In this document: piece by piece, positions 1 to 64,000 of the stretch
Layout: each line of letters opens with the position of its first letter
Position numbering within the stretch: the stretch's first letter is position 1
Source of the DNA: Ramlibacter agri
GTDB lineage: Bacteria > Pseudomonadota > Gammaproteobacteria > Burkholderiales > Burkholderiaceae_C
DNA: 64,000 nucleotides
Direction: 5' to 3'
NCBI RefSeq assembly: GCF_012927085.1
Contig: NZ_JABBFX010000001.1
Location: 2,728,001-2,792,000, forward strand
The notes under the pieces: generated by a model
What the model saw: only the letters and a program-made list of their open reading frames with translations
Databases searched by the model: none
What the model was told of the DNA's origin: nothing
Position numbers and translations under genes: made by a program

Positions 1-876
1 ACGCTCGTCGTGTCCTACCCCGCGGGCGGCGACACCGATGCCATGGCCCGCCTGTTCGCCGAGAAGCTGCAGGGCCGCCTGGGCCAGACGGTGATCGTGG
101 ACAACAAGCCGGGCGCCAGCGGCATCATCGGCAACTCCTTCGTCGCCAAGGCGCAGCCCGATGGCTACACGCTGCTGCTGTCGCCCAGCACCATCTCCAT
201 CGCGCAGCTGGTGGTGAAGGCCGGGCCGGCGACCACCTACGACGTGCTGAAGGACTTCTCGCCCATCGTGCTGACCGCGACGCAGCCGCTGTTCCTGGTG
301 GCCGGCCCCAACGGCGCGAAGGACGTGAAGGAGCTGCTGGCCGAGGCCAAGGCCAAGCCGCTGTCCTATGCCAGCCCGGGCAGCGGTTCGCCGATGCACA
401 TCCTGGGCGAGCTGTTCAACAAGTCCGCCGGCGTGAAGATCGCGCACGTTCCGTACAAGGGCGTGGCGCCCGCCATCAACGACGTGCTGGGCGGCCACAT
501 TCCGCTGACCTACATCACCTGGGGCCCCGTGGAGCCCTACATCGCCACCGGCAAGGTGCACCCGCTGGCCGTGGCCGACAAGGTGCGCTCGCCGCTTGCG
601 CCCAACGTGCCGACGCTGGAAGAACTGGGCGTGAAGGGCGTGGAAGTGGGCGCCTGGCAAGGCCTGATGGGGCCGAAGAACCTGCCGCCCGAGATCGTGA
701 AGACGCTCAACACGCACATGAACGAGATCCTGAAGATGCCCGACGTCGCCGCCAAGATGAAGGTCTTCGGCGCGCTGCCCGCCGGGGGCGAACCCGCCCG
801 CCTGGCCAAGGTCAACGCCGAGGACAACGCGCGCTTCGGGAAGATCATCAAGGAATTCGGCATCCAGGCCGATTGA
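1..876 (+). CDS. Bug/TctC-family tripartite tricarboxylate receptor, 5' partial
   Basis: The frame is open from the first base of the window, so the start and signal peptide lie outside; 291 residues are visible. The segment PAGGDTDAMARLFAEKLQ followed by VDNKPGASGIIG is typical of mature Bug receptors, periplasmic proteins that bind small carboxylates or aromatic acids. No TctA or TctB membrane subunit is seen here. It lies 21 bases before a small HTH gene and a Rieske oxygenase/reductase pair, so it probably captures the substrate of that oxygenase or a related acid. The family call is firm; the ligand cannot be read from the sequence. Confidence 0.9.
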   Translation, partial: TLVVSYPAGGDTDAMARLFAEKLQGRLGQTVIVDNKPGASGIIGNSFVAKAQPDGYTLLLSPSTISIAQLVVKAGPATTYDVLKDFSPIVLTATQPLFLVAGPNGAKDVKELLAEAKAKPLSYASPGSGSPMHILGELFNKSAGVKIAHVPYKGVAPAINDVLGGHIPLTYITWGPVEPYIATGKVHPLAVADKVRSPLAPNVPTLEELGVKGVEVGAWQGLMGPKNLPPEIVKTLNTHMNEILKMPDVAAKMKVFGALPAGGEPARLAKVNAEDNARFGKIIKEFGIQAD

Positions 877-897
877 GACACCGAGGAGACAAACGCC

Positions 898-1134
898 ATG
901 GACACCGACCGCTACCTGCAGCCGCAACAGGCGCGCCAGCGCCCGCCGACCATCTTCGAAGACCTGCTGGGCGACGCCATCGAGCGCGCCTTCGCCGCGG
1001 GCAACCACACGCTGCCCGAGCTGGTGGCGCACCTGAACCGCGAAGGCCTGCCGGCCGGCAACGGCCAGCCCTGGACCGAAGACAGCTTCAGCGCGCTGAT
1101 GGCGCGCCTGGGCCGCGAAGGAGACGCCGCATGA
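898..1134 (+). CDS. small recombinase-like helix-turn-helix protein
   Basis: A 78-residue protein whose stop codon overlaps the oxygenase start (ATGA). The segment TLPELVAHLNREGLPAGNGQPW resembles the small HTH of resolvase/recombinase tails, which binds DNA without a catalytic domain. There is no serine or tyrosine recombinase catalytic region, so it is not a recombinase. Related small proteins are, from memory, found beside Rieske oxygenases in Burkholderiales. The tight coupling to the oxygenase gene suggests a regulatory or accessory role. Its function is unknown. Confidence 0.75.
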   Translation: MDTDRYLQPQQARQRPPTIFEDLLGDAIERAFAAGNHTLPELVAHLNREGLPAGNGQPWTEDSFSALMARLGREGDAA

Positions 1135-2162
1135 CCACCATCGCCATTGCCAACGCCGCCGCCGACCCGGTGGAGAAGCTGCTGACCTTCGGGCCCAAGA
1201 ACCTCTGGTACGCGGTGTGCCCGTCCGGCTTCGTCGGCGAGAAGCCGGTGTCGCTGCGCCGTTTCGGCCGCAAGCTCGCGCTGTGGCGCGACGCCAGCGG
1301 CCAGGTCCACGCGCTGGAAGACCACTGCCCGCACCGCGGCGGCCCGCTGTCGCAAGGCGTGGCGCTGGGTGACCGCATCGCCTGCCCGTATCACGGCGTC
1401 GAGGTGCGCTGCGACGGCACTGTCACCAAGGTGCCGGGCAGCCCCGGCTGCAAGCTGGAAGGTTCGCGCCCCGCGCTGGCCTTCCACGTGAAGGAAGCCC
1501 ACGGCGCCATCTTCGCCTTCAACGCCGACAAGAACATCGACGAGCCGCCGGCCTTCACCTTGCCGGAGGAACTGAGCTCGCCCGAATTCTCCAGTTTCCT
1601 CTGCTACTCCGAGTGGAAATGCGACTGGCGCTACGCCATGGACAACGTGATGGACCCGATGCACGGGACCTTCCTGCACAAGCAGTCGCACTCCATGGCC
1701 GAGGGCGACAGCACGGCCGCTTTCCGCATCCGCGACACCGAGACCGGCTTCGTGTTCGAGAAGACGGGCCAGCGCGGCGTCAACTTCGACTGGACCGAGT
1801 GGGGCGTCACCGGCACGGCCTGGATGCGCCTGGAGATCCCGTACCCGAAGACGGGCGGCCCCGGCGGCAACTTCGCCATCGTCGGCTGCGTCACGCCGAT
1901 CAACGAGCGCATGAGCGCCATCTTCTTCTGGCGCTGCCGCAAGGTGGACGGCTGGATGCGCGACACCTGGCGCTTCCTGTACCGCAACCGCCTGGAGGCG
2001 CGCCACTGGGCGGTGCTGGAGCAGGACCGCGTGATGCTGGAAGCCATGGAGCCCGACGCCAACCAGCGCGAGCACCTGTACCAGCACGACATCGGCCTGG
2101 TGCGGCTGCGCCGCTTCCTGAAGACGATGGCGACCGAGCAGGCGCAGGCGGCAGCGGGCTGA
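1131..2162 (+). CDS. Rieske [2Fe-2S] aromatic ring oxygenase, oxygenase component
   Basis: A 343-residue oxygenase subunit of the VanA/phthalate-oxygenase type. The N-terminal Rieske domain shows the cluster ligands in CPHRGGP and CPYHG (about residues 63-87). The catalytic domain shows NVMDPMHGTFLH, which supplies the mononuclear-iron histidines. I start it at the ATG at 1131, which overlaps the stop of the preceding gene, because an upstream in-frame extension has no homology. A flavin/ferredoxin reductase gene follows after four bases and makes a complete two-component system. Likely reaction: hydroxylation or O-demethylation of an aromatic acid; the substrate is unknown. Confidence 0.92.
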   Translation: MTTIAIANAAADPVEKLLTFGPKNLWYAVCPSGFVGEKPVSLRRFGRKLALWRDASGQVHALEDHCPHRGGPLSQGVALGDRIACPYHGVEVRCDGTVTKVPGSPGCKLEGSRPALAFHVKEAHGAIFAFNADKNIDEPPAFTLPEELSSPEFSSFLCYSEWKCDWRYAMDNVMDPMHGTFLHKQSHSMAEGDSTAAFRIRDTETGFVFEKTGQRGVNFDWTEWGVTGTAWMRLEIPYPKTGGPGGNFAIVGCVTPINERMSAIFFWRCRKVDGWMRDTWRFLYRNRLEARHWAVLEQDRVMLEAMEPDANQREHLYQHDIGLVRLRRFLKTMATEQAQAAAG

Positions 2163-2166
2163 AGCC

Positions 2167-3123
2167 ATGAGCATGTTGCAGGCCTTCGTGCAGCAGATGC
2201 GGCACGAGGCGGACGGCATCGTCAGCGTGGAGCTGCGGCCGGCGGCGGGCGGGGAGTTCCCTGCCTTCGACGCCGGCGCACACATCGACCTGCATCTCGC
2301 CAACGGGCTGGTGCGCAACTACTCGCTGCTGAACGCGCCGGGCGAGCGCCACCGCTACGTGATCGGCGTGCTGCGCGACCGCGCCAGCCGCGGCGGCTCG
2401 CGCTACGTGCACGAGCAACTGCGGGTGGGCATGACCTTGGCCATCGCCGCGCCGCGCAACAACTTCGCGCTGCATGAGGACGCCGGCCACAGCGTGCTGA
2501 TCGCCGGTGGCATCGGCATCACGCCGATCCTGTGCATGGCCAGGCGGCTGCGGGAGCTGGGGCGGCCGTTCGAGATGATTTACCTGGCGCGTTCGCGTTC
2601 CAGTGCCGCGTTTCTCGACGAGCTGCGCCGGCTCGACGTGCCCTTGAAGACCCACTTCGACGACGAGGCCGGCGGGCCGCCGGACCTGCGCGCGCTGCTG
2701 TCCGCGCATGCACCGGCTGCGGACCTGCATCTGTACGCCTGCGGTCCCGCGCCCTTGCTGGACGCTTTCGAGAAGCATTGCGCCGACCTGGGCCACGAGA
2801 ACGCGCATATCGAGCGTTTCGCCGCGGTGGAGCACAAGGCTGCGGATGATGCGCGCAAGACCTACGTGGTGAACCTGGTGAAGAGCAGGAAGAGCTTCAC
2901 CGTGACGCCGGACAAATCGCTGTTGGACCAGCTGCTGGAAGCCGGCATAGCGGTCGACCACAGCTGCTGCGAAGGCGTCTGCGGCACCTGCCAGACCCGC
3001 GTGCTGGAAGGCGTGCCGGACCACCGCGACTCGATCCTCACGGCCAAGGAAAAAGCCGGCAACCAGTGCATGATGGTCTGCGTGTCGGGGTGCAAGAGCG
3101 AGACGCTGGCGCTGGATCTGTAA
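2167..3123 (+). CDS. oxygenase reductase component (FMN/NAD plus [2Fe-2S] ferredoxin)
   Basis: A 318-residue reductase of the VanB/phthalate dioxygenase reductase type. Visible in order are the flavin-binding RNYSLLN (residues 50-56), the pyridine nucleotide-binding GGIGITPIL (114-122), and a C-terminal plant-type ferredoxin domain with Cys267/268, Cys272, Cys275 and Cys305. It passes electrons from NAD(P)H to the Rieske oxygenase encoded just upstream. It could also serve the second Rieske oxygenase at 29373, which has no reductase gene beside it; that is inference. Confidence 0.93.
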   Translation: MSMLQAFVQQMRHEADGIVSVELRPAAGGEFPAFDAGAHIDLHLANGLVRNYSLLNAPGERHRYVIGVLRDRASRGGSRYVHEQLRVGMTLAIAAPRNNFALHEDAGHSVLIAGGIGITPILCMARRLRELGRPFEMIYLARSRSSAAFLDELRRLDVPLKTHFDDEAGGPPDLRALLSAHAPAADLHLYACGPAPLLDAFEKHCADLGHENAHIERFAAVEHKAADDARKTYVVNLVKSRKSFTVTPDKSLLDQLLEAGIAVDHSCCEGVCGTCQTRVLEGVPDHRDSILTAKEKAGNQCMMVCVSGCKSETLALDL

Positions 3124-3146
3124 TACAGGCACGGTAGGATGAGGGC

Positions 3147-3965
3147 GTGAAAGTCCTCACCCCCTCCCGCTGGTCCGAGTTCGTCGCGCAGACCGATGCG
3201 TTGCAAGGCTGGGCCTTTCGCGGCCATGTCGATGCCTCGTGGCCGCTGGTGCCGTCGCTGACGCGGCGGCTGCAGTTGTTCAGCCCCGACCCGCGCATCT
3301 GGCCGCTGCGCGAGGGACGCGCCATGCGCGTGTTCCGGCGCAAGGCGCACATCCACCTGCAGGACCGCAGCGCGCTCGACGACGACCTGCGCTGCCTGGC
3401 GCTGATGCAGCACCACGGCGCCGCCACGCGCCTGCTCGATTTCACCAAGTCGCCCTTCGTGGCGGCGTTCTTCGCGCTGGAGAGCGCCAGCAGCGACGTC
3501 GCGGTGTTCGCGCTCAATACGCCGGCGCTGTGGCACCGCGCGCCGGACTTCAACACCACGCTCACGCGCTCGCGCATCGACCCGCGCCTGCCCGGCAACT
3601 TCGAGCGGTACTTCCTGGGCAACAAGCTGCCGCTGCTGTGGTACGGCGAGCCCTCGGAGATGGACAGCCGGCTGATCGCGCAGAGCGGGCTGTTCGTGAT
3701 CCCCGGCCTGCTCGACCAGCCGCTGGACGTCATCCTCGACAACTATGGGGGCTCGCAGGACCTGCTGGTCAAGTTCGTGCTGCCGCTGTCCATGCGCGAC
3801 GAAGCCATGCGCGCGCTGTACCGCATGAACGTCACCTACGCCACGCTGTTCCCCGACCTCGACGGCCTGGCCCGCTCGGTGAGCTACGAACTCGAGGCGA
3901 TCTGGGAACGGCTGGTGGAGGATTACGAGCGGGCGCAGCCGGCGAACCCTCCAAACTCCTCCTGA
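3147..3965 (+). CDS. FRG-domain protein
   Basis: A 272-residue protein with the FRG-domain signature: WAFRGHVDASWPLVPSLTRR near residues 22-41, then HHGAATRLLDFTKSPFVAAFFA near residues 90-111. The domain is named for its Phe-Arg-Gly motif, has no assigned biochemical activity, and often appears in mobile or defence-related settings. No toxin, nuclease or membrane partner is visible nearby. It starts 23 bases after the reductase gene on the same strand but probably does not belong to that pathway. Function unknown. Confidence 0.85.
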   Translation: MKVLTPSRWSEFVAQTDALQGWAFRGHVDASWPLVPSLTRRLQLFSPDPRIWPLREGRAMRVFRRKAHIHLQDRSALDDDLRCLALMQHHGAATRLLDFTKSPFVAAFFALESASSDVAVFALNTPALWHRAPDFNTTLTRSRIDPRLPGNFERYFLGNKLPLLWYGEPSEMDSRLIAQSGLFVIPGLLDQPLDVILDNYGGSQDLLVKFVLPLSMRDEAMRALYRMNVTYATLFPDLDGLARSVSYELEAIWERLVEDYERAQPANPPNSS

Positions 3966-4108
3966 GCTCCGCTTGCTGCCGGGCTGCCGCTGAGACATTC
4001 GCCCGGCTTGTCGGATCAAGCGGGGTTTCGGGCACTCCGCCAAGAGGAGGAGGGCCGCAATTTTTCTGCGGGCTGTGAAACAATTCGTGTCCGGCCTCGA
4101 ACCGCACC

Positions 4109-4654
4109 ATGAGCAGCGTGCATACCCTTCCCCTCCATGGCGACAGCCTGTCGCAGGCCAGCCCCTGGGATGAAATCGATGAAGCCGGCTCCGGCCTGCA
4201 CATCGACGATTTCATCACCACGGTGACCGGCCTGGCGGGTAACGCGTTGCGCCGCCATGTCACACTTCCTTACGCAGAACAGTTCGGGCTGTCGGTCTCC
4301 GAATGGCGAATGCTCTCGGTGCTGGCCGACTCGCGCGAGCTGCCTTTCTCGGAGCTGGTGCAGCGCTCCGCCACCGACAAGGGCCAGGTGAGCCGCACGC
4401 TGCGGCTGATGGAAGAGCGGTCGCTGGTCACGCTGCGCACCGAGGGCGTGATCCCGCGCAAGAAGGTGCTGTGCCGCATCACGCCCGAAGGCCTCGCGCT
4501 CTACGAGCAGATCATGCCCATCGCGCGCCGGCGCCAGGCCGAAATGATCCGCCAGCTCAGCGTCGAAGAGCGCAGGGCGATCTACGGCGCATTGCGGCGG
4601 CTGCGCGAAATGTGCGGCAGCACGCCCGCGCAGTCCGACGACTCGCAGTTCTAG
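4109..4654 (+). CDS. MarR-family transcriptional regulator
   Basis: A 181-residue winged-helix regulator. The central part (about residues 50-150) has the MarR layout: ISEWRM-like entry helix (SVSEWRMLSVLAD), recognition region FSELVQRSATDKGQVSRTLRLMEERSLV and a wing with RTEGVIPRKKVLCRITPEG. The N-terminal 35 residues are an extension without recognisable motif. It converges with the MFS exporter gene, four bases separating the two stops. MarR proteins usually sense phenolic ligands, which would fit the catabolic genes here, but the target is not evident. Confidence 0.9.
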   Translation: MSSVHTLPLHGDSLSQASPWDEIDEAGSGLHIDDFITTVTGLAGNALRRHVTLPYAEQFGLSVSEWRMLSVLADSRELPFSELVQRSATDKGQVSRTLRLMEERSLVTLRTEGVIPRKKVLCRITPEGLALYEQIMPIARRRQAEMIRQLSVEERRAIYGALRRLREMCGSTPAQSDDSQF

Positions 4655-4658
4655 CGGG

Positions 4659-6278
4659 TCATTCTTCCAACAGGTAGCGCGTCACCCGCGGCGGGCCTTC
4701 GCCTACGTGGAAGGACAGCCGGCGGTCGCGCAGCGCGACGTCGGACGCGGTGATGCGGTCGAAGCGGCGCAGGTGCTCGGTCCACGAAGGGTCGATGATC
4801 TGCTCCACGTAGTGCTCGGGCGCTTGCAGGTCGTGCAGCAGCTGCCAGTCCAGCGCGCCCTGCTGCAGGCGGCTGCGCCGGCTTTCCTGCATCAGCGCCA
4901 GGAATTCCTGCGTGCGCGCCGGGTCGATGCGGTATTCCACGCACACCTGGACGCGCCCGGGCCGCTGCGGGTGCTGCATCTGCGGCACGCGGATCACCTG
5001 CGAAGGCGTCAGGTCCTCCTCGGTGCCGCGGTCGATGACGGTGCGCTGCGCCACCAGCGCGCAGACGATGCTGCTGGCCGAGGAGATCGCCAGTGCGACG
5101 GCGATGCCGTTCCAGGTGGCCACCTGGCCCCACAGTGCGGCGCCGGCGGCAGTGCTGCCCATCACCGCCATCTGGTAGATCGCCATTCCGCGCGCCCGCA
5201 CCCAGTCCGGCAGCGCCATCTGGGCGGCCACGGTCAGCGAGTTGGCGGTGGTGATCCAGGCCGCGCCGGCGAACATCATGGCCGGCACCGACAGCCAGAT
5301 GGTCGGCGAGAAGGCGACGATGACCGAAGCGATCGCATGCGTGGCCGTGCCCACCAGCACGCGCGGCTGCAACGGCAGCCAGACGCGGATGCGCGGCATC
5401 AGCACCGCGGCGACGATGGCGCCCGCGCCCATGGACGCCAGCAGCACGGTGAAGGTGCCGGCCTGGCCGCCCGGCATGCCGCGCGCCACCAGCGGCAGCA
5501 GCGCCATGACGGCGGTCGAATGCAGGAAGAACAGGGCTATGCGCAGCAGCAGCGCCTGCAGCCGGCTCGATTGCAGCACGTACTGCACGCCCACCCGCAT
5601 GGCGCTGGCCAGTGGCTCGCGGCCCAGCGGGCTTTCCCGGTGCACGCGGCGCCAGCGCCAGATGGTCAGGCCCGCGATGATCGACAGCACCGCGTTCAGC
5701 ACGAACACGTAGGCGCTGCCCACGCTGGCGATCAGCGCGCCGGCCACCAGCGGGCCGATGATGCGCGACGCGTTCATGGCGATGCCGTTCAGAGCCAGCG
5801 CCTGCGGCAGCTCCGGCTTGGTCACGACCTCGGGGATGATGGCGGCGAACACCGGCCAGCGCATCGCCAGGCCCACGCCGTTGGCGAAGGTCAGCGCCAG
5901 CAGCAGCGGCGCGGTGAGGTGCCCGGTGAGGATGACGACGCACAGGATGGTGGCCACGCCCGCCACCCAGAACTGCGTCAGCATGAAGTAGCGCTTGCGG
6001 TCCACCGTGTCGGCCAGCGCGCCGCTGGGCACGCCGAGCAGGAACACGGGCAGGGTGGAGGCGCTCTGCACCAAGGCCACCCAAAGCGGCGACGGCCCGA
6101 TCGACGTCATCAGCCAGGCGGAAGCCACGTCGTTCATCCACATGCAGGTGTTGGCCGCCATCCAGGTCAGCCACAGCATGCGGAACACTTTGGACTTCAG
6201 CGGGCCGAACGCCGTCTCGGGCTCGGGCTCGGGCTGCGCCGGCCGCAGCTGCGATGGATCCAGGGTCGAATCGGGCAC
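4659..6278 (-). CDS. MFS exporter (EntS/MFS_3 type) with C-terminal ferredoxin-like domain
   Basis: A 539-residue transporter with many hydrophobic segments through about residue 430, matching the MFS_3 family that includes the enterobactin exporter EntS. The last 100 or so residues form a soluble domain (VEYRIDPARTQEFLALMQESRRSRLQQGA, continuing to TASDVALRDRR) of the kind often fused to this subfamily. The start is a GTG at 6278 that shares its G with the TAG stop of the upstream protease gene, so the two are translationally coupled. Substrate unknown; efflux of a small organic compound or siderophore is likely. Confidence 0.88.
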   Translation of the reverse strand: MPDSTLDPSQLRPAQPEPEPETAFGPLKSKVFRMLWLTWMAANTCMWMNDVASAWLMTSIGPSPLWVALVQSASTLPVFLLGVPSGALADTVDRKRYFMLTQFWVAGVATILCVVILTGHLTAPLLLALTFANGVGLAMRWPVFAAIIPEVVTKPELPQALALNGIAMNASRIIGPLVAGALIASVGSAYVFVLNAVLSIIAGLTIWRWRRVHRESPLGREPLASAMRVGVQYVLQSSRLQALLLRIALFFLHSTAVMALLPLVARGMPGGQAGTFTVLLASMGAGAIVAAVLMPRIRVWLPLQPRVLVGTATHAIASVIVAFSPTIWLSVPAMMFAGAAWITTANSLTVAAQMALPDWVRARGMAIYQMAVMGSTAAGAALWGQVATWNGIAVALAISSASSIVCALVAQRTVIDRGTEEDLTPSQVIRVPQMQHPQRPGRVQVCVEYRIDPARTQEFLALMQESRRSRLQQGALDWQLLHDLQAPEHYVEQIIDPSWTEHLRRFDRITASDVALRDRRLSFHVGEGPPRVTRYLLEE

Positions 6279-6910
6279 TAGTAGCGTCGCTCCAGCACCA
6301 TCTGGTCGTTCTGTCGTGTCATCTGGAAGCGGTTCAGGAAGCTGTTGCCCAGGAGGACGTAAGGCATGCTGGCCGGCGACACCACGGCGTCGACGTCGTA
6401 GACCTCGACGTCGCCGATGCGCACCGAGCCCAGGCGCAGCAGCCAGGCCGGGACGACCCCGTTGGCGGTGTTCACCCCGATCGGCCGGCCGGACTGGTAG
6501 TCCAGGCCCAGGCGCTGGGCGTCGCCCACGCTCATGGCCACCGAGGTGGCGCCGGTGTCGACCAGGAACTCCACCGGCTTGCCGTTGATGCTGCCGCTGG
6601 CGAAGAAATGGCCGCCGCTGCCCACCGGCAACACGATGCGGTTGCCGCGCGGCGACTCGGTGCTGCCCATGCTGGCCGGCGCGTCGCCGACATGCAGCGT
6701 CTGCCGCTTGCCGCCGATTTCCACCACGGCCTGGTCGCCGCTGGTGGAGAGCACCTTGACGCCCTGAACGCTGTCGCCGGGCGCCACCGTCTTCGGGGCG
6801 CCGTCGATCATCAGCAGCGCCTTGGTCCCCAGCATGCCCTGCAAGGTGACGCTCTGGGCCGCCGCGCCGAAGGCGGCCAGCGCCAGCAGCAAGGCGGCCA
6901 GGCGCTGCAT
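6278..6910 (-). CDS. periplasmic retropepsin-like aspartic protease
   Basis: A 210-residue secreted protein. MQRLAALLLALAAFGAAAQS is a Sec signal peptide. The C-terminal half carries FLVDTGATSVAMS, the DTG active site of the single-domain clan AA (TIGR02281-like) proteases, and ends with LLGNSFLNRFQM, the usual family ending. Such proteins act as dimers. The ATG at 6910 lies five bases downstream of the yajQ stop, so the order yajQ, protease, MFS looks like one transcript. Natural substrate unknown. Confidence 0.85.
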   Translation of the reverse strand: MQRLAALLLALAAFGAAAQSVTLQGMLGTKALLMIDGAPKTVAPGDSVQGVKVLSTSGDQAVVEIGGKRQTLHVGDAPASMGSTESPRGNRIVLPVGSGGHFFASGSINGKPVEFLVDTGATSVAMSVGDAQRLGLDYQSGRPIGVNTANGVVPAWLLRLGSVRIGDVEVYDVDAVVSPASMPYVLLGNSFLNRFQMTRQNDQMVLERRY

Positions 6911-6915
6911 GGCCC

Positions 6916-7401
6916 TCAGTCGCGGAAGTTGCTGAAGGACAGCGGCAGGTCCGCCATGTCCTTGCGCACGACGGCGATGGCCGCCTGCAGGTCGTCGCGC
7001 TTGGCGCCGGTGACGCGCACCACGTCGCCCTGGATGGACGCCTGCACCTTCAGCTTGCTTTCCTTGATGAGCTTCTGGATCTTCTTGGCCTGTTCGGCCT
7101 CGATCCCGCTGCGGACCTTGACGACCTGCTTCACCTTGTCGCCGCCGGCCTTCTGCACGTCGCCCTTGTCCAGGAAGCGCGGGTCGACGGTCTGCTTGGC
7201 CAGCTTGCCGAGCAGGACGTCCTGCACCTGTTGCAGCTGGAAGTCCGCATCGCCCGTGATCGTGATTTCCTTGTCCTTGATCTCGATGGCCGCGGACGTG
7301 CCCTTGAAATCGAACCGCGTGCCCACCTCCTTGACGGTGTTGTCCACGGCATTCTTCACTTTCACCATGTCCGGCTCGCACTGGATATCGAACGACGGCA
7401 T
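6916..7401 (-). CDS. yajQ: YajQ family nucleotide-binding protein
   Basis: A 161-residue protein matching YajQ over its whole length, starting [20 protein letters not shown] and ending with the conserved [10 protein letters not shown]. The family has two ferredoxin-like lobes and binds nucleic acids or cyclic di-GMP; in Xanthomonas the homologue is a c-di-GMP effector. An HD-GYP phosphodiesterase gene at 34608 could connect to the same signal, but nothing here proves it. It is divergent from murB, with 54 bases between the starts. Confidence 0.95.
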
Positions 7402-7455
7402 ATCGGCAGGTCCTCCTTCGCCCCGTCCCGGGGCTCCTTCAGTCACAATTGTCCC

Positions 7456-8496
7456 ATGATCGTCGAGCAAAACGCGTCGCTGCAGCCCCACAACACCTTC
7501 GGCATCGTCGCGAAGGCGAGGACGTTGGTGCGCGTGAAGGACGAGGAGGACGTGCAGCAGGTGCTGGAGCATGCGCAACTCGGCGGCGAACCGAAGTTCG
7601 TGCTGGGCGGCGGCAGCAACATCGTGCTGACGGGCGACGTCAAGGCCGTGGTGCTGAAGGTCGAGGTTCCGGGCAAGCGCATCCTCGAGGACGGCCCGCG
7701 GGCCACCATCGTCGAATTCGGCGCCGGCGAGAACTGGCACGACGCCGTCACCTGGACCCTGGACCAGGGCCTGGGCGGGCTGGAGAACCTGGCGCTGATC
7801 CCCGGCACGGTGGGCGCGTCGCCGGTGCAGAACATCGGCGCCTATGGCGTGGAACTGCAGGACCGCTTCGAGTCGCTGGATGCCATCGACCTGGCCACCG
7901 GCAAGCTGTTCACGCTGGACGCGTCCCAGTGCGCCTTCGGCTACCGCGACTCCGTGTTCAAGCACCCGCCCGGGCGCGAGGGCGACCTGGGCCTGGCCGG
8001 CCGGGCGCTGATCCTGCGCGTGCGCATGCGCCTGGCCAAGCCCTGGAAGCCGGTGCTGGGCTACGTGGACCTGCAGCGCAAGGTGCACGAGAGCGGCGTC
8101 GACCATCCCACGCCGCGCCAGGTCTACGACTGGGTCTGCGCCATCCGTTCGGCCAAGCTGCCGGACCCGAAGGTGATCGGCAATGCGGGCAGCTTCTTCA
8201 AGAACCCCACCGTGACGCCGGAGCAGTGCCAGGACATCATCGCCCGCGACCCGGGCATCGTGCACTACCCGATGCCGGACGGCTCCATCAAGCTGGCCGC
8301 GGGCTGGCTCATCGACGCCTGCGGCTGGAAAGGCAAGTCGGTCGGCCAGGCCGGTGTCTACGAGAAGCAGGCGCTGGTGCTGGTGAACCGCGGCGGCGCC
8401 ACGGGCGGCGAGGTCGTGACCCTGGCGCGGGCGATCCAGACCAGCGTGTACGAGCGTTTCGGCATCCGGCTGGAGCCGGAGCCGGTGGTGGTGTAG
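7456..8496 (+). CDS. murB: UDP-N-acetylmuramate dehydrogenase (MurB)
   Basis: A 346-residue FAD enzyme that reduces UDP-GlcNAc enolpyruvate to UDP-MurNAc in peptidoglycan synthesis. Seen are the FAD-binding LGGGSNIVL near residue 54, [18 protein letters not shown] near 116-133, and the catalytic-serine region [10 protein letters not shown] near 242. The length fits the E. coli-type enzyme. I chose the ATG at 7456 ([16 protein letters not shown]) because the family begins just before NTFG and the upstream extension has no homology. Cytoplasmic and expected to be essential. Confidence 0.97.
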
Positions 8497-8551
8497 GGGG
8501 CGCAGCTTGCTGCGCACCATGCGATGCGCACCGCACGGAGTCAGGGCAATC

Positions 8552-8585
8552 CCGTCATCGGACTGCCACGGGACTGTCATAGACT
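8552..8585 (+). promoter_or_regulatory. predicted Pho box and -10 of the ugp-like operon
   Basis: Three 7-base direct repeats occur with an 11-base period: CCGTCAT (8552-8558), CTGCCAC (8563-8569) and CTGTCAT (8574-8580). The known PhoB box is two CTGTCAT-like heptamers with four bases between. The first two repeats end 10 bases before a -10-like TAGACT (8580-8585), the usual distance for PhoB-activated promoters. The ATG of ugpC is at 8593, so the leader would be nearly absent. This fits phosphate-starvation control of a glycerol-3-phosphate transporter. Prediction only. Confidence 0.65.
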
Positions 8586-8592
8586 GGCCCGC

Positions 8593-9606
8593 ATGTCATC
8601 CATCCAGCTTGTCGGCGTTGCCAAGCAGTGGGGCGACACGATGGCGCTGGAACAGATCGACCTCGACATCGCGGCCGGCAGCTTCTGCGTGCTGCTCGGT
8701 CCGTCCGGCTGCGGCAAGTCCACCACCTTGCGCATCATCGCTGGCCTCGAGACGGCCACCAGCGGCCAGGTCTTCATAGCCGGCCGCGACGTCACGGCCC
8801 TGCCGCCCGCCCAGCGCGGCGTGGCCATGGTGTTCCAGAATTACGCACTGTTTCCCCACCTGAGCGTCGCGGACAACATCACCTTCGGCCTGTCGGTGCG
8901 CAAGGTGCCGGCCGCCGAGACGGCGCGCCGCCTGGAAGAGACCGCCGAACTCCTGGGCCTGGCCAAGCTGCTGGCGCGCAAGCCGGGCCAGCTCTCGGGC
9001 GGCCAGCAGCAGCGGGTGGCGCTGGGCCGCGCGCTGGTGGCGCAGGCGCAGGTCTGCCTGATGGACGAACCGCTGTCCAACCTGGACGCCCAATTGCGCC
9101 AGGAGATGCGCACCGAGCTGCGCGAGCTGCAGCAGCGCCTGGGGCTCACCGTCGTCTACGTCACCCACGACCAGGCCGAGGCCATGAGCATGGCCGACCA
9201 GGTGGTGCTGCTGAATCGCGGCCGCATCGAGCAGGCCGCGACGCCGCGCGAGCTGTATGCGCGGCCGGCCAGCACCTTCGCCGCCAGCTTCATCGGCACG
9301 CCTGCCATGAACCTGCTGCGGGTGGAGGGCGAGGCCATCGCCGGCAGCGTCGTGCCCGCGGGCCGGGCCGCGCACTGGCTGGGCGTTCGGCCCGAGGCCG
9401 TGCGCCTGGGCGGCCAGGTGCCGGCCGCCGTACGCAGCGTCGAATATCTGGGCGCCGACCTGATCCTGCATTGCGCAATCGGCAGCGAAACCTTGACCGT
9501 GCGCGCCAACGGCCAGGCCGAACTCGCCGCCGGCAGCAAGGTACTGCTCGAATGGGCGGCCGCCAACACCCACCACTTCGACGCCGAGGGCCGCAGGCTG
9601 GGTTGA
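8593..9606 (+). CDS. ugpC: ABC transporter ATP-binding protein, UgpC/MalK type
   Basis: A 337-residue ATPase with Walker [10 protein letters not shown] (about residues 36-44), signature [15 protein letters not shown], Walker [13 protein letters not shown] and a switch histidine in [14 protein letters not shown]. The C-terminal 90 residues are a TOBE-type regulatory domain, as in MalK and UgpC. The ATG at 8593 ([14 protein letters not shown]) gives the standard family start. It is the first gene of the operon, unlike E. coli where ugpC follows ugpBAE. It powers uptake of glycerol-3-phosphate or related phosphodiesters. Confidence 0.9.
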
Positions 9607-9642
9607 CACGAGACTTTCACAACAACGAAGGAGACTGTCGAG

Positions 9643-10935
9643 ATGAAAAGAAAAACGTTCACGCTGTTCCTTGCCGCCGCGGCGGCTGCCTCCCTCGCCT
9701 GGACGCCCGCGCAGGCGCAGGCGCAGACGACGGAGGTCTCCTTCTTCTATCCGGTCGCCGTGGGCGGCCCGATCGCCAAGGCCATCGACGGCTTCGCCGC
9801 CGACTTCATGAAGGCCAATCCCGGCATCAAGGTCAACCCGATCTACGCGGGCACCTACCAGGAAACGATCGTCAAGGCGCTGACCGCGCACAAGGCCGGC
9901 ACGCCGCCGGTGACCTCGGTGCTGCTGTCCACCGACATGTTCACCTTGATCGACGAAGACGCCATCGTCCCCATCGACAACTTCGTCAGGACCGCCGACG
10001 ACAAGGCCTGGCTGGACAGCTTCTACCCCGCCTTCATGATGAACAGCCGCAGCGGCGGCAAGACCTGGGGCGTGCCCTTCCAGCGCTCCACGATCGTCAT
10101 GTACTACAACAAGGAGCTGTTCAAGGAGGCCGGCCTCGACCCGAACCGCCCGCCGGAGAACCTGGCGGAGCTGAAGGCCGCGGCCGCCAAGCTGACGAAG
10201 AAGGACGCGAGCGGCAAGGTCCTGCAGTACGGCGTGCAGATCCCGTCCACCGGCTTCGGCTACTGGATGCTGCAGACGATGACGACGGCCAACGACGCCA
10301 TCCTGGCCAACGACGCCGGCACGCAGGTGAAGCTGGACGACCCGAAGGTCGTGGAGTCGCTGCAGTACTGGGTGGACCTGGGCAAGGCCGGAGTGCACCC
10401 GCCCGGCGTGGTGGAGTGGGGCACGACGCCCAAGGACTTCTTCGAGAAGAAGACGGCCATCATGTACACGACCACCGGCAACCTTACCAACGTGAAGGCG
10501 AACGCCAAGTTCGATTTCGGCGTCGGCATGATCCCGGGCAACAAGCGCAAGGGCTCGCCCACCGGCGGCGGCAACTTCTACATCTTCAAGAAGGCCTCGC
10601 CCGCGCAGCAGGAAGCCGCCTTCAAGTTCATCAAGTGGATCACGCAGCCGGAGCGCGCCGCGGTGTGGAGCATGGACACCGGCTACGTCGCCGTGTCGCA
10701 GGCCGCCTACGGCACCGATGCGCTGCGCAAGTACGGCCGCGACTTCCCGCCCGCGCTGGTGGCGCGCGACCAGCTGCCGGTGTCGGTGGCCGAGTTCTCC
10801 ACGCATGACAACCAGCGCGTGACCAAGGCGCTGAACGACGCGGTGCAGGCCGCCCTGACCGGCGCCAAGACGCCGGCCCAGGCGCTGCAGGACGCGCAGC
10901 ACGAAGCCGATCGCATCCTGCGCTCGTACAAGTGA
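9643..10935 (+). CDS. ugpB: sn-glycerol-3-phosphate-type ABC transporter substrate-binding protein
   Basis: A 430-residue periplasmic receptor with a signal peptide (MKRKTFTLFLAAAAAASLAW, cleavage after AQA) preceded by a clear GAAGGAGA ribosome binding site. The mature start FFYPVAVGGPIAKAIDGFAADF followed by YAGTYQETIVKAL resembles UgpB. The Ugp assignment rests on this, on the linked permeases and on the Pho box; a different phosphorylated glycerol or polyol ligand is possible. The stop codon overlaps the GTG start of ugpA. Confidence 0.85.
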   Translation: MKRKTFTLFLAAAAAASLAWTPAQAQAQTTEVSFFYPVAVGGPIAKAIDGFAADFMKANPGIKVNPIYAGTYQETIVKALTAHKAGTPPVTSVLLSTDMFTLIDEDAIVPIDNFVRTADDKAWLDSFYPAFMMNSRSGGKTWGVPFQRSTIVMYYNKELFKEAGLDPNRPPENLAELKAAAAKLTKKDASGKVLQYGVQIPSTGFGYWMLQTMTTANDAILANDAGTQVKLDDPKVVESLQYWVDLGKAGVHPPGVVEWGTTPKDFFEKKTAIMYTTTGNLTNVKANAKFDFGVGMIPGNKRKGSPTGGGNFYIFKKASPAQQEAAFKFIKWITQPERAAVWSMDTGYVAVSQAAYGTDALRKYGRDFPPALVARDQLPVSVAEFSTHDNQRVTKALNDAVQAALTGAKTPAQALQDAQHEADRILRSYK

Positions 10936-11831
10936 GCGCGCGGCGCCTCGGCGCCACCGGTCCCGGAGCCACCGCCGTCCACGCCTGGCTGCTGCTGCTG
11001 CCGGCGCTGGTGCTGCTGGTGGCCTTCACCCATTGGCCGGCGGTCGCCACCTTCATCGACAGCTTTTATTCGACGCCCAAGGGCAGCCGCCCGGCGGTGT
11101 GGGTGGGCCTGGAGAACTACCAGGCCATGGTGGACGACCCGGTGTTCTGGAAGGCGGTGCGCAACAACCTCTGGTTCGCGGGCGCCACCATCCCGCTGTC
11201 CATCGGCCTGGCCCTCGTCATGGCGCTGTGGGTCAACGAGCGCATCGCCGGCCGCGCCTTCCTGCGCATGGCCTACTTCACGCCGACGGTCTTGCCGATG
11301 ATCGCGGTGGCCAACATCTGGCTGTTCTTCTACACGCCGCAATACGGCCTGCTGGAGCAGCTGACCGGCGCGCTGGGCCTGCCTTCGCACAACTGGCTGG
11401 GTGACCCGCGCACGGCGCTGGCCTGCGTGACGGTCGTTGCCGTGTGGAAGGAAGCCGGCTTCTTCATGATCTTCTACCTGGCCGCGCTGCAGACGCTGAA
11501 CCCCAGCCTGCGCGAGGCGGCGGCGATCGAAGGAGCTTCGCGCTGGACCTTCTTCCGCCGCGTGCAGTGGCCGCTGCTGATGCCCACGACCTTGTTCGTG
11601 CTGGTCAACGCGGTGATCAACGCCTTCCGCGCCGTCGACCACATCTTCGTGCTCACGCGCGGCGGGCCGGACAACGCGTCGACCTTGCTGCTGTACCACC
11701 TGTACGAAGTGGGCTTCAAGTTCTGGGACACGGCGTATGCCGCCGCGATCACGGTGGTGCTGGTCGTCGTGCTCGCGAGCGTGGCGCTGTTCCAGTTCTT
11801 CGTGCTGGACAAGCGGGTGCACTACAAATGA
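10932..11831 (+). CDS. ugpA: ABC transporter permease, UgpA type
   Basis: A 299-residue inner-membrane permease starting at a GTG that overlaps the ugpB stop (GTGA). Six hydrophobic segments are visible, the first at residues 20-40. The cytoplasmic EAA-type loop reads LREAAAIEGASRWTFFRRVQWPLL (about 195-218) and contacts the ATPase. It pairs with UgpE, whose start overlaps this gene's stop (ATGA). It has the usual length for a MalF/UgpA-type subunit without a large periplasmic insertion. Confidence 0.9.
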   Translation: MSARRLGATGPGATAVHAWLLLLPALVLLVAFTHWPAVATFIDSFYSTPKGSRPAVWVGLENYQAMVDDPVFWKAVRNNLWFAGATIPLSIGLALVMALWVNERIAGRAFLRMAYFTPTVLPMIAVANIWLFFYTPQYGLLEQLTGALGLPSHNWLGDPRTALACVTVVAVWKEAGFFMIFYLAALQTLNPSLREAAAIEGASRWTFFRRVQWPLLMPTTLFVLVNAVINAFRAVDHIFVLTRGGPDNASTLLLYHLYEVGFKFWDTAYAAAITVVLVVVLASVALFQFFVLDKRVHYK

Positions 11832-12658
11832 AGCGAGCCGATCGCCTGGCCTACAACGAGCCGACCTGGCTCGATACCGTGGCTGCCTGGGTGCTGGCGC
11901 TGGCCTGGATCCTGCCGCTGCTCTATGCGGTGTGGACGGCTTTCCATCCGGCGGAGTTCTCGACGCGCTTCACCTTGATGGCGCCGCTGACCTTGGACAA
12001 CTTCCGCCGCGCCTGGGAGGCCGCGCCCTTCGCCCGCTATTTCTTCAACACCACCTTGCTGGTGGCGATGATCCTGGCGGTGCAGCTGGTGCTGGCGACG
12101 CTGGCGGCCTATGCCTTCGCGCGCTACACCTTCCGCGGCAGCAACGTCGCCTTCGCGCTGGTGCTGGTGCAGCTGATGATCATGCCGGACATCCTGCTGG
12201 TGGCGAACTACAAGACGATGGCGCGCCTGGGCCTGGTCGACTCGCTGGTGGCGATCGGCCTGCCTTACTTCGCCTCGGCCTTTGCCATCTTCCTCCTGCG
12301 CCAGACCTTCCTGGGCATCCCGAAGGAGCTGGACGAGGCGGCGCGGGTGGAGGGCGCCAGCGCGATGCAAGTGCTGTGGCGCGTCTACGTGCCGCTGGCG
12401 CGGCCCGTCTACACCGCGTTCGCGCTGGTGTCGGTCAGCTTCCACTGGAACAACTTCCTGTGGCCGCTGATCATCACCAATAGTGTGGAGGCGCGGCCGC
12501 TGACGGTGGGGCTGCAGGTCTTCTCATCGCCGGACCAGGGCGTAGACTGGTCAGTCATCACTGCCGCGACGCTCATGAGTTCCGCACCGCTGCTGGTCGG
12601 GTTCCTGCTCTTCCAGCGCCAGTTCGTGCAGAGCTTCATGCGGGCCGGCATCAAGTAA
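11828..12658 (+). CDS. ugpE: ABC transporter permease, UgpE type
   Basis: A 276-residue permease, the second membrane half of the transporter. The EAA loop is visible as ELDEAARVEGASAMQVLWRV near residues 168-187, and the protein ends RQFVQSFMRAGIK, the typical MalG/UgpE ending. The ATG at 11828 overlaps the ugpA stop. Translation is coupled through ugpB-A-E. A nuclease/phosphatase-fold gene begins eight bases downstream and is probably part of the same transcript. Confidence 0.9.
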   Translation: MKRADRLAYNEPTWLDTVAAWVLALAWILPLLYAVWTAFHPAEFSTRFTLMAPLTLDNFRRAWEAAPFARYFFNTTLLVAMILAVQLVLATLAAYAFARYTFRGSNVAFALVLVQLMIMPDILLVANYKTMARLGLVDSLVAIGLPYFASAFAIFLLRQTFLGIPKELDEAARVEGASAMQVLWRVYVPLARPVYTAFALVSVSFHWNNFLWPLIITNSVEARPLTVGLQVFSSPDQGVDWSVITAATLMSSAPLLVGFLLFQRQFVQSFMRAGIK

Positions 12659-12666
12659 GCCAAGCC

Positions 12667-13509
12667 ATGTTGCTCGTCACCTGGAACACCCAATGGTGCT
12701 GCGGACTCGACAAGGTGGTCAGCCCGCGGCGCATCGTCGAGGGCGCCCGCGCGCTCGGCGACTTCGACGTGCTGTGCCTGCAGGAAATCGCGGTCAACTA
12801 TCCCGCGCTGGCCGGTGGGCCGGGGCACGACCAGCCGGCGCTGCTGCGCGAGCTGCTGCCCGGCTTCCAGTTCTTCTACGGGCCGGCGGTCGATGAATTC
12901 ACCGCGGCTGGCCGCCAGCAGTTCGGCAACCTCATCGCGACCCGCCTGCCGGTGAAGCAGGTGCGGCACCACCCCTTGCCCTGGCCGGCCGACGAAGGCG
13001 TGCGCAGCATGCCGCGCATGTGCACGGTGGTGACGGTGGCCGACCCGCGGCTGGGCCCGGTGCGGGTGATGACCACGCACCTGGAGTTCTTCTCGAAGCC
13101 GCAGCGCATGGCGCAGGCGCGCGCCTTGCACGCGCTGCATGCCGAGGCGGTGGGGCAGGCGAAGGCGCCGCCCGCGCCCAGCAGCGACGGCTCGCCCTTC
13201 CAGTCCAAGGCGCACACCGGCGAGGCCGTCCTCTGCGGCGACTTCAACCTGGTGGCCACCGACCCGGAATACGGCCTGCTCACCCAGGCGGCTGGCCGTT
13301 CCACGCTGCACGACGCCTGGGCGGCACTGCACGGCGCGGCGCCGCAGCCGCCGACCTTCCTGGTGCACGACCGCACCTACGGTCCGGTGCCCATCGCCTG
13401 CGATTTCGTGTTCGTCAGCGAGGGCCTGCGGGGCCGGGTGAAGCGCACGGCCGTCGATGGCGCCACCCAGGTGTCGGACCACCAGCCGGTGCTGGTGGAG
13501 CTGGGCTGA
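12667..13509 (+). CDS. endonuclease/exonuclease/phosphatase-fold protein, copy 1
   Basis: A 280-residue cytoplasmic protein (no signal peptide) of the EEP superfamily, metal-dependent phosphoesterases related to DNase I, sphingomyelinase and inositol phosphatases. The core motifs are all present: WNTQW near the N-terminus, CLQEI (the metal-binding Glu), MTTHLEF, CGDFNLV and the terminal SDHQP. It lies eight bases after ugpE. In E. coli the operon ends with the glycerophosphodiester phosphodiesterase gene ugpQ, so this enzyme may hydrolyse the imported phosphodiester; that is inference. Confidence 0.8.
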   Translation: MLLVTWNTQWCCGLDKVVSPRRIVEGARALGDFDVLCLQEIAVNYPALAGGPGHDQPALLRELLPGFQFFYGPAVDEFTAAGRQQFGNLIATRLPVKQVRHHPLPWPADEGVRSMPRMCTVVTVADPRLGPVRVMTTHLEFFSKPQRMAQARALHALHAEAVGQAKAPPAPSSDGSPFQSKAHTGEAVLCGDFNLVATDPEYGLLTQAAGRSTLHDAWAALHGAAPQPPTFLVHDRTYGPVPIACDFVFVSEGLRGRVKRTAVDGATQVSDHQPVLVELG

Positions 13510-13515
13510 GCCGCC

Positions 13516-14367
13516 ATGATCATCGTCAGCTGGAACATGCAGTGGGGCCGCGGCGTCGACGGCAAGGTCGACCTGCAGCGCATCGTGCGCACCGCGCAGG
13601 CGCTGGGCGACTTCGACGTGCTGTGCCTGCAGGAGGTGGCGGACCATTACCCGGGGCTGGACGGCGCCGGCAAGGCCAACCAGTTCGCCGAACTGCCCGA
13701 GTTGCTGCCAGGTTTCCACGCGATCGAGGGCGTGGCGGTGGAACGCAACACGCCGGGCATCGGCCGCCAGCGCTTCGGCAACATGATGTTCACGCGCGAG
13801 GCGCCGGTCCAGGTGCTGCGCCACCAATTGCCGTGGCCCGGCGACGGCACTCAGGCCAGCATGCCGCGCCTGGTGATCGAAGCCGTGCTGCCGGCGCCCG
13901 GTGGCGCCATCCGCGTGCTGACCACGCACCTGGAGTACTACTCGGCGCTGCAGCGCGCGGCGCAGGTCGAGCGGCTGCGGCAGCTGCAGGCCGAGGCGGG
14001 CAGCCACGCGCGCCTGCCGCCGCAGGCCGGGCAGGAGGGCAAGCCTTTCGAAACGCGCGAGCGCAACAGCCGCGGGGTTATCTGCGGCGACTTCAACTGC
14101 GACGCGCCGGACCCGATGATCGCCCGCCTGCAGCAGCCCGAAGGCCAGATGCCCGGCTGGTGCGACGCCTGGCCGGTCGCCCACCCGGGGCAACCGCACC
14201 CGATGACCATCGGCCTGCACGACCACCAGCAGTGGCCGGACGGGCCGCAGTGCTTCGACTTCTTCCTCGTCTCCGCGGACCTGAAGGGCGCGGTGCGGCG
14301 GATGGAGGTGGACGCGGCTACCGACGCGTCCGACCACCAGCCGATCCTGCTCGAACTGGAGCTTTAG
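13516..14367 (+). CDS. endonuclease/exonuclease/phosphatase-fold protein, copy 2
   Basis: A 283-residue paralogue of the preceding gene, starting six bases after its stop. The same motifs occur in the same order: WNMQWGRG, the shared LGDFDVLCLQE, LTTHLEYY, CGDFNCD and SDHQPILLE. The two proteins align along their whole length with scattered differences, including a longer middle loop here, so the duplication is old and both copies look functional. Different phosphoester substrates are plausible. Its stop overlaps the stop of the convergent SPW gene. Confidence 0.8.
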   Translation: MIIVSWNMQWGRGVDGKVDLQRIVRTAQALGDFDVLCLQEVADHYPGLDGAGKANQFAELPELLPGFHAIEGVAVERNTPGIGRQRFGNMMFTREAPVQVLRHQLPWPGDGTQASMPRLVIEAVLPAPGGAIRVLTTHLEYYSALQRAAQVERLRQLQAEAGSHARLPPQAGQEGKPFETRERNSRGVICGDFNCDAPDPMIARLQQPEGQMPGWCDAWPVAHPGQPHPMTIGLHDHQQWPDGPQCFDFFLVSADLKGAVRRMEVDAATDASDHQPILLELEL

Positions 14368-14738
14368 TGCGGGACGCGGCGCGGCGGGAACCAGCCGAAC
14401 TCGTCGTCCGTCACCAGCACCCACAGGGCCAGCAGGCAGGTGACGACGCCGACGGCGATGACGTTCTGCATCGCCACCCGCACGCCGGTGAATTCCAGGA
14501 TCCAGGGCGAGGCGATGAGCCACAAGCCCATCACCAGCTCCGAATACTCTTCCCAGGATTCCGGAACGAACAGCTCGACCATCTCGAACGCGAACAGGAC
14601 TGCACCGATCATCACGCAGTTGCCGGTGGCGGCCAGGTTGGTGTGGGCGAACCCCAGCACCCAGGGCGACGCCATCAGCCAGATCGCCACCAGGACGCTG
14701 ACGACGTCCTGCCAGTGCTTCATGCGCTTCAGCTTCAT
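14364..14738 (-). CDS. SPW-repeat membrane protein
   Basis: A 124-residue membrane protein with two copies of the SPW repeat: WLMASPWVLGF near residues 20-30 and WLIASPWILEF near 73-83. Each repeat spans two hydrophobic helices, giving four predicted membrane segments. The family is of unknown function. It converges on the phosphatase-fold gene, and the two stop codons overlap as TTAG. The 117 bases between it and the next gene show nothing I can name. Confidence 0.85.
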   Translation of the reverse strand: MKLKRMKHWQDVVSVLVAIWLMASPWVLGFAHTNLAATGNCVMIGAVLFAFEMVELFVPESWEEYSELVMGLWLIASPWILEFTGVRVAMQNVIAVGVVTCLLALWVLVTDDEFGWFPPRRVPH

Positions 14739-14855
14739 ACCGAGCCTCCTATGGCCGCATCGACCGGCGGCAAGGCCATTAAAACGCCGCGCGCGCTTTT
14801 TGGGGGCTCCCGGCTGTCGGGCGATTGTCCGTAGAAAGCCCGTTCCGCCGTCGGC

Positions 14856-15638
14856 TCAGCGGCCGTGGAACCGGGCCGGCCGCTTTTCCTGCCAGGCCCG
14901 GCTGCCCTCCCGCAGGTCTTCGGAGGCCTGGGCCCGGGCGATGTCCTGCGCGATGCGCCCGGCATCCAGCCGGCCGCGTGCCATGGCGCTGATGTGCCGC
15001 TTCATAGGCAGCAGCGCCAGCGGACCCATGGCGGCGAGCTCCGCGCTCATCCTGTCCAGCTCCCGAACCAGTTCCTGCGGATCCGCCAGCAGCCGGTGCA
15101 GCATGCCCGCCGCCAGCATCGCCGGGCCATCGAAGCGCTCGGCCAGCAGCATCACCCGGCGCGTGAGGTCCGGGCCGAGCAGCGCCACATAGCGCTCCAG
15201 GCCGCCGCGGTAGTAGTGCAGGCCCAGGCGTGCCGCCGGCACCTGCCATTCGCAGCCGGCGGCGCCGAGGCGGAAGTCGCAGGCCAGCGCGAGGTCGGTC
15301 GCGCCGCCGTACACGCCGCCTTGCAGCGCCGCGATGGTGACCGGCCGCGTCGCTTCGATCGCATCGGCGAGCTGCTCGAACAGCCGCCCGGCCTCGCCGC
15401 CTTCGCCCGCCATGCGGTTCAGGTTGAAGCCGGCGCAGAAACTCCGCCCGCTGGCGACCAGGCGCAGCACCAGCACCTCGGGCCGCGCATCCACCGCATC
15501 GATGTGCGCCAGCAGGGCGTGCAGGTCCTCCGGTTCCAGGCGGTTCGCCTGGGCCGGGCGCTGCAGCGCAATGGTGGCGATGCGACCTTCGATCTGCAGC
15601 GTCGGCACGCCGCCCGGATCGCGTTCAACGCCAGCCAT
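14856..15638 (-). CDS. enoyl-CoA hydratase/isomerase family protein
   Basis: A 260-residue crotonase-fold protein. It shows RPAQANRLEPEDLHALL, the oxyanion-hole segment SGRSFCAGFNLNRM, and LQGGVYGGATDLALACDFRLG with the second oxyanion glycine pair. The usual hydratase glutamates are not obvious in EWQVPAARLGLHYY, so hydratase, isomerase or hydrolase action are all possible. The ATG at 15638 overlaps the end of the upstream aldolase gene by 14 bases. It is the last gene of the leftward catabolic operon. Confidence 0.88.
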   Translation of the reverse strand: MAGVERDPGGVPTLQIEGRIATIALQRPAQANRLEPEDLHALLAHIDAVDARPEVLVLRLVASGRSFCAGFNLNRMAGEGGEAGRLFEQLADAIEATRPVTIAALQGGVYGGATDLALACDFRLGAAGCEWQVPAARLGLHYYRGGLERYVALLGPDLTRRVMLLAERFDGPAMLAAGMLHRLLADPQELVRELDRMSAELAAMGPLALLPMKRHISAMARGRLDAGRIAQDIARAQASEDLREGSRAWQEKRPARFHGR

Positions 15639-16287
15639 AGACATCCAGCGTGCTGGCGCCGGCGCGCAGCCGCTCCAGGATCGCGGCTTCCTGCGCCTCG
15701 CGCGCGTGCGAGGCGGCCAGCACCTGTTCGGCCCGGCCCGCGGGAATCGCCACCACGCCGTCGCCATCGCCCACCACGAGATCGCCCGCCTGCACCACCA
15801 CGTCGCCCATCAGGACCGGATGGTTGATCCAGCCGGTGGCGCCGAAGTCCTTGCCGGTGCCGCGGATGCACAGCCCGCGTGCGAACACCGGGAAGCCGAT
15901 CGCGGCCAGCAGCACGCCGTCGCGCACGCAGCCGTCGATGACCAGGCCGGCCATCTTCCGCGCCTGCGCCATGGTGCTCATGATCTCGCCCCAGTAGCCA
16001 TGTTCGTAGGCGCCGCTGCAGAAAGCCACCAGCACGTCGCCGGGCTGCGCGATGTCCAGCGCGCGATGCAGCCACAGGTTGTCGCCGGGCGGCGCGTGCA
16101 CCGTCAGCGCAGGGCCGGCAAAGCGGAAGCCTGGCGCCATCGGCTTCAACACAGAGGGCAAGGCGCCGATCTTGCCGGCCGCTTCGTGCAGCGTGGCCGT
16201 CGGCAGCTTCGCTGCCTCGTGCACCAGCGAGGCCGCGACGCGCTGCCTGCCGGTGCGGGTGGTAGCCGCGGGATCATGCCGCTTCAT
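15625..16287 (-). CDS. RraA-family protein / HMG-CHA aldolase-like, paralogue 1
   Basis: A 220-residue protein of the RraA/4-hydroxy-4-methyl-2-oxoglutarate aldolase family. The signature GEIMSTMAQ, then VIDGCVRDGVLLAAIGFPVF includes the Arg-Asp pair that binds metal and substrate in the aldolases. These enzymes (LigK, GalC, ProA) split 4-carboxy-4-hydroxy-2-oxoadipate into pyruvate and oxaloacetate at the end of protocatechuate 4,5-cleavage and gallate pathways. The linked extradiol dioxygenase and LigJ-like hydratase support that role. Of the three paralogues here this one is closest to the canonical motif. Its start overlaps the next stop (ATGA). Confidence 0.85.
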   Translation of the reverse strand: MKRHDPAATTRTGRQRVAASLVHEAAKLPTATLHEAAGKIGALPSVLKPMAPGFRFAGPALTVHAPPGDNLWLHRALDIAQPGDVLVAFCSGAYEHGYWGEIMSTMAQARKMAGLVIDGCVRDGVLLAAIGFPVFARGLCIRGTGKDFGATGWINHPVLMGDVVVQAGDLVVGDGDGVVAIPAGRAEQVLAASHAREAQEAAILERLRAGASTLDVYGWR

Positions 16288-16949
16288 GCCGCCTCGCGCG
16301 CCTGCAACTGGTGGTAGCGGAAGGCCTTGCGGGCCTCGTCCAGCCGCATGCCGTCGCGCACCGCCGCGCGGATGCGGTCTTCCGCCGCCTCGATGGCTTC
16401 CGCCGTTTCCAGGACGCGGTCCTCGTGGGCGCGCGGGATCACCAGCACGCCGTCGCAGTCGCCCTTGACCAGGTCGCCGGGCGCCACGCGCGCATTGCCG
16501 ATGTTGACCGGCACGCCGGTGGCTTCCACCTGCACGCGGTCCTTGCCGGTGCGCATCCAGTGGGCCTTGCTGAAGATCGGGTAGCCGAGCTTGCGGCACA
16601 GGTGCGTGTCGCGGCAGACGCCGTCGATCAGCGTGCCGGCGATGCCGCGCCGGTGCGCGATCTCGGTGAGGATGTCGCCCCACACGGTGGCGTCATCGCG
16701 CCCGCCGTTGTCCAGGACGATCACGCTGCCGGGCGGCACGTCGTCGATGTAGTCGCCCACGGTGCCGGGCGGGTTGCCGGCCGGCCCGTACAGCAAGGTC
16801 CAGGCGCGGCCAGCCATGCGGAACGACGGGTCGCGGCCTTGGATCCGGTAGCACTGGCCGGCGATGCCCAGCTTGTCCAGCGCGTCGCTGAGGGTGGCGG
16901 TGTCCAGTTTCGCGGCGCGCGCGACGTTGCGGTCTTCGGTCGGGTCCAT
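16284..16949 (-). CDS. RraA-family protein / aldolase-like, paralogue 2
   Basis: A 221-residue paralogue. It has WGDILTEIAHRRGIAGTLIDGVCRDTHLCRKLGYPIFSKAHWM, keeping the Arg-Asp pair but with a changed flank (GVCRD, and YPIFSKA for FPVFARG), so substrate contacts differ. The N-terminus TATLSDALDKLGI is shared with paralogue 3. It overlaps both neighbours (ATGA at 16284 and one shared base at 16949), so the three are translated together. An aldolase, decarboxylase or heteromeric subunit role is possible. Confidence 0.82.
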   Translation of the reverse strand: MDPTEDRNVARAAKLDTATLSDALDKLGIAGQCYRIQGRDPSFRMAGRAWTLLYGPAGNPPGTVGDYIDDVPPGSVIVLDNGGRDDATVWGDILTEIAHRRGIAGTLIDGVCRDTHLCRKLGYPIFSKAHWMRTGKDRVQVEATGVPVNIGNARVAPGDLVKGDCDGVLVIPRAHEDRVLETAEAIEAAEDRIRAAVRDGMRLDEARKAFRYHQLQAREAA

Positions 16950-17623
16950 CAGGAATCCTTCTGCAGCATGTGTTCGTAGTTGCCGCCCATCACTTCGGCA
17001 ATGGGCGTGCCGGCCAGGATGGCCTTGGCCATGGCGGCCTCTTTCGCGACGATGCCTTCGGCGGCCTCGAGCACGCGTGCTATGTCCGCCGCGGCGATGA
17101 AGAGGACGGCGCTGCGATCGGCCAGCACGTAGTCGCCCGGCTGCACCTGGACTTCGCCAATCTGCACCGGCACCTGCGTACCGAGCTCCACCACGCGGCC
17201 GCGCGCGGTGCGCGAGGTGAGGCTGCGGCTGAAGACGGGAAAGCCGTAGGCGATGGCTTCGTCGACGTCGCGCAACGGGCCGTCGGCCACCACGCCTTCG
17301 ACGCCGCGCACCTTGGCGCCCAGCGTCAGCAGCCCGCCCCAGCACCCGGCCTCGACGCCGCTGCGCTGCTCCACGACGATCACGTGGTCCGGGCCGGCCA
17401 GGCCGATCGCGCTGCAACCGAGGTGCACGGGTGGGCCGGGCGGGCGCTCGCCCGGGCCCACTTTCATGGTCACGGCGCGGCCGGCGATGCGGCCGCCGCC
17501 GTGGTCGGGGCCGCTGCGTTGCGGAATGCCGGTGACGGCGCCGGCCAGTCCCAGCTTGTCGAGGGCATCGGAAACGGCGCAGGCGTCAAGCCGGCGCAGC
17601 CTCTGCACGAAGGGATCGCTCAT
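16949..17623 (-). CDS. RraA-family protein / aldolase-like, paralogue 3
   Basis: A 224-residue paralogue. CWGGLLTLGAKVRGVEGVVADGPLRDVDEAIAYGFPVF keeps Arg-Asp, but the preceding VIDG becomes VADG and the fold's metal site may differ. It begins MSDPFVQRLRRLDACAVSDALDKLGL and ends with a C-terminal extension (AKAILAGTPIAEVMGGNYEHML) of the type that in some family members forms the substrate lid. It lies four bases downstream of the extradiol dioxygenase gene, so it may act directly on a ring-cleavage product. Confidence 0.82.
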   Translation of the reverse strand: MSDPFVQRLRRLDACAVSDALDKLGLAGAVTGIPQRSGPDHGGGRIAGRAVTMKVGPGERPPGPPVHLGCSAIGLAGPDHVIVVEQRSGVEAGCWGGLLTLGAKVRGVEGVVADGPLRDVDEAIAYGFPVFSRSLTSRTARGRVVELGTQVPVQIGEVQVQPGDYVLADRSAVLFIAAADIARVLEAAEGIVAKEAAMAKAILAGTPIAEVMGGNYEHMLQKDS

Positions 17624-17627
17624 GTCT

Positions 17628-18629
17628 TCACTCCAGGGTCTTCCAGGCCGCGAACGCGAGACCGGTGCCGGTCAGCGCCGGCGTGCGGTAGCCCGGGATG
17701 TATTCCAGCCATTCCATGTCCAGGTCCTTGGCCATCTCGCCGACGACCAGCCAGTTGCGGATCTCCGAGCTGCCTGCCTGCAGGCGCTTCGGGTCGAAGC
17801 CGGCGAGCGCCGCGCTGTCCTTGTTGCGCACGGCGGCGATCACCTGCTGGTCCAGTTCCTCGTCCACCACGAAGTGGCTCAAGCCGCCGGAGGCGATGAC
17901 GCCCACGCGCAAGTCCTGCGGCCATTGCGCGACGAGCTCGCGCAGCGCCCGCCCCAGCGCCACGCAGCGCCGCGGCGTCGGCTGGTTGGGCGGATCGAAG
18001 GTGTTGAGGATGACGGGGATGACGGGCAGCTCGTGCGCGCCCAGCAGGCGGCGGTGCACGAACTGGAAGGCGTGGCCCTCGAACTGGCCGCGCTCCAGGC
18101 CATCGAGCGCGGCGATGTCGAAGTCGCGGTCGCACAGCTGGCGCACCAGCCACTGCGCGAGCTCGCTCTGCACCGGGTAGTCGCGGTCGCGTTCCGGCTC
18201 GTGCCGCCACATGCGCGCGGACTTCATCCAGCTGTCCGAAGGCGAGGCCGGTTCGCGCGCGGTGTTGCGGATGGTGTCGCCGTAGTAGATGGCGATCGCC
18301 GGATTGTTGGTGGTGCGGAACAGCTCGGTCTGGTCGTCGCCGACGATCAGCAGGACGTCCAGGCGGGCGGCGCGGATGCGATCGCCCAGGTGGTCCATCG
18401 CGGCCTGGGCGGCGTCGAAGCGTTCGCCCATCTTCACGGGCGTGACCCTCGCTTCGCTGCCGGGCGGCGCGGCCGCGAGCAGGGTTTCGTAGTCGGTGCG
18501 CTCGCCCTGGCGGTCGAAGTAGTGGGGGTTCTTGGGGTCGGCGGCGCGGAAGCCGTGCTGCCAGTCCTCGCGCTGCGAGACCAGCATGATGCTGTGGGAA
18601 GAGGCGAAGGCGGCGGCCAGTCTTGCCAT
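17628..18629 (-). CDS. class III extradiol ring-cleavage dioxygenase (LigB/DesZ-like)
   Basis: A 333-residue protein of the LigB superfamily. His12 in ASSHSIML fits the first iron ligand of LigB enzymes; LDVLLIVGDDQTELF and GVIASGGLSHFVVDE are further family segments. From memory it most resembles DesZ-type 3-O-methylgallate dioxygenases and LigB more than catechol 2,3-dioxygenases. There is no LigA-like small-subunit gene nearby, and I do not see that domain fused. It would open a di- or trihydroxylated ring. The downstream aldolase-like genes fit a 4-oxalomesaconate type of product. Exact substrate unknown. Confidence 0.85.
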   Translation of the reverse strand: MARLAAAFASSHSIMLVSQREDWQHGFRAADPKNPHYFDRQGERTDYETLLAAAPPGSEARVTPVKMGERFDAAQAAMDHLGDRIRAARLDVLLIVGDDQTELFRTTNNPAIAIYYGDTIRNTAREPASPSDSWMKSARMWRHEPERDRDYPVQSELAQWLVRQLCDRDFDIAALDGLERGQFEGHAFQFVHRRLLGAHELPVIPVILNTFDPPNQPTPRRCVALGRALRELVAQWPQDLRVGVIASGGLSHFVVDEELDQQVIAAVRNKDSAALAGFDPKRLQAGSSEIRNWLVVGEMAKDLDMEWLEYIPGYRTPALTGTGLAFAAWKTLE

Positions 18630-18636
18630 GATGTCC

Positions 18637-19839
18637 TCAAACGACGAAGCGCTCGCGCAGCTGCGCGATGCGATCGGGCGCGTAGCCCAGTTCCTGCAGG
18701 ATGGACTCGGTGTGGGCGCCCTGCAAGGGCGCGGCGTCCAGCCGCGTCTGCGCGCGCGGGTGCCGCGAGAACTGCATCGGCAGGCCGACGACCTCGATGC
18801 CGCCCAGCTCCGGATGCTGCATGGTCTGCGCGATGCCCAGGTGGCGGACTTGCGCGTCCGCGAACACGCGGTCCACGGTGTGGATGGGGCCGCAGGGCAC
18901 GCCGGCGCCCAGCAAGCGGTCGGTCCACCAGGCCGTGCTGTGCTGGCGGAAGCGCTCGCCTACGGCGGCATTCACGCGGTCACGGTTGTGCACGCGCTCG
19001 GGGTCGGAGCCGAAGCCCGGTTCGGTGACGAGATGCGGAACGTCGAGCGCTTCGCACAGGCGCTTCCACATGGTCTGGCCGATGGCGGCGATGTTGATGT
19101 GGCCGTCGCTGGTGGCGAACACGCCGGTGGGCACCGTCAGCGGATGCTCGTTGCCGGTGGATTGCGGCACCTTGCCGTCCACCAGCCATTGCGCGGCCTG
19201 GAAGTCCAGCATCGCGATCTGCGCTTCCAGCAGCGAGGTCTGCACCCACTGGCCTGCGCCGGTCGCCTCGCGTTCCAGCAGCGCCGCCATGATGGCCTGC
19301 GCGCAGAAGTGGCCGGCGCAGAGGTCGGCGATGGGGATGCCGGCGCGCATCGGGCCTTCGCCGGGGCGGCCGGTCACGCTCATGAGTCCGCCCATGCCCT
19401 GGGCGATGGAGTCGAAGCCGGGCCAGCCCATGGCCGGGCCGTCCTGGCCGAAGCCGGAGATGCTGGCGTAGACCAGCCGCGGATTGATCGCGCGCAGCGC
19501 ATCGGGGCCGATGCCCAGGCGGTGCTTGACGTCGGGCCGGTAGTTCTCGATGAAGACGTCCGCGCGCTGCACCAGCGCATGCAGGATCTCGCGGCCCTCG
19601 GCCTCCTTCATGTTGAGCGTCAGGCTCTCCTTGTTGCGGTGCAGGTTCTCGTAGTCGGCGCGGTTGTGGTCGCGCCCGCCGATCATGTCGTCGCCGCCAG
19701 GTGCGCCGGGCGGGATCTCCAGCTTGATGACGCGGGCGCCGAGGTCGGCGAAGGTGCGCACGGCGGTCGGGCCGGCGCGCACGCGCGAGGCATCGAGGAT
19801 CGTGAAGCGCGAGAGCGGGCCGGGGCGGGGCGTGTTCAT
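18637..19839 (-). CDS. family III CoA-transferase (CaiB/BaiF type)
   Basis: A 400-residue family III CoA-transferase. Typical segments are DASRVRAGPTAVRTFADLGARVIKLE at the N-terminus, NRADYENLHRNKESLTLNMK, and YASISGFGQDGP. The enzyme moves CoA between carboxylic acids through an aspartyl-anhydride intermediate. Its start overlaps the stop of the DUF35 gene (ATGA). In the island it could activate the imported aromatic acid or recycle CoA from a shortened side chain. The 18630-18636 gap to the dioxygenase is only seven bases. Confidence 0.9.
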   Translation of the reverse strand: MNTPRPGPLSRFTILDASRVRAGPTAVRTFADLGARVIKLEIPPGAPGGDDMIGGRDHNRADYENLHRNKESLTLNMKEAEGREILHALVQRADVFIENYRPDVKHRLGIGPDALRAINPRLVYASISGFGQDGPAMGWPGFDSIAQGMGGLMSVTGRPGEGPMRAGIPIADLCAGHFCAQAIMAALLEREATGAGQWVQTSLLEAQIAMLDFQAAQWLVDGKVPQSTGNEHPLTVPTGVFATSDGHINIAAIGQTMWKRLCEALDVPHLVTEPGFGSDPERVHNRDRVNAAVGERFRQHSTAWWTDRLLGAGVPCGPIHTVDRVFADAQVRHLGIAQTMQHPELGGIEVVGLPMQFSRHPRAQTRLDAAPLQGAHTESILQELGYAPDRIAQLRERFVV

Positions 19840-20228
19840 TCCTGCGCCTCCACCGGCGTGAACATCGGCACCGCGTGGCCGCTGTGCGAGGGCTTGAACA
19901 CGACGCGCACGGCAGCGCCGATGGCGACGCGTGCGGGGTCGCAGTCGACCAGGTTGCTCATCACCGTCACGCCCTCGGCGAGTGTGACGAAGGCGAGGGT
20001 GTACGCGTCCTCGCCCTTGCCCATGGTGCTGAAGGAATAGACGCTGCCGGTGCCGGTGGCATCGACCCAGGCGGTGTCCTCCGCCAGGCAGAAGGGACAG
20101 ATGTCGCGGGGATAGTGGTGCACGCGGCCGCAGGCATTGCACTTCTTCAGCAGCAGGCGGCCCTGGTCCGCGGCCTGCCAGAAGGGCAGCGACTCGGGCA
20201 GCGCCTGCGGTGCGGGGATCTTGCGCAT
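19836..20228 (-). CDS. OB-fold DUF35 zinc-ribbon protein (thiolase partner)
   Basis: A 130-residue protein with the DUF35 layout: an N-terminal helix, a zinc ribbon with CNACGRVHHYPRDICPFC (about residues 30-47), and a C-terminal OB fold (GTGSVYSFSTM onward). In bacteria and archaea such proteins bind thiolases of the SCP-x/lipid-transfer type and help channel acyl-CoA. The thiolase gene lies immediately upstream, five bases away, which supports a heteromeric complex here. Confidence 0.9.
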   Translation of the reverse strand: MRKIPAPQALPESLPFWQAADQGRLLLKKCNACGRVHHYPRDICPFCLAEDTAWVDATGTGSVYSFSTMGKGEDAYTLAFVTLAEGVTVMSNLVDCDPARVAIGAAVRVVFKPSHSGHAVPMFTPVEAQE

Positions 20229-20233
20229 GGTGC

Positions 20234-21451
20234 TCAAAGCCTTTCGAGGATGAGGGTGGCGGCCGTGTGGCGCGAAGCGAGCGCGCCGCCGATGCCGCTG
20301 GCCAGCGCCCAGGCGCAGCCGGGTACCTGCACGGCGGGGTGCGCTTCGCCGCGCAGCTGGCGCACGGCCTCGATCACCTTGGTGACGCCACCGCGGTTGG
20401 CAGGGTGGTTGCTGCACAGGCCGCCGCCGTCGGTGTTGAAGGGCAGCCTGCCCTGGCCGGAGATGAGGTTGCCGTCGGCGACGAAGCGCCCGCCTTCGCC
20501 CTTGCGGCAGAAGCCCAGGTCCTCCAGCTGCATCAGCACGGTGATGGTGAAGCTGTCGTAGAGGGAGGCGTACTGGATGTCAGCCGGCGTGATGCCTGCT
20601 TCCGCGAAAGCGCGCGGGCCGGACCAGGCGGCGGCGGAATACGTCAGGTCCACCTGGCCGCCCATGCCGTGCTTCTGCGCCTCGCCGGTGCCGCGCACGA
20701 CGATCTGCGGGCGCTTCAGTTCGCGCGCGATCTCGGGACGAGTGACGATCAGCGCGCCGCCGCCATCACTCATCACGCAGCAGTCCAGCCGGCGTAGCGG
20801 GTCGCTGACCAGGGGCGAGGCCAGCACTTCTTCCACGGTCACCGGCTTGCGCAGCAGCGCGTGCGGGTTGTGCTGCGCGTGCTGCGAGGCGGCGACCTTG
20901 ATCCAGGCGAGCTGCTCGGAGGTGGTGCCGAATTCGTGCATGTGCCGCTTGGCGACCATGGCATAGAGGTTCTGAGTCGCCGGCCCATAGGGCAGCTCGA
21001 AGGCCAGCTCCGGCGCGTCGGGGTCCGGCGCCTTCAGCGCCAGCGGCGCCTTCGCGGGCCGGCCATCGGCGGCCGCGGCAGCGGCGCGCGCCTGCGCTTC
21101 CGCCAGCGCGGCGCGTGGGCGCCCCGCCAGCGTGATCAAGGCGATGTTGCAGCGGCCGGCCGCGATGGCTTCGGCCGCATGCGCCACGTGCAGGATGGGC
21201 GCGGAGCCGCCACATTCGGTGGAGTCCAGGTGGCGCAGCTTGAGTCCCAGGTATTCCGCCACGGTGGCGGTGCCCAGGCCGGGTGCGTCGCCGGCGCAGA
21301 AGTAGCCGTCGATGTCGTCCTTGGCCAGGCCGGCGTCGGCCAGCGCGCCCTTGGCGACGTCGGCGTGCAGGCGCAGCACCGAGCGGTTCTCGGCCAGCCG
21401 GGTGGGGTGTTCGTAGGCCCCGACGATGCAGGCCTTTCCGTTCAGGGACAT
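20234..21451 (-). CDS. thiolase family protein (SCP-x / lipid-transfer type)
   Basis: A 405-residue thiolase-fold protein. STECGGSAPILHVAHAAEAI carries the likely nucleophilic Cys near residue 80, and GGGLCSNHPANRGGVTKVIEAVRQLRGEA carries the C-terminal His region typical of the SCP-x-like branch. With its DUF35 partner it would cleave a 3-ketoacyl-CoA (or run the reverse aldol-type reaction, as in steroid side-chain systems). I use the ATG at 21451 (MSLNGKACIVGAYEHP). It is the thiolysis step matching the hydratase and dehydrogenase genes on the other arm. Confidence 0.9.
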   Translation of the reverse strand: MSLNGKACIVGAYEHPTRLAENRSVLRLHADVAKGALADAGLAKDDIDGYFCAGDAPGLGTATVAEYLGLKLRHLDSTECGGSAPILHVAHAAEAIAAGRCNIALITLAGRPRAALAEAQARAAAAAADGRPAKAPLALKAPDPDAPELAFELPYGPATQNLYAMVAKRHMHEFGTTSEQLAWIKVAASQHAQHNPHALLRKPVTVEEVLASPLVSDPLRRLDCCVMSDGGGALIVTRPEIARELKRPQIVVRGTGEAQKHGMGGQVDLTYSAAAWSGPRAFAEAGITPADIQYASLYDSFTITVLMQLEDLGFCRKGEGGRFVADGNLISGQGRLPFNTDGGGLCSNHPANRGGVTKVIEAVRQLRGEAHPAVQVPGCAWALASGIGGALASRHTAATLILERL

Positions 21452-21462
21452 GGGTAGTTTCC

Positions 21463-22437
21463 TCACTGCTCCGGCGTGAAGCCGCTGGACTTGATGATCG
21501 GGCCCCAATAGGCGAGCTCCTTGCGCTGCAAGGCGTCCATCTCCTTCGCGGGGCGGTAGTCGGGGCTGAGCGACAGCTTGCTCAGTTGCTCGCGCACCTC
21601 GGGCAGGCCCAGCGCGAACTGCAGCGCGCGCTGCATGCGATCCAGCTGCACCGGCGGCGTCTTCGCCGGCGCCCAGAAGGCGGTCCAGGCGTCGCCCGTG
21701 TCGACCGCGATGCCTTGCTCCATCAGCGTGGGCACGTCCGGCAGCAGCGGCGAACGCTTCGCGCCGAACACGCCGAGCACGCGGACCTTGCCGCCTTTCA
21801 GGTGCGGCAGCACGTCGCTGGCGGTCATCACGCCGGCCGGGACCTGGCCACCGAGGAGGTCCGTGATCAGCGGGCCGTTACCGCGATAGGGCACGACCTG
21901 CATCTCCACGCCCGCCGCCTTGCCGAACTGCATGCCCGAGAAGTGGGTCTGGCCGCCCGCGCCAGCCGAGCCGAAGCTGGTGTCCTTGGGGTGGGCCTTC
22001 AGCCACTGCACGTATTCGACGGCGTTCTTCACCGGCATCTGCGTGCCGACGGCCAGCGCCAGCGGATAGGACGCCACCACCGCGACCGGCGCGAAGTCCT
22101 GCAGCATGTCGTAGCGCAGCACGCTGGTGGGGTACAGCAGCTGCTGGAACACCGGCGTGGCATTCGGCGCCACCATGTAGGTCAGGCCGTCGGGCGCGCT
22201 CGCCTTCAGCAGCTGCGCGGCGATGCGGCCGCCGGCGCCCGGCTTGTTTTCCACCAGTACCGGCTGCTTCAGCGTGGCGGACAGCTTGTCGGCCAGCACG
22301 CGCGCGATGGTGTCGGTGGAGCCGCCCGGCGGGAAGCCCACCAGCAGCCGGATGGTTTCGCCCTGTGCGTGCGCGGCGAACGAGAAGCCCAGGGCCAGCC
22401 CGGCCAAGCCGGATTGCAGGGCGCGGAAGAATCGCAT
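21463..22437 (-). CDS. Bug/TctC-family substrate receptor
   Basis: A 324-residue periplasmic receptor with a signal peptide (MRFFRALQSGLAGLALGFSF, cleavage after AHA). The mature protein has LLVGFPPGGSTDTIARVLAD and VENKPGAGGRIAAQLL, the Bug-family ligand-pocket motifs. It is embedded in the leftward operon between the thiolase and an acyl-CoA dehydrogenase. It resembles the receptor at 30660 on the other arm (both carry PNATPxF and a shared 'SxYPLxxGxxM' stretch), so the two arms may import related compounds. No membrane subunits are linked. Confidence 0.92.
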   Translation of the reverse strand: MRFFRALQSGLAGLALGFSFAAHAQGETIRLLVGFPPGGSTDTIARVLADKLSATLKQPVLVENKPGAGGRIAAQLLKASAPDGLTYMVAPNATPVFQQLLYPTSVLRYDMLQDFAPVAVVASYPLALAVGTQMPVKNAVEYVQWLKAHPKDTSFGSAGAGGQTHFSGMQFGKAAGVEMQVVPYRGNGPLITDLLGGQVPAGVMTASDVLPHLKGGKVRVLGVFGAKRSPLLPDVPTLMEQGIAVDTGDAWTAFWAPAKTPPVQLDRMQRALQFALGLPEVREQLSKLSLSPDYRPAKEMDALQRKELAYWGPIIKSSGFTPEQ

Positions 22438-22456
22438 GCTTGTCTCCTTGGTGTGT

Positions 22457-23563
22457 TCAGTTCGTGGCCAGGACGTGCCGCAGGTGGAAGGCGGCGTCGC
22501 CGGCTTGCTGGCCGATGGCGATGAGGCGCTTGGCGTAGTGGCCGACGCGGCATTCGTCGGTCATGCCCATGGCCCCGTGCATCTGGATGGTGGCCAGGCC
22601 GGCGCGGCGGCCCGCTTGCGACGCGAACACCTTGGCGGCGGACACCAGGCGGCGCCGCTGCACCGGCTCGCCTGCCGCCACCGCCATCGCGGCGACGCAG
22701 GCCATGGACTTGAGCTGTTCCAGGTCGATCGCGAGATCGGCCACGCGGTGCTGCAGCACCTGGAATTTCGCCAGCGGCGCGCCGAACTGCTTGCGCGTGC
22801 GCAGGTGGTCCACCGTCGCCGCCAGCAGGGCTTCGACGGCGCCGGCCGTTTCCGCGCAGAGCGCGGCGATGCCGGCGTCGAGCGCGGCTTCGATCGCGTC
22901 CTCGACGCCGTCGGTCGCGAGCAGGCGCGCTTCCGCCAGCGTGACCGCTTCGAAGTCCACGTGCGCCGCGCGCCGGCCGTCCAGCGTGTCGAAGCCGTGC
23001 ACGCGCACGCCGGGCGTGGCTGCATCGACGGCGAAGACGGCCAGGCCCGTCGCGCTGCGCGCCACGACCAGGAACAGCGACGCGCTGTCGCCATGCAGGA
23101 CGAAGGTCTTGCGGCCTTGCAGCTCCCAGCCGCGCGGCGTGCGCGTGGCCTGCAGCCGCGGCGCGGTCCAGTCGTAGCGCTGGCCTTCTTCTGCAATCGC
23201 CAGCGCCGCCTGCATCTCACCGCTGGCCAGCGCGGGAAGCCATTGCAGCTTCTGTTCGGGCGTGCCGAGCGCCGCCAGCAGCTGGCCGGCGATGACAGTG
23301 GAGGCCACGAAGGCACCGCCGCCTAGTGCGCGTCCCAGCTCCTGCGCCGCCAGCATCACTTCGATGGCCCCTTGGCCGCTGCCGCCGAAGGCGGCGGGGA
23401 GGGGCAGGCCCAGCAGGCCCAGCTTGGCCATGCCCTTCCAGCGCTGCCTGGCCTGTTCCGCGCTCTCGGGGTTGCCGCGGTGCTGCGCCGGGTATTCGCC
23501 TTCGCAGAAGCGTTGCACGGCTTCGCGCAGCGCCAGGTGGTCGTCGTCCAGTGCGAAGTCCAT
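22457..23563 (-). CDS. acyl-CoA dehydrogenase family protein (short form)
   Basis: A 368-residue acyl-CoA dehydrogenase homologue. Seen are FALDDDHLALREAVQRFCEGEYP at the N-terminus, GLPLPAAFGGSGQGAIE, and IQMHGAMGMTDECRVGHYAKR near the C-terminus, the FAD-binding terminal helix region. It is shorter and more divergent than its neighbour. It starts one base after the stop of the other dehydrogenase, a pairing known from alpha2beta2 heteromeric enzymes of steroid side-chain degradation. A joint heterocomplex is therefore likely. Confidence 0.88.
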   Translation of the reverse strand: MDFALDDDHLALREAVQRFCEGEYPAQHRGNPESAEQARQRWKGMAKLGLLGLPLPAAFGGSGQGAIEVMLAAQELGRALGGGAFVASTVIAGQLLAALGTPEQKLQWLPALASGEMQAALAIAEEGQRYDWTAPRLQATRTPRGWELQGRKTFVLHGDSASLFLVVARSATGLAVFAVDAATPGVRVHGFDTLDGRRAAHVDFEAVTLAEARLLATDGVEDAIEAALDAGIAALCAETAGAVEALLAATVDHLRTRKQFGAPLAKFQVLQHRVADLAIDLEQLKSMACVAAMAVAAGEPVQRRRLVSAAKVFASQAGRRAGLATIQMHGAMGMTDECRVGHYAKRLIAIGQQAGDAAFHLRHVLATN

Positions 23564-23564
23564 T

Positions 23565-24758
23565 TCAATACACCTCCAAGGTGGCGCGGGCGATGAGGTT
23601 GCGCTGGACCTCGTTCGTGCCGCCGTAGATGGACACCTTGCGGGCGTCCAGGCAGTTGGCCGCGACGGCCGTGAGCTCCGGTGCGACCGCGGCTTCGTCC
23701 AGGTGTTCGAGGAATTGCGCTTCGGTGGAGAAGGGCAGGGCGTCGGGCCCGGCGATGTCCACCAGCGTCTCGTAGATGGCCTGCCGCAGCTCGGTGCCCC
23801 GCACCTTCAGCATCGATGCCTCGACGGCTGGCGTGCGGCTGCCCTGGCCTGGGGCGAGCAGGCGCAGCGCGGTGGCTTCCAGCGCGATCAGCTCCACCTC
23901 GAACTGCGCCAGGCGCGCCTGCAGCAGTGCGTCATCGGCCAGGCCTTGTTGCGCGGCCAGCTGGCGCGCGCGGGCCAGTTGCTGCTTGCAGGAGCCGATG
24001 CCGGCGATGCCGGTGCGCTCGTGTCCCAGCAGGTACTTGCCGTAGCTCCAGCCCTTGTGCAGCTCGCCGACCAGGTTCTCCACCGGCACCCGCACGTTGT
24101 CCAGGAAGCACTCGTTCAGGTCGGTGCCGCCTTCCAGCATGCGGATGGGCCGCACGGTGAGGCCGGGCGACTTCATGTCGATCAGCAGGAAGGAGATGCC
24201 TTCCTGCGGCTTGGCGGCCGTGGGATCGGTGCGCACCAGCGCGAACATCATCGAGCACCACTGTGCATACGAGGTCCACACCTTGTGGCCGTTGACGACG
24301 AAGTGCTTGCCGTCCGGCTCCAGCACCGCGGTCGTGCGTACGGCGGCCAGGTCCGAGCCGGCGCCCGGCTCGGAAAATCCTTGTGCCCACCAGGTGCGGC
24401 TGGCGCGGATGTCGGGCAGGTACCTGGCCTTCTGGTCCGGCGTGCCGAAGGCGATCAGCACCGGCCCCAGCATCTGGATGCCGCTGGCGATGATGCGCGG
24501 CGCGCCGGCCAGCAAGGTCTCCTCGTCGAAGATGTAGCGCTGCACGTGGTTCCAGCCCGGGCCGCCGTGCTCCGGCGGCCAGCCGGGGGTGAGCCAGCCG
24601 CGCTCCTCGAGCAGGTTGAACCAGGTGAGGTAGTCGGCGTGCTCCAGGCGCAGCCCGAGTTCGACCTTGCGCTTGATGTCGGCGGGCAGCTTGGCGCGCA
24701 CGAAGGCGCGCACTTCCTGGCGGAAGGCCTCTTCGGCCGCGGTGAATTGCAGTCGCAT
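23565..24758 (-). CDS. acyl-CoA dehydrogenase family protein
   Basis: A 397-residue acyl-CoA dehydrogenase. It shows WWAQGFSEPGAGSDLAAVRT (FAD/substrate segment), VNGHKVWTSYAQWCSMMFALVR, and the C-terminal IYGGTNEVQRNLIARATL. It would introduce an alpha-beta double bond in the acyl-CoA side chain with electrons passed to ETF (ETF genes are not in this window). It lies four bases after the acyl-CoA synthetase gene, so activation and first oxidation are co-expressed. Confidence 0.92.
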   Translation of the reverse strand: MRLQFTAAEEAFRQEVRAFVRAKLPADIKRKVELGLRLEHADYLTWFNLLEERGWLTPGWPPEHGGPGWNHVQRYIFDEETLLAGAPRIIASGIQMLGPVLIAFGTPDQKARYLPDIRASRTWWAQGFSEPGAGSDLAAVRTTAVLEPDGKHFVVNGHKVWTSYAQWCSMMFALVRTDPTAAKPQEGISFLLIDMKSPGLTVRPIRMLEGGTDLNECFLDNVRVPVENLVGELHKGWSYGKYLLGHERTGIAGIGSCKQQLARARQLAAQQGLADDALLQARLAQFEVELIALEATALRLLAPGQGSRTPAVEASMLKVRGTELRQAIYETLVDIAGPDALPFSTEAQFLEHLDEAAVAPELTAVAANCLDARKVSIYGGTNEVQRNLIARATLEVY

Positions 24759-24762
24759 GGCT

Positions 24763-26877
24763 TCACATTTCCTTGGCGACGATCAGGGCGTCCAGGGCCA
24801 GCACGCCCTCGGAGTAGGCGACCAGCGGGTTGATGTCGATCTCCTGCAGGCGCGGGTCCGCGCGCATCTGCGCACCCACGCGGGCCACCGCGCGGGCGAC
24901 CGCCGCGATGTCGACGGCGGCGGCGCCGCGCGTGCCGCGCAGCACGGCGGCCGCCTTCAGGCGCTGCAGTTCCTGGACGATGTCTTCCTCTGCCAGGTCG
25001 GGGGCGAGCAAGCGCACGTCCTTCAGCGCCTCGATCCAGATGCCGCCCAGGCCGACCAGCAGCACGGGGCCCCAGTCGGCATCGCGCTTCGCGCCCACCA
25101 CCAACTCCAGGCCGCGCGCGCCCATGGCTTCCACCAGCGCGCCATCGAGCTGCAAGGCGGGCCGGTGCTGCCGCACGTTGGCGTACAGGCGCTCCCAGCC
25201 GGCGCGCAGCGCCGCTTCGTCCGGCAGGCCCACCAGCACGCCGCCGGCGTCGCTCTTGTGCGGCAGTTCGCTGGCTTGCGCCTTCAGGACCACCGGATAG
25301 CCGATGGTTCGCGCGATGCGAACGGCCTCGTCGGCGCTGGTCGCCAGTTCGCCGGGCGGGATGGCGAGGCCGGCCTGCGCCAGCCAGCGCTTGCCCTGGT
25401 ATTCGGCGAAGGTGCCGTTGGCGGGAATGGCGCCGGGCAGCGGCAGGGCCGGATGCGCGGCGGTCGAGGCGCGCTCGGCACGCTGCAGCGCTTCTGCATA
25501 CGCGCCGACCTGGCGCAGCGCGCGCAGCGCGCGGTCGGCCGAGCGGAACAGGGCCACGCCACTGGCCTGGATCGCGTCGTGGAAGAAGGGCTCGATGGGA
25601 CTGTCGTCGCCGGTGAGCACCAGCACCGCCGGCTTGCTGGCCCGCGCCAGCGCCGGCACGATGTGCGCGGCCTTGTCCTGCTGCGCGACCGAAGGGCCGA
25701 CGGGAATCGCGAGCACCACGTTGCCGATGTTGCGGTCGGCCACCAGCGTCAGCAGCAACTCGCCCACCAGTCCCGGCTGGCGCACGCCGATGGTGGTGTA
25801 GTCCAGTGGGTTTTCAGGGACCGCATAGGCGGGCAGCATCCCGCGCAGCTGCTGCGCGGTGTCGTCCGTCAGGGTGGGCAGCGGCAGGCTCAGGTCCTCC
25901 GCGAAATCCAGCGCGATGTTCTTCATGGCGCCGGAGCCGGTCATGAAGGCCGTGCCGCCGGCGGCCGGCCGCGGATGGCGCTGCAGGATGGCTGTGACGT
26001 CCAGCAGTTCGTCCAGCGAGTCCACGACCACCACGGCTTCGCGGCGCAGCACCGCGCAGGCGGTGGCATGGTCGCCGGCGAGCGCGCCGGTGTGCGACTG
26101 CGCGGCCTCGCGGGCGCGCGCGCTGCGCCCGGGCATCAGCAGCACGATGGGCTTGCCGGCCGCGCGGGCCTCGGCCGCGAGCGCGCGGAAGCGCTTCGGC
26201 GCGCGCAACTGCTCGGCATACACGGTGACCAGGCGCACCTGCGGGTCGGCCAGGTAGTCGGCCAGCACGTCTTCCACCGCGACGTTGGCTTCGTTGCCGG
26301 TGGAGAACACGGTGCGCACGGGCACGCCGCGCGCCAGCAGGGCGTCGCGCAGGTTGGCGGCCATGAAGCCGCTCTGGGCCACGATGGCCACGCCCGGACG
26401 CGTCTCGCGTTCGCGCGCGGGCAGCGGCTCGAAGGTGACCGGCACGCCATCGGCCAGGTTGCTGAAGCCCATGCAGTTGGGGCCCACCAGCAGGATGCCG
26501 CCTTCGTGTGCCGCCTGCGCCAGTTGCTGCTGGCGCGCCTGGCCTTCGGGGCCCGCTTCTGCGTAGCCGGAGGCGAACAGCACGGCGGCGTGGCAGCGGC
26601 GCGCGGCCAGCTGCCGCACGGCGTCGAGCACGCCAGTTTCGGGAATGGCCAGCACTGCGAGGTCGATGCCTTCGGGCAACAGCTCGATGGCTTTGACGCA
26701 GGGGCGGCCGTTGATCTGTTCGCTGCTGCGGCTGACCAGGTGCAGCTGGCCCTCGAAGCCGGCGCGCTCCAGGTTGCCTTGCACGAAGCCGCCGAAGGAC
26801 CGCGGGTCGGCCGAGGCGCCCACGATGGCGATGGAGCGCGGACGCAGCACGCGTGCGAGCGGGGAGGCGGGGGACAT
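24763..26877 (-). CDS. acetate--CoA ligase family protein (NDP-forming acyl-CoA synthetase)
   Basis: A 704-residue fused ADP-forming-type acyl-CoA synthetase. The N-terminal CoA-binding domain has RSIAIVGASADPRSFGGF. The middle carries the catalytic-His region ARARAAQSHTGALAGDHATA. The C-terminal ATP-grasp domain has IGYPVVLKAQASELPHKSDAGGV. I place the start at the ATG at 26877 (MSPASPLARVLRPRSIAIVG) because the domain begins right after it; longer in-frame starts would run through the regulatory region. First gene of the leftward operon, it probably makes the CoA thioester of the pathway substrate. Confidence 0.88.
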   Translation of the reverse strand: MSPASPLARVLRPRSIAIVGASADPRSFGGFVQGNLERAGFEGQLHLVSRSSEQINGRPCVKAIELLPEGIDLAVLAIPETGVLDAVRQLAARRCHAAVLFASGYAEAGPEGQARQQQLAQAAHEGGILLVGPNCMGFSNLADGVPVTFEPLPARERETRPGVAIVAQSGFMAANLRDALLARGVPVRTVFSTGNEANVAVEDVLADYLADPQVRLVTVYAEQLRAPKRFRALAAEARAAGKPIVLLMPGRSARAREAAQSHTGALAGDHATACAVLRREAVVVVDSLDELLDVTAILQRHPRPAAGGTAFMTGSGAMKNIALDFAEDLSLPLPTLTDDTAQQLRGMLPAYAVPENPLDYTTIGVRQPGLVGELLLTLVADRNIGNVVLAIPVGPSVAQQDKAAHIVPALARASKPAVLVLTGDDSPIEPFFHDAIQASGVALFRSADRALRALRQVGAYAEALQRAERASTAAHPALPLPGAIPANGTFAEYQGKRWLAQAGLAIPPGELATSADEAVRIARTIGYPVVLKAQASELPHKSDAGGVLVGLPDEAALRAGWERLYANVRQHRPALQLDGALVEAMGARGLELVVGAKRDADWGPVLLVGLGGIWIEALKDVRLLAPDLAEEDIVQELQRLKAAAVLRGTRGAAAVDIAAVARAVARVGAQMRADPRLQEIDINPLVAYSEGVLALDALIVAKEM

Positions 26878-26916
26878 GGAGCCGGGGACCTTTCTGGATG
26901 CAGTACGTGGATTCTG

Positions 26917-27127
26917 TGGCATGCCAGAACTCTTTGTAAATACACCAGAAGAGAGTTTCAGGGTTATTCCCAGGGTGCGGCTTGGCAGTCCGGACGAACG
27001 ATGCATGGCCTGTTTACCAGGGAGGAGCCGAAGTGCGGGCGAGCTGTAGGTGGCCGTCCCGGGTACCATGGGGATTGGCTAGTGAATACCCTAGTTTGGC
27101 ATGCAGGTAGAAATTGATTGCATGCCA
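26917..27127. promoter_or_regulatory. divergent control region with three GCATGC-centred operator candidates
   Basis: The 281 bases between the two divergent operons (26878-27158) contain TGGCATGCCA at 26917-26926 (perfect palindrome), TGGCATGCAG at 27097-27106 and TTGCATGCCA at 27118-27127. All share the core TGGCATGC or its complement. The last two are 21 bases apart centre to centre, two helical turns, just before the GntR gene; the first lies upstream of the acyl-CoA synthetase gene. They are good candidates for autoregulatory operators of the GntR/FCD regulator. Not tested. Confidence 0.6.
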
Positions 27128-27158
27128 CAAGCAAACTCAGATATATTCAGGACCGTTC

Positions 27159-27905
27159 ATGGAACACACTGTCTTGCCCGATCCGCAACTCGATGCCGAA
27201 GCGCCTGCCGGCGGCGACGAAGGCCGCCCGCGTGGCGGCCGCGCCGCCGAGATCCGCGGCGCGCTGCAGGAAGAAATCGAAACCGGCAAGCTGCCACCCG
27301 GCAGCCTGCTGGACGAGCGGGCGCTCGCCACGCGCTTCCAGGTTTCCCGCACGCCGGTGCGCGAGGCGCTGCAGCAGCTGGCCGCGCACAAGCTGGTGGT
27401 GATCGCGCCGCGCCAGGGCATCACCGTCGGGCGGCTTTCGATCAGTCGTGTGCGCGCCATCATGGAAGGCATCGGCGAGCTCGAGGCCACCTGCGCCAAG
27501 CTGGCCGCGCGCCGGGTCGACGACGAACTGCGCGGCAAGCTCGAAGCGGCGCTGCAGCAATGCCAGGACGCCGCAGTCGAAGGCGGCACCGAGGAATACG
27601 GCGCGGCCAACATCGCCTTCCACGACGTCATCTACAACGGCAGCCGCAACCCTTACCTGGCAGACCTGATCCGCAACGCGCGCCGCCAGATCCTGCGCTA
27701 CCGCATCCGCGACTTCGTCACCAAGGCGCAGATCAACCAGTCGCTGCAGGACCACCGCAAGATCGCCCGCGCCATCGAGGATGGCGACGAGGCACTGTCC
27801 GCACAGCTGATGCTGCTGCACGTGCCTTCCGGTTCCACCGGCTTTTCCGAGTTTCTCGCCCGCATCCCCATGCACCTCTTCGAGGCCGAACCAGGCGACG
27901 CCTGA
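27159..27905 (+). CDS. GntR-family transcriptional regulator, FCD (FadR) subfamily
   Basis: A 248-residue regulator. The winged helix occupies about residues 28-95 with LPPGSLLDERALATRFQVSRTPVREALQQLAAHKLV, a textbook GntR recognition motif. The C-terminal all-helical FCD ligand domain has NIAFHDVIYNGSRNPYL, typical of FadR-type ligand binding near a metal site. I use the ATG at 27159; a TTG at 27114 would overlap the operator candidate. It sits between the two arms of the island and heads the rightward operon, so it most likely controls both arms in response to a pathway acid or CoA ester. Confidence 0.92.
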   Translation: MEHTVLPDPQLDAEAPAGGDEGRPRGGRAAEIRGALQEEIETGKLPPGSLLDERALATRFQVSRTPVREALQQLAAHKLVVIAPRQGITVGRLSISRVRAIMEGIGELEATCAKLAARRVDDELRGKLEAALQQCQDAAVEGGTEEYGAANIAFHDVIYNGSRNPYLADLIRNARRQILRYRIRDFVTKAQINQSLQDHRKIARAIEDGDEALSAQLMLLHVPSGSTGFSEFLARIPMHLFEAEPGDA

Positions 27906-27932
27906 GCGGCCTCGCCTGAAGAAAGTCCCTCC

Positions 27933-28325
27933 ATGTCCACAACCCGCCCGCCCCGCTCGATCAACGTCCCCGGCGCCTCGCACAAGGCGCCCATCCCGGC
28001 GGCGGCAAGGGTAGGCAACGTGATCTGCACGTCCGCGGTGTCCGGCAAGGACCCGGCCAGCGGCAAGCTGCCGGACGACATCGCCAGCCAGGCGCGCAAC
28101 ACCTTCGCCAACCTGCGCGCGGTGCTGCAGGCCGGCGGCGGCTCGCTGGACGACGTGGTGAAGCTCGCGGTGACGATCAAGGACGAAGCGGTGCGCGAAG
28201 CCGTCAATGCCGAATGGCAGGCGGCCTTTCCCGATCCCCAGGACCGGCCGGCGCGGCACATCGTGCTGCACGACCTGCAGCACGGCATGTGGCTGCAGGT
28301 CGAGGCCATGGCCGTCCTGCGCTAG
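27933..28325 (+). CDS. RidA family protein
   Basis: A 130-residue protein of the RidA/YjgF/UK114 family, which removes reactive enamines and imines or acts as a chorismatase-like or other hydrolase. Seen are NVICTSAVSGKDPASGKLPDDIASQARNTFANLRAVLQAGGGSLDDVVKLAVTI with the normal trimer interface residues, and the C-terminal RPARHIVLHDL Arg where RidA has its catalytic Arg. The N-terminal 30 residues are longer than in core RidA. Inside a catabolic operon it more probably processes a pathway intermediate than general enamines. Confidence 0.9.
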   Translation: MSTTRPPRSINVPGASHKAPIPAAARVGNVICTSAVSGKDPASGKLPDDIASQARNTFANLRAVLQAGGGSLDDVVKLAVTIKDEAVREAVNAEWQAAFPDPQDRPARHIVLHDLQHGMWLQVEAMAVLR

Positions 28326-28357
28326 CCCGCCACCCCTTCCCAACGGAGACCAAGTCC

Positions 28358-29359
28358 ATGATCATCGATTCGCACGCCCACATCGTCATGCCGCCGGAAA
28401 GCTTCCGGTTCATGGCGGAACTGGTGGGCGGCCGCGCCAACCCGAACACATTGCCGAAGATTCCGGAAGCCTCGGTGCGCAAGGTCGCCGAGGAGCTGGT
28501 GCACAGCATGGACAAGGTGGGCACCGACGTGCAGTTCATCTCGCCGCGTCCCTACCTGCAGATGCACTCGGTGAAGCCGGGCAAGGTGGCGCAGCTGTGG
28601 TCGCGGCACTGCAACGACCTCATCGCGCAGTTCGTGCAGATGTTCCCGGACCGCTTCCGCGGCGTCGCCGGCCTGCCGCAGTACATGGACGAAGCGCTGG
28701 AGCTGCGCGCCATCCCCGAGCTGCGCCGTTGCGTCAGCGAATACGGCTTCGTCGGCTGTCTGGTCAACCCGGACCCCACCGAGGGCCTGGGCGATCCGCC
28801 CGGCCTGGGCGACCCCTACTGGCATCCGCTGTACCAGGCGATGACCGAACTGGACGTGCCGGGCCTGATCCACTCCGCTGGCAGTTGCAGCGCGCGCGAG
28901 TCGTACACGCTGAAGTTCATCAACGAGGAAAGCATCGCCGTCGTCTCGCTGCTGCAGGCGAAGGTGTTCGACACCTTCCCGAACCTGAAGATCGTGGTTG
29001 CGCATGCGGGCGGCGCCATCCCCTACCAGATGGGGCGCTTCCGCGCGTGGAACGTGCGCAAGGGCGAGCAGGAGACCTTCGACCAGCAGGTGCGCAAGCT
29101 CTATTACGACACCTGCAACTACAGCACCGAAGCCATCGAGCTGCTGTGCAAGGTGGTGGGCACCGAGCGCGTGCTGTTCGGCACCGAGAAGCCCGGCACC
29201 GGCAGCGCGCGCGATCCGCTGTCGGGCCGCGACTTCGACGACATGAAGCCGGTGATCGAAGGCATCGAGTGGCTGTCCGCCGCGCAGAAGAAGGACATCT
29301 TCGAGTGCAACTGCCGCCGCGTGTACAGCCGCGCGTTCCGCACCGACGAACAGTGCTGA
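28358..29359 (+). CDS. LigJ-like amidohydrolase-superfamily hydratase (4-oxalomesaconate hydratase-like)
   Basis: A 333-residue protein of the amidohydrolase superfamily. MIIDSHAHI carries the first HxH metal pair. GTDVQFISPRPYLQMHSVKP, SYTLKFINEESIA and VVAHAGGAIPYQMGRF closely match what I recall of LigJ from Sphingobium, and RVLFGTEKPGTGSARDP fits the C-terminal active-site region. LigJ hydrates 4-oxalomesaconate to 4-carboxy-4-hydroxy-2-oxoadipate, which RraA-type aldolases then split. Alternatives are ACMSD or gamma-resorcylate decarboxylase relatives, but the segments above favour LigJ. A GGAGA site precedes the ATG. Confidence 0.8.
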   Translation: MIIDSHAHIVMPPESFRFMAELVGGRANPNTLPKIPEASVRKVAEELVHSMDKVGTDVQFISPRPYLQMHSVKPGKVAQLWSRHCNDLIAQFVQMFPDRFRGVAGLPQYMDEALELRAIPELRRCVSEYGFVGCLVNPDPTEGLGDPPGLGDPYWHPLYQAMTELDVPGLIHSAGSCSARESYTLKFINEESIAVVSLLQAKVFDTFPNLKIVVAHAGGAIPYQMGRFRAWNVRKGEQETFDQQVRKLYYDTCNYSTEAIELLCKVVGTERVLFGTEKPGTGSARDPLSGRDFDDMKPVIEGIEWLSAAQKKDIFECNCRRVYSRAFRTDEQC

Positions 29360-29372
29360 AGGGAGCGTCACC

Positions 29373-30608
29373 ATGGCGATGACCAAGGAGGAGAACGAAC
29401 TCCTCACGCGCGTCGAGAACGGCGCGCCCATGGGCGAGATGATCCGCCAGCATTACTGGCTGCCGGCGGTGCCCGCGAGCAAGCTGGAGGCCGACGGCGC
29501 GCCGGTCCGCGTGCGGCTCCTGGGCAAGAACTACGTCGCCTTCCGCGCCACCGATGGCTCGGTGGGCGTGCTCGACGAGCAGTGCCCGCACCGCCGCGCC
29601 TCGCTGGCCCTGGCCGGCAACGGCGAGAACGGCCTGCGCTGCATCTACCACGGCTGGAAGCTGAACGTGAAGGGCGAAGTGGTCGAGGCGCCCAACCACA
29701 CCGGCAACCAGGAAGGCTTCTGCAGCAAGGTGCGCGTGAACCGCTACACCACCGTGGACCGCGGCGGCATCGTCTGGGTCTGGCTGGGCCAGGGCGAGAA
29801 GGCGCCGCCGTTCCCCGAACTGCCCTTCATCGACTTGCCGGCCGACCAGCGCTCCGTCACCAGCGTGGAAGTGCCGACCAACTGGGTGCAGGCGGTGGAG
29901 GCGTCGATGGACTCCTCGCACGTCGGCGTGCTGCACGAGTCCACGACGCAGATCACCGCCGGCGGCGGCAACGAGCGCATGCTGATGGCCAAGGCGCTCG
30001 CGCCGAAGCTGGAGTTCGAGGACCGGCCCTATGGCTACCGCTACGCTGCCTTGCGCGCGCTGCCGGACGACCAGGTCTACGCGCGCGTCAACAACTTCGT
30101 GATGCCTTGGTACGGCCTCATCTGCCCGCCGGATGCCAACGGGCCGACCACGGTGTTCTTCTCGACGCCGGTGGACGACGTGACGCACCGCGCCTGGTTC
30201 GTGCAGTTCAACCCCAAGCGGCCGCTGGGCATGACCATCATGTCGGCGTCGCCGGACGTGTGGAACTTCCCGCCGCTGCCGCCCGGCGATGCCAAGGACA
30301 ACTGGGGCCAGAACCGCGACCTGATGCGGCGCGGGCACAAGACCGGTTTCCCGCAGCACCTGGGCACCGAGGACTTCGCGATGTTCATCAGCCAGGGCCC
30401 CATCTACGACCGCAGCGAGGAGCAGCTGTGCTCCGCCGACGGCGCGGTGATGCGCGTGCGCGCGCTGCTGCTGCGCGCCGCCCGCGAGTTCATCGACGGC
30501 AAGACGCCGGCGCTGGCGGACAACCCGCAGCTGGATTACCGCGCGATCCGATCGGTGGGCGGCGTGATCGCAACCGGCGCCAACTGGCGCACCCTGGCCG
30601 ACCAATGA
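29373..30608 (+). CDS. Rieske [2Fe-2S] aromatic oxygenase (phthalate 4,5-dioxygenase-like)
   Basis: A 411-residue oxygenase subunit. The Rieske domain shows CPHRRASL and CIYHGWK (about residues 71-93). The catalytic domain has NWVQAVEASMDSSHVGVLHES near residue 170, with the Asp and two His that bind the mononuclear iron. This is the phthalate-4,5-dioxygenase / carbazole-type alpha3 group. No reductase gene is beside it, so it must borrow one, for instance that encoded at 2167. It probably hydroxylates the ring before the extradiol enzyme acts. Thirteen bases separate it from the LigJ-like gene. Confidence 0.92.
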   Translation: MAMTKEENELLTRVENGAPMGEMIRQHYWLPAVPASKLEADGAPVRVRLLGKNYVAFRATDGSVGVLDEQCPHRRASLALAGNGENGLRCIYHGWKLNVKGEVVEAPNHTGNQEGFCSKVRVNRYTTVDRGGIVWVWLGQGEKAPPFPELPFIDLPADQRSVTSVEVPTNWVQAVEASMDSSHVGVLHESTTQITAGGGNERMLMAKALAPKLEFEDRPYGYRYAALRALPDDQVYARVNNFVMPWYGLICPPDANGPTTVFFSTPVDDVTHRAWFVQFNPKRPLGMTIMSASPDVWNFPPLPPGDAKDNWGQNRDLMRRGHKTGFPQHLGTEDFAMFISQGPIYDRSEEQLCSADGAVMRVRALLLRAAREFIDGKTPALADNPQLDYRAIRSVGGVIATGANWRTLADQ

Positions 30609-30659
30609 CGGACAGCGGCGCGCAGACGCCGCCTCCGCTACCTCTCTAGGAGACAAGCA

Positions 30660-31625
30660 ATGACGTTCAGCCGCCGGCAGCTGCTCGCTGCCGCCGTCGC
30701 CCTGCCGGCGCTTGCGCGCGCCCAGGGCAAGCCCGCCATCCGCGTGCTGGTGGGCTTCCCGCCCGGGGGCGCCACCGATGCGATCGCGCGCGCCGTGGTC
30801 GACCGGCTGCCGGCCCTGCTGGGCCAGCCGGTCATCATCGACAACCGGCCCGGTGCCGGCGGCCGGATTGCGGCCGATGCGGTGCTGAACGCGCCGGCCG
30901 ACGGCCTCACCTACATGATCGCGCCCAACGCGACGCCCACCTTCCTGATGCTGGTGCCGCCGTCGCAGGTGCGCTGGAACATCCTGAAGGACTTCGTGCC
31001 GGTGGCGGGCATCGCGTCCTACCCGCTCGGCATGGGCGTGGCGATGAACGTGCCCGCGAAGACCGCGCCGGAATTCATCGAATGGGTGCGCCGCAATCCG
31101 GGCAAGGCCACGGTGGGCAGCCCGGGCATGGGCGGCCAGAACGCCTTCCTCGCGGTGCAGCTGGCGACCACCGCGAAGATCGACCTGCCGGTGACGCCCT
31201 ACAAGGGCTCGCCGCCGATGATCACCGACCTGGTGGGCGGCCATCTCGCCTCCGCCATCAGCCTGATGGACGGATTGATGGCGCACCACCGTGCCGGCCG
31301 GGTGCGCGCCATCGGCATCTTCACGCCGGAGCGCTCGCCGCTGATGCCGGACATCCCCACCTTCGCCGAGCAGGGCATCCCGGTCAGCTCCGGCGAGGCC
31401 TGGACGGCGATGTGGGCGCGCGCCGGCACGCCCGCCGCCGAAGTGCAGCGGGTGCAGGCCGCCGTGCAGCAGGTGTTGAAGATGCCGCCGGTGCAGGAGC
31501 TGATGGCGAAGAGCCTCTGGGTCTCGGCCCGCTTCCGCGACGGCGCGGAGACGGCGGCCTTGCAGCGCGCCGAACTGGAGCACTGGGAGCCGATCATCAA
31601 GGCATCGGGCTTCAAGGCGGAATGA
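30660..31625 (+). CDS. Bug/TctC-family substrate receptor
   Basis: A 321-residue periplasmic receptor. The N-terminus MTFSRRQLLAAAVALPALARA has a twin-arginine-like start (SRRQLLAA). The mature protein has LVGFPPGGATDAIARAVVDRL and IDNRPGAGGRIAADAVL. It resembles the receptor of the leftward operon at 21463. The gene has a good AGGAGA site and sits between the Rieske oxygenase and the hydratase, so its ligand is presumably the pathway substrate or a close relative. No TctAB partners are present. Confidence 0.93.
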   Translation: MTFSRRQLLAAAVALPALARAQGKPAIRVLVGFPPGGATDAIARAVVDRLPALLGQPVIIDNRPGAGGRIAADAVLNAPADGLTYMIAPNATPTFLMLVPPSQVRWNILKDFVPVAGIASYPLGMGVAMNVPAKTAPEFIEWVRRNPGKATVGSPGMGGQNAFLAVQLATTAKIDLPVTPYKGSPPMITDLVGGHLASAISLMDGLMAHHRAGRVRAIGIFTPERSPLMPDIPTFAEQGIPVSSGEAWTAMWARAGTPAAEVQRVQAAVQQVLKMPPVQELMAKSLWVSARFRDGAETAALQRAELEHWEPIIKASGFKAE

Positions 31626-31626
31626 A

Positions 31627-32411
31627 ATGAACGACTCACTCGTCACCTACGAACTCGATGGCGCGATCGCGCTGATCGGCCTGAACCGTCCCGACAAGCG
31701 CAATGCGATCAGCGACGCCGTCATCGACGCGTTGCGCGCGGCGGTGTTGCGCGCCCACGAGGAGGCCGACGTCGCCGTCCTCTTCGGGCATGGCAGCAAT
31801 TTCTGCGCGGGCCTGGACCTGGCGGAGGCGCTGGCCCGGGCCACCGGCCAGGTCAAGCCGCCGCGCAAGCGCCGGCGCCACAACTGGCACGAGGTGTTCG
31901 ACCTCATCGCCCGCGGACCGATCCCCTTCGTCGCGGCGCTGCATGGTGCGGTGGTCGGCGGCGGGCTGGAGCTGGCGACCGCCGCCCACCTGCGCGTCGG
32001 CGACGAGACCGCGCTGTTCGGCCTGCCCGAAGGCCAGCGCGGCATCTTCGTCGGCGGCGGCGGCACCGTGCGCATCCAGCGCGTGGTGGGAACGACCGTG
32101 ATGATGGACATGATGCTCACCGGCCGCCTGCTCGGCGCCGCCGAGGGTCTGCAGGAACACATCGTGCGCTACGTGGTTCCCGCGGGCCAGGCCCTGGCCA
32201 AAGCGCGCGAACTGGCGGCGCGCGTGGCGAAGAACAGCGTGGAGACCAACTGGATGATCATCAACGTGCTGCCGCGCGTGAACGACCTGTCGCACGACGA
32301 CGGCCTGTTCCTGGAGCAGCTCAACTCCGCGCGCGCCCGGCCGCCGGAGGCCGAACAGCGCCTGCGCGAATTCGTGGACGGCAAGGCCAAGCGCTTGCAG
32401 GAGAACCAGGC

Positions 32412-32415
<4 letters not shown>
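31627..32415 (+). CDS. enoyl-CoA hydratase/isomerase family protein
   Basis: A 262-residue crotonase. GLNRPDKRNAISDAVIDALR, FGHGSNFCAGLDLAEAL (oxyanion hole) and ALHGAVVGGGLELATAAHLRVGDE with FGLPEGQRGIFVGGGGTVRIQRVVG are visible; the Glu in LPEGQRG is where hydratases hold a catalytic glutamate. It starts one base after the Bug receptor stop and overlaps the dehydrogenase start (ATGA). With that dehydrogenase it acts as a split version of a FadB-type hydratase/dehydrogenase. Confidence 0.92.
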
Positions 32416-33764
<1,349 letters not shown>

Positions 33765-33774
33765 AGGAGGGCAC

Positions 33775-34554
33775 ATGGACCTGGGCATCGCCGGCCGCAA
33801 GGCCATCGTCTGCGCGTCCTCGCAAGGCCTCGGCTACGCCTGCGCCCTGGCACTGGCGCAGGAGGGCTGCGAGGTGTTCATCAACGGCCGCGACGAGCAG
33901 AAGCTCGCGCAGGCGCGCCTTGCCTTGCACGAAGCTACTGGTGCCATGGTGCATGCGGTGCGGGCCGACCTGGACACGGATGCCGGCCGCGCGACGCTGC
34001 TCGCGGCCTGCCCGGCGCCCGACATCCTGGTGAACAACAACGCCGGTCCACCGCCGGGCAAGCTGGAAGACTGGGACCACGCCACCTGGCTGGCCGCGCT
34101 GGAAAGCAACCTGCTCGCGGCGGCGCTGCTGCTGCGCGAGGTGCTGCCCGGCATGCGGGCGCGGGGCTTCGGCCGCGTTGTCAACATCACGTCGGCGATG
34201 GTGAAGACGCCGCATGCCGCCATGGGCCTGTCCACCGCCGCCCGGGCCGGCCTGACGGCGCTGTCGCGGGCGCTGGCGCGCGAGGCGATCGTGGACAACG
34301 TGACGATCAACAACCTGCTGCCCGAGCGTTTCGACACCGCCCGCCAGGAATTCATGGCGCAGCGGCTGATGCGCGAGCAGGGCATCGTCCGCGAGGCCGC
34401 GCGCCAGCAGATTGCCGACACGGTGCCGGCCCGGCGCTTCGGCCAGCCGCGCGAGTTCGGCGCCGCCTGCGCTTTCCTCTGCGCCGACCTGTCCGGGTTC
34501 ATGACCGGGCAGAACCTGCAGCTGGATGGGGGCGCGTATACGGCGCTGGTCTGA
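33775..34554 (+). CDS. atypical short-chain dehydrogenase/reductase family protein
   Basis: A 259-residue Rossmann protein of SDR type. The N-terminus AIVCASSQGLGYACALALAQEG is the cofactor-binding loop and PDILVNNNAG is the NNAG motif. The catalytic Ser is present in VNITSAM, but 13 residues later the expected YxxxK reads STAAR, so Tyr becomes Ser and Lys becomes Arg. Normal SDR oxidoreductase chemistry therefore looks impaired. It ends with SGFMTGQNLQLDGGAY as usual. Last gene of the rightward operon, ten bases after the 3-hydroxyacyl-CoA dehydrogenase. Role unclear. Confidence 0.85.
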   Translation: MDLGIAGRKAIVCASSQGLGYACALALAQEGCEVFINGRDEQKLAQARLALHEATGAMVHAVRADLDTDAGRATLLAACPAPDILVNNNAGPPPGKLEDWDHATWLAALESNLLAAALLLREVLPGMRARGFGRVVNITSAMVKTPHAAMGLSTAARAGLTALSRALAREAIVDNVTINNLLPERFDTARQEFMAQRLMREQGIVREAARQQIADTVPARRFGQPREFGAACAFLCADLSGFMTGQNLQLDGGAYTALV

Positions 34555-34560
34555 GGGCGG

Positions 34561-34595
34561 CCCTCACCCCAGCCATCTTCCAGAGGGAGAGGGAG
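34561..34595. repeat. REP-like intergenic CTCACCCC/GAGGGAGAGGG element
   Basis: Between the convergent SDR and HD-GYP genes lies a short imperfect inverted repeat, with CCCTCACCCC at the left and GAGGGAGAGGG at the right. Sequences of this type are widely scattered between genes in Betaproteobacteria. It could fold into a hairpin and help end both transcripts; there is no T-run, so a strong intrinsic terminator is not supported. Confidence 0.4.
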
Positions 34596-34607
34596 CAACA
34601 GCCCGGC

Positions 34608-36542
34608 CTACACGCGTGCGTCCACCTCTTCGACCAGCGGCGTGGCCGGCACCGCCAGGGGTACCTGTGGCCCTTCCTCGGTGCGGATCGCCGCGATCAC
34701 CGGGATCGCGGCCAGCACCACCGTTTCGTCGCCAGAAGGCGCCGCCACGGGCGCCGGCGTGGCGATGGCCTCGTCGCCGATGCCGTCCAGCAGCATGCCC
34801 GGGTCGACCTCGTCCACCTGCTCCGGCTGCAAGTACTGCTGCGCGTAGTCGCTGTACACGCCGGAGGCGACGAACAGGCGGAACAGGTCGGCGTCGATGT
34901 GCCTGTCCTTCACCATGAAGCGCATGATGCGCAGCGCGTCCGACACCTTCTTCGGCGGCTTGTAAGGGCGGTCGGCTGCGGTGAGAGCCTCGAAGATGTC
35001 GGCGATGGCCATCACCCGCGCCGGGATCGACATCTGCTCGCCCTTCAGGCCGCGCGGGTAGCCGGTGCCGTCCATCTTCTCGTGGTGGCCGCCGGCGTAT
35101 TCGGGCACGCGCCGCAGGTGGCGCGGCCAGGGCAGCGACTCCAGCATCACGATGGTCTGCGCCATGTGCTCGTTGATGCGGTAGCGGTCCTCCTCGGTCA
35201 AGGTGCCGCGGGCGACCGACAGGTTGTACAGCTCGCCCAGGTTGGCCTCGCGCTCCGGCGCCTTCGCCTGGAAGCCCCACGGGTTGCCCTCGGTACACAG
35301 GCGCAGGCCCACGCGCGGGCTGATGTGGTGGTAGCGGTCTTCCAGCAGCCTTTCCCGCGCCGGCAGCGGCCGCTCCGGGATGGCGTCGCGCCGCTTCTGC
35401 TCGGCGTACGAGATGCCCACGCGGTTGGACAGCGTGCGGGTCCAGGTGCGTTCGGCGATGCGTTGCAGGCGCCCGATCTTCTCCGGCGCCATCGCCTCGC
35501 CGCCGACGTTGCACTCGCCGACGAAGGCGAACTCCTCGTCCAGCACGGTGCATTGGCGCTCATAGTCGGCGCGCAGTTGCGCCAGGTCACCGCCGGCCAG
35601 CTGGCCTTTCAGCATCGCGATCTCGGCGTCGCGCTTGAGCACCTCGAAGCGCATGCGCACCTCGTGGATGCGGTCGTAGATGCATTCCAGCTTGGTCGCC
35701 TTGTCGACGATGTGCTCGGGCGTGATCACCTTGCCGCAGTCGTGCAGCCAGGCCGCCACGCGCAGCTCGTACCACTCCTCGGGCGTCAGGTCGAAGCCGG
35801 CGAAGGGGCCGTCCAGCGAATCGCAGACGGCCTTCACGAGCATCTCGGTGAGCACGGGCACGCGCTGGCAGTGGCCGCCGGTGTAGGGCGACTTCATGTC
35901 GATGGCCGCCGCGATGACGCCGATGAAGGAATCCAGCAGGTGCTTCAGCTCCTCGATGAGGATGCGGTTGTCGATCGACACCGCCGCCTGCGAGGCGAGG
36001 GCGCTCACCATCGGCACGATGGCGGCGTCGAAGGGAACGACCTGGCCTTCGCTGTCCTTGGCGTTGATCAACTGCAGCACGCCGATGACCATGCCGTTGT
36101 GGTTCTTCAGCGGCACGGTCAGGAAGGACTGGGAGCGGTAGTGCAGGCGCCTGTCGAATTCGACGGTGCCGGAGAAGTCGAGGTGTTCCGTGCGGCTGTA
36201 GGCGTCGGCGATGTTGACGATCTCGCCGGTGATGGCGCAGTACGCCGCCACGTGCTTCATGTTGGGCCCGCCGTTGGCCGCGACCAGCGGCACCGGCGGC
36301 AGGTCGATTGCCAGGCCCGTGGTGCCGCCCTTGGCGATGCCCAGCGAGTCGTTGCGCACGATCTGGAACGTGAGCTCCTTGCCCTGGTTCTTCAGGTAGA
36401 GCGTGCCGGCATCCGCGTTGGTGAAGGCCTTGGCCTCCAGCAGGATGCGCTCGCGCAGCCGCGCGGGATCGCGTTCGGCGGACAGTGCGATCCCGATCTC
36501 GATCAGCTCGCGGTAGGCGTCGGCGGTGCTCTGGTGCTCCAT
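34608..36542 (-). CDS. GAF / HD-GYP domain protein with long insertion
   Basis: A 644-residue cytoplasmic signalling protein. Residues 1-190 are a GAF sensor domain. The HD part shows GGHCQRVPVLTEML near 222-235 and the HD pair in LHDCGK (His267, Asp268). The GYP part, HHEKMDGTGYP, is only at residues 486-496. Normal HD-GYP proteins have about 60-70 residues between these motifs; here there are about 220, including a probable coiled coil (300-340) and a block rich in basic residues. HD-GYP enzymes hydrolyse cyclic di-GMP. Metal-binding residues I can see are kept, so activity is likely. The C-terminal 70 residues are low-complexity Ala/Pro/Val. Confidence 0.85.
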   Translation of the reverse strand: MEHQSTADAYRELIEIGIALSAERDPARLRERILLEAKAFTNADAGTLYLKNQGKELTFQIVRNDSLGIAKGGTTGLAIDLPPVPLVAANGGPNMKHVAAYCAITGEIVNIADAYSRTEHLDFSGTVEFDRRLHYRSQSFLTVPLKNHNGMVIGVLQLINAKDSEGQVVPFDAAIVPMVSALASQAAVSIDNRILIEELKHLLDSFIGVIAAAIDMKSPYTGGHCQRVPVLTEMLVKAVCDSLDGPFAGFDLTPEEWYELRVAAWLHDCGKVITPEHIVDKATKLECIYDRIHEVRMRFEVLKRDAEIAMLKGQLAGGDLAQLRADYERQCTVLDEEFAFVGECNVGGEAMAPEKIGRLQRIAERTWTRTLSNRVGISYAEQKRRDAIPERPLPARERLLEDRYHHISPRVGLRLCTEGNPWGFQAKAPEREANLGELYNLSVARGTLTEEDRYRINEHMAQTIVMLESLPWPRHLRRVPEYAGGHHEKMDGTGYPRGLKGEQMSIPARVMAIADIFEALTAADRPYKPPKKVSDALRIMRFMVKDRHIDADLFRLFVASGVYSDYAQQYLQPEQVDEVDPGMLLDGIGDEAIATPAPVAAPSGDETVVLAAIPVIAAIRTEEGPQVPLAVPATPLVEEVDARV

Positions 36543-36670
36543 GGGGGCAACCCTCCCTGCAGGGAAAAGCTTACTCCCGGTTGCGGCGTGTGAATGGCTG
36601 CCGAGCCAGCGAGCGCCGAGCTTGCCGGCGTGAGGAATTCACGCAGGAAGCTCCAGCCCCGCCGGACGGT

Positions 36671-37543
36671 TCAATCCGCGACCGCGTCGAAGAACTGGCG
36701 CAACTGCGCCGCCGTCGCCGCTGCGGCTTCCGGCGTGTGGATGCCTTCGAGCCAGGCGCCCCGGCCACCGGGCACCAGCGTGCACAGTTCGTCGAAGTAG
36801 ATGTGCAGCATGTCGCTGCGGGCGCAGGCCGCCAGCGTGGGCACTTGGAGCAGCGGCATGCGCGAGCGCTTGTCGTAGGCCATCGCGGCGCGGTACGAGT
36901 GGTGGTAGGTCTGCGCCGCCTTCAGCACTTCCACCACTTTCGCGTGCAGCACCTCGGGCGCGGGCAGCGCGTTGTCGCGGCGATGTTCGCGGTCCAGCCG
37001 GTACCAGGGCCAGTACATGAAGGTGTCGCGCACGAAGTGCCACACCCACATCAGGTAGCCGGCCTGGTGGTCGAGTTTCAGCGCCGGCGCATAGCGCTCC
37101 AGCAGTTCACGCTGGAAGTCGGGCGGGTAGAGGCCGACGCCATCGAGCACCAGGGCGCCGACGCGCTCCGGGTGGACCAGCGCCAGTTCGGTCGCGATCG
37201 AGGCGCCGGTGTGGGTGCCGTACAGGTCGAAGCGCTGCAGCCCCAGGGCATCCAGTGCCTGCAGCAGCCGGCCGGCGAAGAACGGAACGTCCGCACCTTC
37301 GGGGATCGGCCCCACCGAGTCGCCGTTGCCCAGCGTGTCGGGCGCGATCACGCGGCGGTCGGTTGCCATCGCGGCCATCAGCGGGACCAGGCCCGCGGAC
37401 GAAGCCGGCGAGGCATGCACCAGCACCAGCGGGCGGCGCGCGCCGTCGCGGCCGGCGTGCCGGTAGTGGATCTGCGCCTGCGGCAGTTCGACGAAGCCGC
37501 GGCCGATGCCGGGTTGCCAGCCGCTTGTTGCTGCCTGGGTCAT
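36671..37543 (-). CDS. alpha/beta-fold hydrolase lacking the usual nucleophile
   Basis: A 290-residue alpha/beta hydrolase. LVLVHASPASSAGLVPL carries the oxyanion-hole strand and VIAPDTLGNGDSVGP the following loop. The nucleophile elbow reads YGTHTGAS (residues 108-115): the place of Ser in GxSxG is taken by His111. Such HTGA variants occur in a recognised but uncharacterised group. A late His (EGIHTPEA) is kept. Its stop lies 127 bases from the start of the HD-GYP gene; the preceding NTF2-like gene ends after it with two bases between. Substrate unknown, possibly not a classical esterase. Confidence 0.8.
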   Translation of the reverse strand: MTQAATSGWQPGIGRGFVELPQAQIHYRHAGRDGARRPLVLVHASPASSAGLVPLMAAMATDRRVIAPDTLGNGDSVGPIPEGADVPFFAGRLLQALDALGLQRFDLYGTHTGASIATELALVHPERVGALVLDGVGLYPPDFQRELLERYAPALKLDHQAGYLMWVWHFVRDTFMYWPWYRLDREHRRDNALPAPEVLHAKVVEVLKAAQTYHHSYRAAMAYDKRSRMPLLQVPTLAACARSDMLHIYFDELCTLVPGGRGAWLEGIHTPEAAAATAAQLRQFFDAVAD

Positions 37544-37545
37544 GT

Positions 37546-37920
37546 TCAGCGCAGCGCGTTGTCGCCGCTCATGTAGACGAAGACCTCGGAAAAGCGGTCG
37601 CCGTCCAGGCGGAAGAAATTGCAGTTGTGCTTGCGGATCGACTGGCCGTCGAAGGTGCGGTTCGCTACGTCGAAGCGCGTCGCGATGCGCTGCGGCGCCT
37701 GCACCACGTGGTCGAAATTGCCATGCCAGACGCCGTCGTAGCGCGCGAACAGGCGCTCGAACATGCCGGCGAGGCCGCTGTCGCGGCCGCGGTATTCGAC
37801 GTCGAAGGTGGCGATGGTGAAGACGGCGTCCGCGGTGAAGAAGGCCAGCGTGGCCGCGAGGTCCTTGCGGTCGACGGCGGCGAAGTAGGCCTCGACCCGC
37901 GCCTGGAGCGTGGTGTCCAT
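37546..37920 (-). CDS. NTF2-like (SnoaL-type) small protein
   Basis: A 124-residue protein with the NTF2/SnoaL fold: VEAYFAAVDRKDLAATLAFFTADAVFTI, then VEYRGRDSGLAGMFERLFARYDG, and a beta-rich end. Such cone-shaped folds act as isomerases, hydratases or dehydratases or only bind ligands. I choose the ATG at 37920, which has an AAAGGA ribosome site, over a longer upstream ATG. It overlaps nothing but is two bases from the alpha/beta hydrolase gene, so the two are probably co-transcribed and act on related compounds. Confidence 0.8.
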   Translation of the reverse strand: MDTTLQARVEAYFAAVDRKDLAATLAFFTADAVFTIATFDVEYRGRDSGLAGMFERLFARYDGVWHGNFDHVVQAPQRIATRFDVANRTFDGQSIRKHNCNFFRLDGDRFSEVFVYMSGDNALR

Positions 37921-37983
37921 GGAATCCTTTCGGGGATTCATTCTAGGAACCCGCAAATTGTCTTGTCAATAGAACATTTGAGG

Positions 37984-39300
37984 TCAGCGCTGCGGCCGCG
38001 CCCCGCGCGCGGGCGCGCGTTTCGCGCGCGGCGCGGGCGCCGGCGGCTGGGCCTGCAGCTGCTCCGACAGCTGCGCCAGCCGCTGGCAAGGCTCCGACAG
38101 CCCGGCGCCGGAGGGCCCCGCACCGCAGGCCTGCAGCAGCGCGGGCAGGTGCGAAGCGAGCTGCGGATAGAGCAGCCGCTGGTGTTCGCGCAGCGCCGGG
38201 TCCGTCAGCAGGTCGGCCGCGCGCGGCAGGATGCGGACCTTGGCCTGTTCCGCGATCGGGCCTTCCGAGATGAGCGCGTCGATCTCCGGCGTCGAAGCCC
38301 ACTGCCCGAGCAGCGCAAGCACCGCGTCGTGCGCGAACTGCGAACGCAGGAAAGGCTCGAGACGGTGCAGTGCCTCGGCCACGCGCGCGGCGTCGCCGGA
38401 GCGCGGGAAATCTTCGGGCGAGCGCAGGCCCAGCGCCTGCGCCACGAATGGCAGCACGGCCATGCCCGCGCTTTCGCGCTCCCAGTCCTGCTGCGTCCAC
38501 GGCGGGCACTTCCAGAGCGTGGGGCCGAGGACCAGCACGGGCGGGAACGCATAGCCCGGATGCAGCGGCGCCTCGCGGTAGGCCAGCAGCCCGCCGGCGG
38601 GCGTCCGCAGTTCCAGCGCGTGATGCGGATCGGTGACGACGCGGCAGGCTGTGCCGGTGTAATGGTGCGGCGCGGCGTCGTTCACCAGGAACTGCACCGT
38701 GGCCTGGGCCGGCCGGTCGCCGCGGCGCTCGGACACGCAGCTGCGGAAGGCGTGCCGCGCCAGCAGCACGCGGCGGTATTCGGCCTCGGGGCTGACGGAG
38801 GTCTCGAAGTCGATGCAGTCCCAGGCTTCGTGGCGGCGGTACAGGTTGGCCTGCCGGCCGAAGACGGGCGCCACCAGCTCCCCGACCACGCCGGTGGCCA
38901 CCAGCGTCTGCAGGTCGCGGTCCTGGTCGAAGGTGTTGGGTGCTTCCAGCACGCGCACCGGCACCCGCGGCGCTGCTTCCAGCTGCAGAGCCGCCAGTTC
39001 CGCGGCGCGCCGCTCCGGCGCGTCACGGTGGCGGAAGGATTCCGCGCCGTAGTGGAGGAAGGGCAGGGCGCCGAGCAGCAGCATCAGGATCGCCAGCACG
39101 GGCCGCTTGCGCCACCGGATGGCCAGGCCCCAGCAGATCGTGACGACGCCGTAGAGGACGACGTTGAAGCCGGCGATCATCAGGACGGCGAGGCCGAGCG
39201 TGTCGTCGGGGCTGCCGCTCGCGAAGGCGGCGACGGGGGCGAGCAGCGCCGCAGCGAACGCTGCACTGCGCCGGGGACTGCAAGGAAAAATGGCGGCCAT
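37984..39300 (-). CDS. membrane-anchored hypothetical protein
   Basis: A 438-residue protein I do not recognise. It starts MAAIFPCSPRRSAAFAAALL with an N-terminal hydrophobic stretch, followed by two further membrane segments (LGLAVLMIAGFNVVLYGVVTICW and PVLAILMLLLGALPFLHY) up to about residue 75. The rest is a large soluble domain with several cysteines (CIDFE, CVSERRG, CRVV, CPPW, CGAG, CQRL) that suggest disulfides in the periplasm. The C-terminus is rich in Ala, Pro and Arg. It starts 14 bases after the argG stop. Function unknown. Confidence 0.75.
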   Translation of the reverse strand: MAAIFPCSPRRSAAFAAALLAPVAAFASGSPDDTLGLAVLMIAGFNVVLYGVVTICWGLAIRWRKRPVLAILMLLLGALPFLHYGAESFRHRDAPERRAAELAALQLEAAPRVPVRVLEAPNTFDQDRDLQTLVATGVVGELVAPVFGRQANLYRRHEAWDCIDFETSVSPEAEYRRVLLARHAFRSCVSERRGDRPAQATVQFLVNDAAPHHYTGTACRVVTDPHHALELRTPAGGLLAYREAPLHPGYAFPPVLVLGPTLWKCPPWTQQDWERESAGMAVLPFVAQALGLRSPEDFPRSGDAARVAEALHRLEPFLRSQFAHDAVLALLGQWASTPEIDALISEGPIAEQAKVRILPRAADLLTDPALREHQRLLYPQLASHLPALLQACGAGPSGAGLSEPCQRLAQLSEQLQAQPPAPAPRAKRAPARGARPQR

Positions 39301-39314
39301 GGGCCGCCATTCTC

Positions 39315-41000
<1,686 letters not shown>

Positions 41001-41033
41001 TTACCGGGGCGGTGCAGGGCCGTGCCGGCCATG

Positions 41034-41058
41034 AAAAAGGCCGCCCGGAGGCGGCCTT
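41034..41058 (-). terminator. Rho-independent terminator of the glycine-zipper gene
   Basis: On the minus strand a 9-base stem (AAGGCCGCC / GGCGGCCTT, at 41037-41045 and 41050-41058) with a four-base loop is followed by a T-run (plus-strand AAAAA at 41034-41038). It lies 20 bases after the stop of the gene ending at 41078. Confidence 0.8.
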
Positions 41059-41077
41059 GGCGCGGAGCACGAAAGGC

Positions 41078-41833
41078 TCAGTGGCGGTGGCCCCAGTAGC
41101 CATAGCCGAAGTTGAACGACAGGCCGACGGGCCACACGGGCGCCGGACGGTAGTACGGGTACGGGTAGGCGTAGGGATAGGCCGGCGCGGCGTACACCAC
41201 CTGGGGTTGCTGCTGCACGTAGACGGGGGCCTGCTGCACCACTTGCGGCTGGCCTTGGTAGACCACCTGCGGCTGACCCTGGTAGACCTGCGGCTGGGCC
41301 TGGTAGGCCTGCGGCTCCGCCTGGGCCTGCTGCACGGGCGGCGCGGTCACCACGGGGCCGGGCTCGCCGGTGGCTTGCGCGGCTTGCTGCGAGCCGACGT
41401 TCAGGCGCACGGTCGGGCCCGGATCGTAGGGCAGCTGCGCGGAGTACTGCTGGCCGCGGTATTCGTAGACCACGTTCCAGCCGACGGTGCGGTTCTCGTA
41501 GGCGTTCTCGGTCACGCAGCTGGGCACCACCTGGGTGTTGCCCTGCGCTTCGACGCTGTTGCCCACCACGGCGCCCAGCACCGTGCCGACGACGATGGCC
41601 GCGGCCTGGCCGCCGCCGTGGCCGATGCCGCTGCCCACCGCGGCGCCCGTCAGGCCGCCCAGCACCGAGCCGCCACCCGTGGTCGGGCGCTGCACGATCT
41701 GGTTGTTGCACACCTGGCGCGGCACGGCGACCTGCTGCGTGATGGGGGTGCGCGAAATGACGTGGCCGACCTCCTGCGCGGAGGCGCCGAAGGCGACCGC
41801 CCCGAGGGCGGCAAGGAGGATGGACTGCTTCAT
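41078..41833 (-). CDS. glycine-zipper 2TM-type secreted protein with QPQVYQGQ repeats
   Basis: A 251-residue protein with a signal peptide (MKQSILLAALGAVAFGASAQ). A glycine zipper (GGLTGAAVGSGIGHGG, then VVGTVLGAVVGNSVEAQG; about residues 50-90) should pair two helices in the membrane. The middle section is soluble, with one Cys pair (CNNQIVQR region, and SCVTENAYENR). The C-terminal 90 residues are Gln/Pro/Tyr-rich, with tandem units of the QPQVYQGQ type and ending in YPYAYPYPYYRP. It is likely an outer-membrane/envelope protein of the Rick_17kDa-like group. Function unknown. Confidence 0.85.
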   Translation of the reverse strand: MKQSILLAALGAVAFGASAQEVGHVISRTPITQQVAVPRQVCNNQIVQRPTTGGGSVLGGLTGAAVGSGIGHGGGQAAAIVVGTVLGAVVGNSVEAQGNTQVVPSCVTENAYENRTVGWNVVYEYRGQQYSAQLPYDPGPTVRLNVGSQQAAQATGEPGPVVTAPPVQQAQAEPQAYQAQPQVYQGQPQVVYQGQPQVVQQAPVYVQQQPQVVYAAPAYPYAYPYPYYRPAPVWPVGLSFNFGYGYWGHRH

Positions 41834-41863
41834 GGCTTGGACTCGTTGGACTGCAATGGGCAA

Positions 41864-41893
41864 AGTTTAGGCACAGCCGTCAAACCCCGCCAA
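41864..41893 (-). promoter_or_regulatory. candidate sigma-70 promoter of the glycine-zipper gene
   Basis: On the minus strand TTGGCG (plus 41888-41893) and TAAACT (plus 41864-41869) are 18 bases apart, about 30 bases upstream of the ATG at 41833. A second TTGACG lies between but with poor spacing. A modest match only. Confidence 0.4.
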
Positions 41894-41928
41894 TGTTTAC
41901 GGTAAAGGCCGGGTAAAACGCTGCGAGC

Positions 41929-42285
41929 TCAGGAATTGTTGCGCTTTCCCCAATCGTCGGCGTTGAAACCGACCGACACCGCGCCATTGTTCCACTCCAC
42001 GACCGGGCGCTTGATGACGCTGGGCTGCGCCAGCATCAGCGCCCGGGCGCCGTCGGCGGAGCCGGCGGCCTGCTGCGCCGCGGGATCGAGCTTGCGCCAG
42101 GTGGTGCCCTGGCGGTTCAGGAGCTTTTCCCAGCCGGCGCTCTCCAGCCACTGATCCAGGTGCTCGGGCGGCACGCCCTGCTTCTTGAAGTCGTGGAACT
42201 GGTAGTCGACGCCGGAGCCCGCGAGCCAGGTGCGGGCTTTTTTCACGGTGTCGCAGTTGGTGATGCCGTAAACGGTGATTGTCAT
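41929..42285 (-). CDS. ArsC/Spx-family (YffB-like) thioredoxin-fold protein
   Basis: A 118-residue protein with the ArsC/Spx fold: MTITVYGITNCDTVKKARTWL, where a single Cys lies at residue 11 (no CxxC), then FHDFKKQGVPPEHLDQWLE and the KRPVVEW end region. YffB-type proteins have glutathione-linked redox roles and are not true arsenate reductases. It is divergent from folC, with only 31 bases between the two start codons, so the promoters must overlap or lie within the genes. Confidence 0.9.
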   Translation of the reverse strand: MTITVYGITNCDTVKKARTWLAGSGVDYQFHDFKKQGVPPEHLDQWLESAGWEKLLNRQGTTWRKLDPAAQQAAGSADGARALMLAQPSVIKRPVVEWNNGAVSVGFNADDWGKRNNS

Positions 42286-42316
42286 GGCCGTGATCTTAGT
42301 CACGGACAATAGCGCA

Positions 42317-43603
42317 ATGGATACCCTGCAAGACTGGCTGGCGCACTGCGAGCGCCTGCACCCCAAGACCATCGCCCTCGGGCTCGAACGCGTACAGGCG
42401 GTCGCGCAGCGCATGGGCCTGAAGTTCGATTGCCCGGTCGTCACCGTCGCGGGCACCAACGGCAAGGGCTCCACCTGCGCCATGTTCGAAGCCATCGCGC
42501 TGCAGGCCGGCTACCGCCCCGGCGTCTACACCTCGCCGCACCTGGTGCATTTCGAGGAGCGCTGCCGCATCGGCGGCGAGATCGTGCAGGCCGATGCGCT
42601 GCTGCCGCACTTCGAGCGCGTCGAAGCCGCGCGGCAGGGCGAGGCGCTGACCTATTTCGAGTTCACCACGCTGGCCATCCTGGGGCTGATGGCCGCGAGC
42701 AACCTCGACGTCGCCATCCTCGAGGTCGGCCTGGGCGGCCGCCTGGACGCGGTGAACGCCATCGACACCGACTGCGCCATCATCACCAGCATCGACCTGG
42801 ACCACATGGAGTTCCTGGGGCCGGACCGCGAAAGCATCGGCCGCGAAAAGGCCGGCATCCTGCGCGCCGGCAAGCCCGCCATCGTCAGCGACCCGATGCC
42901 GCCGCACAGCGTGCTGCAGTACGCCAACGCGCTCGGCGCCGACCTGTGGCTGCTGGGACGCGACTACAACTTCAACGGCGACAAGCAGCAGTGGAACTGG
43001 GCGGGACGCGGCCGGCGCTACAGCGGCCTCGCTTACCCGGCGCTGCGCGGCGCCAACCAGTTGCTGAACGCCTCCGGCGTGCTGGCTGCCTTCGAGGCGC
43101 TGCGCCAGCAACTGCCGGTGACGGCGCAGGCCGTGCGCAACGGCCTGGCGATGGTGGAACTGCCTGGCCGCTTCCAGATCGTCCCCGGACAGCCCACGCT
43201 GGTGCTGGACGTGGCGCACAACCCGCATTCGGTGGCGGCGCTGACGGCCAACCTCGATGCGATGGGTTTCTATCCGACCACGCATGCCGTGTTCGGCGCG
43301 ATGGCGGACAAGGACCTGGCGCCGATGTTCGCCAAGATCGGGCCGCTGGTGGACCGCTGGTACTTCACCGGCCTGCCGACCGCGCGTGCTGCCACCGCGG
43401 CCGACCTGCAGGCGCGCTGGCAGGCGGTGCCTGGCCGTCGCGAGGTGCCCACGAGTACCCACGCGAGTCCGAAGGAAGCACTACAGGCCGCCGTCGAGCA
43501 GGCGGACCCCGCTGATAGAATCCTCGTCTTCGGATCCTTCTTCACCGTGGGTGGCGTCCTGGAGCAGGGCGTGCCCCGCCTGGCCGCCAAGCATCTCGGC
43601 TGA
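42317..43603 (+). CDS. folC: bifunctional folylpolyglutamate/dihydrofolate synthase
   Basis: A 428-residue ATP enzyme of the Mur-ligase fold. VAGTNGKGSTCAMFEAIALQ (about residues 46-65) is the ATP loop, and EVGLGGRLDAVNAIDTDCAIITSIDLDHMEFLG the second conserved block. It adds glutamate to dihydropteroate and to folates. I use the ATG at 42317; a GTG at 42275 would overlap the divergent ArsC-like gene. SPOR-protein, cvpA and purF follow downstream on the same strand, the common order in Burkholderiales. Confidence 0.96.
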   Translation: MDTLQDWLAHCERLHPKTIALGLERVQAVAQRMGLKFDCPVVTVAGTNGKGSTCAMFEAIALQAGYRPGVYTSPHLVHFEERCRIGGEIVQADALLPHFERVEAARQGEALTYFEFTTLAILGLMAASNLDVAILEVGLGGRLDAVNAIDTDCAIITSIDLDHMEFLGPDRESIGREKAGILRAGKPAIVSDPMPPHSVLQYANALGADLWLLGRDYNFNGDKQQWNWAGRGRRYSGLAYPALRGANQLLNASGVLAAFEALRQQLPVTAQAVRNGLAMVELPGRFQIVPGQPTLVLDVAHNPHSVAALTANLDAMGFYPTTHAVFGAMADKDLAPMFAKIGPLVDRWYFTGLPTARAATAADLQARWQAVPGRREVPTSTHASPKEALQAAVEQADPADRILVFGSFFTVGGVLEQGVPRLAAKHLG

Positions 43604-43614
43604 TTCACCACTCC

Positions 43615-44361
43615 ATGGCGCTGTTCAAGTTGCGCAAGAAAAAGGTCGACGAGCCCGTGGCCGCCCCGGCCACCCCGGCTGAGAGCATCGAAGCGATGCG
43701 GCGGCGTGCCCGCCACCGCCTGATCGGCGCCGTCGTGCTGGTCCTGGCCGGCGTCGTCGGCTTCCCCCTGCTGTTCGACACGCAGCCGCGTCCCGTGGCC
43801 GTGGACATCCCCATCGAGATTCCCGACCGCAACAAGGTCAAGCCGCTGCCGCCGCCTCCGGCCGCTGCGCCGTCGGCGCCTGCCGCGGCTGCGGAGCCGG
43901 CTACGGCGGTCAAGGGGGCGCAGCAGGCTTCGGCTCCGGCCGACCAGAAGGTCGCCCAGGCCGCCGCGGCGCAGACTAAAGAAGAAATCATCACGGAGGC
44001 GCCGGAGAAGAAGCCGGAACCGCCAAAGGCAGAAGCGAAGCCGCAACCGAAGCCCGAGCCCAAGGCGCAAGCCAAGGCCGACGACTCCGCCAAGGCCCGC
44101 GCCCTGCTGGATGGCAAGACGGTGGCGGACAGCGGCCGCTTCGTCGTGCAGGTCGGCGCTTTCGCCGAAGAAGCTAAGGCACGCCAGGCCCAGCAGAAGC
44201 TGGAGCGCGCAGGCCTCAAGAACTACCGCCAGGTCGCCGAGACCGAAGAGGGCAAGCGCATCCGCGTGCGGGCGGGCCCGTTCGCGTCGCGATCCGAAGC
44301 CGACAAGGCGGCCGAGAAGATCAAAGGGCTGGATTTGCCGGCCCGCGTCCTCACCTTGTAG
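43615..44361 (+). CDS. SPOR-domain envelope protein (DedD-like)
   Basis: A 248-residue protein with a cytoplasmic N-terminus (KLRKKKVDEP), one membrane segment (HRLIGAVVLVLAGVVGFPLLF, about residues 34-54), a Pro/Ala/Lys-rich linker, and a C-terminal SPOR domain from about 172 (GRFVVQVGAFAEEAKARQAQQKLERAGLKNYRQ). SPOR domains bind denuded peptidoglycan at division sites; the layout is that of DedD. It lies between folC and cvpA, as in other Burkholderiales. Its stop shares bases with the GTG start of cvpA. Confidence 0.9.
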   Translation: MALFKLRKKKVDEPVAAPATPAESIEAMRRRARHRLIGAVVLVLAGVVGFPLLFDTQPRPVAVDIPIEIPDRNKVKPLPPPPAAAPSAPAAAAEPATAVKGAQQASAPADQKVAQAAAAQTKEEIITEAPEKKPEPPKAEAKPQPKPEPKAQAKADDSAKARALLDGKTVADSGRFVVQVGAFAEEAKARQAQQKLERAGLKNYRQVAETEEGKRIRVRAGPFASRSEADKAAEKIKGLDLPARVLTL

Positions 44362-44849
44362 TGGCTTCGCTCGACTGGGTGGTGGCCGCGCTGCTGGGCG
44401 CCTCGGTGTTGCTGGGGCTGTGGCGCGGGCTGGTCTATGAGGTGCTGTCGGTGCTGAACTGGCTGGTGGCCTTCCTGGTGGCCCAATACTTCGCGCCCTG
44501 GGCGGGCGTGCGCTTGCCGATGGGCGACAGCGGGGAAGCCACGCGCTATGCCGTCGGCTTCGTCCTGGTGTTCATTGCTTCACTGTTTGCCGGGGGATTG
44601 CTGGCCTGGCTGGTGAAAAAGCTGGTGGAAGCGGTAGGCTTGCGCCCTGTGGACCGGGCTTTGGGCGGGCTGTTCGGCCTGGTGCGCGGCGCGGTGGCGG
44701 TGCTGGTGCTGGCCGTGGTGGTGCAACTGGCCGGCTGGTACCACAGCGGCTGGTGGACTGAATCGGTGACGGGCAGCGTTGCAACGGCGGCGCTGCGTGG
44801 ATTGAAGCCGGTGGTGCCGGAGAAGTTCGGCGCCTTCCTGCCGGCGTAA
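44361..44849 (+). CDS. cvpA: CvpA family membrane protein
   Basis: A 162-residue inner-membrane protein with four or five hydrophobic segments. It starts with a GTG that overlaps the TAG stop of the SPOR gene, and reads VASLDWVVAALLGASVLLGLWRGLVYEVLSVLNWLVAF. CvpA is needed for colicin V production in E. coli and is usually just upstream of purF, as here. General function not settled; roles in envelope stress have been reported. Confidence 0.92.
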   Translation: MASLDWVVAALLGASVLLGLWRGLVYEVLSVLNWLVAFLVAQYFAPWAGVRLPMGDSGEATRYAVGFVLVFIASLFAGGLLAWLVKKLVEAVGLRPVDRALGGLFGLVRGAVAVLVLAVVVQLAGWYHSGWWTESVTGSVATAALRGLKPVVPEKFGAFLPA

Positions 44850-44864
44850 GGAAAGCGAAACATC

Positions 44865-46373
<1,509 letters not shown>

Positions 46374-46377
46374 GAAA

Positions 46378-46483
46378 CGGACAGCCGGACGCAGAGGACG
46401 CAAAGGATCCGCAGAGGACGCAAAAGAACAGCCTTTAAGGGTTTCCTTTTGCGTCCTTTGCGTCCTCTGCGTCCGGCTGTCCG
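46378..46483. repeat. large inverted repeat between purF and gltX
   Basis: A perfect 30-base inverted repeat occupies 46378-46407 and 46454-46483, with a shared core GCAGAGGACGCAAA. The unit is present a second time on the left side (46411-46424), giving an alternative inner pairing with 46446-46455. In total 106 bases could form a long hairpin or cruciform, five bases after the purF stop. Hairpins with GAGGACGC cores occur between genes in several bacteria; the function is unknown, though transcription arrest is plausible. Confidence 0.85.
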
Positions 46484-46540
46484 CCTTCTGCATCCCGCTG
46501 TCCGTCTCCCGCATCCCGAAACCAATGCGAGAATCGCGGC

Positions 46541-47923
46541 GTGAAAGTCCGAACCCGCTTCGCCCCCTCGCCGACCGGCTTCATCCACCTCGGCAACATC
46601 CGTTCCGCCCTGTACCCCTGGGCGTTCGCCCGTTCGCAGGGCGGCACCTTCATCCTGCGCATCGAGGACACCGACCTGGAGCGTTCCTCCCAGGCCGCGG
46701 TGGACGTCATCCTCGAAGGCATGCGCTGGCTGGGCCTGGACCCCGATGAAGGTCCGTTCTATCAAATGCAGCGCATGGACCGCTATCGCGAAGTGCTGCG
46801 CGAGATGCAGGACAAGGGGCTGGTCTACCCCTGCTACATGAGCGTGGCCGAACTCGACGCGCTGCGCGAGCAGCAGATGGCCAACAAGGAGAAGCCCCGC
46901 TACAACGGCACGTGGCGCCCCGAGCCGGGCAAGACCCTGCCGCCGGTGCCTGAAGGCGTGCAGCCGGTGCTGCGCTTCCGCAACCCGATCGGCGGCGTCG
47001 TGGCCTGGGACGACAAGGTCAAGGGCCGCATCGAGATCAGCAACGACGAACTCGACGACCTGGTCATCGCGCGCCCCGACGGCACGCCCACGTACAACTT
47101 CTGCGTGGTGGTGGACGACATCGACATGCAGATCACGCACGTGATCCGCGGCGACGACCACGTGAACAACACGCCGCGCCAGATCAACATCTTCCGCGCG
47201 CTCGGCCAGGAGCCGCCGGTGTACGCGCACCTGCCGACCGTGCTGAACGAGCAGGGCGAGAAGATGAGCAAGCGCCACGGTGCCAAGGCCGTCACCTGGT
47301 ACCGCGACCAGGGCTACCTGGCCGACGCGATGGTGAACTACCTCGCGCGCCTGGGCTGGAGCCACGGCGACGACGAGATCTTCAGCCGCGAGCAGTTCCT
47401 GCAGTGGTTCGACCTGGACCACCTGGGCAAGAGCGCTGCGCAGTTCGACGAAGCGAAGCTGAAGTGGGTGAACAGCCAACACCTGAAGGCGATGGAAGAC
47501 GGCGCGCTGGCGCTGCTGGTCGAAGCGGAGCTCAAGAAAATGAGCGTCACGCCCGATGCGCGCCTGCCCGCCATCTCCGGCCTGTTCAAGGACCGCTGCG
47601 ACACCGTGCTGCAACTGGCCGACTGGGCCCAGCGCTTCTATGGCGACGTGCAGGTCAACGAGGACGAGGCGAAGAAGCACATCACCGACGGCGTGCGCCC
47701 CGCGATCGGCATGCTGGCCAAGATGCTGGAGACGGTGCCGTGGACGAAGGAGGACATCTCCGAAGCGGTGAAGGAAACGCTGCGTGCCAACGGCATCAAG
47801 ATGCCGCAGCTGGCGATGCCGGTGCGCGTGCTGGTGCTCGGCACCGCGCAGACGCCGTCGCTCGATGCGGTGCTCGCGGCGAGCAAACGCGAAGTTGTTC
47901 TCGAGCGTTTGAAGAAGGCCTGA
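46541..47923 (+). CDS. gltX: glutamyl-tRNA synthetase
   Basis: A 460-residue class I synthetase starting at [20 protein letters not shown] at residues 9-25 holds the HIGH-type motif as HLGN, and EKMSKRHGA near 243-251 is the KMSKS-type motif. The length fits the standard discriminating enzyme. It loads tRNA-Glu, two copies of which follow directly downstream, so enzyme and substrate genes are neighbours. Its 3' end carries the promoter of the tRNA cluster. Confidence 0.97.
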
Positions 47924-47938
47924 TTTTCAGCATATAAT
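47909..47938 (+). promoter_or_regulatory. sigma-70-type promoter of the tRNA cluster
   Basis: TTGAAG (47909-47914) and a consensus TATAAT (47933-47938) with an 18-base spacer. The -35 lies inside the last codons of gltX. The start would be near 47945, about 14 bases before the first tRNA. The downstream CTCGAC-type sequence is GC-rich, as in stringently controlled promoters. Confidence 0.75.
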
Positions 47939-47958
47939 TCAAGGCTCGACACCTGCAA

Positions 47959-48034
<76 letters not shown>

Positions 48035-48082
48035 CCAGATGTCGACGGAAGTAGTGAGCCTTCGGGCTTGCGTCCAGGTTTT

Positions 48083-48158
48083 GACCCTATCGTCTAGAGG
48101 CCTAGGACATTACCCTTTCACGGTAAGTACCGGGGTTCGAATCCCCGTAGGGTCGCCA
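48083..48158 (+). tRNA. tRNA-Glu (anticodon TTC), copy 1
   Basis: A 76-base tRNA. GACCCTA pairs with TAGGGTC, the anticodon stem is TTACC/GGTAA around the loop CTTTCAC with anticodon TTC, and GCCA is encoded at the end. It differs from copy 2 by one compensated base pair in the anticodon stem. Confidence 0.96.
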
Positions 48159-48204
48159 AGTTTTGCCGCACTTGTGCTCGAAAGAGCAGGACGCGGCACC
48201 ACGC

Positions 48205-48281
48205 GGAGTGGTAGTTCAGTTGGTTAGAATACCGGCCTGTCACGCCGGGGGTCGCGGGTTCGAGTCCCGTCCACTCCGCCA
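48205..48281 (+). tRNA. tRNA-Asp (anticodon GTC), copy 1
   Basis: A 77-base tRNA with acceptor GGAGTGG/CCACTCC, anticodon stem CCGGC/GCCGG and loop CTGTCAC containing GTC. Encoded CCA. Identical to copy 2. Confidence 0.96.
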
Positions 48282-48291
48282 GAGGTTTCCT

Positions 48292-48325
48292 GAAACACGG
48301 GCCCGCAAGGCCCGTGTTTCTTTTA
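48292..48325 (+). terminator. intrinsic terminator inside the tRNA cluster
   Basis: A perfect 12-base stem (GAAACACGGGCC at 48292-48303 with GGCCCGTGTTTC at 48309-48320), loop CGCAA, then TTTTA. It separates the first tRNA triplet from the second, with only 16 bases left before the next tRNA. Confidence 0.85.
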
Positions 48326-48341
48326 GTGTAGGGACACCAGA

Positions 48342-48417
<76 letters not shown>

Positions 48418-48458
48418 AGTGTCCCGAGAGTTTTGGTTCGTGTTTGCGTCCAGGTTAC

Positions 48459-48534
48459 GACCCTATCGTCTAGAGGCCTAGGACATCACCCTTTCACGGT
48501 GAGTACCGGGGTTCGAATCCCCGTAGGGTCGCCA
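48459..48534 (+). tRNA. tRNA-Glu (anticodon TTC), copy 2
   Basis: A 76-base tRNA. Compared with copy 1, T48111 corresponds to C48487 and A48125 to G48501, turning a T-A into a C-G pair in the anticodon stem (TCACC/GGTGA). The preceding GCGTCCAGGTT is shared with copy 1. Confidence 0.96.
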
Positions 48535-48550
48535 AGAGTTTCTTGGCAGT

Positions 48551-48627
48551 GGAGTGGTAGTTCAGTTGGTTAGAATACCGGCCTGTCACGCCGGGGGTCG
48601 CGGGTTCGAGTCCCGTCCACTCCGCCA
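48551..48627 (+). tRNA. tRNA-Asp (anticodon GTC), copy 2
   Basis: A 77-base tRNA identical to the copy at 48205, 16 bases after tRNA-Glu copy 2 (46 bases in the first triplet). Confidence 0.96.
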
Positions 48628-48640
48628 ACGTTTTTGAAGA

Positions 48641-48670
48641 GGGCCAGTTCGCAAGGACTGGCCCTTTTTT
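48641..48670 (+). terminator. intrinsic terminator of the tRNA cluster
   Basis: Stem GGGCCAGTTC/GGACTGGCCC with loop GCAA, then TTTTTT (48665-48670). The final T is also the first base of the complement of the convergent serine hydrolase stop. Confidence 0.9.
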
Positions 48671-49827
48671 CATGCGCGCAGCAGTTCCTTGAACTCCGGC
48701 CAGAACGGCAGTTCGCTGCTCATGTAACGCTGCGTCATCAGCACCACGGCGAGCTGTTCACTCGGCGAGAACATCCACTTGGTGCCGGCCAGCCCGCCCC
48801 ACTGCACTTCGCCGGCCACGCTGGCCGGGTCGCCGGGCTCGACGCACACCGACGCGGCCAGGCTGTGGCCGCGGCCGGTCTGCAGCGGCAGGTTCGGGAA
48901 ACCGATCCACATGCCCGCAGGCAACTGGTTCTGCGTGACATGGCGCATCGACTCCGCTTGCAGCACGGGGCCGCCGCCTTCCAGCAGCGCGCGCACGAAC
49001 TTCGTCCAGTCCGCCAGCGAAGAGACGAGGCCGCCGCCCGCCATCAGCCGCGGCACCGGATGCAGGAAGTCCTGGTCCCAGGTCTTCGCGTCGCCCCGGC
49101 GCAAACCGGGCTGCGAAGGATTCTTGAGGTCGCCGATGTACATGGGCACCAGCCGCGCCGCCTTGTCTTCCGGCACGAAGAAGAAAGTGTCCTGCAGGCC
49201 CAGCGGATCGAACAGGTGGCGGCGGAAGTACGCGTCCAGCGGCAAGCCACTCACCACTTCGACCACGTGGCCGACGACGTCCGTCGACACCGAATAGCTC
49301 CAGGCGCTCCCCGGCTGGAACAGCAGCGGCAACGAGGCCAGCGCTTCGCACATCTGGGCCAGCGTGCGTTGCGCCTCGCCGATGCCGGCGGCTGCATAGG
49401 CCTTGGCGATGGGCAGCGAGGGATCGAGAAAGCCGTAGGTGAAGCCGGCGGTGTGCGTCAGCAGGTGCTTGATCCGAACCGGTTCTCGCGCCGGCTCCGT
49501 GTCCGCGAGCGAAGACGCACCGGGGCGAAGCACCCGCAACGTGCGCAAGGCAGGGATGGAGTCGCCCACCGGGTCGTCGAGCCCGAGCAGCCCGCGCTCC
49601 ACCAGCTGCAAAACCGCGCAGCTGGTCGCCAGCTTGGTGTTGGAGTAGATGCGGCACAGGTGGTCCTCGCGCAGCGGCACGCGGGCTTCGCGGTCGGCCC
49701 AGCCCAGGCAGTCCTGCGCGACCACTTCGCCCCGGTGCAGCACGGTGTACGAGACCCCGGGCAGGTCCTCGCGGTCGACGCGGGCCTGCAAGGCGGCGGA
49801 GAGGGTGCGGCGGTCCATGCGGGCCAT
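48670..49827 (-). CDS. serine hydrolase, beta-lactamase/AmpC-like fold
   Basis: A 385-residue penicillin-binding-like hydrolase. The SxxK motif is SNTK in YSNTKLATSCAVLQLVERG (about residues 62-65), the second motif is YSV (WSYSVST, near 172), and the C-terminal triad region reads WGGLAGTKWMFSP. No signal peptide is seen. Family members are esterases, peptidases or beta-lactamases. The start could be either of two ATGs at 49827 and 49818. The gene is divergent from the carbonic anhydrase gene and runs into the tRNA terminator. Confidence 0.88.
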   Translation of the reverse strand: MARMDRRTLSAALQARVDREDLPGVSYTVLHRGEVVAQDCLGWADREARVPLREDHLCRIYSNTKLATSCAVLQLVERGLLGLDDPVGDSIPALRTLRVLRPGASSLADTEPAREPVRIKHLLTHTAGFTYGFLDPSLPIAKAYAAAGIGEAQRTLAQMCEALASLPLLFQPGSAWSYSVSTDVVGHVVEVVSGLPLDAYFRRHLFDPLGLQDTFFFVPEDKAARLVPMYIGDLKNPSQPGLRRGDAKTWDQDFLHPVPRLMAGGGLVSSLADWTKFVRALLEGGGPVLQAESMRHVTQNQLPAGMWIGFPNLPLQTGRGHSLAASVCVEPGDPASVAGEVQWGGLAGTKWMFSPSEQLAVVLMTQRYMSSELPFWPEFKELLRA

Positions 49828-49838
49828 TCTGCCCCCAT

Positions 49839-49852
49839 GGGACCAAGGTCCC
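49839..49852. promoter_or_regulatory. GGGACC-AA-GGTCCC palindrome in a divergent promoter region
   Basis: A perfect 6-base inverted repeat with a two-base spacer lies 12 bases upstream of the serine hydrolase gene and 57 bases upstream of the carbonic anhydrase gene. Position and symmetry suit an operator serving both. The binding protein cannot be named. Confidence 0.3.
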
Positions 49853-49909
49853 TTGCGCCAGCGCGACAGGCGTGCCTACCATCGCCGAACCCACGCGCAA
49901 GGAGGCACC

Positions 49910-50674
49910 ATGTCCCCGATAACACCGAGATGCGCGGTGGTGGCTGGCGTCCTGCTGGCGGCCGGCACGACGGCCGCCCGTGCGCAGGAGCCTGCCCACC
50001 ACTGGAGCTATTCCGGCGAAACCGGGCCCGCCCACTGGGCGAAGCTGGAGGAGGATTTCGCCACCTGCGGCAAGGGCAAGTCCCAGTCGCCCATCGACGT
50101 CCGCACGCACGCGGTGCACCGCGGCGCGCTGCCCGCGATCCAGTTCGACTACCAGCCCGTGCCGCTGGACATCGTCGACAACGGCCACAGCATCCAGGTC
50201 AACTACGCGCCCGGCAGCTTCATCACCGTGGACGGCCACCGCTACGAACTGCAGCAGTTCCACTTCCACAAGCCCAGCGAGGAGCGCGTGGACGGCCGCC
50301 ACTACGACATGGTCGCGCACCTGGTGCACAAGGATGACCAGGGTCGCGCAGCCGTCGTGGCGGTGCTGCTGTCTTCCGGCGCTGCCAATCCGCTGGTGCA
50401 GACCCTGTGGGACCACCGGCCGGCCCAGGGCAAGGAGATCCACGACGAGGCCGTGCGGGTCGATGCCGCCGACCTGTTGCCTGCCACCAAGGGCTACTAC
50501 ACCTTCGCCGGCTCGCTGACCACGCCGCCCTGCAGCGAAGGGGTCACCTGGTACGTGCTGAAGGCGCCCAGCCAGGTGTCCTCGCTGCAGATCGGGCAGT
50601 TCAGCGTCTCCTACCCGATGAACGCGCGCCCGGTGCAGCCGCTGCACGGCCGCGCGGTGCGCGCCAGCGAGTAG
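49910..50674 (+). CDS. alpha-type carbonic anhydrase, periplasmic
   Basis: A 254-residue protein with a signal peptide (MSPITPRCAVVAGVLLAAGT, cleavage after ARA). Zinc ligands are visible as QFHFHKPSEE (two His) and MVAHLVH (third His), and the substrate pocket is GSLTTPPCSEGVTWYVL. SQSPIDV is the typical N-terminal motif. The enzyme interconverts CO2 and bicarbonate in the periplasm. A strong GGAGG site precedes the ATG. Confidence 0.95.
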   Translation: MSPITPRCAVVAGVLLAAGTTAARAQEPAHHWSYSGETGPAHWAKLEEDFATCGKGKSQSPIDVRTHAVHRGALPAIQFDYQPVPLDIVDNGHSIQVNYAPGSFITVDGHRYELQQFHFHKPSEERVDGRHYDMVAHLVHKDDQGRAAVVAVLLSSGAANPLVQTLWDHRPAQGKEIHDEAVRVDAADLLPATKGYYTFAGSLTTPPCSEGVTWYVLKAPSQVSSLQIGQFSVSYPMNARPVQPLHGRAVRASE

Positions 50675-50738
50675 CGACCCCCGCGCCGGGCGCAGCCGCA
50701 CTACATTCGACGTTCGGCGCCGCTGCGCCGGGCGCCGC

Positions 50739-51704
50739 ATGTCCACACCTTCCACCCGCTTCGTCGTCTTCGCCGCGCTGGCCGGCAACCTGCTGGTGGC
50801 GCTCACCAAGACGGCCGCGGCCGTGTGGAGCGGAAGCTCCTCCATGGCCAGTGAGTCGGTGCACTCCTTCGTCGACACCGGCAACGAACTGCTGCTGCTG
50901 TACGGCATGCGGCGCTCGCGCAAGCCGCCGGACCGCGTGCACCCGATCGGCTACGGGCGCGAGCTGTACTTCTGGAGCTTCGTGGTGGCGCTGCTGGTTT
51001 TCGCCGCCGGCGCGGGCGTCTCGCTGGTGCAGGGCGTCATGCACCTGCGCGCGCCGCAGGAGATCGAGAACGCGCACGTCAACTACGTCGTGCTGGGGCT
51101 GTCCTTCCTGTTCGAAGGCGGTTCTTTCATCGTCTCGCTGCGCCAGTTCCGCGCGGCGCAGGGCACGCGCGGCTGGTTCGCCGCCTTCCGCGCGAGCAAG
51201 GACCCGCCGTCCTTCATGGTGCTGTTCGAGGACTCGGCGGCGCTGCTGGGCATCGCGCTGGCGGCGCTGGGCACCTGGGGCTCGGACAGCTTCGGCCTGC
51301 TGTGGGTGGACGGCGTCGCGTCCATCCTCATCGGCGTGGTGCTGGCCGGGGTGGCCTTGTTGCTGGGGCGCGAAAGCAAGAGCCTGCTGATCGGCGAGCG
51401 CATCGAGCACGGCCTGTCGGAGGCGATCCTGGCGCAGGCCAACGGGCAGGAAGGCGTGCACCGCGCGCACGGCTTGTTCTCGGTGCACCTGGCGCCGGAC
51501 CAGGTGGTGGTGGCGCTGAGCCTGGAGTTCCGCGACGAGCTGACCGCGCCGCAGATCGAAGCGGCCGTGCGCGGGCTGGAGAAGCGGGTGCGCGAGGCGC
51601 ATCCGGAGGTCGTCTCGCTGCTGGTCAAGCCGCAGACCGAGGCCGGCTGGCGCGAGGAGAACGCAAAGCGCGCTGCCGGCCCGCCAGGCACGGATTCCCC
51701 GTAG
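50739..51704 (+). CDS. cation diffusion facilitator (CDF) metal transporter
   Basis: A 321-residue membrane protein with six predicted helices. SMASESVHSFVDTGNELLLLYG holds the first metal site (His and Asp), and FEDSAALLGIALAALG is the helix 5 site region. RVHPIGYGRELYFWS is the usual HPxG(Y/F)G loop. The C-terminal 90 residues are the cytoplasmic metal-binding domain. CDF proteins export Zn, Fe, Co or Cd in exchange for protons. The ion is not decided. Confidence 0.92.
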   Translation: MSTPSTRFVVFAALAGNLLVALTKTAAAVWSGSSSMASESVHSFVDTGNELLLLYGMRRSRKPPDRVHPIGYGRELYFWSFVVALLVFAAGAGVSLVQGVMHLRAPQEIENAHVNYVVLGLSFLFEGGSFIVSLRQFRAAQGTRGWFAAFRASKDPPSFMVLFEDSAALLGIALAALGTWGSDSFGLLWVDGVASILIGVVLAGVALLLGRESKSLLIGERIEHGLSEAILAQANGQEGVHRAHGLFSVHLAPDQVVVALSLEFRDELTAPQIEAAVRGLEKRVREAHPEVVSLLVKPQTEAGWREENAKRAAGPPGTDSP

Positions 51705-51750
51705 GCCGGGCCGGCAACTCCGGCTTTGCCGCAGTGATACCCTCGACAGC

Positions 51751-52221
51751 GTGAACGAGCTCAAACACGACCCGCAGGCCCCCGCCGGCGCCGACCGCGC
51801 CAATGACCTCGGCTACGCGCCCATGGACAAGGTGCATGCGGAATTCGACGAACTGCTGCAGCGCGCCGCCACGGTGCAGGCGGCGGCAGAATGGCCGCCG
51901 CTGCTGCGCGAGATCGACGCCCACCTGCACCAGCACTTCGAGGCCGAAGACCGCTGGATGCGCGAGACCGATTTCCCGCCGCGCGATTGCCACATCGACG
52001 AACACGCCGCGGTGCTGAAGTCCTCCGGCGAAGTGCTGGCGCTGGCCGAACAGGGCAATGTCAACCCGGCGCCGTCCTTCGTCGCCGAACTGGCGCGCTG
52101 GTTCCCGGGCCATGCCGACTACCTCGATTCGGCGCTGGCCGCCTGGATGTGCAAGCGCACCTTCGGCGGCAAGCCGGTGGTGCTGCACCGGAAGAAAGGC
52201 GACGGCGCCAGCGCCGCCTGA
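51751..52221 (+). CDS. bacteriohemerythrin-type protein
   Basis: A 156-residue protein starting at GTG. The di-iron ligand pattern is kept: VHAEFDELL, then HLHQHFEAEDRWM, and CHIDEHAAVL. The C-terminal part is longer than in minimal bacteriohemerythrins and ends with WMCKRTFGGKPVVLHRKK. Such proteins bind O2 or sense iron or NO. It is cytoplasmic, with no visible partner. Confidence 0.9.
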   Translation: MNELKHDPQAPAGADRANDLGYAPMDKVHAEFDELLQRAATVQAAAEWPPLLREIDAHLHQHFEAEDRWMRETDFPPRDCHIDEHAAVLKSSGEVLALAEQGNVNPAPSFVAELARWFPGHADYLDSALAAWMCKRTFGGKPVVLHRKKGDGASAA

Positions 52222-52227
52222 ACTGAC

Positions 52228-52866
52228 CTATTCGAGGCAGCCTTCGGCCTGCGTCCATTGCAGGTGCAGGCGCTCGTCGACATAGGCGCAAGGAAAGGGC
52301 CGCGGCCCCGTCAGGTCGAAGTCCGCCAGCCGCAGGGGCGGGGCCTTGTGCAGGCGCAGCGGGTAGCTGGTGCGGCCCTCGGGCACGTGGTGGGCGCGGA
52401 AGTGCTCCACGGCGCGCTGGAACGCGGGCAGATCTTCCGGGTCCACGATGCGCCCCCACAGCGTGGCCCGTCCCTTCACGAGATCGATGCTGCCGCCGGT
52501 CCAGAGCTGGTCGCGGGCGCCGTCGGTGGCGGGCACCATGTCCTGCCATTCGATGCCAACGATGCTGAGCGCGCCCTTGTGGAAGTGCACGCGGTACGCA
52601 TGCCAATAGACGCCGTGGTGCGCCGTGGGGGCGGCATTCAGGAGGAGCGCCCCGCCGCTGAAGCTGGGCTGGTAGGCCTGCGCATTCGCGATCGGGAGGT
52701 TGGCCAGCTCCAGCGTCTTCTCCCGGATGACCAGCCGGCTTGCACCGGGTTCGGGCGAGGGCACGACCTCGACGGCGAGGTGGCGCCTGTCCAGCTTGCC
52801 TTCCTGCGTCTGCGCGGCCGCGACGGCCGACAGCAGCGCCAGGGCGATGGCGGCAACGGCCTTCAT
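52228..52866 (-). CDS. secreted hypothetical protein
   Basis: A 212-residue protein I do not recognise. The signal peptide is MKAVAAIALALLSAVAAAQ. The mature part is beta-rich, with VYWHAYRVHFHKGALSIVGIEWQDM and PCAYVDERLHLQWTQAEGCLE; two Cys near the end may form a disulfide. It overlaps the HTH gene by an ATGA and is convergent with the hemerythrin gene, six bases apart. Function unknown. Confidence 0.75.
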   Translation of the reverse strand: MKAVAAIALALLSAVAAAQTQEGKLDRRHLAVEVVPSPEPGASRLVIREKTLELANLPIANAQAYQPSFSGGALLLNAAPTAHHGVYWHAYRVHFHKGALSIVGIEWQDMVPATDGARDQLWTGGSIDLVKGRATLWGRIVDPEDLPAFQRAVEHFRAHHVPEGRTSYPLRLHKAPPLRLADFDLTGPRPFPCAYVDERLHLQWTQAEGCLE

Positions 52867-53108
52867 GCCTGCACCTTCACCGTGACGCCGTAAAGGGCCA
52901 GCAGGCCCAGCACGTGGTCGATCGCCACCCCGGGTTCCCCAGCTTCGATGCGGCCGATGGTCTGGACGTGCACGCCTAGCCGGGCGGCCGCGGCCGCCTG
53001 GCCTTCGCCCGCCGCCGTGCGGGCCTGTTTCGCCGCCGCTCCCATGTCCTTGATGGACTGGAGGGCCCCCTCGTGGATGTCCGCCGAAATGCGCTTGCCT
53101 TGAGCCAT
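52863..53108 (-). CDS. small Xre-type helix-turn-helix protein
   Basis: An 81-residue DNA-binding protein with AKQARTAAGEGQAAAAARLGVHVQTIGRIEAGEPGVAIDHVLGLLALYGV, a single lambda-repressor-type HTH (about residues 25-75). It resembles the HTH partners of some small two-gene modules, and the gene downstream encodes a secreted protein whose start overlaps this stop. Divergent from the iclR-type gene, so the two share an upstream region of 99 bases. Confidence 0.8.
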   Translation of the reverse strand: MAQGKRISADIHEGALQSIKDMGAAAKQARTAAGEGQAAAAARLGVHVQTIGRIEAGEPGVAIDHVLGLLALYGVTVKVQA

Positions 53109-53137
53109 GGGGCAGCATTGTCGCTTTTCGCAGATTC

Positions 53138-53176
53138 TGGAAGTCGCTTCCAAAATGGAAAAGACTTCCGTATACT
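53138..53176 (+). promoter_or_regulatory. two IclR-type operator candidates with -10 element
   Basis: TGGAAGTCGCTTCCA (53138-53152, perfect 6-base arms) and TGGAAAAGACTTCCG (53156-53170, nearly matching arms) lie 18 bases apart and follow the known IclR-family consensus TGGAAATNATTTCCA. A -10-like TATACT (53171-53176) starts immediately after. Both sites are upstream of the IclR-type gene, consistent with autoregulation and possibly control of the divergent HTH gene. Confidence 0.6.
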
Positions 53177-53207
53177 CCGCCGCCGTGCCGACCACCGGAC
53201 CCCGACC

Positions 53208-54017
53208 ATGAGCGCCATCATCCTGCGCAGCTTCCGCATCCTCGAGGAGCTGTCCAACTATCCCAAGGGCCGCACGCTGTCCGAACTGGCGGCGGCCGTC
53301 GACATTCCGCTGAGCGCCACCCACCGCCTGCTGGCCGACCTGATGCAGGCCGGCTACGTGCGCAAGGACGACCGCCACGACGACTTTCTGCTGACGATGC
53401 AGGTCGTGTCGCTGGGCTTGCGTTTCCTCAGCGCCAGTGGCGTCGTCGACGTGGCGCAGCCCACGCTGGAACGCCTGGCCGCCAAGAGCGGCGAACTGGT
53501 GCGCCTGGCCGTGGTCGACCAGGACCAGCTGGTCTACGTCGCCAAGGCCCAGGGCGCGACGCAAGGCCTGCGCTACGACCCCGAGATGGGCCGCCCGGTG
53601 CGCCTTTCCTGCAGCGCCGCCGGCCTGGTGTGGCTCGCGACCAAGAGCGACGACGAGGCGATCCGCCTCGTCACCAAACAGGGCATGGGCAACCCCGCCG
53701 ATTTCGGCCCCGCGGCCCCGACCTCGATCATGGAACTGATGGCGCAGGTGCAGGCCGCGCGCAAGCGCAAGTTCGCCACCACGGTCAACGTCTTCCTGCC
53801 GGCCATGAGCTCCATGGCGACGCTGGTCCGCGACCCGCGCGGCGACGTCATCGCCGCCCTCATCGTCGCCGGCCCCATGACGCGCCTGACGCAGGGCCGC
53901 ATGGACTCGCTCGGCGACGCGCTGCTGGCCGCGGCCGACGAACTGGGCCGCAACAGCAACGTGTCCCCCGTGTTCCAGCGCCGGCCCGACCAGCCGGCGC
54001 CGCAACTGTCGAAGTGA
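53208..54017 (+). CDS. IclR-family transcriptional regulator
   Basis: A 269-residue regulator. The N-terminal winged helix (about residues 5-65) has NYPKGRTLSELAAAVDIPLSATHRLLADLMQAGYVRKD, and the C-terminal effector domain has LVRLAVVDQDQLVYVAKAQGAT and CSAAGLVWLAT. The ATG at 53208 gives the standard family start. IclR proteins sense small organic acids and aromatic compounds. Its place before a TRAP transporter suggests control of that uptake system. It ends 17 bases before the receptor gene. Confidence 0.92.
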   Translation: MSAIILRSFRILEELSNYPKGRTLSELAAAVDIPLSATHRLLADLMQAGYVRKDDRHDDFLLTMQVVSLGLRFLSASGVVDVAQPTLERLAAKSGELVRLAVVDQDQLVYVAKAQGATQGLRYDPEMGRPVRLSCSAAGLVWLATKSDDEAIRLVTKQGMGNPADFGPAAPTSIMELMAQVQAARKRKFATTVNVFLPAMSSMATLVRDPRGDVIAALIVAGPMTRLTQGRMDSLGDALLAAADELGRNSNVSPVFQRRPDQPAPQLSK

Positions 54018-54034
54018 ATCCACCAACAGAGGAG

Positions 54035-55060
54035 ATGATCATCAGCGCTTCCATCCAACGCCGTACCGTGCTCGGCGCCATCGCCGCCGCGCCCTTCGTG
54101 AGCGGCCCCTTCATCACGCGTGCCCGCGCCGCCGAATTCACCTTCAAGGTCGCCCACCCCCTGGCGGCCACCCACCCGACGCACCTGCGCCTGCAGCAGG
54201 CCGCCGACAACATTGCCAAGGACACCGAAGGCCGCATCGAGCTGCGCCTGTTCCCGAACAACCAGCTCGGTGGCGAAGTGGACCTGCTGAACCAGGTGCG
54301 CTCCGGCGCGGTGGAAATGTTCGTGGTCGGCGGCCTGATCGCTTCCAGCGTGGTGCCGATGGCGGCGCTGGACGGCGTGGGCTTCGCCTTCAAGGACACG
54401 CCCTCCGTGCTGAAGGGCATGGACGGCGCGCTCGGCGCGCACATCCGCGCCGCGCTGATGCAGGCCAACCTGTACGCGACCTCCACCATCTGGGACTACG
54501 GCTTCCGCCAGATCACGTCGTCCGCGCATCCCGTCAAGGCGGTCAGCGACCTGGCCGGCATGAAGATTCGCGTGCCGGGCGCCGCCGCCTACGTGGACCT
54601 CTTCAAGGCGCTGGGCGCCGCGCCCACCAGCATCCAGTTCAATGAGGTGTACCCCGCGCTGCAGACGAAGATCGTCGACGGCCAGGAGAATCCGCTGGGC
54701 ACCATCCTCACCTCCAAGTTCTACGAGGTGCAGAAGTTCTGCGCGATGAGCAACCACATCTGGCAGGGCAACTGGGTCCTGATCAACGGCCGCGTGTGGC
54801 GCGGCCTGCCGCCCAAGCTGCAGGAAGTGCTGGAGAAGCGGCTGAACGAAGCCGGCTTGCTGCAGCGCCAGGACCTGGCCAGCCAGGAAGCGGGCTACCG
54901 CGACACCATGGCCAAGGCCGGCATGGCCTTCAACGCGGTGGACGCCGACTCCTTCCGCAAGAAGCTCACCGCCTCGGGCTACTACACCGAGGCGCGCAAG
55001 AAGTTCGGCGACGCCGCCTGGAAGGTGCTCGAGAACGCCGCCGGCGGTTCGCTGGCATGA
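54035..55060 (+). CDS. dctP: TRAP transporter periplasmic receptor (DctP type)
   Basis: A 341-residue receptor. The signal has a twin-arginine motif (IQRRTVLGAIAAAPFV) and the mature protein begins with FTFKVAHPLAATHPTHLRLQQAADNIAKDTEGRIELRLFPNNQLGG, the DctP hallmark. The conserved Arg that contacts the ligand carboxylate is in GMKIRVPGAAAYVD. It binds an organic acid for sodium-coupled uptake. The ligand is not clear. The stop overlaps the permease start (ATGA). Confidence 0.93.
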   Translation: MIISASIQRRTVLGAIAAAPFVSGPFITRARAAEFTFKVAHPLAATHPTHLRLQQAADNIAKDTEGRIELRLFPNNQLGGEVDLLNQVRSGAVEMFVVGGLIASSVVPMAALDGVGFAFKDTPSVLKGMDGALGAHIRAALMQANLYATSTIWDYGFRQITSSAHPVKAVSDLAGMKIRVPGAAAYVDLFKALGAAPTSIQFNEVYPALQTKIVDGQENPLGTILTSKFYEVQKFCAMSNHIWQGNWVLINGRVWRGLPPKLQEVLEKRLNEAGLLQRQDLASQEAGYRDTMAKAGMAFNAVDADSFRKKLTASGYYTEARKKFGDAAWKVLENAAGGSLA

Positions 55061-56928
55061 GCCTGAGCCAGGCAGTGCGCCCCGGGGCCGGGGCGCCTGC
55101 GGCTTCCGTGGCCGGCGTCATCGACGCCTGGCTCGGACGCTGCATCGAATTCGTGGCGGCGGTGCTGATCGTCTTCGAGGTCGCACTGCTGTTCTCGGGC
55201 GTCGTGGCGCGCTACGCGCTGCACCACCCGATCGTGTGGTCCGACGAACTGGCGGGCAGCGTCTTCCTGTGGCTCGGCATGCTGGGCGCGGTGATCGCGC
55301 TGCGGCGCGGCGAGCACCTGGCCTTCAACGCCTTGTCGCAGCGCGTGTCGCCGCGCGCGCAGGTGCTGTTCCAGGCCGTCGTGCTGGCCGTGGTCTTCGC
55401 CACGCTGTGCCTGCTGCTGAAGCCGGCCTACGACTACGTCGAGGACGAGACCTTCGCCGTGCTGCCCAACCTGGGCGTGCCATCGAGCTGGCGCGTGCTG
55501 GGCATCGCGGTCGGCGTGGTGCTGATGCTGGCGACGGTGCTGCTGCAGGCGGTGAGCCGCGGCAACTTCCGCGCCACCGCCAGCGGCGCGGCCATCGTGC
55601 TGGTGCTGGGCCTGGTGCTGTGGCAGCTGGCCGGCCCGCTGGCGCGCATCGGCAACCTGAACCTGTTCGTGTTCTTCGTGCTGATCGTCGGTGCGGCCAT
55701 CGTCATCGGCGTGCCCATCGGCTTTGCCTTCGGCCTGGCGACATTGACCTACCTGGCCTGCACCACGTCCACGCCGCTCAGCGTGGTGGTGAACCGCCTG
55801 GACCAGGGCATGTCGCAGCCGCTGCTGCTGGCGATCCCCATGTTCATCTTCCTGGGGCTGCTGATCGAAGTGACCGGCTTCGCGCGGACCATCATCGCGC
55901 TGCTCGCGTCGCTGATGGGGTTCGTGCGTGGCGGCCTCTACTACGTGCTGCTCGTCGCCATGCTGCTGGTCTCCGGCATCTCCGGTTCCAAGGTCGCCGA
56001 CATGGCGGCCGTGGCGCCGGGCCTGTTCCCGGAGATGCGCCGGCGCGGCGCCAAGGACGGCGACCTCACCGCGCTGCTGGCCAGTTCAGCGGCGATGGCC
56101 GACACGATTCCCCCGAGCATCGTGCTGATCACGCTGGGCTCCGTCACCGGCATGTCGATCGCCAGCCTGTTCTCGGCCGGCATCCTGCCCGCGCTGGTGC
56201 TGACCGTGGCGCTGGGTGTGGTCACCTTCGTGCGCACCCGCGACGACACGCCGCCCGAGGACGCGCGCCCCGACTGGTCGAAGATCCGCAAGGCGCTGCT
56301 GCCGGCGCTGCCGGCGATCGCGCTGCCTTTCGTGATCCGCTGGGCGGTGGTCGAGGGCGTGGCGACGGCGACCGAGGTGTCGACCATCGGCATCGTCTAC
56401 GCGCTGGTGGTCGGCATCCTGCTGTACCGGCCGGTGCAGTGGAAGCGCTTCTATCCGGCGCTGGTGGAAACCGCGGTGCTGTCCGGCGCGATCCTCTTCG
56501 TGATCGGCACGGCCACCGGCATGGCCTGGTCGCTGACGCAGTCCGGCTTCTCCTCGCAGCTGGCCAAGGCCATGACGGCGCTTTCGGGCAATGCCGCCGG
56601 CTTCCTGGCGATCACGATCATCGTGTTCGTGCTGCTCGGGAACATCCTGGAAGGCATTCCGGCCATCCTGTTGTTCGCGCCGCTGCTGCTGCCGGTGTCG
56701 CACGCCTTCGGCATCAACGACCTGCACTACGCGATGGTGGTGGTCATCGCCATGAGCATCGGCCTGTTCGCGCCGCCCTTCGGCATCGGCTTCTACGCCG
56801 CCTGCGCGATCGGCAAGGTCGCGCCGGACGAGGTGATAGGCCACATGTGGCGCTACCTCGGCGCCTTGATCGTGGGCCTGATCGCCGTTGCCGCGGTGCC
56901 CTGGTTCTCCACCGCCTTCATCCACTAG
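55057..56928 (+). CDS. TRAP transporter fused DctQM permease
   Basis: A 623-residue membrane protein that fuses the small subunit (DctQ, about residues 1-170; CIEFVAAVLIVFEVALLFSGVVARY, WSDELAGSVFLWLGMLGAVIALR) to the large subunit (DctM, about 200-623; PMFIFLGLLIEVTGFA, SGISGSKVADMAAVAPGLFPEM, ASSAAMADTIPPSIVLI). Fusions of Q and M are known in TRAP families. About 16 membrane segments are expected. It drives sodium-coupled uptake with the DctP receptor encoded upstream. Confidence 0.93.
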   Translation: MSLSQAVRPGAGAPAASVAGVIDAWLGRCIEFVAAVLIVFEVALLFSGVVARYALHHPIVWSDELAGSVFLWLGMLGAVIALRRGEHLAFNALSQRVSPRAQVLFQAVVLAVVFATLCLLLKPAYDYVEDETFAVLPNLGVPSSWRVLGIAVGVVLMLATVLLQAVSRGNFRATASGAAIVLVLGLVLWQLAGPLARIGNLNLFVFFVLIVGAAIVIGVPIGFAFGLATLTYLACTTSTPLSVVVNRLDQGMSQPLLLAIPMFIFLGLLIEVTGFARTIIALLASLMGFVRGGLYYVLLVAMLLVSGISGSKVADMAAVAPGLFPEMRRRGAKDGDLTALLASSAAMADTIPPSIVLITLGSVTGMSIASLFSAGILPALVLTVALGVVTFVRTRDDTPPEDARPDWSKIRKALLPALPAIALPFVIRWAVVEGVATATEVSTIGIVYALVVGILLYRPVQWKRFYPALVETAVLSGAILFVIGTATGMAWSLTQSGFSSQLAKAMTALSGNAAGFLAITIIVFVLLGNILEGIPAILLFAPLLLPVSHAFGINDLHYAMVVVIAMSIGLFAPPFGIGFYAACAIGKVAPDEVIGHMWRYLGALIVGLIAVAAVPWFSTAFIH

Positions 56929-56931
56929 ACC

Positions 56932-57678
56932 ATGGCCATGCTTGGACAAGGAGCCCTCGCCATGTGGTGGAACATGGCGCCGGAGCACAGGGCGGATTTC
57001 GAGGACTGGCACACGCACGAGCACTTCCCCGAGCGGCTGGGGGTGCCGGGCTTCCGGCGCGCCTCGCGCTGGACCCGCGCGGACGGCGGCGAGGGCGTGT
57101 TCGTGCTGTACGAACTGGAAAGCCATGCGACGCTGTCTTCGCCGGCCTACCTGGCGCGGCTCAACGCGCCGACGCCCTGGTCGACGCGGCTGATGCCGCA
57201 CCATCGCAACATGGTGCGCGGGCAGACGCGGGTGCTGCAATCGCTGGGTGCCGTGATCGCTCGCCGGGCGCTGACCCTCCGGCTGTCGCCGGCACCAGGG
57301 AAGGCGCAGGCGCTGCAGGCTGCGCTTCAATCGCTGATGGCCGGCATCGCGGCCACGCCCGGCTTCGCCGGAGCGCACCTGTTGCAGCACGAGACCCCGC
57401 GGATTCCGCAGACGACCGAGCAGAGGATTCGCGGCGCTGCCGACCAGGTCGCGGACTGGGTCCTGGTTGTGTGTGCCTATGACACACAGGCCCTGGAAGC
57501 GTTCGCTGCGAACGAGCTGTCGGCAAGCGCGCTCGAGGCGCTGGGCGCCACCACGGGCTCGGTCCAGGCCATTTACGAACTAGCGTGTTCCGCGACGCCC
57601 GACGACGTCCCGTGCACGAAACAGGAGGGGACGGGTCTTGGCGGACGAGATGAAGGTCACCCTGGAGACCGCTCCTGA
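56932..57678 (+). CDS. dimeric alpha/beta-barrel-type hypothetical protein
   Basis: A 248-residue protein with two ferredoxin-like halves. WWNMAPEHRADFEDWHTHEHFPERLGVPGFRRASRW at the start and ALQSLMAGIAATPGFAGAHLLQHETPRIPQTTEQ in the second half look like the dimeric alpha/beta-barrel (EthD/DUF4286-like) fold. It starts four bases after the permease and is probably co-expressed. The last 30 residues overlap the following gene in another frame. A role in handling the transported compound is plausible; no reaction can be assigned. Confidence 0.65.
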   Translation: MAMLGQGALAMWWNMAPEHRADFEDWHTHEHFPERLGVPGFRRASRWTRADGGEGVFVLYELESHATLSSPAYLARLNAPTPWSTRLMPHHRNMVRGQTRVLQSLGAVIARRALTLRLSPAPGKAQALQAALQSLMAGIAATPGFAGAHLLQHETPRIPQTTEQRIRGAADQVADWVLVVCAYDTQALEAFAANELSASALEALGATTGSVQAIYELACSATPDDVPCTKQEGTGLGGRDEGHPGDRS

Positions 57679-58099
57679 CAACCAGCTGATGCGCGCGCAT
57701 CGGGTCGCCAGCAAGACCCTCGAGCGTGAAGACATCGACTGGCTGTGCAACGGGTTCGCGGCCTTCCTGGCCAGCGCCGGCCGCGTTCCGCTGGAACGCT
57801 GCCTGCGCCTGCCGGCCAACGAACGCGCGCTGAGCCGCGCACGGCGCGATGACCTGCTGTGCGCGGCCTGGCTCGAGACCGACCCCGCGCTGTCCGCGTG
57901 GCAACGCTCCGAAGCCCTGGCCGCGGAGGTGCGGCGCTTCGGCGCGCGCAAGTGGCCGCGCTGGTCGACGCTAGGCGCGGCTCCCGATGGCGCCAGCGCC
58001 ATCGAACGGGCGCTCTTCGAAGCGTTCCGCTCCCACGAGCGCATCCCCGGAACCGCCATGCAACTGCACAACATCGCGGCGCCATGCCGCGGCGAATGA
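57638..58099 (+). CDS. hypothetical protein with TTG start
   Basis: A 153-residue protein I do not recognise. It begins MADEMKVTLETAPDNQLMRAHRVASKT and is largely helical and charged. A strong AGGAGGGG site (57623-57630) sits nine bases before the TTG at 57638, a better spacing than for the ATG at 57650. It overlaps the end of the alpha/beta-barrel gene by 41 bases in another frame. The codon use and high GC third positions match its neighbours, so it looks real. Function unknown. Confidence 0.6.
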   Translation: MADEMKVTLETAPDNQLMRAHRVASKTLEREDIDWLCNGFAAFLASAGRVPLERCLRLPANERALSRARRDDLLCAAWLETDPALSAWQRSEALAAEVRRFGARKWPRWSTLGAAPDGASAIERALFEAFRSHERIPGTAMQLHNIAAPCRGE

Positions 58100-58105
58100 A
58101 GCGGC

Positions 58106-58187
58106 CACAAAATTTGTTGTCGGTCCAATTTTGTGACCCTCTCCCTAGACTCGTCCGCCTGATTGCACCAAACACTGGAGACGAACG
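58106..58187 (+). promoter_or_regulatory. control region of paralogue A with CACAAAATT inverted repeat
   Basis: CACAAAATT (58106-58114) and AATTTTGTG (58127-58135) form a 9-base inverted repeat with a 12-base spacer, 21 bases start to start. A -10-like TAGACT lies at 58146-58151 and a GGAGA ribosome site precedes the ATG. The whole 82-base stretch aligns without gaps to the region upstream of the paralogue at 61263; by eye about 72 of 82 bases agree. A shared regulator is likely. Confidence 0.7.
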
Positions 58188-59318
58188 ATGGAGAGACGCA
58201 ATTTCCTTTCGGGAGCGGCCGTCATGGCAGCCGGGATGGCCTTGGTCAAGGAGGCCACTGCGCAAGCGGTCACGGCGACGCCGCAGAAGCTGGTCACGCA
58301 GCTCTGGTCGCGCCACCTGCAATGGGTCAGCACCCAGGCCTATGCGCAAGCCAACCCCGAAAGCGCCGGCATCATGATCGGCGATGCGCTCCGGCAGTGC
58401 GGCTATGCCGCCGTCGACCTCACGGTGCGTGCCGACGGCCATGTGCTGCCCCAGAACGTGGCCACGGTGCTGCCGCTGATGCTCAAGGGCATCCGCAGCA
58501 CGGGCGCGATCTGCGACCACATCGGCGTCAATTTCGCGCCGCCGGCCGATGCGAACAACACGCAGTGGATCGCGGACCAGTACGTGCACGAGATCCTGTC
58601 GGTGGCCGCCGCCAACGGCATCAAGAAGTACCGCTTCAACAATGCCGGCGCCGCCAGCTTCGCGCCGAACACCTACGGCGCCGCCATGACGGCGGTGCTC
58701 GATGGCGTCCGGGCGAACCACCAGCGCCTGGCAGCGATCAACAGCCAGTACGGCGGCCTGTGCGGCGTGGCCCACACGCACGGCAGCAACATCGGCACCA
58801 CGGTGTACGACTACGAGTACTCGATGCGCGACATCGATCCCAACCTGGTTGCCATCAACTTCGCGATCAGCCACACGGCGGGGGCCGCGCCGCCGCCGTC
58901 GTCGGGCACCGCGCTGTGGCAGCTGGAACTGCGCCGCCACATGCCGCGCATCAAATGCACGGCCGTCGAGGACATGAAGGCCGCGGTCGACGCGACGACC
59001 GGCGCTGTAAGCACCAGCACGATCGAGCCGCTGCCGGCCACCACCGGCGGCGGCCTGATCAACTGGACCTCGTTCTACCAGCTGCTGCTGAACGGCGGCT
59101 ACAGCGGCGCGGCCGAGTCGCAGATCGAGTACAGCATCCCTGACGCCCTCGGCGGGACGATCAGCCTGAACAGCGCCTTCTTCGCGGACAACGCCGCGTT
59201 CACTTCGGGCCGGCTGACGCGCGCCATGATGCTCGCGACCATGAAGAACGCGTCCGACTTCATCCGGGCGCGGGCGACGGCTGCCGGCTGGGGCCAGAAC
59301 GGGACGCTGATCGTCTGA
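58188..59318 (+). CDS. exported TIM-barrel (sugar phosphate isomerase/epimerase-like) protein, paralogue A
   Basis: A 376-residue protein. The N-terminus MERRNFLSGAAVMAAGMALV with RRNFLSG suggests twin-arginine export, cleavage after TAQA. The body begins LVTQLWSRHLQWVSTQAYAQA, then QCGYAAVDLTVRADGHVLPQNV, and has ICDHIGVNF and CGVAHTHGSNIG, a pattern of a metal-dependent xylose-isomerase-like TIM barrel. IKCTAVEDMKA and INWTSFYQLLLNGGYSGAAESQIEYSI are strongly shared with paralogue B at 60010. Export of such a barrel is unusual. The substrate is unknown. Confidence 0.8.
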   Translation: MERRNFLSGAAVMAAGMALVKEATAQAVTATPQKLVTQLWSRHLQWVSTQAYAQANPESAGIMIGDALRQCGYAAVDLTVRADGHVLPQNVATVLPLMLKGIRSTGAICDHIGVNFAPPADANNTQWIADQYVHEILSVAAANGIKKYRFNNAGAASFAPNTYGAAMTAVLDGVRANHQRLAAINSQYGGLCGVAHTHGSNIGTTVYDYEYSMRDIDPNLVAINFAISHTAGAAPPPSSGTALWQLELRRHMPRIKCTAVEDMKAAVDATTGAVSTSTIEPLPATTGGGLINWTSFYQLLLNGGYSGAAESQIEYSIPDALGGTISLNSAFFADNAAFTSGRLTRAMMLATMKNASDFIRARATAAGWGQNGTLIV

Positions 59319-59325
59319 GCGCGCC

Positions 59326-59949
59326 ATGAAGGACGAAGTGTTCGGCCTGTTCCCCACGCCCGTCCTGCGTGCGCCGGGCGTGCTCGGCAAGCGCCTGGTC
59401 GACGGCCTGGTGCAGCACTTCAGCGCGCGGGCCACGCAGGACAACCAGGAGTCCGGCCAGCTGTCGCACACCGCGATGCTCGGCGCCCAGGACAGCCCGC
59501 TGCTGGTGGAGGCGGCGCTGGCGATCACGCCGAAGATCGTCGACATGGGCGCGCTCCTGTTCGGCCAGCGGCTCGAGTGGGCGATCAAGGCGATGTGGGT
59601 CAATGTGCTGGAGCCTGGCGGCATGCAGGCACAGCACGTCCACGCCAACAGCTTCGTGTCGGGCATCGTCTACCTGACGCCGACGCACCCGGGTTCGCAG
59701 ACCGTGTTCATGAAGTCGTCCACCGGCACCGACTTCGTCTTCAGGAGCGCGGGCCCGCAGGTGGCGTCCACGCCGTTCAACGCCGAGCGCTGGGTCAGCC
59801 CCGCGCCGGCGCCGGGCGACCTGCTGCTGTTCCCCAGCTACCTGCTGCACGCCGTCCCCCCCAACCAGGGTGAACGCCGCATGACGATGTCGTTCAACGC
59901 CATCCCGCACGGCCTGGACTCCTGGGGTTACCAGGTCCAATTCGGCTGA
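59326..59949 (+). CDS. putative 2OG-Fe(II) oxygenase family protein
   Basis: A 207-residue protein of the TIGR02466-type putative 2-oxoglutarate/Fe(II) oxygenase family. FGLFPTPVLRAP starts it; the core is WVNVLEPGGMQAQHVHANSFVSGIVYL, with His104 and His106, and the distal LHAVPPNQGERRMTMSFN has His175 and Arg185, the expected distal metal ligand and 2-oxoglutarate contact. No signal peptide. It lies seven bases after paralogue A and probably shares its transcript. Substrate unknown; such enzymes hydroxylate peptides or small molecules. Confidence 0.85.
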   Translation: MKDEVFGLFPTPVLRAPGVLGKRLVDGLVQHFSARATQDNQESGQLSHTAMLGAQDSPLLVEAALAITPKIVDMGALLFGQRLEWAIKAMWVNVLEPGGMQAQHVHANSFVSGIVYLTPTHPGSQTVFMKSSTGTDFVFRSAGPQVASTPFNAERWVSPAPAPGDLLLFPSYLLHAVPPNQGERRMTMSFNAIPHGLDSWGYQVQFG

Positions 59950-59962
59950 ATCTCCGCTCATG

Positions 59963-59994
59963 AAAAAGGGCGCGCCGCCTGGCGCGCCCTTTTT
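59963..59994. terminator. bidirectional intrinsic terminator
   Basis: A perfect 14-base inverted repeat, AAAAAGGGCGCGCC (59963-59976) and GGCGCGCCCTTTTT (59981-59994), loop GCCT. The T-runs at both ends suit both the plus-strand oxygenase gene and the minus-strand paralogue B. Confidence 0.92.
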
Positions 59995-60009
59995 CCTGCC
60001 CGGTCCAAT

Positions 60010-61263
60010 TCAGAGGATGGAGCTGTTGCTGCCGTCCTTGCCCCAACCCGCAGACGCCGCCCGCTCCCGGATGAAGGTGGAGGCGTTCTTCATGGTCCGG
60101 GTCATCATGGCGGGCGTCAGCCGGCCCGAGGTGAACGCGGCGTTGTCCGAGAAGAAGGCGGTGTTCAGGCTGATCGTCCCGCCGAGGGCGTCGGGGATGC
60201 TGTACTCGATCTGCGACTCGGCCGCGCCGCTGAAGCCGCCGCGCAGCAGGTGCCCGTAGAAGTTGTCCCAGTTGATCACGCCGCCGCCCTTGGTGCCCGG
60301 CAGCGGTTCGATCGTGGTGCCGCTCAAGGCGCCGGTGCTGGCGTTGACCGTCGCCTTCATGTCCTCGACGGCCGTGCACTTGATGCGCGGCATGTGGCGG
60401 CGCATCTGCAGTTCCCACGCCGGATTGCTGGCTCCGCCCAGCGCCGCGCCGGCCGTGTGGCTGATGGCGAGGTTGATGGCGATCAGGCTGGGGTCGATGT
60501 CGCGCATCGCATAGTCGTAGTCGTACACGCTGGTGCCGATGTTGCTGCCGTGCGTGTGGGCCACGCCGCACAGGTTGCCGTACTTCGCGTTCAGCGCCGC
60601 CAGGCGCTCGTGGTTCACGCGGACGCCATCGAGCAGCGCCGACATCGTGTCGCCGAAGGTGTTGTTCGCGAAGGATGCGAGCGTCAGGGTGCCCGTGGTG
60701 CCGGGGACCGCCGTGCCGCCGGCATTGTTGAAGCGGTACCTCTTGATGCCGTTGGCGCCGGCCACCGCGAGCACTTCTTCCACGTTCTCGGCCACGAGCC
60801 AGCTGGTGTTGAGCGGGTCGGTCAGCGGCGTGAAGTTGACGCCGATGTGGTCGCAGATGGCGCCCGTGCTGCGGATGCCTTTCAGCATGTCCGGCAGGTG
60901 CGTCTTGACGTTCTGCGGCAGCACATGGCCGTCGGCGCGCACCGTCAGGTCGACGGCGGCATAGCCGCACGCCAGCAGGGCCTCGCCGATCTTGACGCCG
61001 ATGCCGTAGGGGTCGCTTCCGGCCTGGGCCTCGGCCTGGGTGCTGACCCATTGCAGGTGGCGCGACCAAAGCTGCGTCACCAGTTGCTGGGGCTGCGCGG
61101 GCGTCGTGTCGACGGGAGGGGTGGTCGACCCGGTGTCGACGGGAGTGTCAGTGCCCGACGGCCCTGGCGTCACCGGCGGGGAGTCCGAACCGCCGCCGCA
61201 GGCTGACAATCCGACTCCAGCCACCATGGCGGCGGCTCCCGAAAGAAAATGGCGTCTCTCCAT
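60010..61263 (-). CDS. lipoprotein TIM-barrel (sugar phosphate isomerase/epimerase-like) protein, paralogue B
   Basis: A 417-residue paralogue of the protein at 58188. The N-terminus MERRHFLSGAAAMVAGVGLSAC carries both an RR motif and a lipobox (LSAC, Cys22), then a Gly/Ser/Pro/Thr linker of about 40 residues. The barrel repeats the same blocks (LVTQLWSRHLQWVSTQAEAQA, CGYAAVDLTVRADGHVLPQNV, KCTAVEDMKATV). So one paralogue is soluble and the other predicted to be anchored to a membrane, with the same fold outside the cytoplasm. Convergent with paralogue A and the oxygenase. Confidence 0.8.
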   Translation of the reverse strand: MERRHFLSGAAAMVAGVGLSACGGGSDSPPVTPGPSGTDTPVDTGSTTPPVDTTPAQPQQLVTQLWSRHLQWVSTQAEAQAGSDPYGIGVKIGEALLACGYAAVDLTVRADGHVLPQNVKTHLPDMLKGIRSTGAICDHIGVNFTPLTDPLNTSWLVAENVEEVLAVAGANGIKRYRFNNAGGTAVPGTTGTLTLASFANNTFGDTMSALLDGVRVNHERLAALNAKYGNLCGVAHTHGSNIGTSVYDYDYAMRDIDPSLIAINLAISHTAGAALGGASNPAWELQMRRHMPRIKCTAVEDMKATVNASTGALSGTTIEPLPGTKGGGVINWDNFYGHLLRGGFSGAAESQIEYSIPDALGGTISLNTAFFSDNAAFTSGRLTPAMMTRTMKNASTFIRERAASAGWGKDGSNSSIL

Positions 61264-61345
61264 CGTTCGTCTCCATTGTTTGATGCAATCGAACGAACGA
61301 GTCTAGGGAGAGGGCCACAAAATTGGGCCCGCAACAAATTTTGTG
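61264..61345 (-). promoter_or_regulatory. control region of paralogue B with CACAAAATT inverted repeat
   Basis: On the minus strand the same elements occur in the same order and spacing as upstream of paralogue A: arms at 61337-61345 and 61316-61324 (12-base spacer), a TAGACT at 61300-61305 and GGAGA before the ATG. The two regions are therefore inverted copies about 3.2 kb apart. Confidence 0.7.
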
Positions 61346-61376
61346 GAGCCGCGGGGCGACCCCCGCGATGCTCCGC

Positions 61377-61520
61377 TTACTTGTTCTTCAGCTTCCCCTT
61401 CGGCATGACGGAGGTGACGGGCGGCATCGGCCGGTCCGAGCCGCTGCCTTCCTTGGGCGGCGAAGTGTCCTTCTTCGGCTTCTTCGCCATCTTGTTGCTG
61501 CGTTGTTCGCCTTTGGGCAT
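61377..61520 (-). CDS. small basic hypothetical protein (47 residues)
   Basis: A 47-residue protein starting MPKGEQRSNKMAKKPKKD and ending MPKGKLKNK, rich in Lys and Pro and without hydrophobic stretches. An AGGAGA site sits seven bases upstream of the ATG at 61520, which supports real translation. Similar very small basic proteins (MxKGxQRSNKxxKKPKK) are, from memory, widespread in Burkholderiales. Nucleic-acid binding is a guess from charge only. Confidence 0.7.
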   Translation of the reverse strand: MPKGEQRSNKMAKKPKKDTSPPKEGSGSDRPMPPVTSVMPKGKLKNK

Positions 61521-61557
61521 GAAGGTCTCCTGTGAGTGTGCTGTAACTGTAGCCCAG

Positions 61558-62187
61558 TCAGGGCTTGCTGCCCGCCTGGAAGTAGCTGCGGATCGCCTTG
61601 GGGACGGCCTTGCGTTGCGCTTTTTGCACCTTCAGCAACAGCTCGTGCGGCACGTGCTCCAGCTCGTAATCGCGCTGCAGGTCGCCCTGGATGCGCGCCA
61701 GCAGCGCCGCGGCCACTTCGGCGTCCGCCAGCGCCCGGTGCGCGCGCCCCGACGAAGGCAGCGCATGGAAGGCGGCCAGCGAGCCGAGCTTGTAGCTCCC
61801 GGCTTCCGGATAGAGCCTTCGCGACAGCAGCAGGGTGCAGGCGAAAGGCGGCTGGGCCGGGGTGTCGCTGCCCAGGCGCTCGAGCTCGGCCTCCCAGAAG
61901 CGCTGGTCGAAGGACGCGTTGTGCGCCACCATGGGCGTGGCGCCGACGAAGCGGGCGGCTTCCGCCATCACTTCCTCGGCCGGCGGCGCCGCCTGCACCA
62001 TCTCGTTGCTGATGCCGGTGTAGGCCTCGATGAAGGGCGAGATGCGCACGCCGGCGTTCATCAGCGACTGGAAGCGGCCGACCACCTGGTCGCCCTCCAG
62101 GATCACGATGGCGACCTCGGTCGCCCGGTCACCCAGGGCGGGCGACAGGCCGGTGGTTTCGAAGTCGATGACGGCGACGGGTTTCAT
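61558..62187 (-). CDS. DnaQ-like (polymerase III epsilon-type) 3'-5' exonuclease
   Basis: A 209-residue DEDDh exonuclease. Motif I is VIDFETTGLSP (Asp8, Glu10), motif II MVAHNASFDQRFWE, and motif III GRAHRALADAEVAAALL with the His-x4-Asp pair. It is shorter than DNA polymerase III epsilon and lacks its C-terminal binding tail, so it is probably a repair or RNA-trimming exonuclease. Its start overlaps the stop of the EamA gene (ATGA). Confidence 0.9.
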   Translation of the reverse strand: MKPVAVIDFETTGLSPALGDRATEVAIVILEGDQVVGRFQSLMNAGVRISPFIEAYTGISNEMVQAAPPAEEVMAEAARFVGATPMVAHNASFDQRFWEAELERLGSDTPAQPPFACTLLLSRRLYPEAGSYKLGSLAAFHALPSSGRAHRALADAEVAAALLARIQGDLQRDYELEHVPHELLLKVQKAQRKAVPKAIRSYFQAGSKP

Positions 62188-63113
62188 GGGCGGGAGGAAG
62201 CAGGGGGAAGCCGCTGCGCGAGCAGCACGCAGCACAGGGCACAGAAGACGAGGAAGACGCCGGCCCATTGCAGGGGCGCGATCGTTTCGCCGAGGAAGGC
62301 GATGCCGGCCAGCATGCCGATGACGGGCACGCCCAGGCTGAAGGGGGCGACGCGGCTGGCGGCGAAGCGCTTCAGCAGCCCGGTCCACAGGCCGTAGGCG
62401 AGGCTGGTCGCCAGCCAGCCCAGCGCGGCGACCGCGGCCCAGGCCTGCCAGGGTGCGTGCCTCCAGTTGCCCTGGGACCCGGGCGGGTCGAAGCACCAGG
62501 ACAACAGCAGGAAGGGAACGATGGCCACCGCGCTGGCCCAGACGACGAAGGGCAGCGGCTGGAAGGCGCCGCTGTCCTGCTGCGCCTTGCGCACGACGAT
62601 GTTGGAGCAGGCCCACATGAAGGCGGAGCCCAGGTTCAGCGCCAGGCCCCAGCCGGTGACGGCCGTCCCGTGCGCCGTCCAGACGTTGGCGGCGAAGCAG
62701 GCCAGGCCCGCCGCCGCAAAAGCGAAGCCCACGCGCAGCGGGCCGCCGATGCGCTCGCGCAGCAGCATGGCGCCGAGGATCGCGGTGAAGAAGACCTGCG
62801 TCTGCATCACGACCGAAGCCACCGCCGCCGTCATGCCCACGCGCAGCGCGACGAACAGCAGCCCGAACTGGCCGACGCCCTGCGTCAGCCCGAAGGCGAG
62901 GATCCAGCGCGGCCGGACCTGCGGCAGCCCGACCCAGAACGCCAGCGGCAGGAAGGCCAGCCCGAAGCGGGCGGCGCCCAGCTGGAAGGGCGTGAAGGAG
63001 GCGAGGCCCACCTTCATCACCACGAAATTCAGGCCCCAGATGACGATGACGGCCAGGACCGAGGCCAGGTCCGAGGGCTTGAAGGGTGTCTGTGCGTTCG
63101 TTGGAGTCGTCAT
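62184..63113 (-). CDS. EamA/DMT-family transporter
   Basis: A 309-residue membrane protein with ten predicted helices in two EamA repeats. VIVIWGLNFVVMKVGLASFTPFQLGAARFGLAFLPL is typical of the first repeat; the second repeat holds ALGWLATSLAYGLWTGLLKRFAASRVAPFSLGVPVIGMLAG. Members export amino acids, metabolites or drugs. It overlaps both the exonuclease gene (62184) and the HAD gene (63110) by four bases. Confidence 0.9.
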   Translation of the reverse strand: MTTPTNAQTPFKPSDLASVLAVIVIWGLNFVVMKVGLASFTPFQLGAARFGLAFLPLAFWVGLPQVRPRWILAFGLTQGVGQFGLLFVALRVGMTAAVASVVMQTQVFFTAILGAMLLRERIGGPLRVGFAFAAAGLACFAANVWTAHGTAVTGWGLALNLGSAFMWACSNIVVRKAQQDSGAFQPLPFVVWASAVAIVPFLLLSWCFDPPGSQGNWRHAPWQAWAAVAALGWLATSLAYGLWTGLLKRFAASRVAPFSLGVPVIGMLAGIAFLGETIAPLQWAGVFLVFCALCCVLLAQRLPPASSRP

Positions 63114-63727
63114 GCAGGCAGGCCGAAGTCGCGGGCGAGCGCGGCCGCCAGTGCAGGCACGTCGTTCAGCGCGTCATCGAAATGGATGCCATGCAGGCCC
63201 AGGGCCGTGGCGCGGGCCGCATTGCCGGCATCGTTGTCGATGAAGACGCATTCTCCGGCATCCGCGCCCGCGTTCTCCAGCGCGTGGCGGAAGATGGCTT
63301 CGGACTCCTTCGAGCAGCCCAGGTCGGCGGACACCACGATCGGGTCGAACAGCGCGTCCAGGTCCTGCACGGCGCGCAGCCGCCGGATGCGATCGGACTT
63401 GTTGTCGGTGATGATTCCGGCGCCGCAGCCGGCCGCGCGCAGGCGGCGTGCCAGCGCGAACATGGGCGCGTTGGCCGGCGTGCTGTCGAAGGCGTCCTGC
63501 AGCAGCTGCAAGGGCAGGGCGGCGCCCAGCTCCGCGCAGATCCGCGGCCAGGCTTCTTCGTGCGTCATCCGGCCCAACGTCAGCGCGTGGTTGTGGGGCG
63601 CGAAGGCCGCCCGCACGCGCTCCAGCGGCAGGCCGGCCGCCGCCGCAAGGTGGCGGCAGGTGGTCAGCGACCCGGTGCGGTCGGTGGTGAGCACGCCGTC
63701 GTAGTCGAAGAAGACGAACCGGATCAT
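63110..63727 (-). CDS. HAD-superfamily hydrolase
   Basis: A 205-residue phosphatase-type HAD protein. Motif I is FFDYDGVLTTD (nucleophile Asp8, acid Asp10), motif II IITDN, and motif IV VFIDNDAGNAARATALG. The cap is small and helical, type C1, as in DUF/YihX-like phosphatases. I use the ATG at 63727, since motif I normally lies within ten residues of the start. It would hydrolyse a phosphorylated metabolite. First gene of the three-gene overlapping operon. Confidence 0.88.
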   Translation of the reverse strand: MIRFVFFDYDGVLTTDRTGSLTTCRHLAAAAGLPLERVRAAFAPHNHALTLGRMTHEEAWPRICAELGAALPLQLLQDAFDSTPANAPMFALARRLRAAGCGAGIITDNKSDRIRRLRAVQDLDALFDPIVVSADLGCSKESEAIFRHALENAGADAGECVFIDNDAGNAARATALGLHGIHFDDALNDVPALAAALARDFGLPA

Positions 63728-63800
63728 CGCCGCCGAGCTTACTGCACGCTGCCGGCGGGCGAACCTTCGTATCATGCAGGTTCTTCCCCAAGGACCCGAC

Positions 63801-64000
63801 ATGGACCTCCACACCTGGCTGGTGTACCTGGCGGCCGCACTGGCGCTGTCGCTTTCGCCCGGCCCCAACGGGCTGCTGGCGCTGACGCACGGGGCCATGT
63901 ACGGCCATCGCATGACGGCGTACACGATCCTGGGCGGCGCTCTGGGCTTCATGGTGCTGATCGCCCTGTCGATGTTCGGGATCGGCGCGCTGCTGCAGGC
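63801..64000 (+). CDS. LysE/RhtB-family exporter, 3' partial
   Basis: The first 66 residues are visible and the gene runs off the window. MDLHTWLVYLAAALALSLSPGPNGLLALTHGAMYG has the SPGPN motif of LysE/RhtB amino-acid exporters at residues 19-23. It is divergent from the HAD gene, with 73 bases between the starts. Confidence 0.88.
   Translation, partial: MDLHTWLVYLAAALALSLSPGPNGLLALTHGAMYGHRMTAYTILGGALGFMVLIALSMFGIGALLQ

Follow-up and report, generated by a model that had tools for sequence, protein, structure and literature searches.

What two facing copies of an exported-type TIM barrel do around an oxygenase gene, behind copied control regions, is the question raised by one locus of Ramlibacter agri. 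We analysed it within a stretch of 64,000 nucleotides (contig NZ_JABBFX010000001.1; hereafter the window) and find that the duplicated barrel gene set, with matching control sites and an adjoining oxygenase, inside a nutrient-uptake locus, is real, its export, chemistry, substrate and regulator being what we infer from sequence. The analysis delimits a rare family of exported-type barrels whose active site is apparently rebuilt, and which comes with a partner oxygenase and an unannotated, recurrent neighbour gene. A literature search at record level returned no description of this gene set, which a preliminary description of the DNA had taken for a possibly undescribed envelope system.

Organisation of the locus

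Barrels A and B, 72-74% identical to each other, converge on the oxygenase gene and a perfect hairpin (Table 1), the coordinates, strands and 15-bp stem confirming the arrangement first described. An inverted-repeat search showed the outer ends of this block to be a 130-nt inverted repeat of 87% identity (58105-58234 / 61217-61346). The stem arms of the putative terminator occupy 59962-59976 and 59981-59995, with the A-run and the T-run flanking opposite sides; the automatic terminator scan missed it, our guess being that it may overlook such a hairpin because the T-run lies inside the stem. No Rfam match was obtained in 52000-62500.

Table 1. Features of the barrel locus, with positions counted from the first base of the window
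Feature	Position	Strand	Remarks
IclR-family regulator	53208-54017	+	domain match; longer frame 53073-54017
TRAP solute-binding protein DctP	54035-55060	+	domain match PF03480
TRAP DctQ-DctM fusion	55108-56928	+	domain matches PF04290, PF06808
ABM-domain protein	56932-57678	+	59-65% identical to barrel neighbours in Aquincola-type loci and J22P168
Unannotated 153-aa gene	57638-58099	+	ends 6 bases before first palindrome; 80% identical in J22P168
Palindrome CACAAAATT-N12-AATTTTGTG, putative operator of barrel A	58106-58135	+	one of two exact genome sites
TAGACT, putative -10 of barrel A promoter	58146-58151	+	10 bases after palindrome
Barrel A	58188-59318	+	376 aa; MERRNFLSGAA start, no lipobox; xylose-isomerase-like TIM barrel
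Oxygenase (2OG-Fe(II)-like, PF13759 / TIGR02466)	59326-59949	+	207 aa; starts 7 bases 3' of barrel A
Bidirectional terminator (putative)	59962-59995	strand-neutral	15-bp perfect hairpin, 4-base loop, A-run/T-run
Barrel B	60010-61263	-	417 aa; RR motif and lipobox LSAC, ~38-residue linker; TIM barrel by homology to A
TAGACT, putative -10 of barrel B promoter	61300-61305	-	10 bases after palindrome
Palindrome CACAAAATT-N12-AATTTTGTG, putative operator of barrel B	61316-61345	-	exact genome search; present in J22P168 too

Paired control regions

The regions upstream of A and B align without a gap, 72 of 82 bases being identical, and the alignment upholds the inverted repeat with its 12-base spacer and the TAGACT claimed as common to both. 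Within the window the palindrome matches twice, against 0 matches in 100 shuffles, and the number of places remains 2 when up to three mismatches are allowed; an exact-match search of the 7.2-Mb genome retrieved the two sites of Table 1 only. Variovorax sp. J22P168 carries both sites, one base aside (the last base of the site before its barrel A counterpart), and none elsewhere, so that in these two genomes the only copies of the palindrome belong to the barrel pair; where the window's barrel A promoter has TAGACT, J22P168 has TACACT. In both species the A and B promoters are closer to each other within the genome than to their counterparts in the other species, whereas the barrel coding bodies group by orthology, a pattern showing, as far as sequence comparison goes, that the promoters evolve in concert after a single old duplication. 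Paired promoters that are unique per genome and evolve in concert would make a clean starting point in the search for a dedicated regulator. In the consensus promoter scan no sigma-70-like promoter passed, and the TAGACT of barrel A went unreported.

Two neighbouring products were considered as binders of the palindrome. The window's iclR is preceded by TTCCAAAATGGAA (53148-53160, read by eye) and not by the palindrome, which was likewise not found in the stretches 5' of iclR in J22P168 and in two further barrel loci (L016 and L017); IclR may still be the binder. The 153-aa protein is unproven as a regulator: it gave no weighty domain, PDB or PHROG match and occurs also in a palindrome-free genome (G445).

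Putative export signals and fold of the barrels

Both barrels begin with MERRxFLSGAA, and R3, R4 and F6 are present in 42 of 44 aligned barrel sequences, the other two having gaps there. A and B score just under the cut-offs of the TAT_signal profile (18.5 and 15.2 against 22.7) and of TIGR01409 (15.7 and 16.4 against 16.7). Barrel B carries in addition a lipobox, L-S-A-C, after a hydrophobic stretch (MERRHFLSGAAAMVAGVGLSACGGG, read from the sequence), at the place of which the J22P168 copy has GLAACGGG. Barrel B thus reads as a putative Tat lipoprotein, and we would place both proteins outside the cytoplasm, A soluble and B lipid-anchored. Export-type starts were correctly recognised in both; of the contrast drawn between one Tat-type protein and one lipoprotein, the lipobox stands and the contrast falls, as the starts are alike. 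Nor is export alone exceptional, as had been suggested, since other members of the xylose-isomerase-like fold are exported, probably including the Parabacteroides and Alistipes proteins in A's fold matches.

PF01261 scores of 21.4 (A) and 18.5 bits (B) lie under the gathering cut-off of 31.1, a weak Pfam basis for a TIM barrel; the assignment is borne out for A by structure prediction and fold search, which gave a confident xylose-isomerase-like (beta/alpha)8 model matching solved members, and is extended to B by homology. Among the matches listed, many barrel relatives carry PF01261 in precomputed annotation, and many bear the source name 'sugar phosphate isomerase/epimerase'. Over residues ~33-374, A shares its fold with the PF01261 barrels IolE, UlaE, D-tagatose 3-epimerase, SCO6571 (2zds) and the 2-hydroxy-3-keto-glucal hydratase AtHYD (8ro4), and like them it has an invariant Glu closing the eighth strand (E310); unlike them it has a twin-arginine start. 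Its identity to the 50 listed fold matches is 9-16%, the best of these being epimerase-, dehydratase- or lyase-type enzymes or same-fold unknowns, and a sequence search of the PDB found no relative below E 0.1.

PF01261 enzymes hold a divalent metal through Glu-Asp-His-Glu ligands. Aligned weakly to IolE (E 0.19), the 44 barrel sequences have Ala (43) or Gly (1) at the position of the Asp and Ala (37) or Cys (7) at that of the His; H198, H229, E310, Q312 and E314 are each present in all 44. These replacements, if the alignment holds, make ordinary isomerase chemistry doubtful, and with it the label isomerase-like. A comparison of barrel A1 with the cytosolic J22P168 barrel, meant to place individual residues, gained nothing.

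The oxygenase and its linkage to the barrels

The oxygenase passes both curated cut-offs (PF13759, 81.4 against 27; TIGR02466, 70.7 against 62.5). Enzymes of the 2OG-Fe(II) class have an HxD/E...H iron triad and a 2OG-binding Arg. Here H104, H106, H175 and R185 are found in 24/24 aligned sequences, H104-x-H106 having no Asp or Glu at the usual acidic position; the H-x-H and distal His are shared with the solved family members 3bvc and 2rg4 ('uncharacterized'), and the window's enzyme differs within its family by the link to an exported-type barrel. This link is borne out at 7/7 loci compared, in both relative orientations, one locus (L009) having only a 40-residue oxygenase fragment, and the oxygenase is present in all five barrel-positive genomes searched. 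Among 80 genomes, 13 are oxygenase-positive and 8 of these lack a reported barrel, so the barrel is not the enzyme's only possible partner. An obligate pairing in both directions was rejected, as five of the eight (G105, G093, G103, G090 and G071) have a close oxygenase (E 1e-102 to 1e-113) and no reported barrel match. At barrel-free loci, close relatives of the oxygenase belong to another recurring cluster, accompanied by a set of other exported-looking proteins. Three genomes (G138, G242 and G445) each have two oxygenases alongside a single barrel match. The portion available of PMC6769254, on copper proteins of beta-proteobacteria, mentions neither 2-oxoglutarate, oxygenase, HupE nor spermidine.

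Distribution and neighbouring genes

The 7998 best candidates from a search of 5.8 billion proteins include at least 192 barrel relatives at E 1e-3, the protein tables giving the best 120. The family is patchy, occurring in 4 of 399 family genomes including the window's own, as judged by a loose first pass with part of the candidates scored and genome sets that overlap in part. The same arrangement is present in J22P168; three other genomes searched whole have one barrel match each, beside an oxygenase and without the palindrome. Relatives thus lack the repeat and keep the oxygenase, which is half of the refuting observation set out beforehand, and the pair as basic unit is not supported. Two barrel clusters (P0026 and P0095), on contigs of different length, both carry the name Aquincola sp. 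MAHUQ-54, so that second barrels occur outside the A/B lineage as well.

IclR, TRAP and ABM genes accompany the barrel genes in the window, in J22P168 and at two Aquincola-type loci, which makes 'envelope system' too broad a term. As in TRAP catabolic loci with IclR regulators, DctP, DctQM and IclR here form one run with the barrel block; the barrels, the oxygenase and the 153-aa gene, a recurrent though non-universal neighbour of both families, are additions, and some barrel relatives also have a PQQ-type dehydrogenase and PEP-CTERM proteins. The best match to that dehydrogenase of single-barrel loci in the window's genome is partial and 33% identical, and no close relative was found there. 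The IclR genes next to the L016, L017 and J22P168 loci are 45-46% identical to that of the window. The TRAP proteins of the window and the Aquincola-type loci are only 31-34% identical, so the compound carried may differ or the TRAP system be incidental. No IclR, TRAP or ABM homologue was found in the stretches examined of barrel loci L018 with L048, L010 and L009, two of them short contigs.

Discussion

We propose, at a probability of about 40%, that a divergent xylose-isomerase-like barrel of exported type underwent a lineage-specific duplication within an IclR/TRAP/ABM uptake-and-catabolism locus, the soluble and lipid-anchored copies serving, under one control, a periplasmic step for an anionic compound. 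A dedicated regulator would bind at both palindromes, each expected to overlap the -35 region, and in the presence of the compound would induce B along with the A-oxygenase unit. The barrels would bind or convert this compound in the periplasm, in a pocket where conserved Arg, His, Asn and Glu may stand in for the customary metal site; the product would enter the cell through the TRAP system, and the cytoplasmic oxygenase could then perform an oxidative step on it, B keeping the reaction at the membrane and A serving the periplasm. Points against this uptake-locus reading are the low TRAP identity, the loci (L018/L048, L010, L009) devoid of IclR/TRAP/ABM homologues, the barrel-free oxygenase relatives and the missing close PQQ-type dehydrogenase relative, together with the promoter scan and the TAT scores just under cut-off.

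If the palindromes marked the ends of a mobile unit, or were a structural relic instead of operators, this would fit the inverted copies bounding 58106-61345 and the patchy family. Such a nature is nevertheless very improbable: TAGACT is equally spaced in both window copies and the 57638-58099 gene has its counterpart on the left side in J22P168 too; a mobile element as such was rejected on the lack of further palindrome places in the two genomes, locus genes with a GC of 0.675-0.710 (window 0.691) and no plasmid record found with a relative of barrel A. The best fold matches and the source names of relatives suggest a conventional exported enzyme of the superfamily, a sugar epimerase, dehydratase or lyase duplicated by chance; the replaced metal-ligand positions (weakly aligned), the recurring oxygenase and small-gene links and the missing PDB relative make this quite unlikely. 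The same replacements would instead be purposeful if the barrels were non-catalytic binding or sensory pseudo-enzymes that hold a ligand on behalf of the TRAP system or of a sensor, a role that a lipid-anchored copy might suit; we regard it as unlikely, given the dense invariant polar set and an oxygenase link that binding alone leaves unexplained.

The oxygenase could also act on the barrel itself, as a maturation enzyme hydroxylating it in the cytoplasm before folded export. Tat exports folded proteins, and the constant adjacency in either orientation, the co-occurrence in all barrel-positive genomes searched and the other exported-looking set at barrel-free loci are consistent with such a role. 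The idea is nonetheless rather doubtful, as most oxygenase-positive genomes lack a reported barrel, three genomes have two oxygenases for one barrel match, and no residue is known to be modified. As a still longer shot, it is tempting to speculate that TIGR02466-type oxygenases modify exported proteins, here hydroxylating a Tat-exported barrel with a dismantled metal site into one with a protein-derived active site, and in other Burkholderiales another partner in a CehA/McbA-like cluster. The linkage of this oxygenase to the barrels could show what the TIGR02466 family does.

Anatomy and control regions of the barrel-oxygenase block

The three genes, both palindromes and the terminator claimed in the preliminary description were all found in place, and the outer ends of the block form an inverted repeat of 130 nt. 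A, whose model adopts a xylose-isomerase-like TIM-barrel fold (PF01261), and B had been set apart as a Tat-type protein and a predicted lipoprotein; B does carry a lipobox (LSAC), but the contrast is inexact, both proteins starting with MERRxFLSGAA and both looking Tat-directed, with TAT_signal and TIGR01409 scores slightly under the cut-offs. Of the 44 barrel family rows in the alignment, 42 have R3, R4 and F6 and the other two are gapped there.

Features with coordinates in the window or in the locus named
Feature	Position	Strand	Remark
Paired genes	12667-14367		Two adjacent genes
Trio of genes	15625-17623	-	Three consecutive genes
TTCCAAAATGGAA inverted repeat	53148-53160		Before iclR
Small gene	57638-58099	+	Unannotated, 153 aa
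Whole block	58106-61345		
Palindrome, A side	58106-58135		12-base spacer
Barrel A	58188-59318	+	
Oxygenase	59326-59949	+	TIGR02466/PF13759
Barrel B	60010-61263	-	
Palindrome, B side	61316-61345		12-base spacer
Second barrel type	L036:6208-7050	-	Variovorax sp. J22P168

The two palindromes in the window (none in 100 shuffles) are far beyond chance, and exact matches occur at these two places alone in the entire 7.2-Mb genome. Since the A site of Variovorax sp. J22P168 ends in A instead of G, a pattern with a variable final base was used for that genome and returned two places only in 5.5 Mb; the same pattern was absent from the three single-barrel genomes searched. If TAGACT (TACACT in J22P168) is the -10 element, the palindrome would span roughly -52 to -23. 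By eye, the TTCCAAAATGGAA repeat differs from the palindrome of the barrel genes and is a possible site of IclR itself.

Duplication history and concerted promoters

J22P168 has A, the oxygenase, a convergent B and both palindrome sites. In a midpoint-rooted tree of 50 rows, the five A-type and eight B-type barrels form sister clades inside a fully supported group, the other 37 lying outside; as each clade contains both species, a single duplication older than their split is indicated. The pair is a lineage feature. Two barrel clusters, both from the group outside A/B, carry the name of Aquincola sp. MAHUQ-54, so that second barrels can arise elsewhere too.

Upstream identity between A and B is 72/82 in the window, as had been claimed, and 77/81 in J22P168, against 65/81 (A) and 68/81 (B) between orthologues. 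The coding bodies show the opposite: orthologues agree at 965/1131 (A) and 1024/1254 (B), paralogues at 923/1128 (window) and 856/1132 (J22P168), with a tie at 82% between B orthologues and the window's paralogues. Informative sites in columns 0-99 number eight grouping by species, none by orthologue and one cross, compared with 22, 87 and 7 in the remaining columns (Fisher p 8.6e-6, cross sites left out, the boundary having been picked after the data were seen); some short coding stretches lean to species grouping too, e.g. columns 1200-1299 (3 vs 1). The promoters of A and B evolve in concert, for which either of two processes would suffice: gene conversion of one inverted copy by the other, or selection for a fit to one regulator.

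Distribution and gene neighbourhoods

The barrel family is rare. Across partly overlapping genome sets it was found in 1/60 genomes at genus level and 1/274 at class level (the window's own in each), 4/399 at family level (own included), 2/399 at order level (own and a 42-residue piece at a contig edge), 1/101 in the genus of J22P168 (J22P168 itself) and 2/61 in a further set (own and a weakly matching fragment interrupted by stops, E 8.4e-4). Among contigs from one genome per species, five of 33 pattern matches encoded a barrel relative.

Gene content of barrel loci
Locus	Genes
Window	IclR, DctP, DctQM, ABM protein, small gene (153 aa), block
J22P168	IclR (divergent), DctP, ABM-like protein, cytosolic PF01261 barrel, GMC oxidoreductase, FAD-dependent oxidoreductase, zinc alcohol dehydrogenase, DctQ, DctM, 153-aa gene, block
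L016, L017 (Aquincola-type)	IclR, PQQ-type dehydrogenase, two PEP-CTERM-type proteins, single barrel, oxygenase, TRAP, ABM-like protein
L018, L010	Barrel, convergent oxygenase, PQQ-type dehydrogenase
L009	Barrel, oxygenase fragment, tail of PQQ-type dehydrogenase

L017 DctP and L016 DctM share 75-77% identity with their J22P168 counterparts and 31-34% with the window's. No IclR, TRAP or ABM homologues were seen at L018, L010 and L009, and a search of the window genome returned no close relative of the PQQ-type dehydrogenase of the single-barrel loci. The second barrel type of J22P168 (65.1 bits, above the PF01261 cut-off) adjoins the GMC and FAD oxidoreductases and, by eye, is without an export signal. 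On one contig of genome G445 (L048, L018), two PQQ-type dehydrogenase genes from a single family flank the small gene and, named by eye, aldehyde dehydrogenase-, thiamine-type- and CoA-transferase-like genes.

The small gene has 182 relatives; its product, rich in Arg and Trp, had no notable match to a domain or structure. Linkage was assessed on the longest contigs listed, of at least 10 kb, for 40 barrel, 21 oxygenase and 29 small-gene clusters, contigs of equal size being taken as the same: 11 were common to barrel and oxygenase, 13 to barrel and small gene (counting the window's contig and that of J22P168), nine to oxygenase and small gene and seven to all three, with no matches in six shifted controls. 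At a minimum of 4 kb the counts were 14, 16, 10 and 8, and one shifted control gave one chance match. Linkage need not mean adjacency, as the small gene lies ~10 kb from the oxygenase in G445. The small gene was not seen in either Aquincola-type genome at E 1e-8, and nine of 399 genomes were positive, seven by distant matches only; it is a recurrent neighbour of the barrel and oxygenase families, though not a universal one.

Oxygenases away from barrels

Eighty chosen genomes (five barrel-positive, seven with distant matches to the small gene, 14 from the genus and 54 from the family) were surveyed at E 1e-15, and the oxygenase was found in 13, including all five barrel genomes; it matched at E 1e-102 to 1e-113 in G105, G093, G103, G090 and G071 and more weakly in G304, G025 and G104. 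Nine oxygenase stretches (L061-L069), from the former five, G025 and second copies in G242, G445 and G138, gave no match in the barrel search. By eye they share a recurring cluster: an exported-looking, CehA/McbA-like protein of ~750 aa (734-766 residues in 8/9, a 414-residue piece in the ninth), a spermidine-synthase-like membrane protein (8/9), a PPIC-like rotamase (9/9), a HupE/UreJ-like protein (8/9), a PCuAC-like copper chaperone with an RR start (7/9) and a PEP-CTERM-like protein (7/9). In L062, the one locus tested, PF01564, PF04314, PF13145, PF13795 and PF07589 pass their cut-offs, and the large protein scores 41.8 bits against CehA/McbA metallohydrolases, below the cut-off of 80.

Interpretation

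The best supported reading is that the block provides a periplasmic step, under regulation, in a locus for uptake and catabolism, and that duplication has given this step a soluble and a lipid-anchored form. A and B would be exported and co-induced, their ligand may be anionic, as conserved Arg residues and the link to a TRAP transporter suggest, and the steps would run from barrel to TRAP transporter to oxygenase. Its main rivals would have the barrels play a non-catalytic binding role, or the oxygenase modify the barrel prior to export. No description of this barrel-oxygenase gene set was found in the literature searched.

Other likely paralogue runs were noticed by eye in the window. The paired genes run in the same direction, have clearly similar starts (WNTQWCCG and WNMQWGRG) and presumably encode tandem endonuclease/exonuclease-type proteins, and the trio, with similar LDTATLSDALDKLGIAG-like starts, is what we take to be three RraA-type paralogues in a row.
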